DNA of 64,000 nt, from positions 1,211,233-1,275,232 of the forward strand of contig CP003316.1 of the NCBI GenBank assembly GCA_000247545.1. Reading direction: 5' to 3'. The translations under genes and the position numbers were made by a program. Below, one piece after another: positions 1 to 64,000 of this stretch (the stretch's first letter is position 1; the number at the start of each line of letters is the position of its first letter). The notes beneath the pieces were generated by a model. It was not told the origin of the DNA and did no database searches. It worked only from the letters and a program-made list of their open reading frames with translations. This stretch comes from Pyrobaculum oguniense TE7 (lineage in GTDB: Archaea; Thermoproteota; Thermoprotei; Thermoproteales; Thermoproteaceae).

Positions 1-2412
1 ATCAGCGGCGTACCCGTAGATTTGCTCAAGACAGTGGCGCGGATCTATGTAGAGAACAGCGGCGTTGTGACCAACCATAAGAAGCACGGCATAATTCAGT
101 GGGCAATGGGACTCACCCAACACACAAACGCGACCATCAACATAATCAGAGCAGCGGCATTAGTACAACTCTTATTGGGCAATGTGGGGTATCCCGGTGG
201 GGGCACGCACCCATTCAGAGGCCATAGCAACGTCCAGGGCGCCACCGATATGCAGGGCTCAGGCGTAGAAGGGCTACCTGGCTACCACGGATTCCCAGCC
301 TCCACGTTTGAAATTAGGCTATACCAAGACTGGAAGCTCCAGGGAATGCCCGACGCTTGGAGCTGGTCAGTCCCACAGTGGGCGCGTGATAGGTTCTCAA
401 CCACAGCGCCCGATCTGGGGAAAGCAGACCTCTCCAAGGTGCTTCAAGTGTTTAAATTCTACGGCTGGCGCAGGTTCGAGCTCGCATGGGGGATGTTCTG
501 CGGCACTGTGCCCGAGGACGACCCAGTAAATGGAACAGTGGTATGCGACTTCCCAATGGGTACAGGAACCACAGAGGTGATGTTCCCAAGGAGAGCTCTT
601 GCGAAGGAAATAAGAGCCGCGATCATATTTGGAGAGAACCCTGCTGTGACGAATCCAAACGCTAAAATTATTATGGCAGGCCTAGCTTCGCTTGACTTAT
701 TAGTTGTGTCGGATATATTCGAAACCGAGACCGCGTGGTTTGCTGATGTGGTTTTACCAGCAGCCTCCTTCGCAGAGAAGGAGGGTACGAGGACAAATGG
801 TAATAGGACGATACAGTGGACTTATAGAGCTGTGCCGCCAAAGGGCGACGCTCGGCCTGACTACTGGATTGTGACAAAGCTGTATCAGTATCTAAGAAGG
901 GCCGGGGCCGTTCTCTTGCCCAGCGAGGCGGCGGGTGTCAAGAAAGAGGACGTGAAGTTTAGGAAGAGCGGAAAATTAGTCTTCGTGTACGAGAGGCCGT
1001 TAAAGCCGGATTCCAGCTGGGACTACTCCGGAGGACTTGGTAAGAGCACCCCGATTTCGCCTATCGAGGCTGAGGTTAATCCACGTATTATAAATAAAGA
1101 GATAAACTTCACCACCCTGATATACCAGGGCATATACGATCCCATAAGAGATGAGTTCACCACAATGAGGAGAATTGCGCAATTCAGAAAGCCAGGACAG
1201 ATCGACGGCACTTTCAGCCAAGAATTCCGCGTCTACAAGGACTGGGGCTGGTCATGGCCAATGAACGTCAGGTTCCTATATAACTACGACTCCCTTAAGG
1301 CAGTCCTCGGCGTAGTCGACAAGGTGAGCGCTGCCGGGAAAGAGTGGGTTGTCACAGGCGAAACCGGAGAGTGGATAGACGAAGTCACCGGCGAGTACAA
1401 ACCCGCATTTGTGCCAGGCCACAACTACTGGGTTCCCCGCTCGTTTAAGCGGAGGCTTTCCGGAATGGCTGACGTTTTTGGCGGGCTGGACATCATGCAC
1501 TTCGTTAAGACGGGTGAGGTGAGAATAATGGGTAAATTCGTCGTGGAGGAGGGCGGAGAGGTCAAGGTCCTCACATACGACGAGTTTGTTGGGAAAACAG
1601 GAATGCGCTACCTCTGGGTCAACGATACTCTGTACTGGGATGAGGAAACCACGTCGTTGAAAGCCGCGGCAAAGAGGCCGTTCTTTTCCGGTGGGGACTG
1701 GAGATCTTTCAAGCAGAACTACCAAAAGATGAGAGATCTCCTGGGACAGTACTACCAGCAGAGCGGCAGTTTGAAAGACGCCACTCTCAAGGTGATTCAG
1801 GAAATGGGCGGCTGGTACAAGGGCTATAACTTCCAGTGGCCTATACACACAGAGCCCGTTGAGGCACCTATTCCGGAACTCGCTGTGAAGTATCCAACTC
1901 TTGCGTGGCTGAACCCCTACAACCTCCAAGTCTTACAAGACCAGCCAAGTGTTGTACAAGGCAAGAACGTAGGCGTGGCGCTAACTCCCGACGACTTGAA
2001 ACAGGTGCCAGGCGAGTTAGTGGTGATAACCAGCAATAGGTTAACCGAGCATTGGCACAGCGGTGCCATGAGCAGAAACGTGCCCTACCTCGCCGAGCTG
2101 GTTCCTGAGCCCTTTGTGTACGTACCCAAGAAATTGGCTGAAAAATTGGGCATAAAACCAGGCGACCTAGTAGATGTTATTACCCTAAGAGGTAGCTTGA
2201 GAATGAAGGCCTATGTCACAGACGGCGAGGCCTACCTACAGGTCAATGGCAGCGAACTACCAGTAGTTAACGTCATCTGGGCATTTAGCTTCGAGGGTTA
2301 CACCACCGGCCCACAGGGCAACTTCTTAAACCCCGATGTAGGCGATGTAGTCACGACAATACAAGAATCTAAGGCATGGATTGGAAAGATAAAGAAGGCC
2401 GAGGCGGTGTGA
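1..2412 (+). CDS. Formate dehydrogenase catalytic (molybdopterin) subunit, 5'-truncated by the window
   Basis: About 803 codons are open from the first base, so the N-terminus (Fe-S motif and the Mo-ligand residue) lies upstream of the window. The visible part has the FdnG/FdhA-type stretch 'RGHSNVQGATDMQG' preceded by 'QLLLGNVGYPGGG', and a C-terminal molybdopterin-dinucleotide domain with 'HWHSGAMSRNVPYLAE'. Family knowledge: oxidises formate to CO2 and passes electrons to the Fe-S subunit. It is followed 2 nt later by that subunit and then by a cytochrome b and an FdhE-like gene, which together support formate dehydrogenase over other molybdopterin enzymes. Whether the active-site residue is Cys or Sec cannot be seen. 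Confidence 0.9.
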   Translation: MSGVPVDLLKTVARIYVENSGVVTNHKKHGIIQWAMGLTQHTNATINIIRAAALVQLLLGNVGYPGGGTHPFRGHSNVQGATDMQGSGVEGLPGYHGFPASTFEIRLYQDWKLQGMPDAWSWSVPQWARDRFSTTAPDLGKADLSKVLQVFKFYGWRRFELAWGMFCGTVPEDDPVNGTVVCDFPMGTGTTEVMFPRRALAKEIRAAIIFGENPAVTNPNAKIIMAGLASLDLLVVSDIFETETAWFADVVLPAASFAEKEGTRTNGNRTIQWTYRAVPPKGDARPDYWIVTKLYQYLRRAGAVLLPSEAAGVKKEDVKFRKSGKLVFVYERPLKPDSSWDYSGGLGKSTPISPIEAEVNPRIINKEINFTTLIYQGIYDPIRDEFTTMRRIAQFRKPGQIDGTFSQEFRVYKDWGWSWPMNVRFLYNYDSLKAVLGVVDKVSAAGKEWVVTGETGEWIDEVTGEYKPAFVPGHNYWVPRSFKRRLSGMADVFGGLDIMHFVKTGEVRIMGKFVVEEGGEVKVLTYDEFVGKTGMRYLWVNDTLYWDEETTSLKAAAKRPFFSGGDWRSFKQNYQKMRDLLGQYYQQSGSLKDATLKVIQEMGGWYKGYNFQWPIHTEPVEAPIPELAVKYPTLAWLNPYNLQVLQDQPSVVQGKNVGVALTPDDLKQVPGELVVITSNRLTEHWHSGAMSRNVPYLAELVPEPFVYVPKKLAEKLGIKPGDLVDVITLRGSLRMKAYVTDGEAYLQVNGSELPVVNVIWAFSFEGYTTGPQGNFLNPDVGDVVTTIQESKAWIGKIKKAEAV

Positions 2413-2414
2413 CC

Positions 2415-3269
2415 ATGGTGTCGATAAAGTTTCCCAAACCCGACGAGGGATACGCTGTTTTGGTCGACCTCGACAAGTGTATAGGTTGTAGGGCATGCCA
2501 GCTTGCATGTAAGGACTGGAACGGGAGACCTGCCGAGAAGACGGTGTTCACAGGCACCTTGACGTCGCCGAAGTCTCTGACCGCAGATGATTGGAAGGTC
2601 GTCTTCTATTACGAGGGCGCCACGACTAAGAAGTTGCTTACCCCTGCTGGCGAGGTGGCCTTCAGCCAATTCGACATGGCGTTTCTCCCCTACAACTGCC
2701 TCCACTGTGCCGCTGCGCCGTGTGCCCGGGCTTGTCCAGTCGGCGCAATTAAGGTTACTGGAGAAGGCGCAGTTGTCATAAATAAGGACGAGTGTATAGG
2801 TTGCGGCTACTGCGAAACGGCTTGTCCATACGACGTGCCAAAACGGGGCTCGGATGGTAAGTATTACAAGTGCACCTTCTGTGTCGACAGGATACAGAAC
2901 GGCAAGTTGCCAGCCTGCGTCGAGGTGTGTCCCACCAACGTCTTCACCTTCGGGCCTGCAAAAGACGTCATGGAGCTTGCAAAGAAGGAGCAGGAGAAGG
3001 GTAGAGTTGTCTATGGCCTAGAGGCGAGCTCGTACGTAGGAGGAAGCGTTAGGTGGATATACGTGACCTCCGAGCGGAGGAGCTTTGCCGTTAAGCAACA
3101 CTTCACAGATAAGACCCCGCGCAGCGCACAAGAAATACGCGAGTTGTTAAAGCCTGTTACGATCTACGGCGGCGCTGCGCTAGCCGCTTCGCTCGCGGTG
3201 CTGGGGCTAGCCGCCTGGCGCCGTTATAGGACAGAGGAAAAGAAAACCAAACTAGAAGAGGAGTCCTAA
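2415..3269 (+). CDS. Formate dehydrogenase iron-sulfur subunit with C-terminal membrane anchor
   Basis: 284 aa from the ATG 2 nt after the upstream stop. An ATG 39 nt further upstream lies inside the previous gene and adds no family sequence. Four cysteine clusters are visible: CIGCRACQLACK, CLHCAAAPCARACP, CIGCGYCETACP and CTFCVDRI...CVEVCP, the usual FdhB/FdnH pattern for four [4Fe-4S] clusters. A hydrophobic segment near the C-terminus ('GGAALAASLAVLGLAAW') followed by basic residues resembles the anchoring helix of FdnH. Role by family: wires the catalytic subunit to the cytochrome b subunit. Confidence 0.92.
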   Translation: MVSIKFPKPDEGYAVLVDLDKCIGCRACQLACKDWNGRPAEKTVFTGTLTSPKSLTADDWKVVFYYEGATTKKLLTPAGEVAFSQFDMAFLPYNCLHCAAAPCARACPVGAIKVTGEGAVVINKDECIGCGYCETACPYDVPKRGSDGKYYKCTFCVDRIQNGKLPACVEVCPTNVFTFGPAKDVMELAKKEQEKGRVVYGLEASSYVGGSVRWIYVTSERRSFAVKQHFTDKTPRSAQEIRELLKPVTIYGGAALAASLAVLGLAAWRRYRTEEKKTKLEEES

Positions 3270-3279
3270 GGCAGAAAAA

Positions 3280-3288
3280 TTTTTAAAC
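3280..3288 (+). promoter_or_regulatory. TATA box of the cytochrome b gene
   Basis: The sequence TTTTTAAAC is centred 25 nt before the ATG at 3309, the spacing that gives a leaderless transcript. It lies in the 39-bp gap after the Fe-S gene, so the cytochrome b/fdhE pair may have its own transcript besides operon read-through. Confidence 0.5.
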
Positions 3289-3308
3289 TACTTTTCACAC
3301 TATTATAC

Positions 3309-4010
3309 ATGAAAATTGAAATAGTTAGTATTGGATATAAAATAGTGCACCATTGGAATTTGATATTGTTCACAATACTGGCCTTGACAGGTTCTGTACT
3401 TTTTAGCATAGAACTGATGGGCTGGCTTGCCTACGCCGTCGGTGCACCTCTCTCGGCCGTACTTGGCGTTGATCCACTGACCGCGGGCGTCCAGCTTGTC
3501 AGGACTAGCCACCGCTTTATCGGCTTCGTATGGGGAGCCTTGCTCACGGTATACGGTCTGTATCTCCTAGTCTTTAGAAGAGTAGAAGTATTCAAGCCCT
3601 TGAAGAAGCCGATTGGACAGCAGATAAGAGAGGCAAAGGCCATCGCGGCCCACTACATGCTTGGTAGGCCGATGCCGAAAGACATAGAAGAGAGCCTAGA
3701 TAGGCACAACATACTTGTCTCCTACATGGCACTATTGTTATTTATATCCATCGTCCTCTTCGGCATAAGCGGCGTTGGGCTAGTTTTTAGGGATTCGCTA
3801 GGCCTCTCCTCGGCTACTGCTGGGGTTCTCCTGCTCCTCCACGACGTGGCCTTTGCCCTCGGCCTCCTCTTCGTCGCTATGCACCTCTTTGCAGTTACCC
3901 ACCCGAGTAATAGGCCGCTTCTCAACGCGATGTTTGGCGACGGGACTATTGAACTTGAATGGGCTAAGAAGCATATGCCGAAGTTTCTGAGCAGACGTGG
4001 AGTTAGATAA
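3309..4010 (+). CDS. Formate dehydrogenase cytochrome b (gamma) subunit
   Basis: 233 aa with about four hydrophobic helices and histidines placed as in FdnI/FdoI-type di-heme cytochrome b: 'VHHWN' near the start, 'TSHRFIG' before helix 2, and 'HDVAFALG...AMHLFAVTHP' in the last helices. Role by family: takes electrons from the Fe-S subunit and reduces membrane quinone. It sits between the Fe-S subunit and an FdhE-like gene. Start chosen at the ATG 25 nt after a TATA box. Confidence 0.85.
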   Translation: MKIEIVSIGYKIVHHWNLILFTILALTGSVLFSIELMGWLAYAVGAPLSAVLGVDPLTAGVQLVRTSHRFIGFVWGALLTVYGLYLLVFRRVEVFKPLKKPIGQQIREAKAIAAHYMLGRPMPKDIEESLDRHNILVSYMALLLFISIVLFGISGVGLVFRDSLGLSSATAGVLLLLHDVAFALGLLFVAMHLFAVTHPSNRPLLNAMFGDGTIELEWAKKHMPKFLSRRGVR

Positions 4011-4563
4011 GGCGATCTGCGGAGAAGACCTAGAGTGCTTAGAGGAACTCAAACAACTCCCTACTTTTTTGAAAAAAGTAGATGACCATGCAAAATACCT
4101 AGCAATAGTAAGAGTAAGCGATGAGCTTCCCTTAGTTAAGAGTATCGACATCAAAAAGACAAGAGAAGAAGCGGAAAGGGTCGTCCCGAGAGAGTTCGTG
4201 GATTATCTGATAAGGAGAGCCTTGTATCTGAAATACGGCGGGGGAGTTGCTAATAACCGGTGTAAAGTATGTGGAGAGCCTGCCTCGTTGATAATACTGA
4301 GGCGCCAAGACACAGGAATTTTTGAAAGCCTCGTCGCCGAGGCTCGGTGCATATGCGGATCGACATGGCCCACAGAACTTTGGCGATGCCCCAACTGCGA
4401 CGTAAGGGGGAGAGAAAGCTTCGAGGTGTATTTACTCGACGAGTTGAGGATATTAAAATGTAAAAAATGCGGCTATAAATTCGGCGAGGCGGAGCAACCC
4501 CAAGACCCAATACGCTTACAGACCATACACGTAAAACTGGCACTACTCCTCCGGAAAATCTAA
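3997..4563 (+). CDS. fdhE: FdhE-like formate dehydrogenase accessory protein
   Basis: 188 aa from a GTG overlapping the cytochrome b gene by 14 bp, so probably translationally coupled. The C-terminal half carries three zinc/iron-type cysteine pairs (CKVCGEPA, CICGSTW...CPNCD, CKKCGYK), the rubredoxin-like double knuckle of FdhE. Family knowledge: FdhE is needed for formation of active formate dehydrogenase. Shorter than bacterial FdhE (about 300 aa). Last gene of the operon. Confidence 0.75.
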   Translation: MELDKAICGEDLECLEELKQLPTFLKKVDDHAKYLAIVRVSDELPLVKSIDIKKTREEAERVVPREFVDYLIRRALYLKYGGGVANNRCKVCGEPASLIILRRQDTGIFESLVAEARCICGSTWPTELWRCPNCDVRGRESFEVYLLDELRILKCKKCGYKFGEAEQPQDPIRLQTIHVKLALLLRKI

Positions 4564-4596
4564 TTTTCCATCTATGAAGTTTTCAAACAATACAGT

Positions 4597-5097
4597 TTAG
4601 TTCTGACTTATCAATTTCGCCCACTGTCTTGTTTTCTCAACTAGGTGGTGGATATCTCTCTCGACGTCTTGCAGGTTTTTGTAGCGGCTAACAATACCCT
4701 CTTTGTCAAGACCATTGTACTGGAACTCGTGGAGGCTTAAAGCGATTTCAGTTAGGTACAACACCTCCCATCCAAAAACTTCTACTAGCAGACTGGCTAC
4801 CTCTCTAAGCCTGTTTGTAGGCATAAGAGCTATGATCATGTCAGCCCTAGACCTCGTTTTCTGAGTCCTGTCTTTAACAACGCCGGGAAACCGCTTGTGG
4901 ACGAGGCCTCTATTCTTGGCAGCCGCCGCGGCCAGTAGGGCCTTCCACGCCTGAAATACCTTCCCAACCGCATTCCGGTATAGGCCTTGCTCTAGATACT
5001 TCGATGCCAATTCTGCCTCCGCAACGGCCTCCTCGAGCCTAGTCTTCACGTACATCTCCAAGTCGCGCCAAGGAGGTACATAACTCTGCTCATGCAC
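4597..5097 (-). CDS. PaREP1-family protein
   Basis: 166 aa from a GTG start. The motifs PWRDLE near the start, 'AVGKVFQAWKALLAAAA' and 'HEFQYNGLDKEG' match the PaREP1/PaREP8 family, which is expanded in Pyrobaculum and predicted to be alpha-helical and HEPN-like. Function unknown. A second member lies at 24623-25114 with the same landmarks (PWRDLE, AAGKAFQAVKAYLAA, RRFQYNGLDKEG). The start lies about 23 nt from a TATA box shared with the divergent homoserine dehydrogenase. Confidence 0.8.
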   Translation of the reverse strand: MHEQSYVPPWRDLEMYVKTRLEEAVAEAELASKYLEQGLYRNAVGKVFQAWKALLAAAAAKNRGLVHKRFPGVVKDRTQKTRSRADMIIALMPTNRLREVASLLVEVFGWEVLYLTEIALSLHEFQYNGLDKEGIVSRYKNLQDVERDIHHLVEKTRQWAKLISQN

Positions 5098-5117
5098 AAA
5101 TTTGCTTTAAGTGCATG

Positions 5118-5123
5118 TTTAAA
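5118..5123. promoter_or_regulatory. Single symmetric TATA box serving two divergent genes
   Basis: TTTAAA sits at the midpoint between the PaREP1 GTG (5097, minus) and the homoserine dehydrogenase GTG (5143, plus), about 23 nt from each. No other TATA-like hexamer at the right spacing is visible in the 45-bp gap, so one palindromic TATA appears to drive both leaderless transcripts. Confidence 0.5.
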
Positions 5124-5142
5124 TACATCACGATTTTTAGCT

Positions 5143-6060
5143 GTGATCTTGCTGTTTGGCTTCGGCGGCGTTGGCCGAACATACGCTGAGCTTCTCTACC
5201 AGAAAACCGGCTTAAGACTCTGTGCGGTCTTCGACAGCGGAGGCGGCGTGGGGAAAAAAGATGGATTCACGTGGGAAGAGGTGAAGAAGCTCTTAAAAGC
5301 GCCGAGGGGGGCGGTGTCGAAAAGCGGCGTGGGCAGGCAGGCGTCGGTGGACGAGGCCCTAGACTTCTGCCAAGTGGTGGTAGACGTGTCGCCGCCTAAT
5401 TACGACACGGGAGAGCCCTCGCTCTCCCTATACAAAAAAGCCTTTTCTAAAGGCCTGGCGGTGGTCACCGCCAACAAGGCCCCACTAGCGCTGAGATTTA
5501 GAGAATTGGCGTCAGGCGGCAAGATATTTTACAAAGCAACTGTGATGGCCGGCACCCCGCTAGTGGACCTCTTAAAAGGCCTGCCGCCGCAAGAAGTAGA
5601 GTACGTGAGGGGGATATTAAACGGCAGTACAAACTACGTCATGACTAGGGTATACAAAGACGGAATTTCCTTTGAAAAGGCGGTGGAAGAGGCAAAAGAG
5701 AAAGGCATACTAGAGCCAGACCCAAGGCTAGACTTAGAAGGCTTGGACGCCGCCGCGAAGCTTACCATCATCGCAAATACCCTGGGCGTTGGGATGACCC
5801 TCCACCAAGTGGCTAGAGAGCCGCTGAGGCCCCTAGGCCCCGTCACGAGATATGTGGCATATTTCGACAAGGCGGGCAACGCCTGGGTAAAGCCGCTTAG
5901 ACTCCCCCCAGACGACCCCCTCCACGTAGACTATATGATGAATGCCGTTGAGATAAAAACAGAAGTAAACACTATATTAGTCAAGGGAAAGGGAGCAGGG
6001 AGGGTAGAGACAGCCCATGTCCTTATAAATGACATTTTAAAAGCTTTGTACAATGGTTGA
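5143..6060 (+). CDS. hom: Homoserine dehydrogenase
   Basis: 305 aa. The N-terminal Rossmann motif 'LLFGFGGVGRTYAELL' is followed by 'VVTANKAPL' and 'GILNGSTNYVMTRV', the signature of homoserine dehydrogenase, and 'DPRLDLEGLDAAAKLTI'. Role: NAD(P)-dependent reduction of aspartate semialdehyde to homoserine, for threonine and methionine synthesis. Start set at the GTG 23 nt after TTTAAA. An ATG at 5092 would put the TATA box inside the gene and add non-homologous residues. No ACT or kinase domain is fused. Monocistronic. Confidence 0.9.
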   Translation: MILLFGFGGVGRTYAELLYQKTGLRLCAVFDSGGGVGKKDGFTWEEVKKLLKAPRGAVSKSGVGRQASVDEALDFCQVVVDVSPPNYDTGEPSLSLYKKAFSKGLAVVTANKAPLALRFRELASGGKIFYKATVMAGTPLVDLLKGLPPQEVEYVRGILNGSTNYVMTRVYKDGISFEKAVEEAKEKGILEPDPRLDLEGLDAAAKLTIIANTLGVGMTLHQVAREPLRPLGPVTRYVAYFDKAGNAWVKPLRLPPDDPLHVDYMMNAVEIKTEVNTILVKGKGAGRVETAHVLINDILKALYNG

Positions 6061-6126
6061 AAGTCCCCGAATTAATACATCGACACTTTACAATGAAACA
6101 AAACATCAATATGTAAATAAAAAAAG

Positions 6127-6164
6127 TCTAAATAAAACATTGAGTAATCTAAATTTTATTTAGA
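6127..6164. repeat. Perfect 11-bp inverted repeat upstream of acs
   Basis: TCTAAATAAAA (6127-6137) is repeated inverted as TTTTATTTAGA (6154-6164) with a 16-nt spacer. It lies in the AT-rich 224-bp gap between hom and acs, about 120 bp before the acs start. It could be an operator for acetate control or a weak stem-loop after hom; nothing decides between them. Confidence 0.45.
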
Positions 6165-6254
6165 GGTGATGGTTTCTAAACATATAGAGATAGTCATAAA
6201 TAATTTCCAATAGCCGAGGATTTAAAACCCACATTATATATATTAATGGAAACA

Positions 6255-6264
6255 TTTATATAAA
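6255..6264 (+). promoter_or_regulatory. TATA box of acs
   Basis: TTTATATAAA centred 25-26 nt before the acs ATG at 6285, consistent with a leaderless transcript. Confidence 0.6.
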
Positions 6265-6284
6265 ATAATTATTCTTGGCATCTC

Positions 6285-8291
6285 ATGATTGCAAAAGAGA
6301 AAGAAGTAGAGTTACCATTTGAAGAGTATGTAATAAATGAGAAGTGGCGTGGGAAATATACCCCCGTCGACGCGTATTGGAAATATCACGCCCAGACTGT
6401 AGAGAACTTAGAGGCGTTTTGGGAGGGGGTCGCCAAGGAACTGGAGTGGTTTAGGCCTTGGGACAAGGTACTTGACGCCTCCAACCCGCCCTTTTATAAG
6501 TGGTTTGTGGGGGGGAGGCTGAACTTGTCCTACCTAGCAGTAGACAGACATGTAAAGACTTGGCGGAAGAACAAACTTGCCATTGAGTGGGAGGGCGAGC
6601 CTGTGGACGAGAACGGGTACCCAACGGACAGGAGGAAGTTGACTTACTACGACCTCTACAGAGAGGTGAATAAAGTGGCGTACATGCTTAAGAACAATTT
6701 CGGCATCAAGAAGGGGGATAGAATTACCCTGTACCTACCCATGATCCCCGAGTTGCCTGTCACAATGCTGGCGGCGTGGAGAATTGGGGCAATTACCAGC
6801 GTGGTGTTCTCAGGTTTCTCCGCAGATGCCTTAGCCGAGCGTATCAACGACTCCCAGTCGCGCTTGGTCATAACTGCAGACGGGTTCTGGAGGAGGGGCA
6901 AGGTGGTGAGACTTAAAGAGGTGGTAGACGCCGCTCTGGAGAAAGCCACCGGCGTAGAGAACGTCATTGTATTTCCCAGGCTGGGGCTAAAAGACACCCC
7001 CATGACAGAGGGCAGGGACTACTGGTGGAATAAGCTAATGCAGGGGGTGCCTCACAACGCATATATAGAGCCAGAGCCTGTGGAAAGCGAGCACCCCTCC
7101 TTCATACTCTACACCTCCGGCACCACGGGCAAGCCAAAGGGCATTGTCCACGACACTGGCGGCTGGGCGGTTCACGTATACGCCACTATGAAGTGGGTAT
7201 TTGACATAAGGGACGACGACATTTACTGGTGCACGGCAGACATTGGGTGGGTCACTGGACACTCCTACGTGGTGCTCGGCCCATTGCTTATTGGCGCTAC
7301 CGAGGTCATGTACGAGGGCGCGCCGGATTATCCGCAGCCAGACAGGTGGTGGTCTATTATAGAGCGCTACGGCGTGACGATTCTCTACACCTCGCCCACA
7401 GCCATTAGGATGTTTATGCGCTATGGCGAGGAGTGGCCGAGGAAACACGACCTCTCCACTCTAAGGATAATACACTCAGTGGGCGAACCCATAAACCCAG
7501 AGGCGTGGAGGTGGGCCTATAGAGTACTGGGAGGGGAGAGAGTGGCCTTTGGCTCCACTTGGTGGATGACCGAGACGGGGGGCATTGTAATAAGCCACGC
7601 CCCAGGCCTCTACCTAGTCCCCATGAAGCCCGGCACTAACGGGCCGCCGCTCCCAGGCTTTGACGTAGACGTAGTAGACGACGAGGGAAAGCCGGCGCCC
7701 CCCGGAGTAAAGGGCTACTTAGTAATAAAGAAGCCATGGCCAGGTATGCTCCACGGAGTCTGGGGGGATCCAGAGAGGTACATAAAGACCTACTGGTCTA
7801 GGTTCCCAGGCATGTTCTACGCAGGCGACTATGCCATAAAAGACAAAGACGGCTTCATATGGGTACTAGGCAGAGCCGACGAGGTCATTAAAGTGGCAGG
7901 CCACCGCTTGGGCACCTACGAGCTTGAGTCGGCGCTTGTCGGCCACAAGGCCGTGGCAGAAGCCGCCGTAATAGGCGTACCAGATCCCATAAAGGGCGAG
8001 GTGCCCATAGCCTTCGTGGTGTTAAAACAAGGCGTACAGCCCTCAGACGAGTTGCGAAAAGAGCTGAGGGCCCACATACGTTCCACCATTGGCCCCATTG
8101 CAGAGCCGGCGCAGATATTCTTCGTCACAAAGTTGCCCAAGACGCGCTCTGGTAAGATTATGCGCCGCCTGCTAAAGGCTGTGGCCACCGGCGCGCCTTT
8201 GGGAGACGTCACCACCTTGGAAGACGAGACGTCCGTAGAAGAGGCGAGAAAAGCCTACCAAGAGCTAAAAGCAGAGATAGAGAGGGCATGA
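6285..8291 (+). CDS. acs: Acetyl-CoA synthetase (AMP-forming)
   Basis: 668 aa, full family length. Visible motifs in order: the P-loop-like 'YTSGTTGKPKG' near residue 273, 'WWMTETGG' near 425, the hinge motif 'GDYAIKDKDGFIWVLGR' near 514 and the C-terminal 'KTRSGKIMRR' with the catalytic, acetylatable Lys at 624. Reaction: acetate + ATP + CoA to acetyl-CoA + AMP + PPi. The next reading frame, a broken MFS-CBS permease, begins in an ATGA overlap with this stop, which suggests an ancestral acetate uptake and activation operon. Confidence 0.95.
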   Translation: MIAKEKEVELPFEEYVINEKWRGKYTPVDAYWKYHAQTVENLEAFWEGVAKELEWFRPWDKVLDASNPPFYKWFVGGRLNLSYLAVDRHVKTWRKNKLAIEWEGEPVDENGYPTDRRKLTYYDLYREVNKVAYMLKNNFGIKKGDRITLYLPMIPELPVTMLAAWRIGAITSVVFSGFSADALAERINDSQSRLVITADGFWRRGKVVRLKEVVDAALEKATGVENVIVFPRLGLKDTPMTEGRDYWWNKLMQGVPHNAYIEPEPVESEHPSFILYTSGTTGKPKGIVHDTGGWAVHVYATMKWVFDIRDDDIYWCTADIGWVTGHSYVVLGPLLIGATEVMYEGAPDYPQPDRWWSIIERYGVTILYTSPTAIRMFMRYGEEWPRKHDLSTLRIIHSVGEPINPEAWRWAYRVLGGERVAFGSTWWMTETGGIVISHAPGLYLVPMKPGTNGPPLPGFDVDVVDDEGKPAPPGVKGYLVIKKPWPGMLHGVWGDPERYIKTYWSRFPGMFYAGDYAIKDKDGFIWVLGRADEVIKVAGHRLGTYELESALVGHKAVAEAAVIGVPDPIKGEVPIAFVVLKQGVQPSDELRKELRAHIRSTIGPIAEPAQIFFVTKLPKTRSGKIMRRLLKAVATGAPLGDVTTLEDETSVEEARKAYQELKAEIERA

Positions 8292-10260
8292 GCTCTGTAT
8301 CTTTAGACAAGTAGACTCAGTAGCGGCAGTTGACTGGAGCGGAGCCTTTCTCACGTGGGTTGACTTCTTCGCATATGCTCTACTGGCAAGCACAGTGGCA
8401 AAAGTCTTTTTCCTATCTGCAGACCCCATAGCTTCGCTTCTCGCCTCCTTCGCGGCGCTGGCCATCGGCTTCTTGTTTAGGCCCCTAGGCGCTATTCTTT
8501 TTGGCAAAATTGGAGACCAATTCGGCCGTAAGGTGGCTTTTGTATCAGCAATGACGTTAATGCTTGCTGGGAGGCTGGGCATGGGCCTACTCCCAGGATA
8601 CGCCGAGATTGGGCTACTAGTCTACATAGGCGTCTTCCTCTTGAGAACTGACCAAGGCCTAGCCCTTGGAGGGGGCTACGGCGTAGCGATTACATATCTA
8701 GGCGAGTTCGTCCCAGAGCACAGGAGAGGCTTCTTTACAGGCTTCTTATTTACAACTCCGGCGGCTGGGATGGCCGCTGTCGGTGCCTTAATCTGGGCAT
8801 TTAGCACAATACTAGGGAAGGATGTGTATAACACATGGGGCTGGAGACTGTACTTCATAGTCACCGACCTCGTTGTATTTGTAGTTGTTTTGCTCATACA
8901 CTATTCTACAAGGAGACCCCAGTCTTCTCTATGCTTAAGGCGGTGCGGCGCGTTACTTCTGCCCCCATCAGAGAGGTATTTTCAACGAGGTACCTCTCCC
9001 TGGTCTTAATGGCTTGGATTGGCGTGGTGGGTGCACACGGCCCTATTTGGTATACCAACCAGCTTTTCACACCTATTACATTGGGCCCAACTTCCGGAAT
9101 TATGTAGACGCCGCCACTGCCAGCGCTTTGCTCTCCGCCGCCACCTATGCAACTTTGTGGATGTACCCCCTATTTGGCTACATCTCTGACAAGGTGGGGA
9201 GGAAGCCCATACTCCTCCTCGGTATATACGGCAACGCCCTGTGGATCCTCGTGGCCTTCAGGTTGATTGATCAGGTAGGGCCGCAGAAAGATCTAACCGC
9301 TTTTTGGCTACTGTTCTGGTCTATGGCTTTGTTTAACGGCATATGCTACAGCGGGGCCATGTCGGCATTCCTCCTGGAGCTATTCCCAGCGAGGATTAGA
9401 TTATCTGCCGTAGCCCTCGCCTACAACTTGGGATACGGCATTACTGGAGGCCTAACCCCCTTCGTCATCACGTGGATCTACTCAATGACTTAAAACATCT
9501 ACCTCTCCTCTTTGTTCTACTCCACAGTGGTGCCCATGATAATGGCCACGTGGTATTTGCTAAAGGGTCCCGAGACTTTGGGCACTAGGATTTGGGCCGA
9601 GTTTGCGGTAGAGAAGTTTGTCAAGAAGAACATCATACTGCCGGCAACTACTCCAATTAGACAGATGGTAAAGGCCATGGCCGAGGCCGGGGCTAAGTAC
9701 GTAGTGCTCACAGGTAGCGTCGTAGGGATCTTCGGCACACGTGGGCTTATCAAGGCCTTGGCCGGCGGCGCTAAGCTGGACGACCCCGCAGAGGGCTATG
9801 CGGTTAGTGTGCCTTGTATAAATGTCCACAGCCCAGTGACTGAGGTCTTCGTCGCCCTTGAGAAATACAACGTCAGAGCCGTCCCCATCTGCGAGGGTGA
9901 CAAACCAGTTGGCATTGTAGAAGCCCGTGAACTGGTTAACGAGACACTGGGCATGAAGTCGGTGCTGAGGAAGAAGGTGGCGCTCCGATTCAGAGTAGAA
10001 AACATTGCGCCGAAGAAGTTAATCACCATTACTCCAAGAAAAGTTAATAGACGCCGTGGGCCTCATGGCTAATTACGACATAGGCTTCCTCCCCGTGGTG
10101 GAAGACGGTAAGCTAGTTGGCGTGATTTCTGAAAGCGACTTCGTGAAGCTCGTGGCCCGGGGAGTAGATCTAAACAGACCAGTAGCTGAATATGTAAACC
10201 TGAGAAGGTATTTGAGTGGGAACTGCTCTACAGTTTTTCTCGAGGTCAACGAGTCGCTGT
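8288..10260 (+). pseudogene. MFS permease with C-terminal CBS domains, broken by frameshifts and a stop
   Basis: Joining successive frames gives one protein: MSSVSLD, then 'VDSVAAVDWSGAFLTWVDFF' with MFS helices and 'GKIGDQFGRK', then 'YKETPVFSMLKAVRRV', then 'YVDAATASALL...GYISDKVGRKP', then two CBS-like pairs. Frame breaks lie near 8310, 8900, 9067 (each one base short) and 10033 (one base extra), with an in-frame TAA at 9491-9493. The 3' end is lost near 10260, where an unrelated minus-strand remnant begins. Intact relatives would be metabolite:H+ symporters. The position after acs suggests uptake of acetate or another short carboxylate. At least five lesions make sequencing error an unlikely complete explanation. 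Confidence 0.8.
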
Positions 10261-10282
10261 TTGCCATGCCAACCTCTGGCAC

Positions 10283-10475
10283 GACTGCCCAGCTGTCAAA
10301 TTCGTCAAACCTCCTCTCCACCATTTCGAACCTCTTCCCAATAGCCTCAAACCTTTTGTCTATTGCATTGAATCGCTATTTCTCTATTCTTTCCAAGCCA
10401 ATACAAGGCGCCGCCCAGTATGCCGAACACAGTCACCGCCAGTCCCATTATGGAGATAACAACGTCTCCAGACAC
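10283..10475 (-). pseudogene. Remnant of a membrane-anchored coiled-coil protein
   Basis: From a GTG at 10475 the minus strand reads 'MSGDVVISIMGLAVTVFGIL', a transmembrane helix. After a frame break near 10368 it continues with the heptad-like 'FEAIGKRFEMVERRFDEFD'. A TATA-like GTTTAGATA lies about 26 nt upstream of the GTG. The rest is missing where it abuts the MFS-CBS remnant. The architecture (one N-terminal helix, then a coiled coil) resembles the intact gene at 23656-24222. Confidence 0.5.
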
Positions 10476-10629
10476 TGGTGCTATTGCGCACTTCTATCTA
10501 AACTCGCGGGTAGCGATACTTAACAACGAATTGAAACTTTACAAATGAAAACCGGATGGGCTTTAGGCCGCTAGATGGCGATTCTGAGCGCGTGTCTTGC
10601 GGTGTTTATATATCCAAGTTACATTGGAC

Positions 10630-11613
10630 GTGGACTGCGGCTTCCGCTTGAGGTTTATGGGGCGCTACGTGTGTTTTTCTAACCGCTTGGCGGAGCTGGG
10701 GAAGTTGTTGGAGATGGCCAGGCGCGGTCTTTCTGTGCCGCTGGTGGTGTACGGCCCAGAGGGCTGTGGGAAAACCTCTTTGCTTAGATATCTCTACAGG
10801 GAGCTGGCCGGTTTATACGACTACGTGGTTTACTACTCTCCCATACACGGCGCTGACGAAGGCCTTATCTCCGCTGAAGATGTTAAAAAGGCCGTGGTGT
10901 CTCTAGCCAGGGTTATAGGCGGCGAACTGGTCACCGCCGTGGCGGAGGCGGTGCTGGCGTTGGGCGAGGTGTTTGCCAAGCGGCTGGGCGTGAGGAGGGC
11001 AGGGAGCATTGCCATATTGCTCGACGACGTTTTCCAGGCAGTGGGCAATGTCGAGCTGTATGTAAAAAAGGCGCTGACGGCGATGGAACACCCACCCCTA
11101 GAGGTGGATAGGACGTTTATGTTAATAGCGTCGTCTAAAGGGGCGAGCCTAGAAGCTGTGGGGAGACATCTCTGGACAAATATAAAGACTCTCTGGAATT
11201 TAGATAGAGAGGGGTTTGAAGAGCTTGTGAAACAGATAGAGGGGTTAGACGCGGATCAGCTGTGGAGAGCTACGGGTGGCAACCCGAGAGCCGTCGAGCT
11301 CCTCAGCGACGAGGCATGGTCTGAGGAGGAGGTTGTGGAGAAGATGTATAAGGCCAGGAAAGTGGACATGGAACTCTTGTCCAAACATAGAGACGCAGTG
11401 GAGGAGGCGGTTGCGGACCCAGACTCCTTGTCGAAAGCCCCAGAAGAACTAACGCGCCACCTTATTTCTAAGAATCTGGTTATTAGAATAATCGACCCCC
11501 TCCGGCCGGTTGAGAAGAGCAGAGAACTGGGTGTGGGCGAAGAATACGCCTGGCAGACTCCCCTCCACCGTAAAGTTGTCGAATTGGCACTGAGACGGCT
11601 CCACAGCGGCTAG
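10630..11613 (+). CDS. Archaeal STAND-type ATPase (AAA/archaeal ATPase family)
   Basis: About 327 aa. Walker A 'GPEGCGKTS' lies near residue 42, preceded by 'FSNRLAELGKLLEMA', the typical entry of archaeal ATPases (Pfam archaeal ATPase group). Walker B is 'IAILLDDVFQ', and 'WRATGGNPRAVELL' is the sensor-2-like region. The C-terminus resembles a winged helix. Start set at the GTG about 22 nt after TTTATATAT; an ATG at 10657 is a possible alternative, and a TTG at 10597 would precede the TATA box. Cellular role unknown. It stands alone at the edge of a degraded region. Confidence 0.75.
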   Translation: MDCGFRLRFMGRYVCFSNRLAELGKLLEMARRGLSVPLVVYGPEGCGKTSLLRYLYRELAGLYDYVVYYSPIHGADEGLISAEDVKKAVVSLARVIGGELVTAVAEAVLALGEVFAKRLGVRRAGSIAILLDDVFQAVGNVELYVKKALTAMEHPPLEVDRTFMLIASSKGASLEAVGRHLWTNIKTLWNLDREGFEELVKQIEGLDADQLWRATGGNPRAVELLSDEAWSEEEVVEKMYKARKVDMELLSKHRDAVEEAVADPDSLSKAPEELTRHLISKNLVIRIIDPLRPVEKSRELGVGEEYAWQTPLHRKVVELALRRLHSG

Positions 11614-11650
11614 GGGTCCGCCCCGCGCCTACGAGACTCCTCGACCAAAT

Positions 11651-11680
11651 GAAAGCCTCGCCCTAAGGGCAGGGAGGAGA
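11651..11680. repeat. Hairpin repeat copy 1, IS200/IS605-like end remnant
   Basis: A 30-nt element, GAAAGCCTCGCCCTAAGGGC followed by AGGGAGGAGA, forming a GCCCT/AGGGC hairpin. A near-identical copy is at 25155-25184 (about 3 differences). Hairpins of this kind, GAAGCC(C)...CCCTTTAGGG...GGGAGG, are typical of the right ends of TnpB-carrying IS200/IS605-family elements. No transposase is nearby, so this would be a solo end. The assignment is inference from appearance. Confidence 0.5.
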
Positions 11681-12043
11681 TCAGAGCTTAGCCGCCTCCT
11701 TGTATTCCCCATTGCGGGTTAACCTGCGGAGTATGTCCACTGCGGCGTATTGGTATACTACTACATTTCTAAACCTGACCACTGTCCTGTACCTATTAGA
11801 CTCGTCGTCGCTTAGGAGACCTGCCATAGCTAATTTGCCACTTGCATCTATGTAGCCCTCCACTTCAAAGCCAAGCGCAGAGGCGGCTCTAGAAACTATA
11901 TCGATAAGCGACTGGGCTTGTGCTTGGAGGAGATACACCGCTGAGAAGTACTTGTAGACGTCTTCTAAATCGCCGACATCTATGCCGTCTAGCAGTGCTG
12001 TGTAGTGGAGCAACTGTTTGAGCAAACGCTCTATTGCCCCCAT
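11681..12043 (-). CDS. HepT-like HEPN (DUF86) protein with altered catalytic motif
   Basis: 120 aa, all-helical, DUF86/HepT type. The family RNase motif is R-X4-H-X-Y; here residues 92-99 read R-N-V-V-V-Y-Q-Y, with Tyr97 in place of the catalytic His. It overlaps by 13 bp the 3' end of a broken MntA-type nucleotidyltransferase on the same strand, the standard HEPN-MNT operon order (MNT first). Inference: loss of the His has made the toxin harmless, allowing the antitoxin to decay. The reading frame itself is intact. Confidence 0.7.
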   Translation of the reverse strand: MGAIERLLKQLLHYTALLDGIDVGDLEDVYKYFSAVYLLQAQAQSLIDIVSRAASALGFEVEGYIDASGKLAMAGLLSDDESNRYRTVVRFRNVVVYQYAAVDILRRLTRNGEYKEAAKL

Positions 12044-12440
12044 TTCCCTAATACGGCGCTTATCTGGGCGCCCAGTAAATTAAGTTTCTCGGCGTCTATC
12101 ATGAAGTCGAAACAGGGTTTTAAAACCTTGAGCTTTATGTCTAGGTACTCGCCTAAGTCCCTTTAATACACGGCCACGCCCTTTCCCAAAATTTCTATTA
12201 CCAGTGTACAGGGGAGGCCTTCGTAGTCGTTAAGCACCACCAGTCTATGTTGTCTTCGCGCACTTTGAGAAACCTCGCCAGACCAGAGAGCAGGTCGACG
12301 TCCTTCTCGACGTCGGTTAGCCACACGGCAATATCCCAATCGCCCTTAAACGCCCTTCCCCGAGCCCGGGAGCCGAACAACACGGCGAATACAACTCCGT
12401 ATTCCCTCCAAGGGAAGCTCTTCAAGACTTCTACGCCCAC
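12031..12440 (-). pseudogene. MntA-like minimal nucleotidyltransferase antitoxin, frameshifted
   Basis: From the GTG at 12440: 'VLFGSRARGRAFKGDWDIAV' is the canonical GSRARG-X-DWD nucleotidyltransferase core. After 'REDNID' one base is missing (TGGTGGTG where CTGGTGGTG is expected); the next frame then continues with VVLNDYEGLPCTLVIEIL. An in-frame TAA at 12163-12165 interrupts, after which 'EYLDIKLKVLKPCFDFMID' follows to a stop overlapping the HEPN gene. Family role: MntA AMPylates the HEPN toxin's tyrosine to neutralise it. Only an 80-aa product lacking the C-terminal half can be made now. Confidence 0.78.
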
Positions 12441-12547
12441 GCAAATACCTGCGGGGGCTTTATTAACCTAAGCACGGTACACTGCACTTCGACTAAATAC
12501 CACACCTTGACGGTTGAGGCCCTATGTCGCATAGCAGGATTTTGTCT

Positions 12548-12763
12548 TTAGAGGACTACTGGAACCCGCGCCTTTCTGAGAAGCTCTCTGAAATCCTCGT
12601 AGTCGAGACCCGAGATGCTCTGGGCAAGCCTTATGTCGCCGGTTTCTATAAACAGCTTAACAGCCGCCCTAAGCCGCGGCGGTAGCGAGCTTATGAACTG
12701 CCAGTCGGCGCGCTCCCTCCTAATCCTCCTGGCTTCTTCCAAAGCTTCTAAAACCTCCTCCAC
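12548..12763 (-). CDS. Small UPF0175-like antitoxin-type protein
   Basis: 71 aa from a GTG 27 nt downstream of a strong TATA box (TTTATATATTATAA on the minus strand). The C-terminal part 'LAQSISGLDYEDFRELLRKA' followed by 'RVPVVL' resembles the helix-turn-helix of UPF0175 proteins, often paired with PIN toxins. No PIN gene follows. Alternatively it could be an orphan small DNA-binding protein. It lies among degraded toxin-antitoxin genes. Confidence 0.45.
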   Translation of the reverse strand: MEEVLEALEEARRIRRERADWQFISSLPPRLRAAVKLFIETGDIRLAQSISGLDYEDFRELLRKARVPVVL

Positions 12764-12814
12764 GGAAAAACAGGACTAGGCTTTATAATATATAAATTGC
12801 AGAACTCGACACAT

Positions 12815-12939
12815 TACTTAGCAATACCGCGCTGAGCAAATCGCCGTATTTGAGCACGGCCCAAAACCTCTCAACGGGACTGTTGGCGCAGACGTATACC
12901 ACTTAAGGTGCCGGCATCTCTCACAGAGACTGTGAGCGA
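12815..12939 (-). pseudogene. CBS-domain fragment, related to the CBS gene at 18.8-19.2 kb
   Basis: The minus strand reads SLTVSVRDAGTLSG and, in another frame, 'VYVCANSPVERFWAVLKYGD'. These match 'APLTVTVREAGTFTG' and 'IYVYADDPVEKAFEVMMKHN' of the intact CBS protein at 18794-19183. A frame break separates the two halves, and no start or complete domain remains. It directly follows a nucleotidyltransferase remnant. Confidence 0.5.
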
Positions 12940-12940
12940 A

Positions 12941-13312
12941 TCACGTATTTATCCACCTGGGCGGCCAGTAGGCCGAGCTTCTCCGTGTCTCTGAGGTCGA
13001 GAGAGGTTTTAAGATCCCGAGCTTGACGTCGATTTTTATCTACGTCTCTGTTATGGCCGCGCCCTCCCCTAATATTGCTATGACTAGCGTACAAGGCGCG
13101 CCTTTATAGTGGCTCAACATCTACGTCTTCTTGGCGCAAGTTAGAAATTTAGCTAAGCCGTACAAGAGGTCCACACCTCCTTTCACGTCAGCTAGCCAGA
13201 CTCTGACATCCCTCCCTTTGACCACCTTGCACCGTGTCCTAGGACCAAAAAACGTAGCGGACACCGCCCCGCAGCTCTCCCAGGAGAAATTTCTCAAGTC
13301 GCCCTACCACAC
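12941..13312 (-). pseudogene. Second, heavily decayed MntA-like nucleotidyltransferase copy
   Basis: The minus strand aligns by eye over its length with the MNT pseudogene at 12031-12440: 'GDLRNFSWESCGAV', 'FFGPRTRCKVVKGRDVRVWL' (versus GSRARGRAFKGDWDIAVWL), 'GGVDLLYGLAKFL', 'GAPCTLV' and 'VIAILGEGAA'. The GSR and D-X-D catalytic residues are gone and several stops and frame changes are present (TAG at codon 3, TAG after 'ITET'). It is a dead paralogue, apparently older than the first copy. Confidence 0.55.
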
Positions 13313-13365
13313 GTGTTGTCCAATTATAAAGTTAATTATTTTTGGCGATCAATGGTCATGGGGTT

Positions 13366-13887
13366 TTATATTTTCTCCATTTTCATCTTTATACCGATTT
13401 TCTTTAATTTTATGTATATCAGTGCTGTATGTATTGCATCTAATAGTGCGTTGTGAAAGATAAAGTCTGTTAGGTGTATGTTTAATTTTTTTGCTATTGT
13501 CTCTAGGTCAAGGCCTTTTTGAAGCTCTGTGTCAAGCCAGCTTTTTCTGGACATGTAACTAATATATGCCTTAGCTACATCTATGTATTTTACACCCTTA
13601 ACTTTTTTGCCAAATTTATTTTTTAAAAATTGAATATCAATAGTTGTGTATACAATTAATATGTTATTTATTATGTGGTTGTACAGTATTGTCAAGGCCT
13701 CTTCTTCGTTAATGCCTATGTCCCCGACAATTCCGTGAATTTTTGCCGAAGACCCCACGTTCTTCTGTGATACAATTATGTACACCGACTTGTTTACCTT
13801 AACGCTATCCTCCTCGACAGGCACTAGGGCGAAAGATACCAGCCGCATGTCCTTTAGGCTTGTATACTCCGCGTCAAATGCTATCAT
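13366..13887 (-). CDS. DnaQ-like 3'-5' exonuclease (DEDDh)
   Basis: 173 aa. Catalytic residues are visible: Asp5 and Glu7 in FDAEYTSL (motif I), Asp84 in TTIDIQFLKN (motif II), and His145 and Asp150 in HNALLDAIHTA (motif III, DEDDh type). It overlaps the CBS-DUF294 gene by 4 bp (ATGA), so it is co-translated. Several bacteria carry the same pairing of DUF294/CBS nucleotidyltransferase and PolIII-epsilon-like exonuclease beside an acetate-type Na+/solute symporter; its purpose there is unclear. The AT-rich 3' half contrasts with its neighbours. Confidence 0.82.
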   Translation of the reverse strand: MIAFDAEYTSLKDMRLVSFALVPVEEDSVKVNKSVYIIVSQKNVGSSAKIHGIVGDIGINEEEALTILYNHIINNILIVYTTIDIQFLKNKFGKKVKGVKYIDVAKAYISYMSRKSWLDTELQKGLDLETIAKKLNIHLTDFIFHNALLDAIHTALIYIKLKKIGIKMKMEKI

Positions 13888-15473
13888 AAACTCTTTTCTA
13901 AAAACTCGTGGAGCGTCTTTACAGGCCTAAACGCGGCCTTCAACATTGAAATATTCGGCACCTCATCAACAGTGAGCTCCGCCTTCCCCTGCCCCTTTGC
14001 CCATATGACATATCTAAGCAAAGTCTCGTAAGATGCCTTCAGCTCCTCGGCTAGGGCGCGGGAAATCACGCCTATATTTGCAAGCTCGCCTATGCGGTCG
14101 TATATGGCATAACTCACAACGCAATGCACCATGGACAAGGCCTTGATAGGCAACGTGAGGGGGGCTAATAGGTTTTCCTTTACCTTAAACCTCTTCTCAA
14201 GCCTGTCAAACATGCCCAGGGGGGGCTTGTACCGCAACGCAGAGCTCAGCACCCGTAGCCTATTATACCTGCCCCAGCGGCACGCCGCCTCTCTAGCCTT
14301 CCCCACCAGCTCCCTGCTACCGTAGAGCACCCTCCCGTCGAAGATCAAGGAGGCTAAAATCACGTCTTTATCGCCGGCGGATTCTATAAACGACTCGACC
14401 CTGGGGAGGTGGAGGACTAGTCTATCCATGGAATACCCCTCCCTGCAGGGGGGGTACCCGATCTTCATAAGCCGCTCCACCACCTCCTTACCCAGCTTGT
14501 TGAAATACTCGTCTTCACACGCCGCCACGATAAAGTTGTCCATGTCAGTCACCACGAACTGTTCGTAGACGCCCTGAGAACCTGAGGCCGCCACCGCGAA
14601 GGGGCAGGGGGGCGGCCCGAGCAGAGCCAATACATTGCCCACTACTTTCGACATTATAATGTCGTTTATCTCAGTAACAAGCTTTGTGAGGTGGATGGCC
14701 CCTGGCCCACCTGGCTCCAGCATCTGTTGCGACCTCCTCTTCGCCCACGTCTCCAGATCCTCCCTCACCCTCCTAAGCTTCTCCTCCTCCCAGACGTTTC
14801 TCAAATCCTTTAAAAAGTGTATAGGCACGGGGAGCAACCTGTATGCTATGTCTCTTGTCGTTACGACGCCGACTAGACTACCTGAAGAGTCCACCACTAC
14901 CAGGTGTTTGATGTTGTTGACTGCCATCTTTATCAACGCGTCCATACAGCTTTCCCACTTTCCAGACGTCGTCAACGGCTTCACTGCCACCTCTCTAACT
15001 GGCCTAGACAGATCTACCTCGTTGGCAACGAAGTTCTTAACGTCGGCATCTGTTAATATGCCAATGGGCCTACCCCCCTCCACTACGACTACCGAGGACA
15101 CACCACTGCTCCACATCAACTTAACCGCTTCTCTTATAGAGACGTCTGGCCCCACCACCACCGGCGGCCTCGACAGCATGTCCGACAATACGCAGTCGGC
15201 GAAGGCCCCACCCGCAGAACCGGCGCACTCGTCTAAGATAAGTATGCTCTCCTCCACCGCCCTCACAGGCCCATGCACATCGCCGTGCTCCCCACTTTCC
15301 AGATATCTACTGCCGTACTGCACCAGACCTCTATAGACGTAGACACGCCCGCTTAAAACCCTCTCCTCGCCGTGATATAAGTATATAATAGTAAGGCAAC
15401 GCCTCGCCGCCTCTAGGAAAGAGGTGAAAACCCTCAAAAATCCCAGAGGGTCTAGGCCCTTCTCGGCGGCCAT
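13884..15473 (-). CDS. CBS-pair and DUF294 nucleotidyltransferase-like signal protein
   Basis: 529 aa. Residues about 95-215 form two CBS motifs ('LSRPPVVVGPDVSIREAVKL', 'VVVEGGRPIGILTDADVKNF', 'MAVNNIKHLVVVDSSG', 'LVGVVTTRDIAYRL'). The middle has the DUF294 GlnD-like nucleotidyltransferase core ASGSQGVYEQ...VTDMDN with D-X-D kept. The C-terminal part is the DUF294 helical domain. Family knowledge: CBS pairs bind adenosine nucleotides. Inference: it senses energy charge and modulates the divergent acetate symporter. Operon: hypothetical gene, this gene, dnaQ-like. Confidence 0.85.
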   Translation of the reverse strand: MAAEKGLDPLGFLRVFTSFLEAARRCLTIIYLYHGEERVLSGRVYVYRGLVQYGSRYLESGEHGDVHGPVRAVEESILILDECAGSAGGAFADCVLSDMLSRPPVVVGPDVSIREAVKLMWSSGVSSVVVVEGGRPIGILTDADVKNFVANEVDLSRPVREVAVKPLTTSGKWESCMDALIKMAVNNIKHLVVVDSSGSLVGVVTTRDIAYRLLPVPIHFLKDLRNVWEEEKLRRVREDLETWAKRRSQQMLEPGGPGAIHLTKLVTEINDIIMSKVVGNVLALLGPPPCPFAVAASGSQGVYEQFVVTDMDNFIVAACEDEYFNKLGKEVVERLMKIGYPPCREGYSMDRLVLHLPRVESFIESAGDKDVILASLIFDGRVLYGSRELVGKAREAACRWGRYNRLRVLSSALRYKPPLGMFDRLEKRFKVKENLLAPLTLPIKALSMVHCVVSYAIYDRIGELANIGVISRALAEELKASYETLLRYVIWAKGQGKAELTVDEVPNISMLKAAFRPVKTLHEFLEKSL

Positions 15474-15763
15474 ATCAACGGGGCCCCTTCTTTAAAGAGA
15501 GACACCATCACCATCTTCACCTTGTTCTTCGCCACCATTAGCACAACCGAGAGCTTCCTCCCATCCACCTCGTCGTAGCAGAAGATCTTCCTCCCGCCCA
15601 GCAAACCCCTCTCTTCGTCAAAGCATTTAAGCCCCTGGGGCGTATCCACGTCCTTAAACCAAGCCAATAGGTGATAGGCGTATTGATCCTCGTGAAACCT
15701 GTACTTAGTGGCCCTGCCAATCTTCGAGTCTAAGTACCGAACCATGAACTCCACCACCTCCAT
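15452..15763 (-). CDS. Hypothetical protein upstream of CBS-DUF294
   Basis: About 103 aa, overlapping the next gene by 22 bp. An N-terminal helix ('EVVEFMVRYLDSKIG') is followed by alternating short strands ('RKLSVVLMVAKNKVKMVMVS'). No family recognised. Start at the ATG 15763 (a GTG lies one codon earlier), about 26 nt after a TATA-like ATTATAAGG on the minus strand. Position at the head of the operon makes it a candidate partner of the CBS-DUF294 protein. Confidence 0.6.
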   Translation of the reverse strand: MEVVEFMVRYLDSKIGRATKYRFHEDQYAYHLLAWFKDVDTPQGLKCFDEERGLLGGRKIFCYDEVDGRKLSVVLMVAKNKVKMVMVSLFKEGAPLIWPPRRA

Positions 15764-15851
15764 CACCTTAAACCTAGTAAATCCTTATAATGCTTTTTCC
15801 TTAATAAAACTACATTATAAATAATTATAAATATCGTATTTTAAGAAATAA

Positions 15852-15861
15852 AATTTAAAAG
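15852..15861 (+). promoter_or_regulatory. TATA box of the symporter operon
   Basis: AATTTAAAAG centred 25 nt before the ATG at 15881. The 117-bp gap to the divergent hypothetical gene is strongly AT-rich and must hold both promoters and any control sites; no clear operator is visible in it. Confidence 0.5.
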
Positions 15862-15880
15862 ATAACTTTATCCATCGGAT

Positions 15881-16165
15881 ATGAAAGAGGTAACAACTAC
15901 AGCAGTATCTGAAGAAGTAAAGCAGTGGTACTGGAAAAAAGTACAGATGATCACGATTATTTCGTTCATAGCCTGGCTGATAGTCGCCATAGTGCTTCCA
16001 GCATCTGCCCCGTCGTTTAAAGGCGTAGCAATAGGTAGCCTGCCGCCTCTCCACTGGTACATACCAGCGTTCATATCTATTGTATTAGGCATCGCCATAA
16101 TTTTCATCTACGCACTCGTTATGAACAAACTAGATGAAGAACTTAGAAGAAGGGTGAGGATATGA
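15881..16165 (+). CDS. DUF4212 small subunit of acetate-type symporter
   Basis: 94 aa with two transmembrane helices. 'EVKQWYWKKVQMITIISFIA' and 'LPPLHWYIPAF...IYALVMNKLDEE' match DUF4212, the small membrane protein that precedes VC_2705-type sodium/solute symporters (compare YjcH before ActP). It overlaps the symporter by 4 bp (ATGA). Role inferred: accessory subunit of the transporter. Confidence 0.88.
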   Translation: MKEVTTTAVSEEVKQWYWKKVQMITIISFIAWLIVAIVLPASAPSFKGVAIGSLPPLHWYIPAFISIVLGIAIIFIYALVMNKLDEELRRRVRI

Positions 16166-17910
16166 ACTTGCTAACAGCAACTATTACAGCTTTCGTAGTT
16201 TGGGCAATCGCCTCCGCTATTGCCGCCTTTGTGGCAGGTTCTTATGTAGCTTCTCTGGTGATGGTTGTGGGCTCATTATTTGTATATGTTGTAGTCGCAA
16301 TTAAGTTGAGAACTAAAAGCGCTGAGGCCTTTTATGTTGCAGAGAGGAGAATTCCCGCAGTTGTAAACGGGGCAGCGACTGCGGCTGACTGGATGAGCGC
16401 CGCGAGCTTTCTCTCCATGGCGGGGGCAATAGCGCTGTCGGGCTACGATGCCATGCCCTTTATAATAGGGTGGACGCTAGGGTACACATTGATGGCTTTC
16501 ACAGTGGCGCCGTTTATTAGAAGATCTGAGACCTACACGATACCCGAATTCATAGAGGCTAGGGCCGGCCGCTGGGGAGTGGCCAGATTAGTGGCGGTAA
16601 TTATGGTGTTCATAGTGTCGTTAGTATATCTGACAGCACAGTTAGTAGGCGTGGGAGTTGTGTTCGGGCGGTTTTTAGGAATAGCGGCGACGATTGCCGT
16701 GTTTATAGGGGCAATTAGCGCGTTAGTCAACGCCTGGACCGGCGGGTGGCGGAGCATAACATGGGTGCAGTTCATCCAGTACTGGGTGATGATATCCATG
16801 TACTGGCTACCCGTCATAATAGCGGCAGCCGCCCTAGGCCTCTTCAATCCGTTTCCGCATTTTGCATATGGAGATTTAATAAGAGAAATAGAGGCCAGGG
16901 AAGCTCAGTATGGCCAAACTCCGTGGACTGAGCCATTTGCTAGGCCCTTCGGCGGCGGCACTGGTCCCTTGAACTGGATTTTGGGCGCCGTCGTGCTGAT
17001 GCTTGGCACCATGGGCCTGCCGCACATATTGATAAGGTTCTACACAGTAAAAGACGTAAAGTCGGCGCGGCTGAGCGTGGGCTGGGCCCTGACCTTTATA
17101 GGTCTTTTGTACGTCACGGCGTCGATATACGCCGCGATTGCCAGATACAGTTTCAGCGCTTTGTGGGGGAAGCCCATCGAGGAGGTTATGAAGACTCCTT
17201 GGGTGGAGAAGTGGCTACCCACAGGTCTGATAAGTATTAGAGACACCAACGGAGACGGCATTTTGCAACCTGGAGAGCTGTCCTTCCACGGCGACATCGT
17301 GGTGGTGGGCATGCCCGACATGTTCGGCATGGCTTGGTTCATAGCGCCTTTGGTAGCCATGGGCGGCTTGGCAGCTGCCATAAGCACAGCAGACGGCTTA
17401 TTGCTGGCCATGTCCACCGCGATAACACGCGACGTCTATAAGAGGTTCATAAACCCGCGCGTCACAGAGGCCGGGGAGGTCTTACTGGCGCGTATATTGG
17501 TAACAATAATTGCCTTCATAGCAGGCTTCTTGGGGTATTTGGCTTTGAGCGACCCGACATTTAGCAGATACGTGGCTCTCATAGTGGGTTGGGCATTCGT
17601 ATTTGCGGCCAGTAGCTTTACCCCGGCCATCATCCTCGGCGTCTTTTGGAAGAGACTGAATAGATACGGCATTGTGGCAGGCATGATAGCGGGGATGCTG
17701 GTGGCGGCGCCGTACGTTATCGCCGTGGGCGCCATGGGGATGCCCCCGCTGGAAATCGCAGGCCAAAAAATCGGCACCGTCGCATGGGGGATATTCGGGT
17801 TCCTCACCAACCTGGTAGTATCGATAGCAGTATCGCTGGCCACGCGGCCCGAGGGCAAGGAAGTGATGGAATTCATAGACAAGATGAGACTACCAGAAAT
17901 AAGGAAATAG
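16162..17910 (+). CDS. Sodium/solute symporter (acetate-type, VC_2705 subfamily)
   Basis: 582 aa, about 13 hydrophobic helices. SSS-family landmarks: 'VAERRIPAVVNGAATAADWM', 'SAASFLSMAGAIALSGYD', 'MGLPHILIRFYTVKDVKSAR' and 'AAISTADGLLLAMSTAITRD'. A loop contains 'DTNGDGILQPGELS', an EF-hand-like, Ca-binding-looking stretch seen in this subfamily. Predicted substrate: acetate or another short monocarboxylate, from the DUF4212 partner and the nearby acs and CBS-DUF294 genes. Its intact state contrasts with the broken MFS permease next to acs. Confidence 0.88.
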   Translation: MNLLTATITAFVVWAIASAIAAFVAGSYVASLVMVVGSLFVYVVVAIKLRTKSAEAFYVAERRIPAVVNGAATAADWMSAASFLSMAGAIALSGYDAMPFIIGWTLGYTLMAFTVAPFIRRSETYTIPEFIEARAGRWGVARLVAVIMVFIVSLVYLTAQLVGVGVVFGRFLGIAATIAVFIGAISALVNAWTGGWRSITWVQFIQYWVMISMYWLPVIIAAAALGLFNPFPHFAYGDLIREIEAREAQYGQTPWTEPFARPFGGGTGPLNWILGAVVLMLGTMGLPHILIRFYTVKDVKSARLSVGWALTFIGLLYVTASIYAAIARYSFSALWGKPIEEVMKTPWVEKWLPTGLISIRDTNGDGILQPGELSFHGDIVVVGMPDMFGMAWFIAPLVAMGGLAAAISTADGLLLAMSTAITRDVYKRFINPRVTEAGEVLLARILVTIIAFIAGFLGYLALSDPTFSRYVALIVGWAFVFAASSFTPAIILGVFWKRLNRYGIVAGMIAGMLVAAPYVIAVGAMGMPPLEIAGQKIGTVAWGIFGFLTNLVVSIAVSLATRPEGKEVMEFIDKMRLPEIRK

Positions 17911-18140
17911 TTTTTTCCCAAACCACAGACTCGGGGGCTCTCAATTTTCGGCTACAATTTTTCCCCACTAACTCTAACTTGCAATAGCATTAATGCGCCG
18001 AGAGCGAGCCTTAAGTATGTGGCGCAGTGAGGTGTCGGACCTTGATGTGCGAAGACGTCCCGGCAGATGGTTTACATCTACAAAGAGGACGCGACTAATG
18101 GCAACTCCTCCAACGCCTCGTCAGAGGGCGCCTCTTCAAC

Positions 18141-18473
18141 TCACAGGTGGTAGGAACCGAATTTCTCTAACCTCCCCGTTTTTGGATCCACCACGTAGCC
18201 CAGCCTCGCGAGAGCTTGTACTCCTATCAAAACATCGAGGGGTAGGCCCTCTAAGATTTCCACAAAAGCCTCCGTCTCCTCGCCGTTTGTCTTAACAACA
18301 GCGACAGCAACCTCAACAGCTCTGCCGTCGGTTCCGGCCTTCCTCCTAAAGGGCTTTCATCCCGTTTCCTCAGCCACCTTCTTGCTCACCACGACCCCTC
18401 CGCTAAAGCCTGTGTCCACCGACCCCCTGTACCTCTTGCCGCCTACCTCCACCTCGGCAAAGGTAATACACAC
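18141..18473 (-). pseudogene. Retropepsin-like (clan AA) aspartyl protease, interrupted by one stop
   Basis: The minus strand from a GTG at 18473 reads 'CITFAEVEVGGKRYRGSVDT' then 'GFSGGVVVSKKVAEETG', then TGA (18359-18361). It continues in the same frame with 'AVEVAVAVVKTNGEETEAFV', then 'LEGLPLDVLIGVQALARLGY' and a stop at 18141. DTGFSGG is the catalytic DTG motif; 'PLDVLIGVQALARLGY' is the second-half motif of single-domain archaeal clan AA proteases. A TATA-like GTTTTTAAC lies about 28 nt upstream. The promoter and most residues are intact, so the inactivation looks recent. Confidence 0.7.
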
Positions 18474-18793
18474 GTAAAAGGCATGGGACAACGTTAAAAA
18501 CATCGATTTGCGCCTACGCTTACCAACGCCGAGGGGGATGTTTAGCAACAAGCATTGGGCCAAGCTATACAAAGATCATCCTTGACGTCTGAGGCTGTGC
18601 CAGAGGTTACAGGGTTTTCTTCGATTTCAAACCCTGCAGTTTCTCTAAGGGGTACTACCAAACGTCGAGTTCCCAATTAGACAAACTTATGCCGCCAACG
18701 CGTCTTAGCGGTTAGAGAACTTACGGACAACCCACTGGCGTATACTCTCCTAACCCCGTAGCCGGAAAAAGTCCCATAGACGGAGGGTTTATA
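18474..18793. other. 320-bp stretch without recognisable gene
   Basis: Both strands show only short open frames without family motifs. This is the flank between the protease pseudogene and the CBS gene and may contain further decayed sequence; I see no RNA or repeat in it. Confidence 0.4.
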
Positions 18794-19183
18794 CTAGCCG
18801 CTGGAAAGTTTGCAGAACTTCGCCAAATCTCTTATCGAGATAACACCTAGGAGGTTGCCGTTTTGTTCTAAGACTAGGACGTGTCTAATGTTGTGCTTCA
18901 TCATTACTTCAAAGGCCTTCTCAACGGGGTCGTCTGCATAGACATATATCAAACCGGTGAAGGTGCCGGCCTCTCTCACAGTGACTGTTAGCGGGGCTTT
19001 CCACCCAATAGCTCTCACCACGTCACGTTCGGAGAGAACCCCTATTGGCCGCCTTGGGTTGTCCCTATCTACCACCACGAGTAGCCCCACGTCGTGATTC
19101 GCCAAGAGCTCAACAGCCTCTTCCAGCGTCTTATCCGGAGTCACTGTAATAGGAGGATGCGACACTACATCCCTACACTTCAT
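18794..19183 (-). CDS. Stand-alone CBS-pair protein
   Basis: About 129 aa, two CBS motifs: 'KCRDVVSHPPITVTPDKTLE', 'VVVDRDNPRRPIGVLSERDV', then 'DDPVEKAFEVMMKHNIRHVL' and 'NLLGVISIRDLAKF'. Such proteins bind adenosine nucleotides or S-adenosyl compounds and regulate partners. The ATG at 19183 is preferred because a TATA box (AAATATATTA on the minus strand) is centred about 30 nt upstream; an in-frame GTG at 19195 is only 18 nt from it. No operon partner; a decayed relative lies at 12815-12939. Confidence 0.85.
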   Translation of the reverse strand: MKCRDVVSHPPITVTPDKTLEEAVELLANHDVGLLVVVDRDNPRRPIGVLSERDVVRAIGWKAPLTVTVREAGTFTGLIYVYADDPVEKAFEVMMKHNIRHVLVLEQNGNLLGVISIRDLAKFCKLSSG

Positions 19184-19485
19184 GACAATTATCACGATAG
19201 ATATTAATATATTTTCTCCTCAAGTTTAAATACGAAATATAGACGCTGAATCGTATTCATGCTTTATACAAGACAAAGATTCACATAACCACGGCGTTTG
19301 CCACATCCACAGCTCAGATCCTCCGATAACTTACCTTTCTTGAAACGATAAGTCAGGTTTCCATAATATAAGTTATTAAAAAATATTATAATACTATTTT
19401 CTTATTTTTTGCAAAAATTCTTAAAGTCTGTCTTACTTAAATTATGTAATCTGAAAAATTACGTAATGGCGCCGTCTAGAGAGAG

Positions 19486-19525
19486 CATACTCAAATGTTA
19501 GTGCGTAAATCGAACATTGAGTATG
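19486..19525. repeat. Imperfect inverted repeat upstream of molybdoenzyme operon
   Basis: CATACTCAAATGTT (19486-19499) and AACATTGAGTATG (19513-19525) are inverted copies differing by one base, with a 13-nt spacer. The element lies about 92-131 bp before the start at 19617. It could be a dimer-binding operator or a short RNA hairpin. Confidence 0.5.
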
Positions 19526-19563
19526 TACAAAGCTCATATTTTTTTATCCATCACATATATCAT

Positions 19564-19593
19564 GTGTACACTTTTTATAATAAAGTTTAAAGC
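19564..19593 (+). promoter_or_regulatory. Promoter with GTGTACA box and TATA box (molybdoenzyme operon)
   Basis: GTGTACA (19564-19570) is centred 50 bp before the ATG at 19617. A TATA-like GTTTAAAG (19586-19593) is centred about 27 bp before it. The same box recurs at similar spacing before other respiratory genes in the 19.6-50.4 kb segment. Confidence 0.5.
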
Positions 19594-19616
19594 TTCCTAA
19601 ATTCTCATTAGGGCGT

Positions 19617-22070
19617 ATGGAAAACATAACAAGGAGAGATTTTGGAAAGTTGTTAGCTACTGTTGCTATTGCATCAGCGGGTGTGTCAGCTATAAAGCCA
19701 CTATTTGAGACAAAGTTTGCCAAATCTCAGACATCGGCACAGGAATACGCAGTTCCCGTAACCTGCGCCGCCTGCGGCGCGGCTTGCGGCTTATTGTTCG
19801 TGAGGAGGGGCGAGAGGATGTACCTCGTGCCCAATCTGAGCCACCCACAGCCGGGTATGTGTTTTAGGCCCGCCTCGGCGCTACAGCTGTGGAACCACCC
19901 GCTGAGACTAAAGAAGCCTCTTAAGAGAGCGGGAGCTAGGGGGGAGGGCAAGTTCCAGGAGGTGGACTGGGGCACGGCGTTGAACGAGATAGCCCAGAAG
20001 CTAAGGGAGATAGTCCAGAAGTATGGCCCCGAGAGCGTGGCTTTTACACGCCACGACCACATGTCCTGGATTCTGCCTTTCATAGCCTCGGTGCTGGGCA
20101 CGCCAAATGTAATCGGCCACGAGGGGACATGCCACGCCGCCTCCACTGCGGCACGAAGATTTGTGCTAGGCGCTAGCGGTCCCACGTCAGTAGACCCAGA
20201 CTACGAAAACGCAACATACATCTTGCTCATTGGCAGAAACCTAGACGCCGCAATGGGACATGTCAGGAGGTTGGCCGCCGCTAGGGAGCGAGGGGTGAAA
20301 ATCGTAGTGGTGGATCCCAGGGCGCCTAATATTGCCTACTCCTCTGTCGAGTGGTTACCTATTAATCCAAGCACAGACGCAGCGTTTGTCCTTTCACTTA
20401 TTTATGTAATAATCAGCGAGGGCCTATACGACGCCCCCTTTCTTAAGAAGTACACCAACGCGCCGTTTTTAATAAAGCCAGACGGCCAGCCTCTCACGCA
20501 AAAGGATCTAGGACAGGAAGGCGCCGCCTACTTGGTATACGACAACGCTACTAAGAGCGTTGCGCCTCACGACAAGGCGCAAGACCCCGCGCTTGACTAC
20601 GAAGGCGAGGTGCAAACTAAGGACGGAGTAGTAAAGGTCAAAACAGCCTTCAAGCTACTTATAGAGAGAGTAGCGAAGTACACGCCGGAAGTAGCGGAAA
20701 AAATTACGGGCATACCTGCAGATACTATTAGGAGAATAGCCAGAGAGTTCGCAATTTCGAGGGGGGTTGCCGAAGATGGGTGGTACACTTCAAGAAACGG
20801 CAACGACTTTGATGCCTATAGGGCAATCCTAATCTTGAACGCGCTTGTCGGTAATATAGACAAGAGGGGAGGCCTCTGCTTCCAGGAGAGCTCTAGGTTT
20901 CCAAGTACCTGTACCATATTTGAGGACAGAATAGAAACGATTATAGGGTATACCCTTCCGCCAGTAAAAGCGAAGAGAGTAGACACTCTAAAATACCCAG
21001 AGACCCCGGGCTCCTTTGACGCACTTCTCGACGCGATAATAGAGGAGAAGCCGTATCCAATAAAGGCTCTCTTCATTGTGGCCACGTCGCCGTTTCACCG
21101 CGACGTGAATACAGAGAAGCTCAAAAAAGCATTAGAAAAGCTGGAGCTGGTAGTCTCGATAGACATACTTCCACAAGACCACATCGACTGGTCCGACTAC
21201 GTGTTACCCGACTTGATGTTCCTAGAACGTAGCGAGATCGGCAGCGTAAAGTGGAGCCTCCACGCAGCTGTGTGGTATTCTCACAAAGTCCTTGACCCGC
21301 CGCCTGGTGTAGATGCCAGAGACGCCTTCTGGGCGCTGATGGAGATCATTAGGAGAGCCTTCCCAGAAAAGGCCAAGTTGGTTGACTACGACGAGAGGTA
21401 TGCAGACTACCACGCTTTTGAACATTACGAAGAGCAGTTTATGGATACTGCGTTGAAAAAATTGGCAGATTTATGGAAATTGAACGTAGCCGAGATTAAA
21501 GAAGCACTTGAAACAAACGGCTTCTACATACTTAAGAAGAAGAGTTACGAGACGAGGCCGTATAAAACTTCTCTGGCAACGCCTAGTGGGAAGGTTGAAA
21601 TTTACACGTTGCGTGCTCTTCGCTACGGGCTCGATCCCTTGCCGGACTGGAAGCCGCCTGTATATAAAGTTCCTCAAGCGCCAGACGAGTTCTATCTGGT
21701 TAACGGCAAAGACAATGTCATAAGCTCGCACATGGTTATGGTTAAAAACGCCAAGTGGATAGTGGATAGAACAGTCTGGATGAACCCCGCCGACGCCGAA
21801 CGCCTAGGCATAAAGGACGGAGACGTGGTGGAGCTGGAGGGCCTTGACAACGGCTTTAAGGCTAAGGCCGTTGTCAAAGTGACAAATAGAGTGAAGCCAG
21901 GAGTGCTTTACACATACGCCTTTGCAGGTGGCAGACAGAGCAAGTTGATATCCGGCGAGTACGAATTCCTCAGAGAGGGCGTCAATCCGCAGTGGTTCGC
22001 CACAGGTAAGGTGGAGCCGGTGGTGGGAAGCGCGCCGACTAATAGCTCTGTCCGGGTGAGGAGGTTATGA
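19617..22070 (+). CDS. Molybdopterin oxidoreductase catalytic subunit (PsrA/PhsA/TtrA superfamily)
   Basis: 817 aa. A twin-arginine-type N-terminus 'NITRRDFGKLLATVAIASAG' indicates Tat export of a folded cofactor enzyme. The N-terminal [4Fe-4S] motif is C-AA-C-GAA-C with the fourth Cys in 'PGMCFRP'. 'GHEGTCHAAS' offers a Cys as likely Mo ligand. The C-terminal cofactor-binding domain is present. The set with a four-cluster Fe-S protein and an eight-helix NrfD protein is the polysulfide/thiosulfate/tetrathionate reductase layout; arsenate reductase is not excluded. The exact substrate cannot be read from sequence. All three genes overlap by 4 bp. Confidence 0.85.
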   Translation: MENITRRDFGKLLATVAIASAGVSAIKPLFETKFAKSQTSAQEYAVPVTCAACGAACGLLFVRRGERMYLVPNLSHPQPGMCFRPASALQLWNHPLRLKKPLKRAGARGEGKFQEVDWGTALNEIAQKLREIVQKYGPESVAFTRHDHMSWILPFIASVLGTPNVIGHEGTCHAASTAARRFVLGASGPTSVDPDYENATYILLIGRNLDAAMGHVRRLAAARERGVKIVVVDPRAPNIAYSSVEWLPINPSTDAAFVLSLIYVIISEGLYDAPFLKKYTNAPFLIKPDGQPLTQKDLGQEGAAYLVYDNATKSVAPHDKAQDPALDYEGEVQTKDGVVKVKTAFKLLIERVAKYTPEVAEKITGIPADTIRRIAREFAISRGVAEDGWYTSRNGNDFDAYRAILILNALVGNIDKRGGLCFQESSRFPSTCTIFEDRIETIIGYTLPPVKAKRVDTLKYPETPGSFDALLDAIIEEKPYPIKALFIVATSPFHRDVNTEKLKKALEKLELVVSIDILPQDHIDWSDYVLPDLMFLERSEIGSVKWSLHAAVWYSHKVLDPPPGVDARDAFWALMEIIRRAFPEKAKLVDYDERYADYHAFEHYEEQFMDTALKKLADLWKLNVAEIKEALETNGFYILKKKSYETRPYKTSLATPSGKVEIYTLRALRYGLDPLPDWKPPVYKVPQAPDEFYLVNGKDNVISSHMVMVKNAKWIVDRTVWMNPADAERLGIKDGDVVELEGLDNGFKAKAVVKVTNRVKPGVLYTYAFAGGRQSKLISGEYEFLREGVNPQWFATGKVEPVVGSAPTNSSVRVRRL

Positions 22071-22633
22071 CCCGCCTAGCCCACCTCTGGGATCAATCCC
22101 GTTGCATCGCATGCGGCGCGTGCATAGCGGCTTGCAACGCCGCGAACTACGGCTCGGCGACTGAGGAGAATAAGACGTGGAGGTGGCTACGGTCCAACAT
22201 AAGGAGGGTAGAGGTGTTGAGGGGTCCGAGGCCTATGCTTCTGCTTGTGCAGTGTCAACACTGCGAAAATGCGCCATGTGTCACAGTATGTCCTACGGGG
22301 GCGTCGTACAAAGATGTAGACGGGCTGGTGAAGATAAAGCCGGAGCTCTGCATAGGCTGTAAGTACTGCATGGTGGCGTGTCCGTACGAGGCGAGGTGGC
22401 TAGACGAGAGGACTGGGCTACCTGAGAAGTGTATGGGAGATGAGTGTCTTAGCCGCGTCTCACAAGGCCTTCTGCCGATATGCGTCGAGGTGTGCCCAGC
22501 AGGCGCCAGAGCCTTCGGCGATTTGGACGATCCCAGCTCTGAGATATCCCGCCGCCTAGCCAGGAGCCGCTATGTAAGGCTACTTGAAAATAAGGGAACA
22601 GAGCCGAAGTACTTCGTGGTGGTGGGGCCATGA
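22067..22633 (+). CDS. Iron-sulfur electron-transfer subunit (PsrB/TtrB type)
   Basis: 188 aa, no signal peptide, so probably exported by hitch-hiking on the Tat catalytic subunit. Clusters: CIACGACIAAC, CQHCENAPCVTVCP, CIGCKYCMVACP and C-MGDE-C...CVEVCP. The last cluster starts C-X4-C rather than the usual C-X2-C, a two-residue insertion. Role: relays electrons between NrfD-type membrane subunit and catalytic subunit. Overlaps both neighbours (ATGA). Confidence 0.88.
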   Translation: MTRLAHLWDQSRCIACGACIAACNAANYGSATEENKTWRWLRSNIRRVEVLRGPRPMLLLVQCQHCENAPCVTVCPTGASYKDVDGLVKIKPELCIGCKYCMVACPYEARWLDERTGLPEKCMGDECLSRVSQGLLPICVEVCPAGARAFGDLDDPSSEISRRLARSRYVRLLENKGTEPKYFVVVGP

Positions 22634-23502
22634 CGGCGTTCCAAGAAATCTGGGCTCCTTGGCTAATTGGACCGTTTCTCTGGTTTGCCGGAATCGCCGG
22701 CATGGGGTCTGTGGCGTACGTGTTATTAAAATGGATCGGCGTTGAGGAGAAGAGGAAGGAGCTCAGCTGGACTCTGCTAATTTCAATGGCGCTGGCCTTG
22801 GTGTTCGTAATTGCGGACCTCTCCAGGCCGTGGAACGTTGCCTCTGCTATAATGAGTGCGGTGTTCGGCGGGACTTTTGGATGGACGAGGAGCTGGATGG
22901 CCGTAGGTATAGTCTTGCTACTAACAGGCCTACTGCTCACTTTGCTCTTGGCGTTGAGGAACAGCGGCGTGAAGGTGCTGGCACCGCTAACTGACGCCAA
23001 GTGGTTTGACGCCCTATTGGCGCTAGTCGGCATAGCGATTACAGTGTACAGCGGCTTCCTAATCGCGGCGGCGCCGGGGGTGCCGTTTTGGAACACTCCG
23101 CTTCTTCCAGTGCTATGGATTATAAGCGCATCTCTGTGCGCAGTGGCTCTGGTAAAGCTGATGATTCACCATGAGGCGATGTCGAAAGCCGCTACCCGCT
23201 ACGGCGTGGCTCTAGACGCCGCGGAGCTCTTGGCCATCTTCGCCTTGATAAACCTGGCGCTCTACGGAGGCAGCGTCGCTGCAAAACAAAGCGCCCACAC
23301 ACTTGCCTACGGCGAGCTAGCGCCGATCTTCTGGATAGGCCTAGTGGGTATAGGAGTAGTAATACCACTACTGCTGGGGTTAATAATGCTCAAAAAGGAG
23401 AACAAGTATCTGGGCATAGCCGCCGCGGTGCTGGCACTCATTGGGGCTCTACTACTCCGCGTGCTGGTGCTACAAGCCGGAATATTCGAGCCAATAATTT
23501 AA
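22630..23502 (+). CDS. NrfD/PsrC-type quinone-interacting membrane subunit
   Basis: 290 aa with eight predicted transmembrane helices, the count expected for NrfD/PsrC. Landmarks: 'WAPWLIGPFLWFAGIAGMGS' at the start and 'SGFLIAAAPGVPFWNTPLLP' before helix 5, the same phrase type as in the NrfD gene at 27596 ('SGFLISEAKAVPFWNT'). Role: quinol oxidation coupled to the attached Fe-S protein. Last gene of the three-gene operon. Confidence 0.88.
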   Translation: MTAFQEIWAPWLIGPFLWFAGIAGMGSVAYVLLKWIGVEEKRKELSWTLLISMALALVFVIADLSRPWNVASAIMSAVFGGTFGWTRSWMAVGIVLLLTGLLLTLLLALRNSGVKVLAPLTDAKWFDALLALVGIAITVYSGFLIAAAPGVPFWNTPLLPVLWIISASLCAVALVKLMIHHEAMSKAATRYGVALDAAELLAIFALINLALYGGSVAAKQSAHTLAYGELAPIFWIGLVGIGVVIPLLLGLIMLKKENKYLGIAAAVLALIGALLLRVLVLQAGIFEPII

Positions 23503-23655
23503 ACGCTTTTCCAATCCACACCGCTGTTTTTACCCTCACACGACCCAGTCCGCCTACGGCCATCGCCGTCTAGCTCCGCTATGCAGAGTTGCGACCGACA
23601 AACCATATAGGTTACAATGGCTTAAGGCTTATATACTACGGAATCGTTTTAGTCT

Positions 23656-24222
23656 GTGATAGATGTCAGCGCAATTGTTGGCTCGCTAATAACGCAAGCC
23701 CCTTTAGTTGTGGTAGTGGTATTGGTGCTTTATTATAAGCTTGACCGCAAAATTGATAAGGTGCATAGCGAGCTTAACCAGAAGATAGACGGCGTAAAGG
23801 CTGAGCTTAGCGGCCAGATTAACGAGCTAATGCGTGAGGTCAGATCGCTGGGAAGCGGTTTTTACAACTATCAAAACACGTTGATAGATTTCCTCGCAGC
23901 TAAGGGATTAGTCACAGCGGCTGAGAACGTCCTCCTGCGCGGGACTTTGAGGGCGTCTATCCCATACGCCATGTCGAAGTACTACACCGAGGAGGTGAGG
24001 AGGAGGTTGCAAGCCCTGCTGGATAAAGAGCTTGAGGAATACACGTGGGAAGACGCGGCTGAGCTTGAAAACATCGCCAAGCTCATGTACAAGGAGTACA
24101 TCGCCACGGGGAGAGAAGACCTCCTAGACTACTACCCCAAGCTGATGATGTACGCGGCAATAGTAAGAGGCCTCCTCAGGAGGAGAGAACTAGAAAAGAA
24201 ACAACAGAGCACAGCCTTATAG
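23656..24222 (+). CDS. Membrane-anchored coiled-coil protein, function unknown
   Basis: 188 aa from a GTG 24 nt after TTATATAC. One N-terminal helix ('APLVVVVVLVLYY') is followed by a heptad-rich segment ('KLDRKIDKVHSELNQKIDGV') and a helical C-terminal domain ending in charged residues. No enzymatic motif. A family-like remnant is at 10283-10475. Inferred topology: anchored in the membrane with the coiled coil in the cytoplasm. Partner unknown. Confidence 0.65.
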   Translation: MIDVSAIVGSLITQAPLVVVVVLVLYYKLDRKIDKVHSELNQKIDGVKAELSGQINELMREVRSLGSGFYNYQNTLIDFLAAKGLVTAAENVLLRGTLRASIPYAMSKYYTEEVRRRLQALLDKELEEYTWEDAAELENIAKLMYKEYIATGREDLLDYYPKLMMYAAIVRGLLRRRELEKKQQSTAL

Positions 24223-24269
24223 ACCCCCAGAAATAATGCCCCTCCACAGCGCTCTGCTCTATTCGAAGA

Positions 24270-24600
24270 TTGGCCCCCGCTACGGGGGGAGTCCGACATT
24301 TCTCGTTCAACTATCCACCGAACACGTCACGAAAAATCAATAATGGAGGTATCATTGCTCCCAAGAAATACCTACAACCCCCTCCCGTCTCCCCCGGGCT
24401 AGGCTGGGCATCCCGTACGCCCGGGCCGAGGGCCGGGGAAGGCTACCATTAGCAGGGGTTCCCTGCCGAGGGGGCCCTCAAACCTACGGGCGCGGCCTAT
24501 CCGTACACCGTTGAGCCCGCGCGGGCCCCGCGCCCTTCTTGACGCCTGGAGAGTAGAAAGGGGGCTAGACCAAAGCCCCTTCCTAATCCCTCAGAGACTA
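24270..24600. ncRNA. GC-rich structured region, candidate non-coding RNA
   Basis: About 330 bp with far higher G+C than its surroundings and several strong helices: CCCCCG-CTA-CGGGGG near 24273, GAGGGCC (24428-24434) pairing with GGCCCTC (24473-24479), enclosing GCAGGG-GTT-CCCTGC (24452-24466), a GCCCGCGCGGGC palindrome (24515-24526), and an AAGGGG/CCCCTT hairpin near 24558-24581. No gene-like frame covers it. In a moderate-GC hyperthermophile such islands are usually structured RNA. I could not match it to SRP RNA (no GGAAG...AGCAGC apex) or RNase P RNA (no CR-I motif). Strand undecided. Confidence 0.45.
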
Positions 24601-24622
24601 TCGCCGCATGTGCGGAGCTGGT

Positions 24623-25114
24623 CTATTCATTTCCCCTCCCCATCTCCAGCGCCGCACGGCGTTTTACAAACTCCACAACGTCCCTGACGTCTTTCTCCAC
24701 AATCTCAGTCGCGACGTATCTGGAGAAGACACCCTCTTTGTCTAACCCGTTGTATTGAAATCGGCGTAGGTCTAGGGCCTTTTCCACCACGAGTTCAAGC
24801 TCATTATCGCCGAGTCTCACCGCCACTTCTTTCATCCTAGTGGTGGGCATGTAGGCGACAATGAGGTCGACGACCGCCACTCTCCTCTTCTGCACGGCCC
24901 TCTCGCCCGGGTAGTGGAGCGCCAGCGCCTCCCTCTTCTGTGCGGCGACCGCCGCTAAATACGCCTTCACAGCCTGGAATGCCTTGCCGGCGGCGTTGCG
25001 CAGAAGGCCGTTTTTGAGAAACTCCTCAGCCAGCTCAGCCTCATACAACGCCTCCCTTAGCCTGTCTCTTATGTACTTTTCCAAATCCCTCCAAGGCTTA
25101 GATAATTCGTACAC
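24623..25114 (-). CDS. PaREP1-family protein (second copy)
   Basis: 163 aa; shares PWRDLE, 'AAGKAFQAVKAYLAAVAA', 'VVDLIVAYMPTTRMKEVA' and 'RRFQYNGLDKEG' with the copy at 4597-5097. All-helical, HEPN-like family of unknown function. It ends 20 nt from the GC-rich structured region and its start faces the hairpin repeat at 25155. Confidence 0.8.
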   Translation of the reverse strand: MYELSKPWRDLEKYIRDRLREALYEAELAEEFLKNGLLRNAAGKAFQAVKAYLAAVAAQKREALALHYPGERAVQKRRVAVVDLIVAYMPTTRMKEVAVRLGDNELELVVEKALDLRRFQYNGLDKEGVFSRYVATEIVEKDVRDVVEFVKRRAALEMGRGNE

Positions 25115-25154
25115 TACAAAAAGTAGCGCATTTTTTTAAAAAAACGTTACAGCT

Positions 25155-25184
25155 GAAAGCCTCCCCCTTAAGGGCAGGGAGTAG
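25155..25184. repeat. Hairpin repeat copy 2, IS200/IS605-like end remnant
   Basis: GAAAGCCTCCCCCTTAAGGG followed by CAGGGAGTAG; differs from the copy at 11651-11680 at about three positions. It folds as a CCCTTAAGGG-centred hairpin. No transposase frame is adjacent. Lies about 40 bp upstream of the PaREP1 start. Confidence 0.5.
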
Positions 25185-25331
25185 GAAAGAACAGCAAATT
25201 CATTATATTTTCTCTTAGCAACCGACAAACAAGATCCTATTAAATATAGTAGTGCTCATTTGGATCTTAACGAATCAAGTCACCTAAACACCCAGAGCTT
25301 AAGCCCAAAATTTTTCCTAGAGTTATTTTCA

Positions 25332-25358
25332 GTGTACATATAGAATATATAAAAATAT
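25332..25358 (+). promoter_or_regulatory. GTGTACA box plus TATA before octaheme cytochrome
   Basis: GTGTACA (25332-25338) is centred 47 bp before the GTG at 25382. ATATATAAAAATA (25346-25358) supplies the TATA element about 30 bp before it. Confidence 0.5.
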
Positions 25359-25381
25359 TAACAACAGATCTATTAGTTTGT

Positions 25382-26065
25382 GTGAGGTTAGGAAATAAGG
25401 CCCTTCTGCTTAAGATCATGTTCATAGCCATCGTCGTAGTGGTGTTGAGCATACCTATCCTCTACGCCTATTTCATGTACACGCCTACGGTCAACGTGCA
25501 GTGCGGCATATGCCACACAATGCGGTTTTACGTGGACAGTATCAGCACTCCACATGCAAAATACAGCTGCCTAGTATGCCACGAAATAGACCTAGGCTCC
25601 ATAGCCAACATGATGTGGAAATACGTCGCAGAACAGCCAAAGCCAGAAGCCGTATTTGAGAAATACTACCCCCACAAAGACTTGCTAGAGAGCTGTAACA
25701 AATGCCACACAGAGCCTGAGAAGCTGGCAATACACAAATCACACCTATCTATAGTCGAAACTACGGGTACCTGTAGTATATGCCATGCCATACATATACA
25801 AGACTTCCTACAGCAGTCATGCACAAAATGCCATCCATACCTCGACACTGTTGAAAAACACATGCAGATGCACGGAAGCACAACCGCCCTACTCGCCGTT
25901 GAGAACTGCGCAAAGTGCCACTCTCCCCAGTCACCCGCCTTCGTCCCACCCGCTAATACTTGTCTACAAGGCGCTGCAGAAGGGAAAAGCTGCCTCGCTT
26001 GCCATACGCAACTCAATCCTCCTGATATCACGGGCAAGCGGTGCACCTCTTGCCATTATAAATAG
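25382..26065 (+). CDS. Membrane-anchored octaheme c-type cytochrome (NapC/NrfH-like N-terminus)
   Basis: 227 aa. One N-terminal helix ('IMFIAIVVVVLSIPILYAYF') with no cleavage site is followed by eight CXXCH motifs: CGICH, CLVCH, CNKCH, CSICH, CTKCH, CAKCH, CLACH, CTSCH. The first part 'VQCGICHTMRFYVDSISTPH' followed by 'AKYSCLVCH' matches the NapC/NrfH quinol-dehydrogenase pattern. A paralogue with the same heme layout is at 30259-30963. Role inferred: passes electrons from quinol or the neighbouring NrfD complex outward. Alone under its own promoter. Confidence 0.88.
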   Translation: MRLGNKALLLKIMFIAIVVVVLSIPILYAYFMYTPTVNVQCGICHTMRFYVDSISTPHAKYSCLVCHEIDLGSIANMMWKYVAEQPKPEAVFEKYYPHKDLLESCNKCHTEPEKLAIHKSHLSIVETTGTCSICHAIHIQDFLQQSCTKCHPYLDTVEKHMQMHGSTTALLAVENCAKCHSPQSPAFVPPANTCLQGAAEGKSCLACHTQLNPPDITGKRCTSCHYK

Positions 26066-26112
26066 TGTACAACTTGTATACAGTTAGAACATTTATTATA
26101 CAAAGATTTTAA
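26065..26112 (+). promoter_or_regulatory. Double GTGTACA-like site plus TATA before Fe-S/NrfD operon
   Basis: GTGTACA (26065-26071) is followed by TGTATACA (26075-26082), centred 67 and 56 bp before the GTG at 26135. TATA-like ATTTTAAAG is at 26105-26112. The first site abuts the stop codon of the octaheme gene. Confidence 0.45.
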
Positions 26113-26134
26113 AGCGCATATCAAAAGTTAGTTC

Positions 26135-26923
26135 GTGTCTGAAACAAAGCCAGTTGCATGGCCTAGACGTGACTACGGGGTATTAGTAGACCTAGACAAG
26201 TGCAACGGATGCGGCAAGTGCGTAGAGGCTTGCAAGCTGAGGAACGGCACATCCTACGAGTTGAGGTATAAGACCTTCTCGCCCACAGAACTTACAGGAA
26301 CTACTTGGCTTTCGGTGAGAAAATACAGCGGAGTTTCAACTCCCTACAGATGCTTCCACTGCTACTCAGCCGTGTGCGCGTTGGTATGCCCGGTAAATGC
26401 CCACATAGTGACAGACTACGGCGCCGTCATAATACAAACGGACAAATGCATTGGGTGCGGTAGATGCGCCGAAGTTTGTTGCTACGGGACGCCGAGGCAG
26501 GGCTTTGATAGGAGATATAAGAAATGCGACCTCTGCATAGACAGGATTGCGAAGGGGTCGCCTCCTGCATGCGTAGAGGCGTGCCCCACCGGCGCGTTGA
26601 AGTTCGGCCCAGTCGCGGAGATATATAGACAGGCAAAAGAAGAGGAGGCGAGGGGGCGTAAGACATACGGAGTAGAACTAACCCACTGGGTATACGTATA
26701 CAGCAACGAGGAGGCTTTTAGAGAATTCCTAGACGACGTCGCGCGGAGAAAAGACCCGGAAAAAATCAGGAAAATCTTCTCATTCCCCGTAGAGAGAGCC
26801 ACCTACCCGCCGGTGTCGTATCTCGGCATAGAAGGCGCCGCCGTCGCCACTGCGCTCATCGCCTTTTTCGGCTGGCGCCAGAGCAGAATAGAAGAAAAGA
26901 AAAGAGCGGGGAGCCATGAATAG
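26135..26923 (+). CDS. Four-cluster Fe-S protein with C-terminal helix (FdhB/HybA-like), without local catalytic subunit
   Basis: 262 aa. Clusters: CNGCGKCVEAC, CFHCYSAVCALVCP, CIGCGRCAEVCC and CDLCIDRI...CVEACP, ending in a membrane helix ('GAAVATALIAFFGW'). It resembles the formate dehydrogenase Fe-S subunit at 2415-3269, including the stretch 'VYGLEA.../TYGVELTHWVYVYS'. No molybdenum gene adjoins it. The following genes are another Fe-S protein and NrfD. Inference: part of a quinone-linked electron conduit. Confidence 0.85.
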   Translation: MSETKPVAWPRRDYGVLVDLDKCNGCGKCVEACKLRNGTSYELRYKTFSPTELTGTTWLSVRKYSGVSTPYRCFHCYSAVCALVCPVNAHIVTDYGAVIIQTDKCIGCGRCAEVCCYGTPRQGFDRRYKKCDLCIDRIAKGSPPACVEACPTGALKFGPVAEIYRQAKEEEARGRKTYGVELTHWVYVYSNEEAFREFLDDVARRKDPEKIRKIFSFPVERATYPPVSYLGIEGAAVATALIAFFGWRQSRIEEKKRAGSHE

Positions 26924-27596
26924 GCGCGAGTTTTTAAAAATCCCAATAGCAGCGGCCCTGCTGGGGCTGGTGCCTATAGGAGAGGCAAAGCAGATAAAGC
27001 TACAGCCGGCTGAGGTAAAGACTGGAAGAAGCGGGAGGAAGTTCGCCCTTCTCTGGAGCGCGACTAAGTGCATATTCTGCGGCGCGTGCGTAGCCGCTTG
27101 CAACGCGGTGAATTACAACAGGGATAAAACCCCCAACTTGACATGGGGCTGGCCGCAGGCCAATACGCGCCTAGTCGAGGTTAAACACGGAGAGGCGCCC
27201 CGGTATATCTTCACCCAGTGCCAGCACTGCGAGGAGCCTCCCTGCGTCTACAACTGCCCAACCGGCGCGTCGTACATAGACAAAGAACTAGGAGGACTCG
27301 TCTTAGTAGACTACAACCTCTGCGTCGGCTGTAAATACTGCATCTCCTCGTGCCCCTACGAAGCCCGTTGGGTAAACGGAGAGGGGACACCCTCGAAATG
27401 TACCTGGTGCGTACAAAGAGTGAAAGAGGGCAAACTACCGGCATGCGTCGCCTTTTGCCCAGTAGGCGCAAGAGACTTCGGAGACATAAACGACCCCGAC
27501 TCCTCCATCGCTAAAAGGCTCAGAGAGGCCAAGGCCGTCTACGTCCTCATGCCCGAGAAAAACACCAAACCCAGGTTCTACATAGTGGAGGAGTGA
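26916..27596 (+). CDS. Tat-exported four-cluster Fe-S protein (DsrO/HmcB-like)
   Basis: 226 aa. The N-terminus MNRREFLKIPIAAALLG is a twin-arginine signal, placing the protein outside the membrane. Clusters: CIFCGACVAAC, CQHCEEPPCVYNCP, CVGCKYCISSCP and CTWCVQRV...CVAFCP. Overlaps the previous gene by 8 bp and the NrfD gene by 1 bp. With NrfD it forms the classical periplasmic Fe-S plus membrane subunit pair of Hmc, Qrc, Dsr and alternative complex III. Confidence 0.88.
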   Translation: MNRREFLKIPIAAALLGLVPIGEAKQIKLQPAEVKTGRSGRKFALLWSATKCIFCGACVAACNAVNYNRDKTPNLTWGWPQANTRLVEVKHGEAPRYIFTQCQHCEEPPCVYNCPTGASYIDKELGGLVLVDYNLCVGCKYCISSCPYEARWVNGEGTPSKCTWCVQRVKEGKLPACVAFCPVGARDFGDINDPDSSIAKRLREAKAVYVLMPEKNTKPRFYIVEE

Positions 27597-28579
27597 TGTT
27601 CCAGGAATATTGGGAAGCCTTCCTCATCGGCCCCTTCCTCTTCTTCGCCGGACTAGTAGGCATGGGCATGGTGGTAATGTCAATTATAAAGCTGAGGGGG
27701 GGACACCTCCGCTACGAACCTCTCCTCTACGTCCTCCTAGCCTCCATAATCCTCGCACTTCTACTAGTCATGGCAGACCTAACGCGGCCCCCCACAGTCA
27801 TGATGGTGGCAATGTTAAACTCCTTTCTAACACTACGGTACAACCTCTTCCTCCCCATACTGCAGGGCGAGTTCGTGCTTAGATTCTCGTGGATGGCCCT
27901 AGGCATAGTCATGTTAATCCTGGCACTACTCGCCGTGGCGATCTGGGCGTTGCCATACATCACCCAGAGAATAAGGACGTTGCTACCCCCCGCGATAGTT
28001 AAACCACTCGAGCCTCTGCTCGCCATCCTCGACAAACTAGCCCTGTGGGTACTGTCAAAGAAGTGGTTCTACTACGCCGCTATTTTCATAGGCGTCATGG
28101 TCACGCTGTACAGCGGCTTCTTAATATCCGAGGCGAAGGCGGTCCCGTTTTGGAACACAACGCTGTGGGGCATACCTGGAATCCCCACAATTTGGATATT
28201 CTCAGCCACCGCGGGCGCGCTGGCCTTAATCAGGATTTACCACCTAGATAGGGAGCACGTAGTTCACCTCACCGAGAAGTACGGCGTCTCCGCAGAGATA
28301 GGCGAGGTAGCCGCGATATTTCTTTTTCTCTACAACGCCCTCAACTCGGCATCGCTAGCAGCGAGAGAAAGCGCAGAGGCTATACTCTGGGGCGTCCTGG
28401 CGCCCATATTCTGGGTCTTCGTAATAGGGCTCGGAATAGCTGTCCCGCTACTAGCCGCCGCAATATCTAGGATTAAACACAGCACAAAATTGACATACGC
28501 CGCTAGCGTGTCGGGGCTCTTTGGCGCACTCGCCCTCCGCACTCTGGTAGTCTACGCAGGAATACCAGAACCGTTATAA
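27596..28579 (+). CDS. NrfD/PsrC-like membrane subunit
   Basis: About 327 aa, eight or nine hydrophobic helices, with 'EAFLIGPFLFFAGLVGMG', 'SGFLISEAKAVPFWNT' and 'AILWGVLAPIFWVFVIGLG'. It has a longer loop after helix 3 than the paralogue at 22630. Role: quinone/quinol reaction coupled to the Tat-exported Fe-S protein. The ATG overlapping the upstream TGA is taken as start; a GTG one codon earlier is possible. Confidence 0.85.
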   Translation: MFQEYWEAFLIGPFLFFAGLVGMGMVVMSIIKLRGGHLRYEPLLYVLLASIILALLLVMADLTRPPTVMMVAMLNSFLTLRYNLFLPILQGEFVLRFSWMALGIVMLILALLAVAIWALPYITQRIRTLLPPAIVKPLEPLLAILDKLALWVLSKKWFYYAAIFIGVMVTLYSGFLISEAKAVPFWNTTLWGIPGIPTIWIFSATAGALALIRIYHLDREHVVHLTEKYGVSAEIGEVAAIFLFLYNALNSASLAARESAEAILWGVLAPIFWVFVIGLGIAVPLLAAAISRIKHSTKLTYAASVSGLFGALALRTLVVYAGIPEPL

Positions 28580-28583
28580 CCAA

Positions 28584-28613
28584 TGTACAACTGTAATACA
28601 TGTACAATTTATT
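28584..28613 (+). promoter_or_regulatory. Two TGTACA boxes and TATA before the surface-protein/octaheme operon
   Basis: TGTACA at 28584-28589 (centred 47 bp before the ATG at 28634) and at 28601-28606, 17 bp apart. The TATA-like AATTTATTA at 28606-28613 overlaps the end of the second box, so the second copy could act as a repressor site and the first as an activator site. Confidence 0.5.
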
Positions 28614-28633
28614 ACCCTAAAATCAATCTAGGT

Positions 28634-30262
28634 ATGAGATTTTTACTACTGCTACTCCTATCCCCTTTAGCTTTGTCGCTGGCGATATCCCCAACACCTG
28701 GGATACACGTGGAGATAACCAACAAGACAACTCTAACCTACACAACTGACATCGTAATAACGCTGAAAGTAAACAATACACAACTATCTCTAACATACGG
28801 CGTTGACATATACACCATCGCCGTACTCAACTACCAGTTCAAATGCGCAGTAAGCGGCAACAAAAGCATAGTTTACGTCCTCCAAGCCCCCTCCGCCACG
28901 CGTACATTATCCCTCGCCGACGAGACCCGCGACCTGTGTTTAGGCGAAGAGACCTACATAGCCTATCTAAACACCACCTTTGTCTTGCTGAGCAGAGATG
29001 GCAGATACGTGACTTCTTACAACCTCGACGTAGCTAAAGCCGCTAGGGAAAGGGGGGTAGAACTTAGATACACACCCGAGTGGAGGTCGCTGTACTTCCA
29101 AGTAACAACCTCCTACGTAGATAGGTGCAACTGGGTGCAATACGACATCAAGGAGAGGTACGGCGGCGACATCGGAATTATAAAAGTCTTATCCCATGAC
29201 TGCTTCAACCGGTCAAAGGCAGTGCGCGTAGCCTATCAGCCCTACTACCACTACATGGTCAAATACATCAAAGCAGAGGTAACACTAGAAATAGGCAATG
29301 CCACAATTGTAAAAGACATAAGCGGAGGCGGAGAGGTAATTGTGCCAGGTCCCTACGGGCTCTACGGCCCAGTCACTAACCTCACCATACGACTAACCGG
29401 GCCGCAAAACAGCTACGCCATTGACATCTTAAACACAACAGGGCCTATCGTATTAGTGCCCCCAGCCGTGGAGAGGCGCGGCCTCTCCGGAGTAATTGCA
29501 GAAATGCGGCTAGAACAACCCTTCTTAGTATACAGCATCTTGCTAAACGACACTGTTGCCCCCGAGGGCTTGTCAATAGAACTACAACCCCCCGTGCCCT
29601 ACGCCTACGCAGAAGTCACCAAACCGAACATGCTGACACTATACTTAGTGCCCACACAGCCGCAGAGTGTAAACTTCACGCTGAGGTATGTAGGGCCAGG
29701 AGTTGTGAAAGAGGGAAATGTAAGGCTGACGCCGATCCCCGCCGCCCCAATACAGCTGTCAAAACAATTCCCACTAGCTAAAGCCACCTACTACCCCATC
29801 ACGGCGGCTCAGCCACAGCCCCTTGTAAGAATTAACATAGCAAACATAAAGGGCTCCATAGCTGCGTACATAGAGGTAGAGGCCGCGGTTACCCCCAGAG
29901 ACGCACTGGCACCTGTAGTCATTTACATAGCCACATTTACAAACAAAAGCGGAGTACTAACCCCCACATCGCCTAGGCTATACAACTCCACAAACTCCGG
30001 AATCTACAGGGGATATCCTAACAAAACTCTTGTACTTAGATGGACAACGCCTCTGCCGCCAGGCGACTACCAGGAAGTGGTCGTGATAATCTATGGCGAA
30101 AACGTCGCAAAACTCGACATAAAATCAGGAAGCGTATACCTCTTGACATATACACAAACCGGGGCCCAAATGTCCCCGCCGCCTCAGTACGGGGTTGTAG
30201 CTCCTATAATAGCCACCGTCGCCGTTGCCGCGGTTCTAATAGTAGCAATAAAGAGATTATGA
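28634..30262 (+). CDS. Large extracytoplasmic protein with C-terminal membrane anchor, unknown function
   Basis: 542 aa. Start placed at the ATG giving the signal peptide MRFLLLLLLSPLALSLA; an upstream ATG at 28583 would swallow the promoter and spoil the signal. The body is beta-rich with many N-X-S/T sequons (probable glycosylation) and four Cys. It ends with a helix 'VVAPIIATVAVAAVLIVAI' and KRL. No heme motif. It overlaps the octaheme gene (ATGA), so it is likely a surface scaffold or partner of the cytochromes. Confidence 0.7.
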   Translation: MRFLLLLLLSPLALSLAISPTPGIHVEITNKTTLTYTTDIVITLKVNNTQLSLTYGVDIYTIAVLNYQFKCAVSGNKSIVYVLQAPSATRTLSLADETRDLCLGEETYIAYLNTTFVLLSRDGRYVTSYNLDVAKAARERGVELRYTPEWRSLYFQVTTSYVDRCNWVQYDIKERYGGDIGIIKVLSHDCFNRSKAVRVAYQPYYHYMVKYIKAEVTLEIGNATIVKDISGGGEVIVPGPYGLYGPVTNLTIRLTGPQNSYAIDILNTTGPIVLVPPAVERRGLSGVIAEMRLEQPFLVYSILLNDTVAPEGLSIELQPPVPYAYAEVTKPNMLTLYLVPTQPQSVNFTLRYVGPGVVKEGNVRLTPIPAAPIQLSKQFPLAKATYYPITAAQPQPLVRINIANIKGSIAAYIEVEAAVTPRDALAPVVIYIATFTNKSGVLTPTSPRLYNSTNSGIYRGYPNKTLVLRWTTPLPPGDYQEVVVIIYGENVAKLDIKSGSVYLLTYTQTGAQMSPPPQYGVVAPIIATVAVAAVLIVAIKRL

Positions 30263-30963
30263 GGGGCGTGGAGAAGTTGAGAAAAATAGTCACCCCCAAG
30301 CTTCTTTTTGTACTGTTAATACTCGTAGCCATCGTAGCCGCCGTTGGCTTTTGGTTCTACGTCAGGTACGACCCCGGGTCGTCAAGCGTCTGCGCCACTT
30401 GCCACAACATGGTCCCCTTCGTGGCTGACATATCAAAGACCCCACACCGCGGCGTCTCATGCGCCGAGTGCCACAGCCTAGACTTCCCAAGATGGCTCTG
30501 GGTGCAGGTAGTAGAAAACCCAACGCCCCAGCAGATAGCGCAACGCTACGCAACCACAATGTACGGGCAATGCCTCAACTGCCACCCACCTGCAAGTTTC
30601 CCACAGCTCAACATCCACAAAGCGCACGCGGCGTTGGCCGAGAAGCTGAGAGACTGCACCCTGTGCCACAACCCCCACGACCCGCAAGCCATCAGCGCCG
30701 GATGCCAGACATGTCACGAAATTGACAAGGTTTTAAACACCCACATGGCCTTCCACACATACGCCTGGTCAGAGGTGGACATGGGAAGATACGAGGTGTG
30801 CCAAGAGTGCCACAGCCCGTGGGCTAGGTGGTACGCGCCGGTGGGGCCAGACTGCATAGTAGGCGCGGGGAAGGGCGTTCCGTGCATCGGATGCCACGGG
30901 CCTAGGGCAATGCCTTTCAGCCCAGCGCAATTCATAGACTGCGCCAGATGCCACGGCCGCTGA
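30259..30963 (+). CDS. Membrane-anchored octaheme c-type cytochrome, paralogue of 25382
   Basis: 234 aa. N-terminal helix 'LLFVLLILVAIVAAVGFWFY', then eight CXXCH: CATCH, CAECH, CLNCH, CTLCH, CQTCH, CQECH, CIGCH, CARCH. 'VCATCHNMVPFVADISKTPH' shows the NapC/NrfH pattern. Both octaheme genes end with a C...CXXCH...CXXCH arrangement. Coupled to flanking genes by overlap. Role inferred: electron transfer across or along the cell surface. Confidence 0.88.
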   Translation: MRGVEKLRKIVTPKLLFVLLILVAIVAAVGFWFYVRYDPGSSSVCATCHNMVPFVADISKTPHRGVSCAECHSLDFPRWLWVQVVENPTPQQIAQRYATTMYGQCLNCHPPASFPQLNIHKAHAALAEKLRDCTLCHNPHDPQAISAGCQTCHEIDKVLNTHMAFHTYAWSEVDMGRYEVCQECHSPWARWYAPVGPDCIVGAGKGVPCIGCHGPRAMPFSPAQFIDCARCHGR

Positions 30964-32741
30964 TAGTACTACTCCTACTACCCGCCCTAGCCCTATCCCA
31001 GGGCGCTGCGTACGGAATTGCGCTGTATAAAGACGTGGGGGTGCCAGTCGCGGTAGGCGTAGAAGTAGGCCCCGGCAACGGCACCGTGGAGATTAGGGGG
31101 TTGGCATACTACGACCAGCTACTCCTCTTATCCACCACATTTGCGTGTTGGGAAGCCGCCGTATCCTCGGGCCACGACCCATTTGCCCTAAACTACACGG
31201 TCTATATCAACCCCATAGACGCCACTAGGGCGCTTATCGGGCCCAGCCTCTCTCTGGCAGTCGCGGTAGCCGCCTACAACGCCCTCACCCATACGCCGTC
31301 AAATCTGACTATTGCATACACCGGGACGGTGACGCCGGGCGGGTTTGTGGATTTTGTCGGAGGCGTAAGGGAAAAGGCCATAGGCGCAAGGAGGGCCAAC
31401 TTCACTCTATTTGTATACCCGGCGCTCCAGCACTACGACTACAAATTCGAGCTAAGGCCAAGGCTAATCGGTGTCTACGGCACATTAATCAAGGTGCTTA
31501 GAGAGAGGCCGCAAAACTTATCGGACATACTGCCCGTGGCCGAGGTCGGCAATGTCTACCAAGCCTTCGCCATTGCTACAAGCCAGGAATACGACATCTT
31601 CGACAACGTAGAAAGGCTAAACCAAATGGTCACCGCGATGGTTGCGCCGCCACCTGCCGAGAAGCTAGCCGTGTTAAAGAAAGAGGTGCACCGGACAGTG
31701 AATAAAACACTAAAACTGGCGGCTCAGGAAGAGTATAGAGACGTCTTAGCAAACGGAGTGGCGAGGGCCTTGAGCTACTTGCAACTAGGCGAGGAGAGGC
31801 CCGAGCTCGCCACAGAGGCTTATCCAAGAGCCCTACGCGAAGTCCTATACCCCTATTTCTACGCTAGGCTTTTAACAAAAAGCGACGCGGCCATCACCGA
31901 GATGCAGACCTACACCGACGTCATACTGCAAATTGCGGAAAAACTAATGCCGGATGTCGGGAGCGAAAACCTCTGCGACGGGGCCTACGCCCACATGTAC
32001 CTACACACAGCAAAAAACCTCCTACCTCAAGCCGAAAAGTATTTGAGATATTACCTCGCCTTCCACAGCCCAGTCGACGCCGCCTACGCCGCATATGGAT
32101 ACGCCCAGGTGGTATACTACGCGTGGAAGTCTATACTATACGCAGAGCCCCCCAGGGGCAAAGCCGTTGAGCTAAACAAAACCGCCAGCCGCCTCGCCTA
32201 CTATGTAAACGCGGCATTAAACTACGCCGAGCTCTACTCAGCCGCCACCGGCGTAGCATCGCCGCAGTTGCTCGGAGACGCGTCGAGGAACACGCGGCTG
32301 GGAAGTTCGGCGCCGCCGCCGGCGGCAGTTGGATACTACATAGAGGCGCTTAGCAATATTTTGACATACTTCGCTCTCCATCCCTCCTTCCCCAACACAA
32401 CAGCAGTAAAATATCTACATTTTGCAGACGCGCTTTCCCACACGGCAGGTGGCCCCCCACAACTCCTCTACACAGAAAACATAGCCCAAGCCAACCTCAC
32501 GGACATAAACGAAACACGGGTCTACCTACTCGCGAAAATATACGCGTGCAAGCTTGCAGAAAAACTCGCGATATACACCGACACGCCCCCCCGGGAAATG
32601 CCAAAACAGAGAACTACCGCTCTCCCTACGGCCGAGCCGGGCGAGGAGTCTGGGGAATACCTAACACCGCTTGCAGTAACTATAGGAATTATACTGTGTG
32701 TACAAGGACTATACCAACTGTTCAAAAAACATAAAAAGTGA
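30948..32741 (+). CDS. Membrane-anchored extracytoplasmic Lon-like (S16-type) protease
   Basis: 597 aa. Signal peptide 'PLIVLLLLPALALSQGA'. Residues about 100-160 match the Lon proteolytic core: 'GPSLSLAVAVAAYNAL' with the catalytic Ser in GPS, then 'YTGTVTPGGFVDFVGGVREK' with the catalytic Lys, then 'FTLFVYP'. No ATPase domain is present. A long helical domain follows, and a C-terminal helix 'LTPLAVTIGIILCVQGLY' anchors it. It resembles the archaeal serine protease group COG1750. The start overlaps the octaheme gene by 16 bp. Inferred role: quality control or processing of the exported cytochromes. Confidence 0.75.
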   Translation: MPRPLIVLLLLPALALSQGAAYGIALYKDVGVPVAVGVEVGPGNGTVEIRGLAYYDQLLLLSTTFACWEAAVSSGHDPFALNYTVYINPIDATRALIGPSLSLAVAVAAYNALTHTPSNLTIAYTGTVTPGGFVDFVGGVREKAIGARRANFTLFVYPALQHYDYKFELRPRLIGVYGTLIKVLRERPQNLSDILPVAEVGNVYQAFAIATSQEYDIFDNVERLNQMVTAMVAPPPAEKLAVLKKEVHRTVNKTLKLAAQEEYRDVLANGVARALSYLQLGEERPELATEAYPRALREVLYPYFYARLLTKSDAAITEMQTYTDVILQIAEKLMPDVGSENLCDGAYAHMYLHTAKNLLPQAEKYLRYYLAFHSPVDAAYAAYGYAQVVYYAWKSILYAEPPRGKAVELNKTASRLAYYVNAALNYAELYSAATGVASPQLLGDASRNTRLGSSAPPPAAVGYYIEALSNILTYFALHPSFPNTTAVKYLHFADALSHTAGGPPQLLYTENIAQANLTDINETRVYLLAKIYACKLAEKLAIYTDTPPREMPKQRTTALPTAEPGEESGEYLTPLAVTIGIILCVQGLYQLFKKHKK

Positions 32742-32788
32742 AATTTACAAATACAAAAACTTAAATATAAAAGAATTCATCTCTTCAC

Positions 32789-33934
32789 ATGAATAAGCTC
32801 CCCGCCTTAGTAATAGCGGCGCTCCTACTAGCAGCCGCGGCAAATGCGCTAATAGAATCCTTTAACCACCCGCCCTCGTGCGACGCTTGCCACTCAGATT
32901 CTGTCAGGGCCGATAGCCAAGCCCTCTCGGGACTTACAATGGGGCCAGCCGCGGGATCGTGTGACCCAAGCGAACAGGAATGTGTTTGGAGCCACCAGAT
33001 ACTGACTGGAGTGGACGTGTGGATGGCGTGTGAGAATTGCCACGCTGCCATTGCCAATAGCATCAAGGGCGGCCCCGGCTCTGTACACGCAAGACTTCAG
33101 ACCAATTATGGATGTGCGTGCCACGCAGTTGCCCACGTGGGTTACGGCGACAGCACTAACGGCTACGCCGCCTGTATATACTTCTATGTTCCTCAACTAT
33201 CGGGCACAGGAGTTATAGCCGCCGACAAGTATGGGGGCTTGACGCTACAAAGCAAAAAGCTGTGTTTCAAAGGGCTTCCAGGAGGGACGTATGATATTGA
33301 TACCACCTACTCCACCTGGACTCCGCCGTCCGACATAACCCAGATCAAGGCTGTTTACCTCAATATTAGTTATGTCACATATCCGAACGGAACTGTCATT
33401 GCGCGGTCATTCCTACAGGGCATGCCCGCTAAGAAGGTAGAAATAGACTTCTTCAGCTTGCTGGAGCAGACCCCCATCTTTAGATATGAGTACGGGACTG
33501 CTTATGGCGGAGTCTTGAAGGACCCCTCAGCGCGCACGCACCCGTTGACTGAGAAGGCGCCGACAGGCGAGACCATAATCATGGGCTTGTTTGACATACA
33601 CGACGCCAAATTCTTGTTAGCAGTGCCGTACTTCCCATATTCTAGATATCCCTACTACATACCTGTAGGTGTCAACATCCCAATGACTGCGTGTTTCAAC
33701 TGCCACTTCGTCTATGAGGGGCAAACTGGAACCGCCAAGGTTATGAACATTGGCGGTGTTTGGAAGATAGGCATTCCGGCTGACGTGCTTAACTCGGTTA
33801 CCGACCCGCACAACATAGCTCTTCCGAAGGCGGCTGAGTCGGCTGGCATAGTTCCGAATTTGTCCCTGGTAGCGCTGATTGCCACCGCCACCCTCCTAGG
33901 AGGGGCGTTTGCAATAGTTAAGAGGAGGCTTTAA
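32789..33934 (+). CDS. Membrane-anchored multiheme cytochrome with one CXCH motif
   Basis: 381 aa with a signal peptide ('LPALVIAALLLAAAANA') and a C-terminal helix ending VKRRL. Three canonical sites (CDACH, CENCH, CFNCH) plus Cys109-Ala-Cys-His112 (codons 33113-33124). The middle module 'VWSHQIL...CENCHAAI...SVH...GCACHAVAHVGY...NG' is repeated in the protein at 38051-39538. TATA (CTTAAATATAAA) is about 24 bp before the ATG; a GTGTACA lies 89 bp upstream inside the protease gene. Likely surface electron carrier; comparison with archaeal extracellular cytochrome filaments is warranted. Confidence 0.8.
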   Translation: MNKLPALVIAALLLAAAANALIESFNHPPSCDACHSDSVRADSQALSGLTMGPAAGSCDPSEQECVWSHQILTGVDVWMACENCHAAIANSIKGGPGSVHARLQTNYGCACHAVAHVGYGDSTNGYAACIYFYVPQLSGTGVIAADKYGGLTLQSKKLCFKGLPGGTYDIDTTYSTWTPPSDITQIKAVYLNISYVTYPNGTVIARSFLQGMPAKKVEIDFFSLLEQTPIFRYEYGTAYGGVLKDPSARTHPLTEKAPTGETIIMGLFDIHDAKFLLAVPYFPYSRYPYYIPVGVNIPMTACFNCHFVYEGQTGTAKVMNIGGVWKIGIPADVLNSVTDPHNIALPKAAESAGIVPNLSLVALIATATLLGGAFAIVKRRL

Positions 33935-33947
33935 GAAACAAAAACTT

Positions 33948-35393
33948 GTGTTTTTTCTCCTCCTTGCTTTTTCTCTAGTAATCTTCTCCTTGGTCATATT
34001 CCCCTCTTGGCCGCTTTTCTCCACTATCCCCTTCCTTCTGGGCGCGGCGCTGATTTTTAGGCGCTACTCGTGGTTTCTTGCGACGTATGCGGCTTTCCTC
34101 GCGTTGGTGCTTATGGGCGGCGGGTCGGTGGGCTCTTTGAGCCACGCCTTGGCGTTGTCTATTATCTTTTACATATTGGCCGTGGTGTTTTGGCGTTTCG
34201 GGTATATACTCGTAGCCGCCGGCATCGCCGGGGCGTCTGTAGGCTATGTTGCAGGCGGAGAGCCTCTGCGTGTTTTAGGCCCGTTTTTTGCCTATGTGGC
34301 TCTGGCGGCTTGGGTCGCGTGGCGTCTTGGCGCCGGCAGGGCGGCTTACGTCGTAGGCGGCTCGTCGCTGGTTTTGCAGACTGTTGTGGACCTCTTCGGC
34401 GCTGTGCCGTGGTTTGGGAGTTGGGAAAACGCGCCGCTTCTCTCCCTGTCGCTTATACCTCTTGTGTTTACAGAGGAGGGGAGGCCTCGGTGGAATAGGC
34501 ATGGGGCCGCTGCGTTTGTAATATCGGCGGGGGGCTTGGCTTGGGGTTTATTTAGGCTCTTCGCCGGGAGCCCCCAGGAGTTTGTCTCTGGGACATACAC
34601 GCTGTGGCTAGCCGCGGCGGGCGTCTTGCTTTTTTCGCTGTTTTCATCTCCCCGTAGGTTTATAGGCGGCGTCTTAACGGCGGTGGGGGTATACTTGTTG
34701 GGGTCGTATTTCGCCCCCTATTCTCTCCAGTGGCTTTTCCACACAGTAGCGCCCATTGCTCTTATTTTAGTCGCCGCTGTTTTAAAACCTAGGCCTATCG
34801 TAGCCGCGTTGTTGCTAATCTCGTCGGCCACCGCTTTGATCTACTTCTCCCCTCTAATAGTGCCGCCTCCGTATGTGAATAGCTTTAAGCTAGGCCCAGT
34901 GGCTGTTGGCGAAGACGGCCGCATTTCAGCCGTGTCTAACGGCGTTGTAAAAATAGTGGGGGGTCAGCTGGGGTTTAGGGAGAGCCGCGTTGAGGGGTAT
35001 GTAGATGTTTTCACAGCCGGCGTTGTTTTTAGGGGGCGCCTTGAGGGGGACTTAGATTTCCTTGAAAGCAACGCCGCGGAGGGGGTGTTCTATATTTTTC
35101 CACATGTATTAATTATGCGGCTGTACATGCTAGGCGACGTGTATAAGTCGTATCTCCTCTGCAAACTAGGCTCAGAGCTGGGTGTAGGTTGTGGCGGTGT
35201 CTACGCGTCGTTTATTGTTCAGGTTGTAATACTGGGCGGCGTGCTTCTCTTCGCGTTGTTCTGGTTCGCCGTCCTTGTGGCGCCGGTGGCTTTGTGGTAT
35301 GGGTGGGAGAGGCGGGATTCGCTTCGCCGGCTTCTATCCAGAATTCATGTTATGTCTACTGTACACAGGTTATACATAGACATATATGGATAG
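33948..35393 (+). CDS. Polytopic membrane protein of unknown function in the cytochrome c cluster
   Basis: 481 aa from a GTG. About ten hydrophobic helices fill residues 1-310, followed by a soluble beta-rich domain (about 100 residues) facing outward by hydropathy, one last helix ('VVILGGVLLFALFWFAVLVA') and a basic tail. No WWD domain or heme motif. It lies 13 bp after the CXCH cytochrome and 15 bp before ccmF, so it may assist assembly or insertion of these cytochromes. No family recognised. Confidence 0.65.
   Translation: MFFLLLAFSLVIFSLVIFPSWPLFSTIPFLLGAALIFRRYSWFLATYAAFLALVLMGGGSVGSLSHALALSIIFYILAVVFWRFGYILVAAGIAGASVGYVAGGEPLRVLGPFFAYVALAAWVAWRLGAGRAAYVVGGSSLVLQTVVDLFGAVPWFGSWENAPLLSLSLIPLVFTEEGRPRWNRHGAAAFVISAGGLAWGLFRLFAGSPQEFVSGTYTLWLAAAGVLLFSLFSSPRRFIGGVLTAVGVYLLGSYFAPYSLQWLFHTVAPIALILVAAVLKPRPIVAALLLISSATALIYFSPLIVPPPYVNSFKLGPVAVGEDGRISAVSNGVVKIVGGQLGFRESRVEGYVDVFTAGVVFRGRLEGDLDFLESNAAEGVFYIFPHVLIMRLYMLGDVYKSYLLCKLGSELGVGCGGVYASFIVQVVILGGVLLFALFWFAVLVAPVALWYGWERRDSLRRLLSRIHVMSTVHRLYIDIYG
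35360..35365 (+). promoter_or_regulatory. TGTACA box before ccmF
   Basis: TGTACA centred 46.5 bp before the ccmF ATG (35409), inside the 3' end of the preceding gene. CATATATGG (35381-35389) lies at TATA distance, 24-25 bp before the start. Same spacing as at other members of the set. Confidence 0.45.
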
Positions 35394-35408
35394 CTGTATA
35401 AAATTCCT

Positions 35409-38054
35409 ATGCACTTAACGGGCTACTTGTTATTGCTATCTCTAGCCTTGTACGTGGCGTATTTTGTCTCTACTTTCCGTGTACAGAGGTTTTCAAGTAA
35501 GTTGCTCCTTGTAGCTACGGTTGCGCTTGTCTTGTCGTGGGGTTTATACGCGGCGGCTTTCTTGGCGCAGGACTTCTCCCTAGCCGAGGTTGCCAAGAAT
35601 ACTAACGTTGGTCTCGACTGGTGGCTAAGGCTGGCTGCTTCGTGGTCGAGTACTGGGTCGAGTCTTCTTCTCTTTTCTTTGTTTATTGGGCTGTTCATCG
35701 CCGCGGCGTATTTCTCCGGCGCCAATGTCAATGCGCTTCGTATTTCCACAATTCTTCTTCTACTTGTCGGGGCTTTGACCTACTTGTACGGTACTTTTGA
35801 TACTTTTTCCGTGCCGACCGTCGGCGCAGGTCTCAACCCGCTTCTAAAAAGTTTCTGGATTGCGATTCACCCGCCGCTTGTCTTTCTGGGCTATGCCGGT
35901 GTTTTGGTAATCTCCCTAGGGCTTATCTACGCCGACACCCAGAAATTAAAACGCCTCTTCTACGCGGCGTTGGCGTTTCTCTTCGCAGGGTTGGTGGCGG
36001 GCGGCTACTGGAGCTACGTCACGTTCGGCTGGGGCGGCTACTGGGCGTGGGACCCCGTGGAGACTGCCCAGCTTATGGTGTTTGTGGCTGCCGTGGCGGC
36101 TATCCACGCGCCCGCCGCGTTGGCGCAGTTGAGGAGGTCAGCCTACCTGCTCGCCGTCAGCGGCGTTTTCCTGGCTCTTTTCGTCACACGGACGGGGATG
36201 AGCCCTCTGCACGGCTTCGCCTCGCCGGGGGCTGGGGGGTATTTGCTACTCGCGCTGTCATTGGCGTTTTTCTTCGGCTTTCTCCGCGATTTGTTAATAG
36301 CTAAGTGGGCCCCCGTCCCGTGGAGGAGCGTAGTCACGTTTGTTACAATTTTCGTAGCTGGGCTTCTACTATACGGCTCTTTGCTCATCCCCTCACTCGG
36401 CGTAGCCGCGGGGGTGAACACCTCGCCGCCGCAGATGGACGACGGGATGTGGTTCTACAACCCAGCGCTGTACATCTTAGTAGTGCTTACTCTTATCCTC
36501 GCCCCCCTGATATACCTCGATAAGCTTGGCAAAACGTTCTGGCTCTACCTCGGCACCGGGGCCGCGGCCACGGCGGCTGTGGTTGGGCTTGTGTGGGCAG
36601 GCGTTTTGACTTTTTCGCCTAAGTCGCACATATTGACCAACATGGCAATCGGCGCGGCTCTTGTATGGTCGGCACTGGGAGGCGCCGTTATGCTATACTC
36701 GGCGGCTATTTCTAAGAACAGGACTGTGGTTGTTACTCGGCTTCTGCATTTTGCGCTTCTCCTCTTCTTCGTCGCCGCCGTCTACAGCCTGCCTTTTGCC
36801 TACAACAGAGCGTACTTCGTCGACGCCTACGTGGCGCCCGGCGGCACGTTGAACATACAGGGAATAAAAATTTCGGTTGTAAACTACACTTTGGGGTTAA
36901 TGGGGGATAAGGTGGATATCTACACCGTCTATGGCAATAATGAGGTGTATCAATACGCCCAATTTGGGATGTTGTCTCTTACTAACCTCCTAAACCAGGC
37001 AAAGCCTATGTTGGAAGACGCTGCCAAGCGCGTAGAGAGCGATGCGTTGCTGAGGCTGTTGTTTGACGTCGCAAAGGAGCCGGTTGCGGTGGGCGATATT
37101 AAATGCCGTTTGGCAGATGGGAGGGAGCTCGTTATTACCAACGCGACTTTTGGATCGTACGCCGCCCACGCGGGGGGCGGAGGGCTCTACATGGTGGTGT
37201 ATCTCTTGGGCAACTCGCCGGCCGGCCTTGGCAACCAGACATCCGTGGAGGTGGGAGAGCCATGCGTGGTGAGGGTGGGAGGCGCCGTTGTTAACATGAC
37301 CGGGAGGCTGATGGTGCAGGTGTCTGGAGTCTCTATTGCGGCTGTCCCCATGTCGGCTATAATATCGGCGTCTGAGAGGCGTATTGCCATTCCCTACGTG
37401 CTTGACAATAACTTGACGCTGTTCTACATGACTCTTAGGCCTGGTACGCCGCTGTACGGCCTCCTGAACCTCCCCTACTACAGCCTTTTGTCAAACGTGA
37501 GGTTTGGCCACGCTTTTTTGGAGAAGTTCCCCGGAGTGGTCCCCAGCGGGGCGTACTTAAAGGCGTCGTTGTACATAGACGGCGCCAGGCGCGATGCGGT
37601 TGTGCGGTATGAGGTCAACGGCGAGGTCAGCGGGATACACGGCCTAGTCTCTTCTGTAATCACAACGCCAAGGGGGCTCAGCGATGTTTACATCGCGGTG
37701 TTTACGCCGTATGTAAAAGGCTCTATGTCTTACTACCCGGAGCCGATGATATACTACATCAGCAACGTGTTGAAAACTAAGCCTCCCGAAGACGCGTTGC
37801 GCATCGCGGCTCTGCTCACATCGGGCTTCTACATCGACCAGCTGAGGAGGTCGGGTCAAGACTTCGCCGCGTTTTTCACTACCGCCTATCTCGAAGTGCT
37901 GAACCTCGCCTACGGCTACGACCCCGCCAAATCGCCGGCCTATACCGAGGGGATACACATAACGGTGAAGGAGGTCCCCGCCATAAACATTTTATGGATA
38001 TCGGCGATTGTGGCTGTGGCGCTGTTGTTTATACTGGCCAGGAAAGGGGCGTGA
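35409..38054 (+). CDS. ccmF: Cytochrome c heme lyase CcmF, enlarged
   Basis: 881 aa, longer than E. coli CcmF (647 aa). The WWD domain 'WGGYWAWDPVETAQLM' starts near residue 208, preceded by 'HPPLVFLGYAG'; about 13 helices in the first half. The C-terminal part (about residue 470 on) is a large extracytoplasmic domain ending in one helix. Role: ligates heme from CcmE to apocytochromes. It overlaps the next gene, a CXCH multiheme protein, in GTGA, so the lyase and this substrate are co-translated. Confidence 0.88.
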   Translation: MHLTGYLLLLSLALYVAYFVSTFRVQRFSSKLLLVATVALVLSWGLYAAAFLAQDFSLAEVAKNTNVGLDWWLRLAASWSSTGSSLLLFSLFIGLFIAAAYFSGANVNALRISTILLLLVGALTYLYGTFDTFSVPTVGAGLNPLLKSFWIAIHPPLVFLGYAGVLVISLGLIYADTQKLKRLFYAALAFLFAGLVAGGYWSYVTFGWGGYWAWDPVETAQLMVFVAAVAAIHAPAALAQLRRSAYLLAVSGVFLALFVTRTGMSPLHGFASPGAGGYLLLALSLAFFFGFLRDLLIAKWAPVPWRSVVTFVTIFVAGLLLYGSLLIPSLGVAAGVNTSPPQMDDGMWFYNPALYILVVLTLILAPLIYLDKLGKTFWLYLGTGAAATAAVVGLVWAGVLTFSPKSHILTNMAIGAALVWSALGGAVMLYSAAISKNRTVVVTRLLHFALLLFFVAAVYSLPFAYNRAYFVDAYVAPGGTLNIQGIKISVVNYTLGLMGDKVDIYTVYGNNEVYQYAQFGMLSLTNLLNQAKPMLEDAAKRVESDALLRLLFDVAKEPVAVGDIKCRLADGRELVITNATFGSYAAHAGGGGLYMVVYLLGNSPAGLGNQTSVEVGEPCVVRVGGAVVNMTGRLMVQVSGVSIAAVPMSAIISASERRIAIPYVLDNNLTLFYMTLRPGTPLYGLLNLPYYSLLSNVRFGHAFLEKFPGVVPSGAYLKASLYIDGARRDAVVRYEVNGEVSGIHGLVSSVITTPRGLSDVYIAVFTPYVKGSMSYYPEPMIYYISNVLKTKPPEDALRIAALLTSGFYIDQLRRSGQDFAAFFTTAYLEVLNLAYGYDPAKSPAYTEGIHITVKEVPAINILWISAIVAVALLFILARKGA

Positions 38055-39538
38055 GACTAGCTATAATACTCCTACTACTTTTCTTGTCCGTTGTAGGATA
38101 TGCGTATTATGGAAGCGGCGCGAAATGTGGTAATTGTCACGGAAATAGTAATCCTTGTAGTTGCCACACCATTTCCCTCTCCAATACGGCTCACCAAATG
38201 TTAAATAGCGCGACTTTGGATAGATCTCCCCCACCGCCTAATCAAAGAAGAGGTGATTCTCCGAGTTATTGTAGCTGTCATTGGGGTATTGGCGGTCAGC
38301 CAACAGGCGGCCGCGGCATGTCTCCGTCATGTGTCTGCCACGCCGTAATTCACGTAAATCTCGCCAAGCACGGTGCTCAGCACATCTCAGAAGTTCTTGT
38401 CGAGGGGTATCTGCCGTTAATAAATCCTCCTTACGTTTCGCCTACTTTGGTATATAAACAAGCCAAGATCTGGTATAATTGTACTAATACGGGAGGTAGA
38501 ACGCTTGGAAATTGTCCTCCGAATTTATATAACCTAGTCACCGGACTCTACAATACATTTGGAACGGGCAGTACCAATATAGTCGTCGTGGCGTTGTGGG
38601 ATTGGTACGTCGGCGATGTGGTTTTGTCTTTACCCGGCAGAGGGCCCACCGGGTTGGCCGGCGCTTATGGAAATGTGGGCGATAACAGCTGGGTCAGTTG
38701 TTTCGTCTGCCACTTCGTCTACACAAGCCCGTGGTATGTCGCTGGTATTTACAATACAACGAAGTCTACCGACCAGATCTCAAGATTTGTCCAACATCCC
38801 GACACTTGCCAGCCGTGCCATGGCGTTTCGGCTAATGTAAGGGATAATACTATAAGGACGTCTGTTTGGGCTCACAACATCTTGGGTTATAAGGTCAACG
38901 GCCCCGACGCTATTTGGTCTAACTGCGGCGTATGCCACAGTGCCATCAACAACGTTGTGTCAACAAGCGTCCATTATCAAGTCGGGTGTAAATGCCACTC
39001 CGTTGTCCACATCGGCTATAACTACAACGGCTGGTTAACCGGATTGTACACGTTTGTGGGATCTACCGGCGGGGCCACGCCGCCTTTTGAAACCGTCCCC
39101 TCTATTGCCAGGTTGGCGATGACGTACACGCCCCTCAACGCCTCTAAGGTACTAGGATATCTGGTCGGCAACATTACAAGCGCCTCAGCAGGCGGGAGAA
39201 ACGTGGAGGTAGGGCTGTGGGATGCCTACTCTAAGGATTATCTCTCGACGTTGTTCTATATCGGCACTCCTATCGGTAAATACGGGCTTGGCCCTGAGAG
39301 GGTTTGGACAGCTTGTTTTAATTGTCACTTCACTGCTTTTGACCCCAGCAAAGCGGCGGATCCCCATGCTATAGGGTGGCGCCTCGGCGTAGAGAATAAT
39401 TGGGATACCTCGACAACTCCCTACAAAATAGGCGCTGAGAGAGGCGGAGGTGGGGCTGGCTATGTGAAGTTCTATGCTGGGTTGCTTCTCGCGTTTTCTC
39501 TACTGGGGGGTGGGCTTGTCTGGCTGAGAAAAAAGTAG
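38051..39538 (+). CDS. Multiheme cytochrome with four CXCH and five CXXCH motifs
   Basis: 495 aa from a GTG overlapping the ccmF stop. Signal peptide 'LAIILLLLFLSVVGYAYYG'; C-terminal helix and RKK anchor. CXCH sites: C36-H39 (CSCH), C74-H77 (CSCH), C94-H97 (CVCH), C313-H316 (CKCH). CXXCH sites: CGNCH, CFVCH, CQPCH, CGVCH, CFNCH. Two modules are seen, each ending in CFxCHF; the second ('VWAHNIL...CGVCHSAI...SVH...GCKCHSVVHIGY') matches the 32789 protein. Nine potential heme sites if all are used. Inferred surface electron-transfer protein. Confidence 0.8.
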   Translation: MRLAIILLLLFLSVVGYAYYGSGAKCGNCHGNSNPCSCHTISLSNTAHQMLNSATLDRSPPPPNQRRGDSPSYCSCHWGIGGQPTGGRGMSPSCVCHAVIHVNLAKHGAQHISEVLVEGYLPLINPPYVSPTLVYKQAKIWYNCTNTGGRTLGNCPPNLYNLVTGLYNTFGTGSTNIVVVALWDWYVGDVVLSLPGRGPTGLAGAYGNVGDNSWVSCFVCHFVYTSPWYVAGIYNTTKSTDQISRFVQHPDTCQPCHGVSANVRDNTIRTSVWAHNILGYKVNGPDAIWSNCGVCHSAINNVVSTSVHYQVGCKCHSVVHIGYNYNGWLTGLYTFVGSTGGATPPFETVPSIARLAMTYTPLNASKVLGYLVGNITSASAGGRNVEVGLWDAYSKDYLSTLFYIGTPIGKYGLGPERVWTACFNCHFTAFDPSKAADPHAIGWRLGVENNWDTSTTPYKIGAERGGGGAGYVKFYAGLLLAFSLLGGGLVWLRKK

Positions 39539-39543
39539 TTTTT

Positions 39544-39572
39544 GTGTACTTCCGTTACGCAAAGATTTATTT
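39544..39572 (+). promoter_or_regulatory. GTGTACT box plus TATA before ccmC
   Basis: GTGTACT (39544-39550), one base off the consensus, is centred 47 bp before the ATG at 39594. GATTTATTTT (39564-39573) is at TATA position, about 26 bp before it. Confidence 0.45.
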
Positions 39573-39593
39573 TCTAGACATCTGTTCTTGCTC

Positions 39594-40526
39594 ATGAATC
39601 TAACTACTCTAATCTACATCCTTGTTGTGCTTGACGTTGTCTCGGCTTTGTATCTTGTCAACTGGGGGCCCTTCCCACTTGTCATTAAGGAGCTGGGGGC
39701 GCCGACTGCTTATCTCAACGTCTACGTGCACGTGCCGGCCGCAATTGTCTTATACATCGCGGCCGCGGTGGCGCTCATCCTTGCTGTTTGGGGCGTCTGG
39801 CGCGGCGCCTCGGAGCGGGTTGTGAAGTGGATGGACTTCTCGGCGTACGCCGTCGCCCTTCTGGGCTGGTACGCCTTTATCAGCGGCACTATCTGGGCCG
39901 CGGAGAGCTGGGGGACTCCCTTCGCGCTTGATCCTAGGCAGATGTCTATCCTCGTCCTCGCCTTGGTCTTTTCAATATACCCGGCGATTAGGAGGGGGGT
40001 TGAAGATCCTGACAGAAGTGTAAAGCTTGCACAGGTTTTCATCATCGCGGGCTTTGTTCTGGTTGTTGTTTCCCTCGTGGCGCCGATTGTGGCCCAAGCC
40101 CTCCACCCGCGACCCGGCAGCACGCTTACCGGCACCATGGGCGCGTATATGGGCGTCAGAATTCTTCTGCTAACAGCGCTTTTCTTCGCCCTATTCTTTT
40201 CAAAGGCTAGGGGCGCCGGGTGGCTCTACGTGGCCGGGGCCTTGGCGGCGGTTTTGCTGATGTACCCCTGGTTTGTGCACCACCCGCTCCGCGTCGTAAA
40301 CGTTACACAAAGCACAATTGTGCTGGAAGACGGCACAACGCTAAACGTCCCGCCAGATAGTGTGCTAAGTCCTGCATTTTTTAACGGAACCCCAACACTG
40401 CCAAAGAATTTCGTGGCGGTGGAGGGCGGCGGAGTTTTCCTTGTGAGGCATTTCAGCGCCTACGTCAACACGGCGCTGTACTTCGCATTTATTTTTATAT
40501 TATTGAAAATTAGGGAGAGGTTATGA
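39594..40526 (+). CDS. ccmC: CcmC-like heme-handling protein
   Basis: 310 aa. CcmC landmarks: 'AYLNVYVHVPAA', then 'SGTIWAAESWGTPFALDPRQ', a degenerate WWD motif in which the inner Trp residues are replaced, and 'QALHPRPGSTLTG'. About eight helices, more than in six-helix CcmC. Family role: delivers heme to CcmE. The ATG at 39594 fits the TATA spacing. Overlaps ccmE by 4 bp. Confidence 0.82.
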   Translation: MNLTTLIYILVVLDVVSALYLVNWGPFPLVIKELGAPTAYLNVYVHVPAAIVLYIAAAVALILAVWGVWRGASERVVKWMDFSAYAVALLGWYAFISGTIWAAESWGTPFALDPRQMSILVLALVFSIYPAIRRGVEDPDRSVKLAQVFIIAGFVLVVVSLVAPIVAQALHPRPGSTLTGTMGAYMGVRILLLTALFFALFFSKARGAGWLYVAGALAAVLLMYPWFVHHPLRVVNVTQSTIVLEDGTTLNVPPDSVLSPAFFNGTPTLPKNFVAVEGGGVFLVRHFSAYVNTALYFAFIFILLKIRERL

Positions 40527-40897
40527 AGAGGTGGGTGTTCGCCGCGGCGCTTATATCGATTTTCCTCGTAGCAGGTGTCATGTCTCTCTACATCGGCACT
40601 CCCATGGACGTCTCCGACTTGAAAAACTTCAAGGGGGGCAAGGTAAGGGTTTCCGGCAAACTTGTGGACTACGGCAGGGCTGGCGACAACCTCTACCTCA
40701 TCCTCAGAGGCCGCGACGGCTTTACCATCACTGCGCTGATACCGTACCAGGAGGTGTTGAAGGTGGCTGGGCCTTCTTTCCAGTTCAGCGACGAGGTGGT
40801 GGTGGAGGGTGTGTACAACCCCGCCAACAAGACGCTTTACATCACCACAATACTAAAGGGTTGCCACTCTGCATACTACGCGCCTGTGAAGTCGTAA
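40523..40897 (+). CDS. ccmE: Heme chaperone CcmE, CXXXY variant
   Basis: 124 aa. N-terminal anchor helix, OB-fold core ('KVRVSGKLVDYG', 'ITALIPYQEV', 'VVVEGVYN'), and near the C-terminus Cys114-His-Ser-Ala-Tyr118. Bacterial CcmE binds heme covalently through His in HXXXY; archaea and some sulfate reducers carry the CXXXY form seen here. Consistent with that, no ccmH or ccmI is found in the window. Confidence 0.88.
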   Translation: MKRWVFAAALISIFLVAGVMSLYIGTPMDVSDLKNFKGGKVRVSGKLVDYGRAGDNLYLILRGRDGFTITALIPYQEVLKVAGPSFQFSDEVVVEGVYNPANKTLYITTILKGCHSAYYAPVKS

Positions 40898-40912
40898 CAT
40901 ATCTTATATTTT

Positions 40913-40919
40913 GTGTACA
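40913..40919 (+). promoter_or_regulatory. GTGTACA box before ccmA
   Basis: GTGTACA is centred 47 bp before a GTG at 40963 and 83 bp before the preferred ccmA start at 40999. GTTATATAGC immediately downstream could be its TATA element; alternatively AAATTTAATC (40969-40978) serves the 40999 start. Confidence 0.4.
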
Positions 40920-40998
40920 TGTTATATAGCAAGACTAATATGGAACTTAACATTTACAGCGCGTGGATAAATTTAATCTTGTCTCGTTTGGTAGATCT

Positions 40999-41574
40999 GT
41001 GATTGAGGTTGTCGACGTGTGGAAGCGGCTGGGCGGCGCGTGGATTTTGAGGGGAGTCAGCCTCAGGGTTAACAGCGTGGTGACGCTTGTGGGGCCCAAC
41101 GGCTCAGGCAAAACTACGCTCGTGAGGATCATCGCCGGGGTTCTTGAGCCAACGAGGGGAGTTGTCCAAGTAGATGGGAGGAGGCCCAAAGTCCCGGCGT
41201 CTCTCCTGGGCGTGGTTTTCCACACACCTATGCTCTACCCCGAGCTCACTGTGCGGGAGAACTTGAAGCTCTTCTCTAAGCTGGCCGGCGGGAGGCTTGA
41301 GGGTTGCCCCCTTGGCGTCTGCAAGGTGTTGGACAGGCCCGTCAAGGCGCTTTCCTTTGGCTGGAAGAGGAGGGTAGATGTGGTGCGGGCGCTTCTGCCA
41401 GACCCGCCTAACCTCGTCATTGACGAGCCCACCACCGGGCTGGATGAGGAGGCTAGGGGGGAGCTCCTCGACATCCTGCGCAGCAGAGGGGCGGCCCTCT
41501 TGACTTCGCCGTTTAGCCTAGGGGTTGGGCAAGAGCTGAGGATTGAGGAGGTTCAGCATGTGGGGGGTAGTTAG
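40999..41574 (+). CDS. ccmA: CcmA-like ABC transporter ATPase
   Basis: 191 aa from GTG 40999 (VIEVVDVWKRLGG). An in-frame GTG at 40963 is possible, but 40999 has a TATA-like element 26 bp upstream and gives the normal N-terminus. Walker A GPNGSGKTT, Walker B 'LVIDEPTTGLDEEA'. The signature loop is LSFGWKRR instead of LSGGQ-type, and the H-loop region reads LLTSPFS with no His. Role by family: with CcmB, releases heme-loaded CcmE. Overlaps ccmB. Confidence 0.82.
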   Translation: MIEVVDVWKRLGGAWILRGVSLRVNSVVTLVGPNGSGKTTLVRIIAGVLEPTRGVVQVDGRRPKVPASLLGVVFHTPMLYPELTVRENLKLFSKLAGGRLEGCPLGVCKVLDRPVKALSFGWKRRVDVVRALLPDPPNLVIDEPTTGLDEEARGELLDILRSRGAALLTSPFSLGVGQELRIEEVQHVGGS

Positions 41575-42106
41575 GGCTGATCTCACAGCGGCGTTTAGGA
41601 GAGTTGAGGAGTTGGTTTTCATATTTGTGGCCAGCGTGGCGGCAGGGGTGTTGGGCTCCTTTGCGGGGGCTATGTCCATCTACTTAGTGGCGCTTCTCTC
41701 GTCGCAGTTAGCTGCTTATCTCTACGTGATTAGGGACTGGGACCGCGGCGTGTTGGAAGGCCTAATATACTACATTGGCCACGTCGGTGTCTATATCTCA
41801 AAGCTTGTGGTTGCGTGTGTCGTTGCGGTGTCGGCCACTGTGTTGGCGTCGCTGTTTATCGACATCGCCGCGGCGCCCTCAGCCGCCGTGGCCGCTCTGC
41901 TCTTGTCCGCTACCAGCTCCCTGGCAGCCCTCTTCGCCGTCTACGGCGGACTTCCCCCGCCCGCCGCCACGGCAATGGCGGTTGTGCTCGCGCTACCCCC
42001 CGTTGTTGCTATTGTGAGAAGTGGTGTTGAGGTTGTGCAACTAGCCGCTACGGCGTTGGTCATCGTTGTGGGCGTACTTACGTCTGCGTTGTTGGATAGG
42101 TCATGA
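41558..42106 (+). CDS. ccmB: CcmB-like ABC transporter membrane subunit
   Basis: 182 aa with about six helices. Start at the ATG preceded by GAGGAGG (a Shine-Dalgarno-like stretch inside ccmA); a TTG 15 nt earlier is an alternative. N-terminal 'VVRADLTAAFRRVEELVFIF' and the following helices fit CcmB in order and position, but sequence conservation is weak. Overlaps ccmA by 17 bp and the thioredoxin-CcdA gene by 4 bp. Confidence 0.7.
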   Translation: MWGVVRADLTAAFRRVEELVFIFVASVAAGVLGSFAGAMSIYLVALLSSQLAAYLYVIRDWDRGVLEGLIYYIGHVGVYISKLVVACVVAVSATVLASLFIDIAAAPSAAVAALLLSATSSLAALFAVYGGLPPPAATAMAVVLALPPVVAIVRSGVEVVQLAATALVIVVGVLTSALLDRS

Positions 42107-43233
42107 GGTTCTTGGCGATTTTGCTGGTGTTGTCTCTTCTCCTCTCTGCGGCATATGTGGAGAAGGGGTCTCTTCGATTCCAGCTCGTGGACTCGCCTTA
42201 CGATGTGGAGGGCAAGTTTTTCCTCTACATATACCAGCCTCTGTGCGAGGAGTGTAAGAAGTTAGAGGCTTTGTTCGGTAGGGAGGACGTTGCTGCGGCG
42301 TTGTCGGGATATAGGTTGTATGCTCTTGACTTGTCGAAATCGGGCGTTGCCGCAGTCGACGTCTATGTGGAGGGACAGGTAGTATATGTAGATCACGGAG
42401 TGGTTAAGTACTTCGCCGCATCTGGGAGGAGGAGTTTTCTAATTCCCGGAACGCCCACAGTGTTGATCGGCATTAAGGAGAACGGCACGGTGAGACTTCT
42501 AGGTTTTTGGACTGGGGCTGATATGCCGCCTGGCGAGGACTTGGGTGCGGCGTTTGTGCGTTTTCTAGGCGAGGTGTCGGAGTCCGGTAGTGCGGCTGAG
42601 TCGGGTTACCGCGTTGATGTATTATGGGTGTTTCCGCTTGCGTTTATCATGGGCGCCGTAAGCGCTTTTTCGCCCTGCGTATTGCCGGTTCTCGGCATAG
42701 CGTCGGTTACGCACTTCGCGAGGAGGAGTCTGGGCAGAGTTCTAGCAGGCATGGTGGTTTCTTACGCGGCTATCGGCGCGTTAGTGGCGGCGTCGGGCGT
42801 GGCGGCGGCTTCCGTAAGGCCCTTGCTTGCGGCTATAGGCGGCGTCCTACTCGTGGCGCTGGGCGCAGTTCTCTTAGTAGAGAGACTTAATGTAAAGTAC
42901 GCCACTGCTATGTCTAGGGTTCAGACCTCTGCATATAAAAAGCTCTCCAAGGCCGGGGACTTCCTGGTAGGAGTGTCGCTTGGCGCTGTGTGGGTTCCAT
43001 GTATTCTCCCCTATATGGGCTTTGCCACTGTGCTGGCCCTCATATCGCTTGCGGGGGATTATCTCTTGTTGCTAACGGCTCTGCTGATGTATGGAGGGGG
43101 ACTTGCGTTGATGGTATACGTAATTGTTAGGGGACTTCTTAAACGTGTGAAACCGAAGAGGTGGTATGAGAAAGCCGTGGGTGTTTTATCGATTCTAATC
43201 GGCTTTTACCTCGTGGCGTCGGTATGGATTTAG
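42103..43233 (+). CDS. Thioredoxin-CcdA fusion (thiol-reductant exporter)
   Basis: 376 aa. Signal helix, then a thioredoxin-like domain with Cys48-Glu-Glu-Cys51 ('PLCEECKKLEALF') and 'FLIPGTPTVLIG' carrying the cis-Pro. From about residue 180 the six-helix CcdA domain follows with 'SPCVLPVLG' and 'VPCILPYMG', the paired Cys of CcdA. Role: moves electrons from the cytoplasm to keep apocytochrome cysteines reduced for heme ligation. The fusion of thioredoxin in front of CcdA is the reverse order of DsbD's C-terminal thioredoxin. Confidence 0.87.
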   Translation: MRFLAILLVLSLLLSAAYVEKGSLRFQLVDSPYDVEGKFFLYIYQPLCEECKKLEALFGREDVAAALSGYRLYALDLSKSGVAAVDVYVEGQVVYVDHGVVKYFAASGRRSFLIPGTPTVLIGIKENGTVRLLGFWTGADMPPGEDLGAAFVRFLGEVSESGSAAESGYRVDVLWVFPLAFIMGAVSAFSPCVLPVLGIASVTHFARRSLGRVLAGMVVSYAAIGALVAASGVAAASVRPLLAAIGGVLLVALGAVLLVERLNVKYATAMSRVQTSAYKKLSKAGDFLVGVSLGAVWVPCILPYMGFATVLALISLAGDYLLLLTALLMYGGGLALMVYVIVRGLLKRVKPKRWYEKAVGVLSILIGFYLVASVWI

Positions 43234-44387
43234 TCAACGGCTTAGTTGCTCTTTCCCTGACGCATAAGGAGCTCGGCGTTGACGAGTTGTCGAAGGTTGC
43301 TAACGGCGTACATAGGGTATGTATGTCGTTGCGGCAACCTCTCTTTGTACTACACACGTGTAACAGGGTAGAGGCATACTTATACAATCCGCCAGATGAG
43401 GTGGTTGAAATCGTCAAGAGCGGCTACGCGCCTTATGTCGAAAAAGTCGTAGAACGCCGCGGCGTCGATGCGGCCCGTCATCTTTTCCGCGTGGCGGCTG
43501 GGCTTGAATCTATGCTCATCGGCGAGACAGATGTCTTAGGCCAGCTGGAGGAGGCGTTTGATAGACAAGTTAGGGCCGGCTACACCCGTGGGCTTTTGAA
43601 GACTGTGGTGGAGAGAGCTATAAGGGTGGGGAAGAGGGTGAGGACGGAGACTGGCATTTCTCGGGGGTCCAGAGGGCTCTGCTCGTTGTCTATACTCTAT
43701 GTGAAGGAAAAGATCGATTTGACCAACGCCCGCATATGCGTCATTGGGGCAGGCTCTGTCGGCCGCGGCCTGGTGAAAGAGCTCATAGACGCAGGTGCGA
43801 GGCGCTTGGTGGTGGTGAACCGCTCTGTGGAGAAAGCCGCTGACCTCGGCGTCGAGGTTTGGCCGCTGTCAGAGCAGTCCGTGGAGAGGTGTCTTGAGGA
43901 TTTTGATGTCGTTTTTACTGCTGTGGCTACTTTTGAACCAATAATAAAAAGCGTGCCAAAGGACGCCAGAGTCCGTATTATTGTAGACCTGGGAATGCCT
44001 AGAAACACCGCCGCAGGTCTCCCAGCGGAGGTGGTCACCATAGACTCCCTTAGGGACTTAGCTAACCGCTTCAACGCCATGAGAGATGCGGAGGTTAAAA
44101 AGGCGGAGGAGATTGTCGAGAAGGAATTGGCGGCGCTTGAGCGTTTACTCAGGATTAGGTGGGTAGAGGAGGTATCTGCCAAGGTACTAGAGTACTGGTT
44201 TAAAATCGCCGAGGAAGAAGGCGAAAGGGCCGGTGGGTTGGAGGCGAAGATCGCGGCACGCACGACTGTGAAGCGGACGTTGCTACCCGTTGTTAATTAC
44301 TTGAAGAAGGTAGCTGTTTCGGACATAGATGAGGCCTACAGAATAATCTCAGTTTTGAGGCTTTCCTATGAGCTCAAAGATTTATAA
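43224..44387 (+). CDS. hemA: Glutamyl-tRNA reductase
   Basis: 387 aa. Catalytic Cys46 in HTCNRVEAYLY; 'GLESMLIGETDVLGQLEEAF' and 'RVRTETGISRGSRG' are HemA signatures, followed by a Rossmann domain ('CVIGAGSVGRGLVKELIDAG') and a C-terminal dimerisation helix. Reaction: glutamyl-tRNA to glutamate-1-semialdehyde, first step of C5 tetrapyrrole synthesis. Overlap with the thioredoxin-CcdA gene links heme supply to cytochrome c maturation. Confidence 0.95.
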   Translation: MDLVNGLVALSLTHKELGVDELSKVANGVHRVCMSLRQPLFVLHTCNRVEAYLYNPPDEVVEIVKSGYAPYVEKVVERRGVDAARHLFRVAAGLESMLIGETDVLGQLEEAFDRQVRAGYTRGLLKTVVERAIRVGKRVRTETGISRGSRGLCSLSILYVKEKIDLTNARICVIGAGSVGRGLVKELIDAGARRLVVVNRSVEKAADLGVEVWPLSEQSVERCLEDFDVVFTAVATFEPIIKSVPKDARVRIIVDLGMPRNTAAGLPAEVVTIDSLRDLANRFNAMRDAEVKKAEEIVEKELAALERLLRIRWVEEVSAKVLEYWFKIAEEEGERAGGLEAKIAARTTVKRTLLPVVNYLKKVAVSDIDEAYRIISVLRLSYELKDL

Positions 44388-44961
44388 GAGGATTAAGGGT
44401 TCATCTGTGTCTAGGACGACAGTGCCTGTGGAGAGCGAAGTAGCCAAGGAGGCTTCTTCTGTTGCCAAGGCGCAAGGCTATTCGGTGGTTAAGCTTGCCT
44501 CAGATGCTTTAAAACTAGCGGTGGAGCTCCTTAGGCGGGGCATTACGCCTGGCAAAGCTATTGAGATGTTTAGGCTACTCGAGAAGGCCCTGGCATTTGA
44601 CGTGGTCCCAGTGCCCCTCTCTTATCTTGAGCTGGTCGCTAAAAAGTGGAAGACGTGCGAAGACGAGGATGTCATCGCCTTTCTCAAAGAGACCGGGGCC
44701 AAATTCGGCAAAATAGCCGTACAGGACTTTAGGAGCTTCGGCGAGTTTATGGCCGTGGCGTCGCAGTTCTTCTCACTACTCCCAGTTTCTAGGCTTTCTT
44801 TTAGCAGAAGCGGCAACACATGGCGAATTGTCTTCGCCGCGACTGGAGAGATGTCTGTAAAGTGTCTTGGATACTTCGCAGAGGAGGCTATTAGGCAATT
44901 CGGCTGCACCGTCAAAACCACTTACGAGAGCAACGTAATTGTGGCAGAGGTGAGCTGTTAG
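44368..44961 (+). CDS. Ribbon-helix-helix-like putative regulator A
   Basis: 197 aa, overlapping hemA by 20 bp. N-terminal strand and two helices ('SRTTVPVESEVAKEASSVAK', 'QGYSVVKLASDALKLAVELL') look like a ribbon-helix-helix DNA-binding domain. The C-terminal domain shares landmarks with the next gene: '...W/TFR...', an 'IxxFGC' stretch and a final Cys ('GCTVKTTYESNVIVAEVSC'). Further Cys at 'WKTCEDED' and 'VKCLGYF'. No known sensor domain recognised. Position between hemA and a molybdoenzyme suggests control of respiration or heme genes. Confidence 0.55.
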   Translation: MSSKIYKRIKGSSVSRTTVPVESEVAKEASSVAKAQGYSVVKLASDALKLAVELLRRGITPGKAIEMFRLLEKALAFDVVPVPLSYLELVAKKWKTCEDEDVIAFLKETGAKFGKIAVQDFRSFGEFMAVASQFFSLLPVSRLSFSRSGNTWRIVFAATGEMSVKCLGYFAEEAIRQFGCTVKTTYESNVIVAEVSC

Positions 44962-44967
44962 GCACAA

Positions 44968-44996
44968 TTTTTATATTTGGTGTACAATATCGTACA
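44968..44996 (+). promoter_or_regulatory. TATA box followed by palindromic TGTACAATATCGTACA
   Basis: TTTTTATATTT (about 44967-44977) is 24 bp before the ATG at 44996. Directly after it TGTACAATATCGTACA (44981-44996), a 16-bp palindrome with one central mismatched pair, runs over the expected transcription start to the A of the ATG. A bound protein there would block initiation, so this looks like an autorepression site. Confidence 0.55.
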
Positions 44997-45430
44997 TGCC
45001 TTCAAAATACGCCAGAATTGCAGTAGAGAGATCTCTTGCCGACGAGTTTTTTCTAAAAGTCAGGAAAATCGGGAGGAAGCCCTCGGAGGTCGTCTCGGCG
45101 GTTTTCTCCGCTGTCCTAGATGCCATTGAGCACGGCTACGATCCGCTTGACATGATCCACATATGCCGAATAGCGAGGAGTATAGGCCCGGGAAGGGGCG
45201 GCTACGAGGTGGGGCTAAACGCGGGTGTTTTGCTGAGAGCTTACTACACGCCTAAGGAGTTCGTGGAGGTTCTGACAAGGATAGGGCCCCAGGTTATGGG
45301 AATATACCGCGTGGGGCCTAACACCTTCCGGGCAAGTGACGCGCAGATTAGGGAGACGGTGAAAGGAATTTTTACAGGTATAGGGTGCAAAGCCGAGGCA
45401 CAAGGCGAGTTCCTAACCGTCACGTGCTAA
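44996..45430 (+). CDS. Ribbon-helix-helix-like putative regulator B
   Basis: 144 aa. N-terminus 'KYARIAVERSLADEFFLKVR' then 'KIGRKPSEVVSAVFSAVLDA' fits a ribbon-helix-helix fold. The C-terminal domain ends 'TGIGCKAEAQGEFLTVTC', paralleling the neighbour's Cys-X(n)-Cys end. Shorter than regulator A by about 50 residues in the middle. It has its own promoter with the palindrome described at 44968-44996. Candidate sensor-regulator of the TGTACA box set; ligand unknown (redox, heme and oxyanion are possibilities). Confidence 0.55.
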   Translation: MPSKYARIAVERSLADEFFLKVRKIGRKPSEVVSAVFSAVLDAIEHGYDPLDMIHICRIARSIGPGRGGYEVGLNAGVLLRAYYTPKEFVEVLTRIGPQVMGIYRVGPNTFRASDAQIRETVKGIFTGIGCKAEAQGEFLTVTC

Positions 45431-45440
45431 GTTATATTCA

Positions 45441-45512
45441 GTGTACACATGGTTTCACATTTCATATATTTTGTACTCTTCTAGGCCAATCTTTATAACA
45501 AGCTTTATATAA
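45441..45512 (+). promoter_or_regulatory. GTGTACAC and TTGTACT sites plus TATA before second molybdoenzyme operon
   Basis: GTGTACAC (45441-45448) is centred about 89 bp and TTGTACT (45471-45477) about 58 bp before the ATG at 45533. TATA CTTTATATAAA (45501-45511) is centred about 26 bp before it. Two sites about 30 bp apart suggest co-operative binding on one DNA face. Confidence 0.45.
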
Positions 45513-45532
45513 ACTGAATATCGACTTATCTC

Positions 45533-48500
45533 ATGTCACTTACTAGACGCGATGTTTTAAAAACTGGCGTCGCCTTAGGTATGGCGGGTGGGCTAGCTGG
45601 TTTTGCGATAAAGACCGTAGCCGAAACTACAGCGGCGCCGCAGTCCGAGTCTAAGGCAACTATCGTCTCTATACCCTCTATATGCGGTATGTGCATGGCG
45701 CAGTGCGCCATCTATATAGATGTAGTTAACGGCAAGCCGGTGCGCATTAGGCCTAACACAAACGCCCCAACCAGCGCGATTGGGATATGTGCCAGGGGAG
45801 TCTCAGGCACGTTTAATACGTGGCTAAACCCCGACGCCATTAAGAAACCCATGGCTAGGAAAGCCCTTGTCGACTGGGCCCAAGGCAAAATCTCATGGGA
45901 GGAGGCCAAGAGGCAGATAGCGCAGAGCCGCGGGAAGTACGACGACATGGCGGAAGTAGACTGGAACACCGCTATCGAAATCATCGCGAAGAAGCTCAAG
46001 GAGCTTGCCGACAACAACGAGCGCCACGCCTTCACCTTCCTATTCGGCGCCTGGGGCCCCACCGCCTCTATGCGCGCCGGCGTGCCCATATCCAGATTCG
46101 CCGACACTTTCGGCGGCGGAGTGATCACCTTCGACAACCCCTACTGCACCTACCCCCGCTACCTCGGCCACTGGCTGACCTGGGGCCACGGCCACCAAGC
46201 CCACACCGTCTGTGTCGACTACGGCGAGGCGGAGGCCATACTCGTAGTTAGGAGGAACGTGATTGGCGCAGGCGTCGTGACGGAAACTTGGCGCTTTATG
46301 GAAGCCGTGAAGAGGGGGGCAAAGCTGGTGGTGCTAAGCCCCGTCTTCGACGAGACTGCCTCATATGCCACTGTGTGGCTTCCGGTGAAGCCCGGCACAG
46401 ATCTCGCAGTCCTCTTGGCATTAATCAAATATGTCCTCGATAATGGATACTACATAGAGTCCTATCTGAGGACCTACACCAACGCTCCGTTTTTGATAAA
46501 AGAAGACGGCTTGCCTCTCCTCGCCACGGAGGTTGCCTGGGATAAATACGGCTTGCAGGAGCCCCAGGGCTTTGCCTACGTGGTGTGGGACCTCGCGGCC
46601 GGCAAGCCTGCTCCCGACAACGCTGCGAGGCAAGCCTCTTTGTTTGGGCAGTATGAGGTGCAGCTCAAGGACGGCTCCGTCGCCAAGGTGAAGACGGCGT
46701 TGACTATACTTAAGGAGTGGGTTGACGCGAATCTCGCAACCCTGGCGAAGAAGCACGGAGTAGCCGACTACATGGAAGCCGTAGCTAAGGAGGCTGACAT
46801 CGATGCGAACGACTTGAGGAGAGCCGCCGAGATTGTGGCAAGGTACCGCGCGGTGGCGCCCATAGGTTGGCACGATCCGCGCTACAGCAACTCGCCGCAG
46901 ACCTGGAGGGCGGTGGGCATCTTAATGGCCCTCCTGGGCAGAATTCAGCAACCAGGCGGGTTGTTCTTGCTGACTCATCTAATAATGCCGTATTCCGGCA
47001 TTTACACACGCGTGATGAAGTACGTGAGGAAGGATGTGCCGTATAAGACCATCCGCGGCATGACCTTCTCTGAGTACGTCTCCGCCAACCTGCCGGCTAT
47101 ATATGTAATACCTGTGGCCCCGCCGCTTCCCGGCCCCTCAGACCGCGGCGCCCCGCCGGTGCCGGCGCTTGTAGAGAAGTGGGCTGAGGAGGCTGAAAAG
47201 CAGGGCTACCTCTACCCGTACGACACAGTCCAGGCGCTTTACGAGAGCGTTGTCCACGGCAAGCCGTTTAAGACAAAGGTGGTCTTCATCACGGGGTCTA
47301 ACCCAATTCCGCAGATAGGCAACAGCAAACTGGTAGAGGAGATTTTCCGCAACGTCGACCTTGTCATTGTCCACGACATACAGTTCAACGACACTACTGC
47401 CTTCGCCGACGTGATTCTACCCGACATCCCCTACCTAGAGAGGATGGACCTCGCGCTCCCAGGCCCGTTCTCGCCGTTTCCAGCCATCTCCGTGCGGTTC
47501 CCCTGGTATTACGAGGAGTACATGAAGAGGTTGCAACAGGGCGAGAAGCCGGGGGAGCTGGACAAGAAGTTCAGGTCGCGCGACGGGAGGACCATTTTCG
47601 AGGTTTTGTTGATGATTGCCAGGAGGCTACAGCAGATGGGAGTCAAGGCGAGGGACGGCACCGACTGGTCCCAGAACATGCCCGTGGGGATGATAACGGA
47701 AGACGGCATCTTCCCCATCTCCAATTTGAGAAACTTCATAAACGCCACGTTTAGGAGAATTAGGATTATTGACGAGAACGACCAAGTAAGGGCGCCGACT
47801 GTGGACGATTTGTACAAGATGGGCGGCTACATGGTGTTAGTCCCCACGGGCAGAATAGAAACTGTAGTGGACGAGAGGTGGAGCCAAGCGCTCGGGCGGG
47901 AGGTAAGGGTGAGGGTGCACGTGTATAAGCCTGTCCAGTATACTGTAGACAAGGAGGCTTGGCTGTGGCGCGTCGTCCACTACAACTCCCCCATCACACA
48001 TGGCCAAGTGCCTCTCCCAACGCCGAGCGGAAAAGTCGAGATCTACAGCATTAACCTGGCGTACGACGTCAAGAGGGTATTCGGCAAGCCTGCGACCTCG
48101 ATAGATCCGTCTGACCTTGAGGGGACTAAAAGCGGCATCGACCCCTTGTTCTCGACAATACCGCTCTACGCCGGCATGGCTAGGCCGGACTACATGTGGG
48201 CTACCGGCCCGCCAACGCCAGACATCAAGGTGAACGGCCTAGTGACGCCGGAGCCGCCAAAGAAGCTGTTGCTGGTTTACAGGCACGGGCCCTATACCCA
48301 TACCCACAGCCATACGCAGAATAACATGTTGCTTAACACGCTGACTCATGACGAGTTGCTGATGGCGTGGATCCACCCGGACACCGCGGCTAAGCTAGGG
48401 GTGAACGACGGCGATGTGATAGAGGTGAGGCCAGCGGCGCCGAAAGTCCTTGAACAGTTAAAGGCAGTGGGCGTAGGCGAGGTACCTGCGGCGAGGTTTA

Positions 48501-48721
48501 AGGTGAAGGTTACTCCGATGGTTAGACCAGACATCATTGCGATATACCACTACTGGCTTGTGCCGAGGGGGAGGCTTAGGGCTAAGGCGGAGAAGCTTGT
48601 AAACCTCCGCTCCGGCTACAGCGACGACAACTACCTCGGCCCTATGTTGGCTGGGAGGCTTGGGACGCCGGGCGCCATGGGCAACACAGTAGTAGAGGTG
48701 AGCAAGGTGGGTGGGCTATGA
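45533..48721 (+). CDS. Large molybdopterin oxidoreductase catalytic subunit (TtrA/SreA/SrrA-like)
   Basis: 1062 aa. Tat signal 'SLTRRDVLKTGVALGMAGGL'. Fe-S motif C-GM-C-MAQ-C with the fourth Cys in 'GICARG'. 'DNPYCTYPRYLGHWLTWG' marks the likely Mo-ligand region (Cys). It is longer than PsrA-type enzymes (about 750 aa), in line with tetrathionate, selenate or sulfur reductase-type members. Substrate cannot be decided. Operon with Fe-S and NrfD genes (ATGA overlaps). Confidence 0.85.
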   Translation: MSLTRRDVLKTGVALGMAGGLAGFAIKTVAETTAAPQSESKATIVSIPSICGMCMAQCAIYIDVVNGKPVRIRPNTNAPTSAIGICARGVSGTFNTWLNPDAIKKPMARKALVDWAQGKISWEEAKRQIAQSRGKYDDMAEVDWNTAIEIIAKKLKELADNNERHAFTFLFGAWGPTASMRAGVPISRFADTFGGGVITFDNPYCTYPRYLGHWLTWGHGHQAHTVCVDYGEAEAILVVRRNVIGAGVVTETWRFMEAVKRGAKLVVLSPVFDETASYATVWLPVKPGTDLAVLLALIKYVLDNGYYIESYLRTYTNAPFLIKEDGLPLLATEVAWDKYGLQEPQGFAYVVWDLAAGKPAPDNAARQASLFGQYEVQLKDGSVAKVKTALTILKEWVDANLATLAKKHGVADYMEAVAKEADIDANDLRRAAEIVARYRAVAPIGWHDPRYSNSPQTWRAVGILMALLGRIQQPGGLFLLTHLIMPYSGIYTRVMKYVRKDVPYKTIRGMTFSEYVSANLPAIYVIPVAPPLPGPSDRGAPPVPALVEKWAEEAEKQGYLYPYDTVQALYESVVHGKPFKTKVVFITGSNPIPQIGNSKLVEEIFRNVDLVIVHDIQFNDTTAFADVILPDIPYLERMDLALPGPFSPFPAISVRFPWYYEEYMKRLQQGEKPGELDKKFRSRDGRTIFEVLLMIARRLQQMGVKARDGTDWSQNMPVGMITEDGIFPISNLRNFINATFRRIRIIDENDQVRAPTVDDLYKMGGYMVLVPTGRIETVVDERWSQALGREVRVRVHVYKPVQYTVDKEAWLWRVVHYNSPITHGQVPLPTPSGKVEIYSINLAYDVKRVFGKPATSIDPSDLEGTKSGIDPLFSTIPLYAGMARPDYMWATGPPTPDIKVNGLVTPEPPKKLLLVYRHGPYTHTHSHTQNNMLLNTLTHDELLMAWIHPDTAAKLGVNDGDVIEVRPAAPKVLEQLKAVGVGEVPAARFKVKVTPMVRPDIIAIYHYWLVPRGRLRAKAEKLVNLRSGYSDDNYLGPMLAGRLGTPGAMGNTVVEVSKVGGL

Positions 48722-49413
48722 GGCCGGTCTTCGTCATTGACGTAAATAAATGCGTTGGATGCCGCGCCTGCGTAGCGGCGTGCATTATCGAACACGGCCA
48801 AGTCTTCACAGCCGCTAGGCCATCTAACCGCGGCAAGCCGCAGACTGTGAAGCTGAGAACGTGGGTTGAGTGGAGAGAGGAGAACAACGGCAAGCCGTCG
48901 AGGAAGTTCGTATCTTCGCTATGCTACCACTGTGAGGATACGCCTTGCCAGCGGGTGTGCCCAACCGGCGCGACGTACAAGACTCCAGAAGGCGTCGTGT
49001 TGGTGGATAAAGACCTGTGCATTGGCTGTGGCTACTGCATCATTGCGTGTCCATATGGCTCCCGCTATAGGCCAGAGCCCCACGAGTGGCACGAGGCTGA
49101 GAACAAGCCGCTTGTCAAGGAGGTGGAGCCCACGACGCAGTACGGCGGTGTGTTGTTCAAGCCGCCGGTGCCTAACAAATGGGCGTTTAGGACAGACGCA
49201 GTTGACAAGTGCACCTTCTGCTACCACCGGTACAAGGGCGACGGAAAGCTGTGGACGCCTGCTTGCGTCGAGGTCTGCCCAACTGGTTCTAGAACATTCG
49301 GAGATTTAGACAACCCCAATGACCCCGTGGCGGATCTAGTGCGCAGAGGCGTGGCTAAGCTTGCTAGGCCGGATTTAAAGACGGGCGGAAGGGTGTACTA
49401 CGTGGGGCTATGA
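48718..49413 (+). CDS. Iron-sulfur subunit of second molybdoenzyme (TtrB/SreB type)
   Basis: 231 aa. Clusters: CVGCRACVAAC, CYHCEDTPCQRVCP, CIGCGYCIIACP and CTFCYHRY...CVEVCP, four [4Fe-4S]. An insertion of about 45 residues ('YRPEPHEWHEAENKPL...') separates the third and fourth clusters, as in TtrB/ArrB-like subunits. No signal peptide; exported with its Tat partner. Overlaps both neighbours. Confidence 0.88.
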   Translation: MRPVFVIDVNKCVGCRACVAACIIEHGQVFTAARPSNRGKPQTVKLRTWVEWREENNGKPSRKFVSSLCYHCEDTPCQRVCPTGATYKTPEGVVLVDKDLCIGCGYCIIACPYGSRYRPEPHEWHEAENKPLVKEVEPTTQYGGVLFKPPVPNKWAFRTDAVDKCTFCYHRYKGDGKLWTPACVEVCPTGSRTFGDLDNPNDPVADLVRRGVAKLARPDLKTGGRVYYVGL

Positions 49414-50237
49414 TCGTGCGCAACACTGTCTGGGGACTGCCAGTCGCCGTGGAGATGACATTAATAGCTGTGGCAAGCTTCGCCGCCGTCTGGGCTTATG
49501 CCTATTGGAGAAGGGGCGAGGTGAAGATGGCGACGCTGGGGGGACTCCTTGGCGTGTTGCTACCAGCCGCCGCACTGGCCATATTGGCGTCGGAGCTTTT
49601 GAAGCCCCCCACAGCCGGCTTATTAGTAATGCCACTTTTCAACCCGCATGCCAATTTAGAAAGCTGGATGGTGTGGGGCGCCACGGGCATCTCCCTGTTA
49701 ATACTCTGGTCTTTGTTGTTCACACTGCCGTTGATAAAGCCGCTGAGCGGCATAGCCGTGTGGGGCAAGAGCAGGATCGCCATGAATACACTGGGCGTGT
49801 TGATGTCGGCGTTTGGCATTTTCGCCGCCGTCTACACCGGCTTAGTATTGGCATATGAGAGGGGTATACCCTTCTGGCACAGCGCCACAGTGCCGATACT
49901 AGCGCTGTTCATGGGAATAGCGGCTGGGAGCGGCGTATACGCCATGCTCGGCAGGAGAGAAACTGCTAAGTGGACGGCGCTGGGCAGCGCCCTCGTTGTA
50001 TTTACATGGGCGCTACACCTACACTTATCGTCAATTGGGTCGTCGGCGGCGGCCTTCAGCGCGTCTGGAGCCTCTGCAGACCCGGCGTCGCTGTTAGGAG
50101 CTGTACTAGCCCTCGCCGCGTCAGCCGCAACAGCCACAAATAAGAAATTCGCCCTAGTAGGCGGGGGCTTGTTAGCAATAGTAGCCGTGTTTTTAATCAG
50201 ATTGGCTTTGCTAAGCTGGGGAGCTTGGGAGTTTTAA
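49410..50237 (+). CDS. NrfD-type membrane subunit of second molybdoenzyme
   Basis: 275 aa with eight hydrophobic helices. 'YTGLVLAYERGIPFWHSATV' is the NrfD-type loop before helix 5. Role: quinol oxidation feeding the Fe-S subunit. It is more divergent from the two other NrfD proteins in the window than they are from each other. Last gene of the operon. Confidence 0.85.
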   Translation: MIVRNTVWGLPVAVEMTLIAVASFAAVWAYAYWRRGEVKMATLGGLLGVLLPAAALAILASELLKPPTAGLLVMPLFNPHANLESWMVWGATGISLLILWSLLFTLPLIKPLSGIAVWGKSRIAMNTLGVLMSAFGIFAAVYTGLVLAYERGIPFWHSATVPILALFMGIAAGSGVYAMLGRRETAKWTALGSALVVFTWALHLHLSSIGSSAAAFSASGASADPASLLGAVLALAASAATATNKKFALVGGGLLAIVAVFLIRLALLSWGAWEF

Positions 50238-50294
50238 AAGCCCCCCTTTTCTACCCGATTTTCACATCATTATATCTAGCCGTTGTGTTCATAT

Positions 50295-50325
50295 TTGTAC
50301 AGATCTAATAATAACGTTTATTAAT
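50295..50325 (+). promoter_or_regulatory. TTGTACA box plus TATA before SQR-like gene
   Basis: TTGTACA (50295-50301) is centred 48 bp before the ATG at 50346. GTTTATTAAT (50316-50325) is at TATA distance, about 26 bp before it. This supports the 50346 start over a GTG at 50328. Confidence 0.45.
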
Positions 50326-50345
50326 ATGTGCTTTTTATGCACTTC

Positions 50346-51506
50346 ATGCCTAAAAAGTTGTTAGTCCTGGGAGGGGGGACGGGGGGCCTTATAATTTCTA
50401 AAGAGGTGAGAGAAATTGCGGGGCCCGGCGAGGTGGAAATTACGCTAATTGACAAAAAGGATAGGACTGACTTCCGCCCCTCTTATCTCTACGTGGCTTT
50501 TGGCTATAGAAAGCCTGAACAAGTATCAGTACCTTTAGAATATGTAAAGAGGCACGGAGTAAATTTTGTGAAGGCAGAGGTAAAAGCCATAGATCCTGCT
50601 AATAGGAAGGTTAAGACCACAGCGGGGGAGTTCACTTACGACGCCCTTGTAGTGGCGCTGGGGGCCGAGACTGTGGACACCGGCTTCCCTCACACTTGGG
50701 AACTTGAGCCCTCTCTAAAAGTGGCTGAAGTGTTACCTCAAATAAGACAAGGCCACGTCGTCATAGGAGTTTACTCAATGCCATACCGCTGTCCGCCTGC
50801 GCCGATCGAGCTGGCTATGTTAACTCACTTCTATTACCTTACCCGCGGGTTGAGAGACAAGGTGAAGATAACAGTGGTGCACCCAATGAAGAGGCCTTTT
50901 GAAAACTTCGGCCCGATGGCTGCTAAGTGGATGTCTGGCTTCCTCCAGCAACTTGGCGTTGAGTACATCGGCGTTGGGCAGAACCCGGCTATTAAGGCTT
51001 TGGGTAAAAACGAGTTGGAAACTGCCACAGGCGAGAAGATTAAGTTCGACGCGGCCTTTATAGTGCCTCCCCACAAGGCGCCTGACCCCGTCCTCAACAG
51101 CGACTTGGCGAAGAACGGCTGGGCGGCTCCGCGGAGTCCCGCCAACGGCGACTTTAGGAGTGAGAAATACGACGACGTGTACGTAATAGGCGACGTCGCC
51201 GCGCCCAATGTGCCTGTGGGCATGGCTGGCACAATTCTACACTCATACTCGCCTTGGGTTGTGAGCAACTTGTTAGCCGACTTGTTGGGAGTTTCGCTCG
51301 GCAAGCCGCCGTTTAGAATTGTGGGCACGTGCGCCTTAGACGTCGGCGCCTATGGAATGGCCGCCGCCTGCGACTTCACTCCCTTTGTTAAGAAGCTGAA
51401 GCCTTATCCAGATTGCATGTTCCTGCCGCCTTCGCCAGTGACGAGGATGTTTAAGGAGATGTTTGAGAAGATATACTTTAATTGGTTGCTGGGGGTGGTG
51501 CCATGA
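50346..51506 (+). CDS. Sulfide:quinone oxidoreductase-like flavoprotein
   Basis: 386 aa. FAD motif 'LLVLGGGTGGLIISKEV', the 'YRCPPAPIE' motif with catalytic Cys149, 'VYVIGDVAA' (second FAD-binding site) and a further Cys in 'VGTCALDVG'. These are SQR/flavocytochrome c sulfide dehydrogenase features. Role: membrane-peripheral oxidation of sulfide to polysulfide with quinone as acceptor, or the reverse link between sulfur products and quinone. Overlaps a DUF1641 gene (ATGA), a common SQR partner. Confidence 0.85.
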   Translation: MPKKLLVLGGGTGGLIISKEVREIAGPGEVEITLIDKKDRTDFRPSYLYVAFGYRKPEQVSVPLEYVKRHGVNFVKAEVKAIDPANRKVKTTAGEFTYDALVVALGAETVDTGFPHTWELEPSLKVAEVLPQIRQGHVVIGVYSMPYRCPPAPIELAMLTHFYYLTRGLRDKVKITVVHPMKRPFENFGPMAAKWMSGFLQQLGVEYIGVGQNPAIKALGKNELETATGEKIKFDAAFIVPPHKAPDPVLNSDLAKNGWAAPRSPANGDFRSEKYDDVYVIGDVAAPNVPVGMAGTILHSYSPWVVSNLLADLLGVSLGKPPFRIVGTCALDVGAYGMAAACDFTPFVKKLKPYPDCMFLPPSPVTRMFKEMFEKIYFNWLLGVVP

Positions 51507-51931
51507 CCGAGGTGGTGACAATTCCAAAAGCCGACTACGAGCGCCTATTAGCGGAGGTGGCGGCGCTGAGAAAGGAGGTAGAGGAGCTCAGCTCGTTGCT
51601 TCTCCCAGTAAAGATAGTGTTAGAGAAACTTCCGCACCTCATGGCTGACATCCAAGTGTTTAAAGTGGCGGCTCCTCTGATCTCGATGCTGTCTATTATG
51701 GACGCCGCGGATCTCAACGCTATGGGCGCGGCGATGCAGGGCGGGGTGACTTGCACAAGCAAGGCGCTGAGGCAAATAGCTGAAAACGGCGCGCCGAAGG
51801 TCGGCCTCTTCGGCCTCCTAAGCGCCATGAGAGACCCCGAGGTTCAAAAAGCAATGGGCATAATGATAACCGTACTCAAGGCAATGGGAAGTTGCATGGA
51901 AGAAAACCTAAAACAGGTCAGCGAAAAGTAG
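51503..51931 (+). CDS. DUF1641 protein
   Basis: 142 aa. N-terminal coiled-coil ('YERLLAEVAALRKEVEELSS'), then the DUF1641 core 'GLFGLLSAMRDPEVQKAMGI'. DUF1641 genes regularly follow SQR-type flavoproteins and formate dehydrogenases; the function is not established, and a membrane-docking or regulatory role is only inferred. The start at the ATGA overlap is clear. Confidence 0.85.
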   Translation: MTEVVTIPKADYERLLAEVAALRKEVEELSSLLLPVKIVLEKLPHLMADIQVFKVAAPLISMLSIMDAADLNAMGAAMQGGVTCTSKALRQIAENGAPKVGLFGLLSAMRDPEVQKAMGIMITVLKAMGSCMEENLKQVSEK

Positions 51932-52116
51932 GCCCCAAAACCCGAAGACTTTTACAAAACGTCTTTTAGGAGATAGGTTCGGTATTCGATATCCCTATTT
52001 GTCTGAGCGCCGGATATCAGTCCGAGATTGTTTGCAATAGTAAAGATATGTTCTTGTTCGAAGTGAATTTTTTGCACTTTTAGTGTTTTTTTAGAAGCCG
52101 ATTCGAGATGTATTAC

Positions 52117-52956
52117 ATGGCGTTGGTGACTACTGAGTGGGTGCATCAAAACATCAACAACCCTAAGGTGCGGATTGTCGAGGTGGACTACGACCCCAAC
52201 ACGGCCTACAATGTGTGGCATGTTCCGGGTGCCGTGTTGATAACGTGGAAGGAGTTGCGCCACCCCGTTAGGAGGGATTTTATTGAGCCGGAGGATTTCG
52301 AGAGGCTCATGTCCGAGAAGGGGATTTCCAATGACCACACGGTGGTGCTCTACGGCGATTTCAACAACTGGTTCGCCGCCTACGCCTTCTGGCTCTTCGA
52401 GGCTTACGGCCACGAGGATATAAGGCTGATGGACGGCGGGAGGACTGCGTGGGCCAAGGAGGGTAGGCCGACTACGCAGGAGGTGCCGCGGTATCCCAAG
52501 ACCCAGTACAAGGTGAGGCGCGTCGACTGGGGCTCAAGACGTGCCTACCTTTGGGAAGTGATGAATAAGGTGGTTCACGGAGAGATTAAGAAGAGCGTCC
52601 TCCTCATTGATGTCAGATCGCCGGCTGAGTACAAGGGCGAAATAACGGCGCCGCCTGAGTACCCCAACGAGCAGACCCAGGTGGGGGGCCACATCCCCGG
52701 CGCTGTGAACATACCGTGGGGCCAAGCCGTTGACCCCAACACGGGCAAGTTCAAGCCGCCGGAGGAGCTAAAAAGGCTGTACGAATCGGCCGGCATAACG
52801 CCGGATAAGGAGGTGATTACCTACTGCAGAATCGGCGAGAGGGCCGCCCACACTTGGTTTGTGCTTAAGCACATACTTAAATACCCCGCCGTTAGGGTAT
52901 ACGACGGGAGCTGGGCTGAGTGGGGCAACCTAGTGGGGGCGCCCGTCGAGAAATGA
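52117..52956 (+). CDS. Thiosulfate sulfurtransferase (two-domain rhodanese)
   Basis: About 279 aa with two rhodanese domains: an inactive N-terminal one ('NVWHVPGAVLITWKELR') and a C-terminal one with the active Cys237 in 'TYCRIGERA', plus 'VGGHIPGAVNIPWGQAVD'. Reaction: transfers sulfane sulfur from thiosulfate to an acceptor. ATG at 52117 preferred over 52108 by family N-terminus; both are open. Overlaps the TusA-like gene (ATGA), suggesting a sulfur relay. Confidence 0.88.
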   Translation: MALVTTEWVHQNINNPKVRIVEVDYDPNTAYNVWHVPGAVLITWKELRHPVRRDFIEPEDFERLMSEKGISNDHTVVLYGDFNNWFAAYAFWLFEAYGHEDIRLMDGGRTAWAKEGRPTTQEVPRYPKTQYKVRRVDWGSRRAYLWEVMNKVVHGEIKKSVLLIDVRSPAEYKGEITAPPEYPNEQTQVGGHIPGAVNIPWGQAVDPNTGKFKPPEELKRLYESAGITPDKEVITYCRIGERAAHTWFVLKHILKYPAVRVYDGSWAEWGNLVGAPVEK

Positions 52957-53198
52957 GGATAGTGGCTAGGTACAGCTTCTCTAGAGATGATAGTTGTCAC
53001 AAGATGGGGCTGAGGCACCCCGCCTATATTTTAATGGAACACCTGCAACGCCTTGCCCCCGGCGAGGCCGTTGAGGCCGCAACTGACGACGCTGATTGGG
53101 CTTTGACTATTGAGACAATCGCCAAGGCGGCTGGTTTTAAGGTGGAGAAGAGGGCTGAGGGTCCCGTCGCTGTTTTGCTAATTCAGAAAATTCTTTAA
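52953..53198 (+). CDS. TusA-like sulfur-carrier protein
   Basis: 81 aa. 'DDSCHKMGLRHPAYILMEHL' is placed like the D-X2-G-X2-CP-X-P region of TusA/SirA but the usual CP is HP; the Cys is six residues earlier. 'LAPGEAVEAATDDADWALTI' matches the rest of the fold. If the Cys carries sulfur, it would accept it from the rhodanese encoded just upstream. The altered Cys position lowers certainty. Confidence 0.6.
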   Translation: MRIVARYSFSRDDSCHKMGLRHPAYILMEHLQRLAPGEAVEAATDDADWALTIETIAKAAGFKVEKRAEGPVAVLLIQKIL

Positions 53199-53219
53199 AC
53201 TCCCCTTTTTCCCGCTTTA

Positions 53220-54056
53220 GTGCTGGGGCTGTTGCTTGCCCTTTTCTCAGTGACTGCTTGGAGCACCAACTATGTAGCAGGCCGCTACTTGGCGCTACAC
53301 GGCGTAGATCCTATAGCTCTCTCTCTGGCCCGATTCGCCGTGGCCACGCCCGTGATCTTCGCCATGACTCGCTTCCCCCGCTATGCCGGTGGGATGAGAG
53401 AACTTGCGCTATCAAGCGCCTTAGGGGTCTCCGTATTTAACATTGCCCTATACGCCGCGTTGGGCTATATGTCTGCCTCGGCCGCCTCTCTGTTTGTGGT
53501 CATGGCAAGCCCACTGACTGTGGTAATTTCGTACGCCGCGAGGAGAGAGGCGCCGCCGCCCACCGCCGTAGTGGGTAGTCTGCTGGCACTGGCTGGGGCC
53601 TACCTAGTGCTGGCGCCGTACATCTCCATAAAGTCGGCGCTGGGGCCAGCCTTGGCCTCAGTGGCGACACTGTCTTGGACAGCCTACACGCTATACGTGA
53701 GGAGGCTATATAAGATTTACCCACCAGGACCCGCCAGTGCGTGGATAAGCCTCATGGGGCTTGCCTTTCTGGCCCCCACCGCTGTCGTCGCCCACTTTAA
53801 CACTCTTGCCGGCTGGGACGTGGCAACAGCCCTTCTCTATGTCGCTGTTGTGCCAGGAGCCTTGGCCTACACCGCGTGGAACGTGGCCATTAGCCGCGCA
53901 GGTCCTGCAAAGACAGCCGCAACTCTGCCCCTACTACCCGTAATCACGTTGGCGATATCTGCAATCATCCTCGGCGAAGTTCCCACAATAATGCAAACCG
54001 TTGGCATCACAACTGCGGCGCTGGGGGTGTTCCTCACGGTGAGGTACGCCCACTAA
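53220..54056 (+). CDS. EamA/DMT-superfamily transporter
   Basis: 278 aa, ten hydrophobic helices in two EamA repeats ('SVTAWSTNYVAGRYLALHGV' and 'VATLSWTAYTLYVRRLYKIY'). GTG start 25 nt after ATTCTTTAAAC. Family: drug/metabolite exporters, substrates varied (amino acids, nucleotide sugars, others). Monocistronic; context gives no substrate. Confidence 0.85.
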   Translation: MLGLLLALFSVTAWSTNYVAGRYLALHGVDPIALSLARFAVATPVIFAMTRFPRYAGGMRELALSSALGVSVFNIALYAALGYMSASAASLFVVMASPLTVVISYAARREAPPPTAVVGSLLALAGAYLVLAPYISIKSALGPALASVATLSWTAYTLYVRRLYKIYPPGPASAWISLMGLAFLAPTAVVAHFNTLAGWDVATALLYVAVVPGALAYTAWNVAISRAGPAKTAATLPLLPVITLAISAIILGEVPTIMQTVGITTAALGVFLTVRYAH

Positions 54057-54385
54057 GTAACGAAGTTTACCAGTAGTTTATACACTAGGTGGAAGTAAAA
54101 CGTTGCCCAGGTGCTTCGGGTTATCACAAAGGTGGCTACGATTAGGGGAACCCGCACAGTTAGTATGAAATAAAAACAGCCTCACGCCGAATATTTTAGC
54201 ATCTGCGACGACTTTTATCGTAGACAATTGTTTATCAAGTTTTGCAACTGCAACGATTTTTAGCTCATAGCTTATTATATTAGTATATAGAAATTTAAGT
54301 TCATTATATAGATTAGTATAATATATATTTCTACTCAATATTTTTAACGATAGTAATATTTATATAGAGAATGTATTTTTTTAAT
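54057..54385. other. 329-bp AT-rich gap; only a promoter seen
   Basis: The short open frames here are low-complexity and lack family motifs. The right end holds the TATA box (ATATTTATATAG, 54355-54366) for the acyl-CoA dehydrogenase, 26 bp before the ATG at 54386. Nothing else is recognisable. Confidence 0.5.
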
Positions 54386-56011
54386 ATGTTTAGTTACTTA
54401 TGGCTTAGCACAGGGAAGAATTATTACCGCGGCGATAAGCCGCTTCAACTTTTTCTTAGTCATCTAAACTTTGTGGGGGATTCTGACCTAGACGCCTTGG
54501 GGGGCTATGTCTCCACAAGGATGATTGAAGAGGCTTACTATGTTGACCACTACGCTAGGCCGGTTTTAAAAAGGTGGAGCGTAAGGGGTGAGGAGGTGAA
54601 TTATGTGCAGGTTTCGCCTAGCCATCTCAAGACTATATACGACTTGTTGAAATTCGGCGTTGTGTCTAAGACAATTACGGGTGAGAGAGATTTATTTTAC
54701 CACTTTGTGTCGGGTTACCTTATTTCTGACGCGGGGTTTTTCTGCACTATTACTGTAACTGAGCAAACCGCCTACGGGCTTGCCAAATATGGCAACGAAG
54801 AGACCAAGGCTTTATACCTACCCAATTTTTTGAAAAATGAGAAGCCGTGGCTAGGCGCAACTTTTTACACAGAGGTGCAGGCTGGTAGCGACTTAGGCGG
54901 TTTGGAGGCCGTGGCGGATAGGGGTACGGATGGGATATGGAGGCTGAGGGGTATTAAGTATTTTACCAGTAATGTAGGGTTGGCAGACGCGGCGATCATC
55001 ACGGCGAAGCCCACGCCTCCGAGACCCGGCGCAAAGGGCGTAGCCACATTTTTCGCCCCCGCGTATAGGCGAGATGGCTCGCCCAACTGGATGATTTTGA
55101 GACTTAAAGATAAGTTGGGCACAGTCACAGTCCCCACAGGTGAGGTTGAATTAAAAGACACAGAGGCGGTGTTGTTGGGCTCTTTAGATGCCGGTATCTA
55201 CATAGCTCTGGAGATTCTCACGATTGCCCGTATTGATAATTCCACCGCTGGGCTTGGTTTGGCAAGGAAGGCTCTGTGGGAGGCTTATCTCTACGGCAAC
55301 GAGAGGAGAGCTTTTGGCAAGAGGCTTGCGGAACATCCTCTATATCTTAGGGATTTGGTAGAGATGGAGGCGAAGTTGCAGGCAAATCTTCTTCTAACTC
55401 TCGTTGCGGCTAAGGCTTTTAGCGACGTGGCGTGGAGGGAAAAGCCGCCGTATTCGCAGACTTACCACTACGCCCGGCTGTTGACCCATATTGTAAAAAA
55501 CTTGGCGGCTTGGGCTTCTATTGACATTACTAGATACTCCATGGAGTTGCTAGGCGGTATCGGCTTCTTGGAAGAGTTTCCCTTGGCTAAGATACATAGA
55601 GACGCCTTGGTCACGGCTATATGGGAAGGCACGAGTAATATACAATCTCTCGACATGGTGGAGGTTTTCTATAGGAAAAACGGGGGCAAGGCGTTTATCG
55701 AGGAGGTGTCCTCTAGGATAAATAATCTTCGAGACGGCGAGGCGAGACACATCCTTTCCGCAGCTTTGGACAACGTGAAAGATTTATCAAGAAGAGCGCT
55801 AGAAGACGGTGTCGAGCTCCATTCAAAAAAACTTCTCTCAGCAGTTGGGAAAACCGCCGCTGCTACTTATTACCAGGAATGGGCCGAGGAGCTCGGCGAG
55901 GGCTGGGCCTTGGCGCTTAGCAAAATTTACCTCTATACGGAAATAGCTGGTAAGGAAATTGATTCTAATCTTGTGAAGAAAGGCGCAGAGGGGTTATACT
56001 GGATGTCGTAA
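54386..56011 (+). CDS. Acyl-CoA dehydrogenase (AidB-like)
   Basis: About 541 aa. 'TVTEQTAYGLAKYGNEETKA' then 'GATFYTEVQAGSDLGGLEAV' and 'YFTSNVGLADAAIITAKP' are the FAD/substrate-binding motifs; 'LLGGIGFLEEFPLAKIHRDA' followed by 'AIWEGTSNIQSLD' is the C-terminal motif. The extended N-terminus and C-terminal helices match the AidB-like subgroup. ATG 54386 chosen over 54371 by TATA spacing. Next to a CoA-transferase, so probably catabolism of short acyl-CoA. Confidence 0.85.
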   Translation: MFSYLWLSTGKNYYRGDKPLQLFLSHLNFVGDSDLDALGGYVSTRMIEEAYYVDHYARPVLKRWSVRGEEVNYVQVSPSHLKTIYDLLKFGVVSKTITGERDLFYHFVSGYLISDAGFFCTITVTEQTAYGLAKYGNEETKALYLPNFLKNEKPWLGATFYTEVQAGSDLGGLEAVADRGTDGIWRLRGIKYFTSNVGLADAAIITAKPTPPRPGAKGVATFFAPAYRRDGSPNWMILRLKDKLGTVTVPTGEVELKDTEAVLLGSLDAGIYIALEILTIARIDNSTAGLGLARKALWEAYLYGNERRAFGKRLAEHPLYLRDLVEMEAKLQANLLLTLVAAKAFSDVAWREKPPYSQTYHYARLLTHIVKNLAAWASIDITRYSMELLGGIGFLEEFPLAKIHRDALVTAIWEGTSNIQSLDMVEVFYRKNGGKAFIEEVSSRINNLRDGEARHILSAALDNVKDLSRRALEDGVELHSKKLLSAVGKTAAATYYQEWAEELGEGWALALSKIYLYTEIAGKEIDSNLVKKGAEGLYWMS

Positions 56012-56104
56012 CGATAGGCCGACGATTTGTCGCTTCGTCAAAAACAGGAATTTTTATACGCTTCTGCCTTAAACTAGTTTTAACAAATATACCTAGACAA
56101 AGCC

Positions 56105-57736
56105 GTGATTAGGAAATTTGTCTCCGCTCCTGAGGCTATTTCTAAGATTCCAGATAATGCCGTAGTGGCGATTTCGGGCTTCAACGCGGCTACGTCGCCC
56201 TTCTATCTTATTGACGAGTTGATAAATGCTTACAAGAAAAGTGGGCATCCTAGAAACTTGTTTATTATCTCTGACGCCATACCTGCCATCCCGGGTTTTG
56301 GCTTAGATAAAATCGGGAAGCTGATTCTAGAAAATCCCGACCAGGATTTTGTCAGAGGTTTTCTTCTGCCGTTCTACGGCTGGGCCCCGGAGTTGCAGAA
56401 GGCTGTAATTAAGAACTTAGTCGAGGCCTATACCTGGCCTATAGGCATAGTTACGAGGTGGCTGAGGACGGTGGCTGTCGGTACTCCGGGCGTCTTCAGC
56501 AGAGTGGGGCTGGGTACTTTTATAGACCCTCGCCAAGACGGCGGTTTTCTCAACGACTTGGCAAAAGAGAGGAAGACGGTGACAATTGAACTTGTTGAAA
56601 TGGGGGGGAGAGAGTACCTACTCTACAAGGCGCCGAAGCCTAATGTTGGGCTTATAAGAGCCACGACGGCGGATGAGATCGGTAATTTGAGCATGGAGCA
56701 GGAGGCTATCTACGGCTCGGTGTTGTCAATTGTTGAAGCCGTCAAGGCCCATCCCGGCGGCGTTGTCATCGCCCAGGTCTTGCGAACTGTGACGCTAGGG
56801 GAGATCCACCCCAAACACGTCGTTGTGCCCGGGCCTCTAGTCGACTATGTGGTGGTTACTAGGAGGGGGACCGAGGTGGAGAAATACCACTGGCAAACTG
56901 CGTCTTTCGACTTAAACCCAATTATCAGCGGGGATGAGCCGTATAAAGTAGCTTATGAGCCAGTCCCCCTCACAGCGGAAAAAGTTATAGCAAGGAGAGT
57001 TGCGGTAGAGCTTGTAAATCTCGTGAAGAAGCTCGGCAGGCCGGTGATCGTGAACCTAGGCATCGGCATCCCGGCGTTGGCCGCCGACGTGATAAGAGAA
57101 GAGCAACTCGACGATTTTATCCACCTAACAGTTGAATCAGGACCGTGGGGCGGAATTGCTCTGCCAGATGCCGACTTCGGCGCCGCGATGGGACACTACG
57201 CAGTTATCCCACTGCCCGACCAATTTGTTCTATACGAGGGAGGAGCAATAGACGCCACTTCGCTCGGCTTCATGCAGGTGGACAAGGAGGGCAACGTCAA
57301 CCCGGCGTTTCTCCCCGGCAAGTTGCCCGGCCCCGGCGGGTTCCCCGTAATAGCGCTTGGCTCGCCTAGGGTCTACTTCGCCGGGGGCTTTACAGCGGGT
57401 AAGCGGAATATCAGAGTAAAGGACTGCAAGCTCGTTGTGGAGGAGGAGCCAATTATAAAGTTCGTCGAGAAAGTCTACAAGATCGTCTTCAGCGGCAGAT
57501 ACGCGGTAGAAGAGGGGAAAGAGGTTATGTACATTACCGAACGCGCCGTCTTTAGACTAACGCCGGGAGGCGTAGAGCTGGTGGAGGCGGCTCCAGGCAT
57601 AGACATCGAAAAAGACGTCTTGACAAAAATGGAGTTTAAGCCCGTAGCTAGGCGCGTGGAGGAAATGGACGAGAGGCTGTTCTGCGATAAGAAGCTTGGA
57701 CTCAGGGAAGAGGCGCTGGAGATAGTTAAAAGGTAG
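56105..57736 (+). CDS. Acetate/propionate CoA-transferase (family I)
   Basis: 543 aa, fused alpha-beta form. 'AVVAISGFNAATSPFYLIDE' opens the alpha domain; 'IVNLGIGIPALAADVI' and 'TVESGPWGGIALPDADFGAA' open the beta domain, with the catalytic Glu344 in VESGP. 'VDKEGNVNPAFLPG' is family typical. Reaction: CoA exchange between short-chain acyl-CoA and acetate or similar. GTG start; followed after 15 bp by a polyferredoxin. Confidence 0.85.
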   Translation: MIRKFVSAPEAISKIPDNAVVAISGFNAATSPFYLIDELINAYKKSGHPRNLFIISDAIPAIPGFGLDKIGKLILENPDQDFVRGFLLPFYGWAPELQKAVIKNLVEAYTWPIGIVTRWLRTVAVGTPGVFSRVGLGTFIDPRQDGGFLNDLAKERKTVTIELVEMGGREYLLYKAPKPNVGLIRATTADEIGNLSMEQEAIYGSVLSIVEAVKAHPGGVVIAQVLRTVTLGEIHPKHVVVPGPLVDYVVVTRRGTEVEKYHWQTASFDLNPIISGDEPYKVAYEPVPLTAEKVIARRVAVELVNLVKKLGRPVIVNLGIGIPALAADVIREEQLDDFIHLTVESGPWGGIALPDADFGAAMGHYAVIPLPDQFVLYEGGAIDATSLGFMQVDKEGNVNPAFLPGKLPGPGGFPVIALGSPRVYFAGGFTAGKRNIRVKDCKLVVEEEPIIKFVEKVYKIVFSGRYAVEEGKEVMYITERAVFRLTPGGVELVEAAPGIDIEKDVLTKMEFKPVARRVEEMDERLFCDKKLGLREEALEIVKR

Positions 57737-57751
57737 CGTCTATTAGCAGTT

Positions 57752-58873
57752 GTGATTAGACGAGATAAGCCGTCGGTTATTATAGTGAGGGGCCGCCAAG
57801 ACCTTAGGAGACTCCTTTCTCAGACACCTCTCTACTTCGCCTACAGAGGCCCCGACGAGGATTGGTTTAGAGAAGTGGCTGAAAAACACGCAGAGACAGC
57901 GGAGTGGCAGAGCCTCCCACCAGAGGAGGCCAAAACGGCGACACGTAGGGATCTCATAACGGGGGGGTTTATCAGGCTTAGGGACACCGTCGTGGTGAGG
58001 CAGGATAAGTGCATCTGGTGCGGGCTTTGCGCCGGCTACTGCCCCGCCTCAGCTTTTGAATACGTGGAGAGGGCCGTGGTGAGGGTGAAGTACGACTTGT
58101 GCGTGGACTGCGGCCTCTGCAACTCGGTGTGCCCCGTAGATGCCATAAAAATGCCCTCACTGCCCGACGCCTATCTCGCGGATTTAGTAAAAACGTCGAA
58201 GAGGCCCCTTAAGTTCATCTGCGACTACGCCTTCGAAGACGGAGACGAGGACGGGGTCAGGGTGAAGTGCATAGCCGCCGTCCCCAAGCAGTACTTATAC
58301 CTAGCAGCGGCGAAGCACGGCGTTGCCTACGCCCACTGTTCAAGAGACGAGAAGTGCCCGCTTTGGCCCGCCGTCGAGAAGTGGTCGCAGGGCTTGGGAA
58401 GAGACGGCAACACCTTCTACGTCAAGGCCGAAAAGGCGGCGCTGGAGCCGGGCGATAGGTGGCAGACGAGGATGCTGGCCGTCGCCGTAGGGATGCCGGC
58501 AGGCGTGGTTAGGGTAAAAGAGGGGTGCACCCTCTGCGGCGCATGCGTCAACGTCTGCCCCACCGACGCCCTCTCCATAAAGGGGCACGAACTCCGCCTA
58601 GTCCCCGCCCTCTGCATAGCCTGCGGCGTATGCGCAGAGAAATGCCCAGAGGGCGTCATAGAAATTGGGCAACAGCCGGAGAAGAGGCCCTACGAGCCCG
58701 TCGTAATCCACCGCGATGCGCCGGCGAGGTGCGCCTCTTGTGGAAAGGAGCTACCATATACAGAAACAATGGCCAAGAAGCTCGCCGAGAGGCTGAAGGC
58801 CAGTGGGTTGCCCCACGAACACGTACACCTATGCGAAGAGTGCCGCCTCAGGTCTTCCCCCTCCTCACCTTAA
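57752..58873 (+). CDS. Polyferredoxin with four [4Fe-4S] clusters and Cys-rich tail
   Basis: 373 aa. Two ferredoxin pairs: 'CIWCGLCAGYCP' with 'CVDCGLCNSVCP', and 'CTLCGACVNVCP' with 'CIACGVCAEKCP'. A middle domain of about 100 residues has its own Cys ('HCSRDEKCPLWP'). The tail carries CASC...CEEC, a likely zinc site. Possible role: electron acceptor for acyl-CoA oxidation. The 3' end overlaps the convergent gene at 58848 by 26 bp. Confidence 0.8.
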   Translation: MIRRDKPSVIIVRGRQDLRRLLSQTPLYFAYRGPDEDWFREVAEKHAETAEWQSLPPEEAKTATRRDLITGGFIRLRDTVVVRQDKCIWCGLCAGYCPASAFEYVERAVVRVKYDLCVDCGLCNSVCPVDAIKMPSLPDAYLADLVKTSKRPLKFICDYAFEDGDEDGVRVKCIAAVPKQYLYLAAAKHGVAYAHCSRDEKCPLWPAVEKWSQGLGRDGNTFYVKAEKAALEPGDRWQTRMLAVAVGMPAGVVRVKEGCTLCGACVNVCPTDALSIKGHELRLVPALCIACGVCAEKCPEGVIEIGQQPEKRPYEPVVIHRDAPARCASCGKELPYTETMAKKLAERLKASGLPHEHVHLCEECRLRSSPSSP

Positions 58874-59063
58874 CGGTGTGGAACTCCCCCTCTTTGAACT
58901 CGTCTACCACAAAGTAGTTGAAGAGGGGGAGAACCAACTTGAGAACCTTGACGCAGTCCTCGTCGACAGTCTTAACCACGAGCTCTCCGGGTTGCCTCTC
59001 TTTGATGTACGCCACCGCTCTGAGAGAGCCCTCGGGGCAGCCGGGAACCACCAACTCATCCAC
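58848..59063 (-). CDS. Small TusA/SirA-like protein
   Basis: 71 aa from a GTG about 24 nt from a TATA box. 'PGCPEGSLRAVAYIKERQPG' followed by ELVVKTVDEDC resembles the CP-motif helix and second strand of TusA-like folds. Sulfur carrier function is a guess from shape. Convergent overlap with the polyferredoxin gene. Confidence 0.5.
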   Translation of the reverse strand: MDELVVPGCPEGSLRAVAYIKERQPGELVVKTVDEDCVKVLKLVLPLFNYFVVDEFKEGEFHTVKVRRGKT

Positions 59064-59081
59064 GGAGTTTTGTTACCTACA

Positions 59082-59091
59082 ATTTATAAAT
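59082..59091. promoter_or_regulatory. Perfectly palindromic TATA box shared by divergent genes
   Basis: ATTTATAAAT is its own reverse complement and is centred between the GTG at 59063 (minus, 24 nt away) and the ATG at 59113 (plus, 26 nt away). With only 49 bp between start codons there is no room for two separate core promoters. Confidence 0.6.
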
Positions 59092-59112
59092 AGTGGCGCT
59101 AAATTCACCACC

Positions 59113-59442
59113 ATGTCCTTGGCGGAGGACGTAGCGGGCCTTATTTTAGGGTGGATTGTTTCCACCATAGCGATTTGGCTAGCCCTAAAGATATTCCCCG
59201 GAAAACAGAAAAGAGAAAGCCTAGCCGGAGCCGCCATCACGGCGCTGGTAGGCGCGTTTATATACTGGTTCTTCCGCGCCGTATTTAAAATACCTTTCAT
59301 AAGCGGCCTGCTCGCCTTGTTGGTGTGGCTATACGCCTTGCGGAAGCTACAGGGCGTAGGCTGGCTGGGAGCCGCGGCGCTGACGTTTCTCATATGGATA
59401 ATCAACGGCATCCTCAGCCTGTTCCTGCCCACGCTCCTATAG
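59113..59442 (+). CDS. Small four-helix membrane protein, unknown
   Basis: 109 aa with four hydrophobic segments ('LILGWIVSTIAIWLALKIF', 'ALVGAFIYWFFRAVF', 'GLLALLVWLYAL', 'AALTFLIWIINGILSLF'). No family recognised. ATG 26 nt after the shared TATA box. Followed 1 bp after its stop by a winged-helix gene, so the two form an operon. Confidence 0.65.
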   Translation: MSLAEDVAGLILGWIVSTIAIWLALKIFPGKQKRESLAGAAITALVGAFIYWFFRAVFKIPFISGLLALLVWLYALRKLQGVGWLGAAALTFLIWIINGILSLFLPTLL

Positions 59443-59443
59443 A

Positions 59444-59737
59444 GTGGCCCCCGGGAAGTTCCCCCCACACTGCGGCATCACCTGCAGACTAGCCCTAGCC
59501 CTAGCCGAGAGGTTCGCCCAGGCACAGGGAAACGCCGTGTCGCTAACCCCAAGCGAAGTCGCAGACGAGGCAGACATACCCCCCGTCGTGGTGAGCGAGT
59601 TCCTCAAGGCGCTGGCCCAGAGGGGGTATGTGGAATGCCGGCAGATAGGCAGAAAGCTGAGATGCACCGTTTTGCGGAGCTCCCCGCTCTGGTCCGCGGA
59701 CCCGGCCAAAATCGCCGAGCTTCTAGAACGCCTATAG
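59444..59737 (+). CDS. Winged helix-turn-helix protein
   Basis: 97 aa from a GTG. 'LTPSEVADEADIPPVVVSEF' then 'LKALAQRGYVECRQIGRKLR' is a MarR/ArsR-like wHTH. Two Cys near the N-terminus (C-GIT-C), one in the wing (YVEC) and one after it could bind a metal or sense redox. Operon partner of the small membrane protein. Confidence 0.65.
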   Translation: MAPGKFPPHCGITCRLALALAERFAQAQGNAVSLTPSEVADEADIPPVVVSEFLKALAQRGYVECRQIGRKLRCTVLRSSPLWSADPAKIAELLERL

Positions 59738-59785
59738 AAACCAGCCCCTCCTCCCAGCCTACGTGCTCCGCCGGCGTTATTTCGC

Positions 59786-60142
59786 CTACTGCACTATTAC
59801 CCCCACCGCCTTACAAAAGGCGTATACCACCCTGGCGACGCCCAGCGTCTCGACCTCGGGCACCTCCTCCTCGTCCACCTCGATGAGGCCAAGCCTCCTC
59901 TTAGCAATTTCGCACGGCACCACGAGCCGCGGCGGCAACGCCCCACAACCTGCGCTCTTGACCACGCGCTTCACGCCGGCGGCCAGCCTCTTGGCCGAGG
60001 GCGGGAGCTCCTCCGCCGGCGTTAAGAGGATGAGGTCAAGGACGTGTTCTAAATAAGCCCCGCTCCGCAACGCCTCCCTCGCCGCTTGTTCCAAATAGGC
60101 GTAGTCCCCAGTCTCGACAAACTTGACAATTACCTCGTACAT
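59786..60142 (-). CDS. Hypothetical helical protein
   Basis: 118 aa from ATG 60142, overlapping the upstream gene by 13 bp. Helical N-terminus ('YEVIVKFVETGDYAYLEQAA'), a Cys pair ('AGCGALPPRLVVPCE') and 'VDEEEVPEVETLG'. No family recognised. Third gene of a small minus-strand cluster. Confidence 0.6.
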   Translation of the reverse strand: MYEVIVKFVETGDYAYLEQAAREALRSGAYLEHVLDLILLTPAEELPPSAKRLAAGVKRVVKSAGCGALPPRLVVPCEIAKRRLGLIEVDEEEVPEVETLGVARVVYAFCKAVGVIVQ

Positions 60143-60456
60143 ACCTGTCTGCAAAACGCCTCCAACTTATCCCTAACCCTCAGCGCCTCGGCTAAGTCCA
60201 TCGCCCTCCCCCAGTCCACCCTGTCCCTAACGAGCCTAAACCTGGCCAAGTCCACATCTCTAGGGCCATCCGGCCTCGTGGCCTGCAAAACGGCGTAGGC
60301 CTCTAGGCTGAGCGCCCAGTAGTCAACCCCGTCTCGGTTTACAAACACCACTTCTCGGAACAGAGGCGCCTCTGAAATCCTCCCCTGATGCGTCTTTGAC
60401 ATAATCCCAACGACCACAACGCCAGCGCCAACCGGCACAAAGAAGTGAAAAACCAA
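60130..60456 (-). CDS. Hypothetical protein, PilZ- or SH3-like beta N-terminus
   Basis: 108 aa if the TTG at 60456 is used. The coding-like frame extends upstream ('LEEERFEVFRKGD') without ATG or GTG, so the start is uncertain. The beta-rich start ('FVPVGAGVVVVGIM') is followed by helices ('RAMDLAEALRVRDKLEAFCR'). No family recognised. Confidence 0.5.
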   Translation of the reverse strand: MVFHFFVPVGAGVVVVGIMSKTHQGRISEAPLFREVVFVNRDGVDYWALSLEAYAVLQATRPDGPRDVDLARFRLVRDRVDWGRAMDLAEALRVRDKLEAFCRQVCTR

Positions 60457-60491
60457 GTCGCCTTTTCTAAAAACCTCAAACCTCTCCTCCT

Positions 60492-60671
60492 CTAAAGAGC
60501 CTCGGCCAAAACCCGCGACACCAACAAAGGGCTAAAATCCTCAATAAAAATTACGATGTCCTTCGACGTAGGCGCCAAGCCAAGAAATATGTAAAACCTG
60601 CAACCCACCACCGCGCCGTAGCGGCTGGCCAAGGCAGGGTAAACCCTTTCCAAGACCTCAACCCAAGCCAC
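60492..60671 (-). CDS. Small hypothetical protein
   Basis: About 59 aa from tandem GTG codons (60674/60671); a weak TATA-like TTTTAA lies upstream. 'GCRFYIFLGLAPTSKDIVIF' suggests a small alpha/beta fold. Heads the three-gene minus-strand cluster. Low support beyond length, start and spacing. Confidence 0.4.
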   Translation of the reverse strand: MAWVEVLERVYPALASRYGAVVGCRFYIFLGLAPTSKDIVIFIEDFSPLLVSRVLAEAL

Positions 60672-60752
60672 CACAATAACACATTAAAACTTAAGCCACA
60701 ACCCCCGCAAGCGAAAAGCTTTTAAACTCGCCATATATTAAATAACGCCGGA

Positions 60753-60867
60753 AGCGGGGTAGGCCAGCCTGGTAGGCCGCGGGGCTCATAACGGGCAACG
60801 CCCGTGGAGCCCCGAGGTCCCCGGTTCAAGGACAATAGGTCCGACCACAATCCGGGCCCCGCTACCA
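60753..60867 (+). tRNA. Initiator tRNA-Met (CAT) with two introns
   Basis: Acceptor AGCGGGG (60753-60759) pairs with CCCCGCT (60857-60863), giving the A1:U72 pair typical of archaeal initiators. The anticodon stem CGGGG/CCCCG supplies three G:C pairs; anticodon CAT at 60787-60789. An intron of about 18 nt follows (60791-60808 or shifted by one), containing a CGGGC/GCCCG hairpin. A second, 20-nt intron (60830-60849) splits the T-loop after TTCAA; the exon resumes with AT CCGGG. CCA is encoded. TATA-like ATATATTAAA is about 15 bp upstream. Confidence 0.88.
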
Positions 60868-60868
60868 G

Positions 60869-60882
60869 TTTTACTAGTAAAA
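60869..60882. repeat. Perfect 14-bp palindrome just after tRNAi-Met
   Basis: TTTTACTAGTAAAA reads identically on both strands and starts 1 nt after the encoded CCA. It could aid termination or be a recombination or protein site beside the PaREP2b gene. No tRNA-derived att repeat was found further right. Confidence 0.5.
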
Positions 60883-60926
60883 TTTTGCTAAACTACTATG
60901 TTGGTAGTTAAAAAATTCGTGTGTGT

Positions 60927-62273
60927 TTAGTTGAATTTTTTAATCAAGTTTTCGATAATTGTTTTGTGCTTCTGGGTTGTCGCAAGCCTTAATTTTTCTT
61001 CAAGAAAATGCACTATTGTTTTTCTCACATTTTCTGAGGCTATTTTTCTCACCTCGTTTGTAGGGAGGTACACCATATATCCGGCCCCTTGTTTTACAAT
61101 TCTAGGCGCGAAGCCGTACGCGCGTAGCATTGTTGCTAATTTCTCTGCCTCTTCCCGAGTAGCCGTATATTTGGTGGCCCACAAAGCGCCTCCTTCGTTA
61201 AATACGACGAGTAGGTTCATGACTACTCCGGGGACGGGCTCTATAAGCCCTCTAACTCTTCTACCGCCCGCGTAGGTGGGCTTTGTACGCTTTTTGCGCG
61301 GTTTGTAGACTGCTTTGAGATATAGCCACTTGTGTGGGCCTAGTATCTCAAGCCACTCGCCGTAGCGGCCCGCCGCCTCTATTACCTTTTTGAAAAGGGC
61401 TCTTCCGCCTCTTATGTAGATGTAGTGCTCCTCTCTCTCCGCGTAGCCGCTTAGCTCTGACAGCAGGACTTTCTTCACCTCTTCTCCTACTGCGATCCTG
61501 AGCTTATAGTGTCTCTTTTCTACAAAAGACCACTTCACCGAGCCGTCCCCTAGCCACCACGTCAATAGCGACCTGTACTCGCCTTGTTGGATATACTTGG
61601 CCACTTGCCTTATGGCACTTAGCTTGTCCCATCTTTGTTCCCAATCGAGCGATGTCAGGAAGAACATAAGTGATGGACCGCGCCTTGTTAATATCATGGT
61701 GCCCACTTCTATTTTAACGTCGCCCGGCCTAGTGGCGAGCCATGCAAAAACCTGCCACGGTTGGGTTGTTCCCATAGCAGCCAAACCGCCGACTGCCGCC
61801 TCGTCGGAGGCCCTCCAGCCTATTTGGAACTTCTCAAGTTCCTCCTTCGAAATCTTCAGCAAATCGGGGAAGTTGGAGTAGACTGAGCGCCTCCTCAAAT
61901 AGACGTAGAAGCTGACGTGCCCCTCGTACTCCACCACTTTGATGCCATCCGGCATGTGGCCCCTATCTATCTCACGCCTCATCTCACCAAACACTTGGCG
62001 CGACTTCTCCCTCACCTGGTCTAAAACGGAAGTTAAGTCACGGGAGAAGCTCTGTAGCGCCTTGGCCTCCCTATCGCTGAGTTTAAAGACCTCAAGCGCC
62101 TTGCCGGTTACGTGAGATATGTATGTCTTATACCCCTCCACCACCCGGTCTAGGCTTCCCGATAGGACTCCTCTGCGCCCTATCTCGGCCAGCACCTCTT
62201 CTATTGTCGGGGGCTTCTGGGGCGCCAGGGCTTTCTCAAGCCTCTGCCTCAGCTCGTCAGCGGCGGAACCCAT
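60927..62273 (-). CDS. PaREP2b-family protein
   Basis: 448 aa. Helical N-terminal half with 'KLSDREAKALQSFSRDLTSV'; 'EYRSLLTWWLGDGSVKWSFV' in the middle is the PaREP2b core and resembles LAGLIDADG-type 'GDG' segments; the C-terminal half has repeated short strands and 'YAGGRRVRGLIEPVPGVVMN'. PaREP2 proteins are multicopy in Pyrobaculum with unknown function; an endonuclease-derived origin is inferred from the GDG motif only. It converges on tRNAi-Met. Confidence 0.7.
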   Translation of the reverse strand: MGSAADELRQRLEKALAPQKPPTIEEVLAEIGRRGVLSGSLDRVVEGYKTYISHVTGKALEVFKLSDREAKALQSFSRDLTSVLDQVREKSRQVFGEMRREIDRGHMPDGIKVVEYEGHVSFYVYLRRRSVYSNFPDLLKISKEELEKFQIGWRASDEAAVGGLAAMGTTQPWQVFAWLATRPGDVKIEVGTMILTRRGPSLMFFLTSLDWEQRWDKLSAIRQVAKYIQQGEYRSLLTWWLGDGSVKWSFVEKRHYKLRIAVGEEVKKVLLSELSGYAEREEHYIYIRGGRALFKKVIEAAGRYGEWLEILGPHKWLYLKAVYKPRKKRTKPTYAGGRRVRGLIEPVPGVVMNLLVVFNEGGALWATKYTATREEAEKLATMLRAYGFAPRIVKQGAGYMVYLPTNEVRKIASENVRKTIVHFLEEKLRLATTQKHKTIIENLIKKFN

Positions 62274-62352
62274 GACTCCCCCTGCGCCCCTCCTAATATG
62301 CGTAGTAGGAAAGTCTTGAAATGGCGGGTTTGGTGAAAATTTTAATGAGGAC

Positions 62353-62952
62353 TTACTTTAATTGCTTCCTCCGCCGCCTTAGCGCCAGAGCTACAACGCC
62401 GGCGACTGCGGCCAGGGCGACGGCGGCTAGGGCCGCGGCAGTGGAGTAAGTTACGCGGGTGCCCCCGACGTCGAAGCCGGCCGTGCCGGGTATTGCCAGC
62501 TCCACGGTCTTGACCTCTCCGGGGCCGAGCTCCACCTCCGCCGCCGCCTCTTTGCCCAGGGCGCGGGCCCTTATGGTGTACCTCCCAGCGAGTGGCTCCA
62601 TCTCCCTCGGCGGCTTGGAGGAGGAGTTGCCGCCAACCGCCACGTACTCTATGTACCTGTCCAGCGGCTTCTTGTCGTCGTCAAGGACTACGATATTTAG
62701 CACAGCAGTCGGCACCTGCACCACGGCCTCGGCGACTTTTCCGGGCTCCGCGGCGAGCTCCACGGCGAACTCCCTACCGAACGCGGACGCCCTCGCTACG
62801 TAGCGCCCGGCCAACACTTCGACTGGCTCTACTCCGCCCCTCCCCGAGGCCACGCCGACGATTTCCACGGGCCAGTCCCTCTGCCTACCGAAGCCGTCAA
62901 CAGCGCGCACCGTCAAAAGGGCGGTCGGGACTACGACGACGACGTTTAGCAC
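62353..62952 (-). CDS. C-terminal part of an extracytoplasmic repeat protein
   Basis: 199 aa from an internal-looking GTG. Two similar beta-rich repeats, each 'V..PTA.L.V.VLD....PV..V' followed by 'L.GRY..RA.A.G.E...E', resemble carboxypeptidase-regulatory-like surface domains. It ends in a helix ('AALAAVALAAVAGVVALAL') and RRRRK. There is no signal peptide; the frame is open upstream only to a TGA about 40 nt away. It is therefore probably a 5'-truncated remnant. Confidence 0.5.
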   Translation of the reverse strand: MLNVVVVVPTALLTVRAVDGFGRQRDWPVEIVGVASGRGGVEPVEVLAGRYVARASAFGREFAVELAAEPGKVAEAVVQVPTAVLNIVVLDDDKKPLDRYIEYVAVGGNSSSKPPREMEPLAGRYTIRARALGKEAAAEVELGPGEVKTVELAIPGTAGFDVGGTRVTYSTAAALAAVALAAVAGVVALALRRRRKQLK

Positions 62953-63055
62953 ATCTGAGGGTGCAGGCGAGTTCGGTGCCTGGGGCCTTCACTTTATACC
63001 TTTGCTGAATATTCCGTGTAATAAGCTTTAATTAATATATACTCAAACTAGATTT

Positions 63056-63715
63056 GTGGATAGGCGCATGTTGAGGAGCCGTGTGTTAGGGATGGCCTTG
63101 GTGGGTGTTGCAACCGTGGTGCTGGCCGCTGTGGTTGCCGCGTTGTTTTTAATGGGCGGCGTCGGGATCGCGGCGGGGAAGCCTCCTATTCCTAAACCTA
63201 AGGACGTGTTTACTGCGGTGTACGAGGCGAGGGTTTTATGCCCCGGCGGCGAAAAGGTGATGAACTTGACGCTGGTGTACCGCGGGGGGAAGCTGGGCGA
63301 GATCTACCTGGGAGGGCTCAGGATCCCGCCGGCGGCGTTTAGACATCCGCACGAGTTGAGCTATATCGGCGAGCTTCTCCTAGATTTGGACATGGTGTAT
63401 AGGGTGGGTAATAGGACTGTGGGGGGTTTTGGAGGACTTGTGAGAAAGGAACAACGGGGCGTCGTCTCCTTGGCGGATTCGCCTTATAAGGCGACTTCGG
63501 TGGTGTCGGTGTTGACCAGCTTCAACTACACGTATTTAGAGGTTGAGGGCCACGGTGTTGCGAAGAACGTGGCCATTGACGGCATGTTTCTCGACTTCGA
63601 CCAGGCATCCGGCGTGCCGTACGCCTTTCAGCTATTCATCATACACAACATCGCTAGACAAATATGCGGTACCTCATCTATGTATATATATGCATATTTG
63701 AAAGAAGTTAAATAA
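63056..63715 (+). CDS. Membrane-anchored extracytoplasmic protein, unknown
   Basis: 219 aa from a GTG; one N-terminal helix ('ALVGVATVVLAAVVAALFLM') and a soluble domain with two Cys ('VLCPGGEKV', 'RQICGTSS') and several N-X-S/T sites. No family recognised. TATA-like TTAATATATA lies 15-25 bp upstream. An ATG four codons later is an alternative start. Confidence 0.65.
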   Translation: MDRRMLRSRVLGMALVGVATVVLAAVVAALFLMGGVGIAAGKPPIPKPKDVFTAVYEARVLCPGGEKVMNLTLVYRGGKLGEIYLGGLRIPPAAFRHPHELSYIGELLLDLDMVYRVGNRTVGGFGGLVRKEQRGVVSLADSPYKATSVVSVLTSFNYTYLEVEGHGVAKNVAIDGMFLDFDQASGVPYAFQLFIIHNIARQICGTSSMYIYAYLKEVK

Positions 63716-64000
63716 TTTTTAATTTTTTCATTTTAAAAATAAAGTTTTTAAATAAATTATTGGCTACGCGGCTAAGTGCCGCATTGTGGATTCGCGAAGC
63801 TTCTAGATAAGTATCGCCCCACTTGTTGATGCTCTATTTTCCCGTTTGCGCGGGTCTCTTTGCCGGATTAATGCCCCGCGTATCGCCACAGCGGTTTTTA
63901 TCCGCAACATCGGTTGCGGGGACTCTACCGCCTTGTTGCGTTTGACGTTAGCGCTGTCACAACGACTCTGTATACAACTACTCTACGTAATGCTTCCGGC
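63716..64000. other. Right-end gap
   Basis: The first 50 bp are extremely AT-rich after the stop codon; the remainder is mixed. Two frames are open to the window edge from about 63920, but neither shows a family motif, so a gene may start here and cannot be called. Confidence 0.3.

Follow-up and report, generated by a model that had tools for sequence, protein, structure and literature searches.

Archaeal cytochrome filaments and the subunit encoded in the window

The filament subunit PcECN of Pyrobaculum calidifontis (A3MW92, PDB 8E5F) has been described as a tetraheme cytochrome (PMC11936953, PMC12203936), and intra-subunit disulfides have been reported for it (PMC11341803). AvECN of Archaeoglobus veneficus (F2KMU8, 8E5G) is likewise an archaeal tetraheme filament with similar heme stacking, and Geobacter OmcS, OmcE and OmcZ perform the same function as polymerised multiheme cytochromes, although their subunits are unrelated (PMC12203936). 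In our search of the PDB with a profile of the PcECN family, no 8E5G chain was matched. Several atypical heme c motifs also depart from CXXCH, namely CXXCK, CX14CH, CX15CH and single-Cys sites; in these, the spacer is longer than in CXXCH, or the His or one of the Cys is substituted, whereas CXCH cuts the spacing to a single residue. Some of the atypical motifs require dedicated lyases (PMC3601427, PMC12285233). The unusual CX14CH motif of OmcZ has an extended loop, and non-canonical motifs were defined in 2024 as those with more than two spacer residues (PMC11208441).

We analysed a 64,000-nucleotide stretch of the Pyrobaculum oguniense TE7 genome (contig CP003316.1, positions 1,211,233 to 1,275,232), referred to below as the window. 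Translation confirmed the five CXCH motifs that the first-pass annotation had read in two of its proteins (CACH at 33113-33124; CSCH, CSCH, CVCH and CKCH at 38156, 38270, 38330 and 38987). The first of these proteins, AbcA, comprises the following features.

32789..33934, plus strand: AbcA/PcECN-type tetraheme nanowire subunit, 381 aa (phmmer 1.2e-144 to 8e5f_A; orthologues in three Thermoproteaceae genomes)
32879..32893, plus strand: CXXCH site 1, CDACH (from the sequence)
33029..33043, plus strand: CXXCH site 2, CENCH (from the sequence)
33113..33124, plus strand: CXCH site 3, CACH within YGCACHAVAH (CXCH in 8/8 single-module homologues)
33692..33706, plus strand: CXXCH site 4, CFNCH (from the sequence)

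AbcA carries an N-terminal signal segment and a C-terminal hydrophobic helix, and its motifs follow the order CXXCH, CXXCH, CXCH, CXXCH, with CACH at residue 109 of the translation. Its residues 1-380 aligned with residues 1-383 of 8e5f_A, the sole solved structure matched over the full length, and identity to PcECN was 61%. The family search returned one full-length match per genome. The match in genome G002 was identical to 8e5f_A across 385/385 residues; G002 is therefore P. calidifontis, and AbcA is, on sequence grounds, the orthologue of its filament subunit, as the first-pass annotation had guessed in pointing to nanowires. All four motifs of PcECN, CACH among them, recur in AbcA in an identical order, the extra cysteines are also the same, and there is no difference of substance between the two. 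No family was found in Pfam or NCBIfam for AbcA or for the second CXCH protein.

In the 8E5F sequence, Cys-His pairs occur only in three CXXCH motifs and a single CACH. Because the subunit is tetraheme, the fourth heme falls on CACH by elimination, an assignment made by setting the published heme count against the sequence motifs. We therefore consider it highly probable (about 0.88) that CXCH acts as a working covalent heme c site in the PcECN/AbcA family of archaeal nanowires. The proximal ligand would be the His after the second Cys, and AbcA would hold four stacked hemes, the third on CACH, polymerise extracellularly and so carry electrons.

The first-pass annotation had proposed either a new heme attachment motif or a unit that binds something else. 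The heme function is supported; the motif is not wholly new, since elimination places such a site in a filament whose structure has been solved. CXCH is also listed among the heme-motif patterns of the cytochrome-finding pipeline FEET (PMC11218250), and this was the sole relevant use of CXCH found in the searchable full-text literature, which does not include the source paper of 8E5F. Family-wide conservation of CXCH, the double-module protein with nine predicted hemes and the interchange of spacings were not found in the searchable literature and seem to be undescribed there. Heme counting based on CXXCH, on which cytochrome surveys rely, undercounts these proteins, giving three hemes for four in the subunit and five for a predicted nine in its paralogue.

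A double-module paralogue

The second protein contains nine motifs in 495 residues.

38051..39538, plus strand: double-module paralogue, predicted nonaheme (5 CXXCH + 4 CXCH)
38126..38140, plus strand: CGNCH, N-half site (from the sequence)
38156..38167, plus strand: CSCH, residue 36 (CXXCH in three orthologues)
38270..38281, plus strand: CSCH, residue 74 (CXCH in 3/4 orthologues; the fourth is without the entire loop)
38330..38341, plus strand: CVCH within CVCHAVIH, residue 94, N-half site 3 (N halves: CXCH 5/8, CXXCH 3/8)
38699..38713, plus strand: CFVCH, last N-half site (from the sequence)
38807..38821, plus strand: CQPCH, C-half site 1 (sequence and alignment)
38924..38938, plus strand: CGVCH, C-half site 2 (sequence and alignment)
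38987..38998, plus strand: CKCH within CKCHSVVH, residue 313, C-half site 3 (CXCH in 7/8 C halves)
39314..39328, plus strand: CFNCH, C-half site 4 (sequence and alignment)

In the C half the four motifs follow the same order as in the subunit, and the N half duplicates this module with a fifth motif added; the protein is thus a tandem-duplicated paralogue of AbcA. Reciprocal matches between the two proteins were near 4e-6, and a shared module is supported by invariant alignment columns, by the module tree and by the common block VWxH...CxxCHxAI...SVH...GCxCHxVxHxGY, which the first-pass annotation had noticed and which alignment bears out. With two modules and nine motifs instead of a single tetraheme module, the paralogue lies outside the single-module subunit group. 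It matched no PDB sequence. AlphaFold2 run on shallow alignments gave a mean pLDDT of 33-34 for both proteins, and these models were too poor to use. The paralogue has 18 His, two for each motif, which is the number needed for bis-His ligation of nine hemes, and it is probably a nonaheme cytochrome.

With its gene next to those for the filament subunit and cytochrome c maturation (Ccm), the predicted nonaheme protein is a candidate link between membrane and filament. Its gene position and its duplication suggest that this tandem copy of the subunit module, with nine sites including four CXCH, would pass electrons between the membrane and the filament. It might instead form a separate, second type of filament and be neither base, cap nor connector of the AbcA filament. 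The paralogue does share with AbcA the module, a C-terminal hydrophobic helix and a signal-like N-terminus, but a chain of two modules could just as well serve to connect or terminate a filament, and we regard a second filament as possible and clearly the less probable role. In two MAGs the double form was found alone; as both are incomplete, they decide nothing.

Two variants of the double-module protein were observed in other genomes. In genome G014 (L021:9219-11984), a single 922-aa reading frame encodes a multi-spanning membrane protein followed by the cytochrome; unless sequencing error has hidden a stop codon, the two are naturally fused. This suggests a membrane partner for the double-module cytochrome; the fused membrane protein showed no similarity to the protein encoded at 33948-35393 of the window (BLASTP, 1e-4). 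In genome G213 (L046:8275-9747, residues ~275-288), C-half site 2 reads C-X11-CH (CSGASGVDSTLSCH), and relatives have CXXCH there. As judged from these motifs, the family may tolerate spacings of one, two and perhaps 11 residues.

Spacing interchange and the chemistry of CXCH

Each of the two proteins was found in eight archaeal genomes, from Thermoproteaceae and Pyrodictium-type lineages. A contig profile scan yielded two MAG loci, both also found by the genome search. Weak matches to the module profile in other Pyrodictium-type genomes (e.g. L055-L058) were left out of the family because they are different multiheme proteins without CXCH. We compared 24 modules, comprising the eight single-module proteins and the N and C halves of the eight double proteins, in which site 3 was assigned by us from the alignments. 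Site 3 was CXCH in 20/24 modules and CXXCH in the other four. All eight single-module proteins had CXCH, as did seven of the eight C halves (CSNCH in G511) and five of the eight N halves (CTRCH in G445, CTNCH in G511 and CLVCH in G532).

In a maximum-likelihood tree of the 24 modules, well-supported branches forced at least two switches of spacing at site 3, one of which divides the sister C halves of G511 and G532. A further switch was found at another site: where the window protein has CSCH at 38156, three orthologues have CLNCH, CTACH and CLSCH, and in the comparison with CLSCH of G014 the second Cys and the His lie at equal distance from the preceding motif. The His four residues past the motif His was conserved with both spacings. 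As the spacings swap at one position, they are most simply read as two forms of one heme site. Among 17 other multiheme proteins of the fetched loci, 135 CXXCH and no CXCH were counted; CXCH is therefore a trait of the PcECN/AbcA family. Conservation of the CXCH spacing among homologues, which the first-pass annotation had proposed to check, held for most modules at site 3 and failed for the four with CXXCH there and for three of four orthologues at 38156. CXXCH counterparts, which it would have taken as a sign of sequence error, do occur and reflect the interchange of two heme-site spacings.

A chance origin of the motifs was rejected. The DNA pattern for CXCH, TGYNNNTGYCAY, occurred 105 times in the 2.45 Mb genome (2,452,920 bases, two contigs) versus 112 times for the reversed control, so there was no genome-wide excess; in the window, two genes in a 5.9-kb stretch carry five in-frame copies between them. 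Proteins were shuffled 100,000 times with CH pairs and CXXCH motifs preserved. The double-module protein gave a mean of 0.12 CXCH per shuffle and never four (0/100,000). The lone CACH of AbcA was not significant by itself (5.5% by shuffling), yet it is conserved in 8/8 single-module homologues.

Both Cys of CXCH are most likely thioether-linked, as in CXXCH, judging from conservation and a crude geometric test. In this test, an idealised peptide-heme model with fixed bond geometry and clash and Ramachandran terms was fitted with the sulfurs to the vinyls and the His to the iron. CXCH and CXXCH gave zero penalty, and CCH, the negative control, was only mildly strained, with a residual of 1.5; in this idealised geometry, two thioethers at CXCH are not forbidden.

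Heme could instead be bound by non-standard chemistry, through one thioether on the second Cys or through a thioether and a persulfide bridge that offsets the shorter spacing. There is precedent for the latter, as altered motif spacing gave heme linked via an extra sulfur according to a review (PMC3601427), which makes a persulfide at CXCH possible. The archaeal Ccm system is also described as operating without CcmD, CcmH and CcmI (PMC9084895), and our literature search found nothing on the motif spacings that it accepts. Hemes attached in this way by a CcmH-less archaeal lyase would form a natural class of heme c, with four copies in the predicted nonaheme protein, an idea to which we give a low probability. 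With a single thioether the first Cys would be free to drift, but both Cys were kept in all 20 CXCH modules at site 3. This was so while four Pyrodictium-type subunits (G213, G408, G445 and G439) have exactly eight Cys, all in motifs and including both of CXCH, and thus no non-motif Cys at all. The Pyrobaculum and G014 subunits have 12 Cys, eight in motifs and four others, and these four fit the intra-subunit disulfides reported for PcECN. As the idealised geometry also permits two ordinary thioethers, non-standard attachment appears unlikely beside double thioether linkage.

CXC motifs bind metals in other proteins. CXCH might accordingly bind a metal (Zn, Cu or Fe-S) or form a redox-active disulfide, the hemes then equalling the CXXCH count, which is the second option raised in the first-pass annotation. 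Nothing direct speaks for it, and 8E5F has four published hemes with three CXXCH. CXXCH also swaps in at the same sites, in four modules at site 3 and in three orthologues at 38156. For the single-module subunit, the structure with four hemes largely contradicts this reading, and we consider it very improbable for CXCH as a whole. A sequencing or annotation artefact is refuted by conservation and has a negligible probability, because most modules, drawn from many genomes, have CXCH at site 3, with the same spacing in four Thermoproteaceae and five Pyrodictium-type genomes and frames open throughout.

Cytochrome c maturation genes and neighbouring genes

The two cytochrome genes lie among predicted Ccm genes.

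33948..35393, plus strand: multi-spanning membrane protein, no family match (kept in the operon in Pyrobaculum)
35409..38054, plus strand: CcmF-type heme lyase (Pfam Cytochrom_C_asm 5.4e-16; NCBIfam nrfE/CcmF 1.7e-27, below cut-off)
39588..40526, plus strand: CcmC-type protein (Pfam Cytochrom_C_asm 1.7e-11; NCBIfam ccmC 1.3e-12, below cut-off)
40523..40897, plus strand: CcmE-like protein with Cys in C-X3-Y (CHSAY), archaeal System I* type (motif and operon position; orthologues in the same place)
40963-41574 (within 40963..42106), plus strand: CcmA-like ABC ATPase (NCBIfam ccmA 2.4e-26, below cut-off)
41543-42106, plus strand: CcmB-like membrane protein (position only)
42103..43233, plus strand: DsbD/CcdA-like thiol reductant protein (weak NCBIfam DsbD 2.5e-5)

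As to System I*, CcmF and CcmC pass the Pfam Cytochrom_C_asm cut-off, CcmE was recognised by motif and position, with no Pfam or NCBIfam profile match, and CcmB by position. A search of the P. oguniense genome with PF09699 gave no match. The gene order in the window is an octaheme cytochrome, Fe-S and NrfD-like subunits, a 559-residue protein, a second octaheme cytochrome, a secreted Lon-domain protein and AbcA, followed by the membrane protein, CcmF, the double-module protein, CcmC, the CcmE-like, CcmA-like, CcmB-like and DsbD-like proteins and HemA. This block is kept in P. calidifontis and G003 and rearranged in G014. Lon-like and octaheme genes neighbour both cytochromes in G213, where the 28 kb examined gave no match to any ccm gene of the window; linkage of the cytochromes to ccm is thus not general.

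A naturally conserved one-residue spacing limits how a heme lyase reads its substrate. The archaeal Ccm machinery, which reportedly lacks CcmH, has to tolerate spacers of one and two residues and perhaps also of eleven.

Other genes of the window were also noted. Directly 5' of the nanowire gene, 30948-32741 encodes a protein that is predicted to be secreted and contains part of a Lon (S16) protease domain. Relatives of this protein occur in the corresponding region of Pyrobaculum, G014 and the Pyrodictium-type G213, and processing of the filament subunit is a possible role for it. Two paralogous octaheme cytochromes (25382-26065 and 30259-30963; c7-like, with an N-terminal membrane anchor) flank the Fe-S and NrfD-like subunits. 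In most of the lineages compared, relatives of theirs adjoin the nanowire gene, and they may feed electrons to the nanowire. Just 3' of the cytochrome c maturation cluster, 45533-48721 encodes a large molybdopterin oxidoreductase with a weak TAT-signal match.
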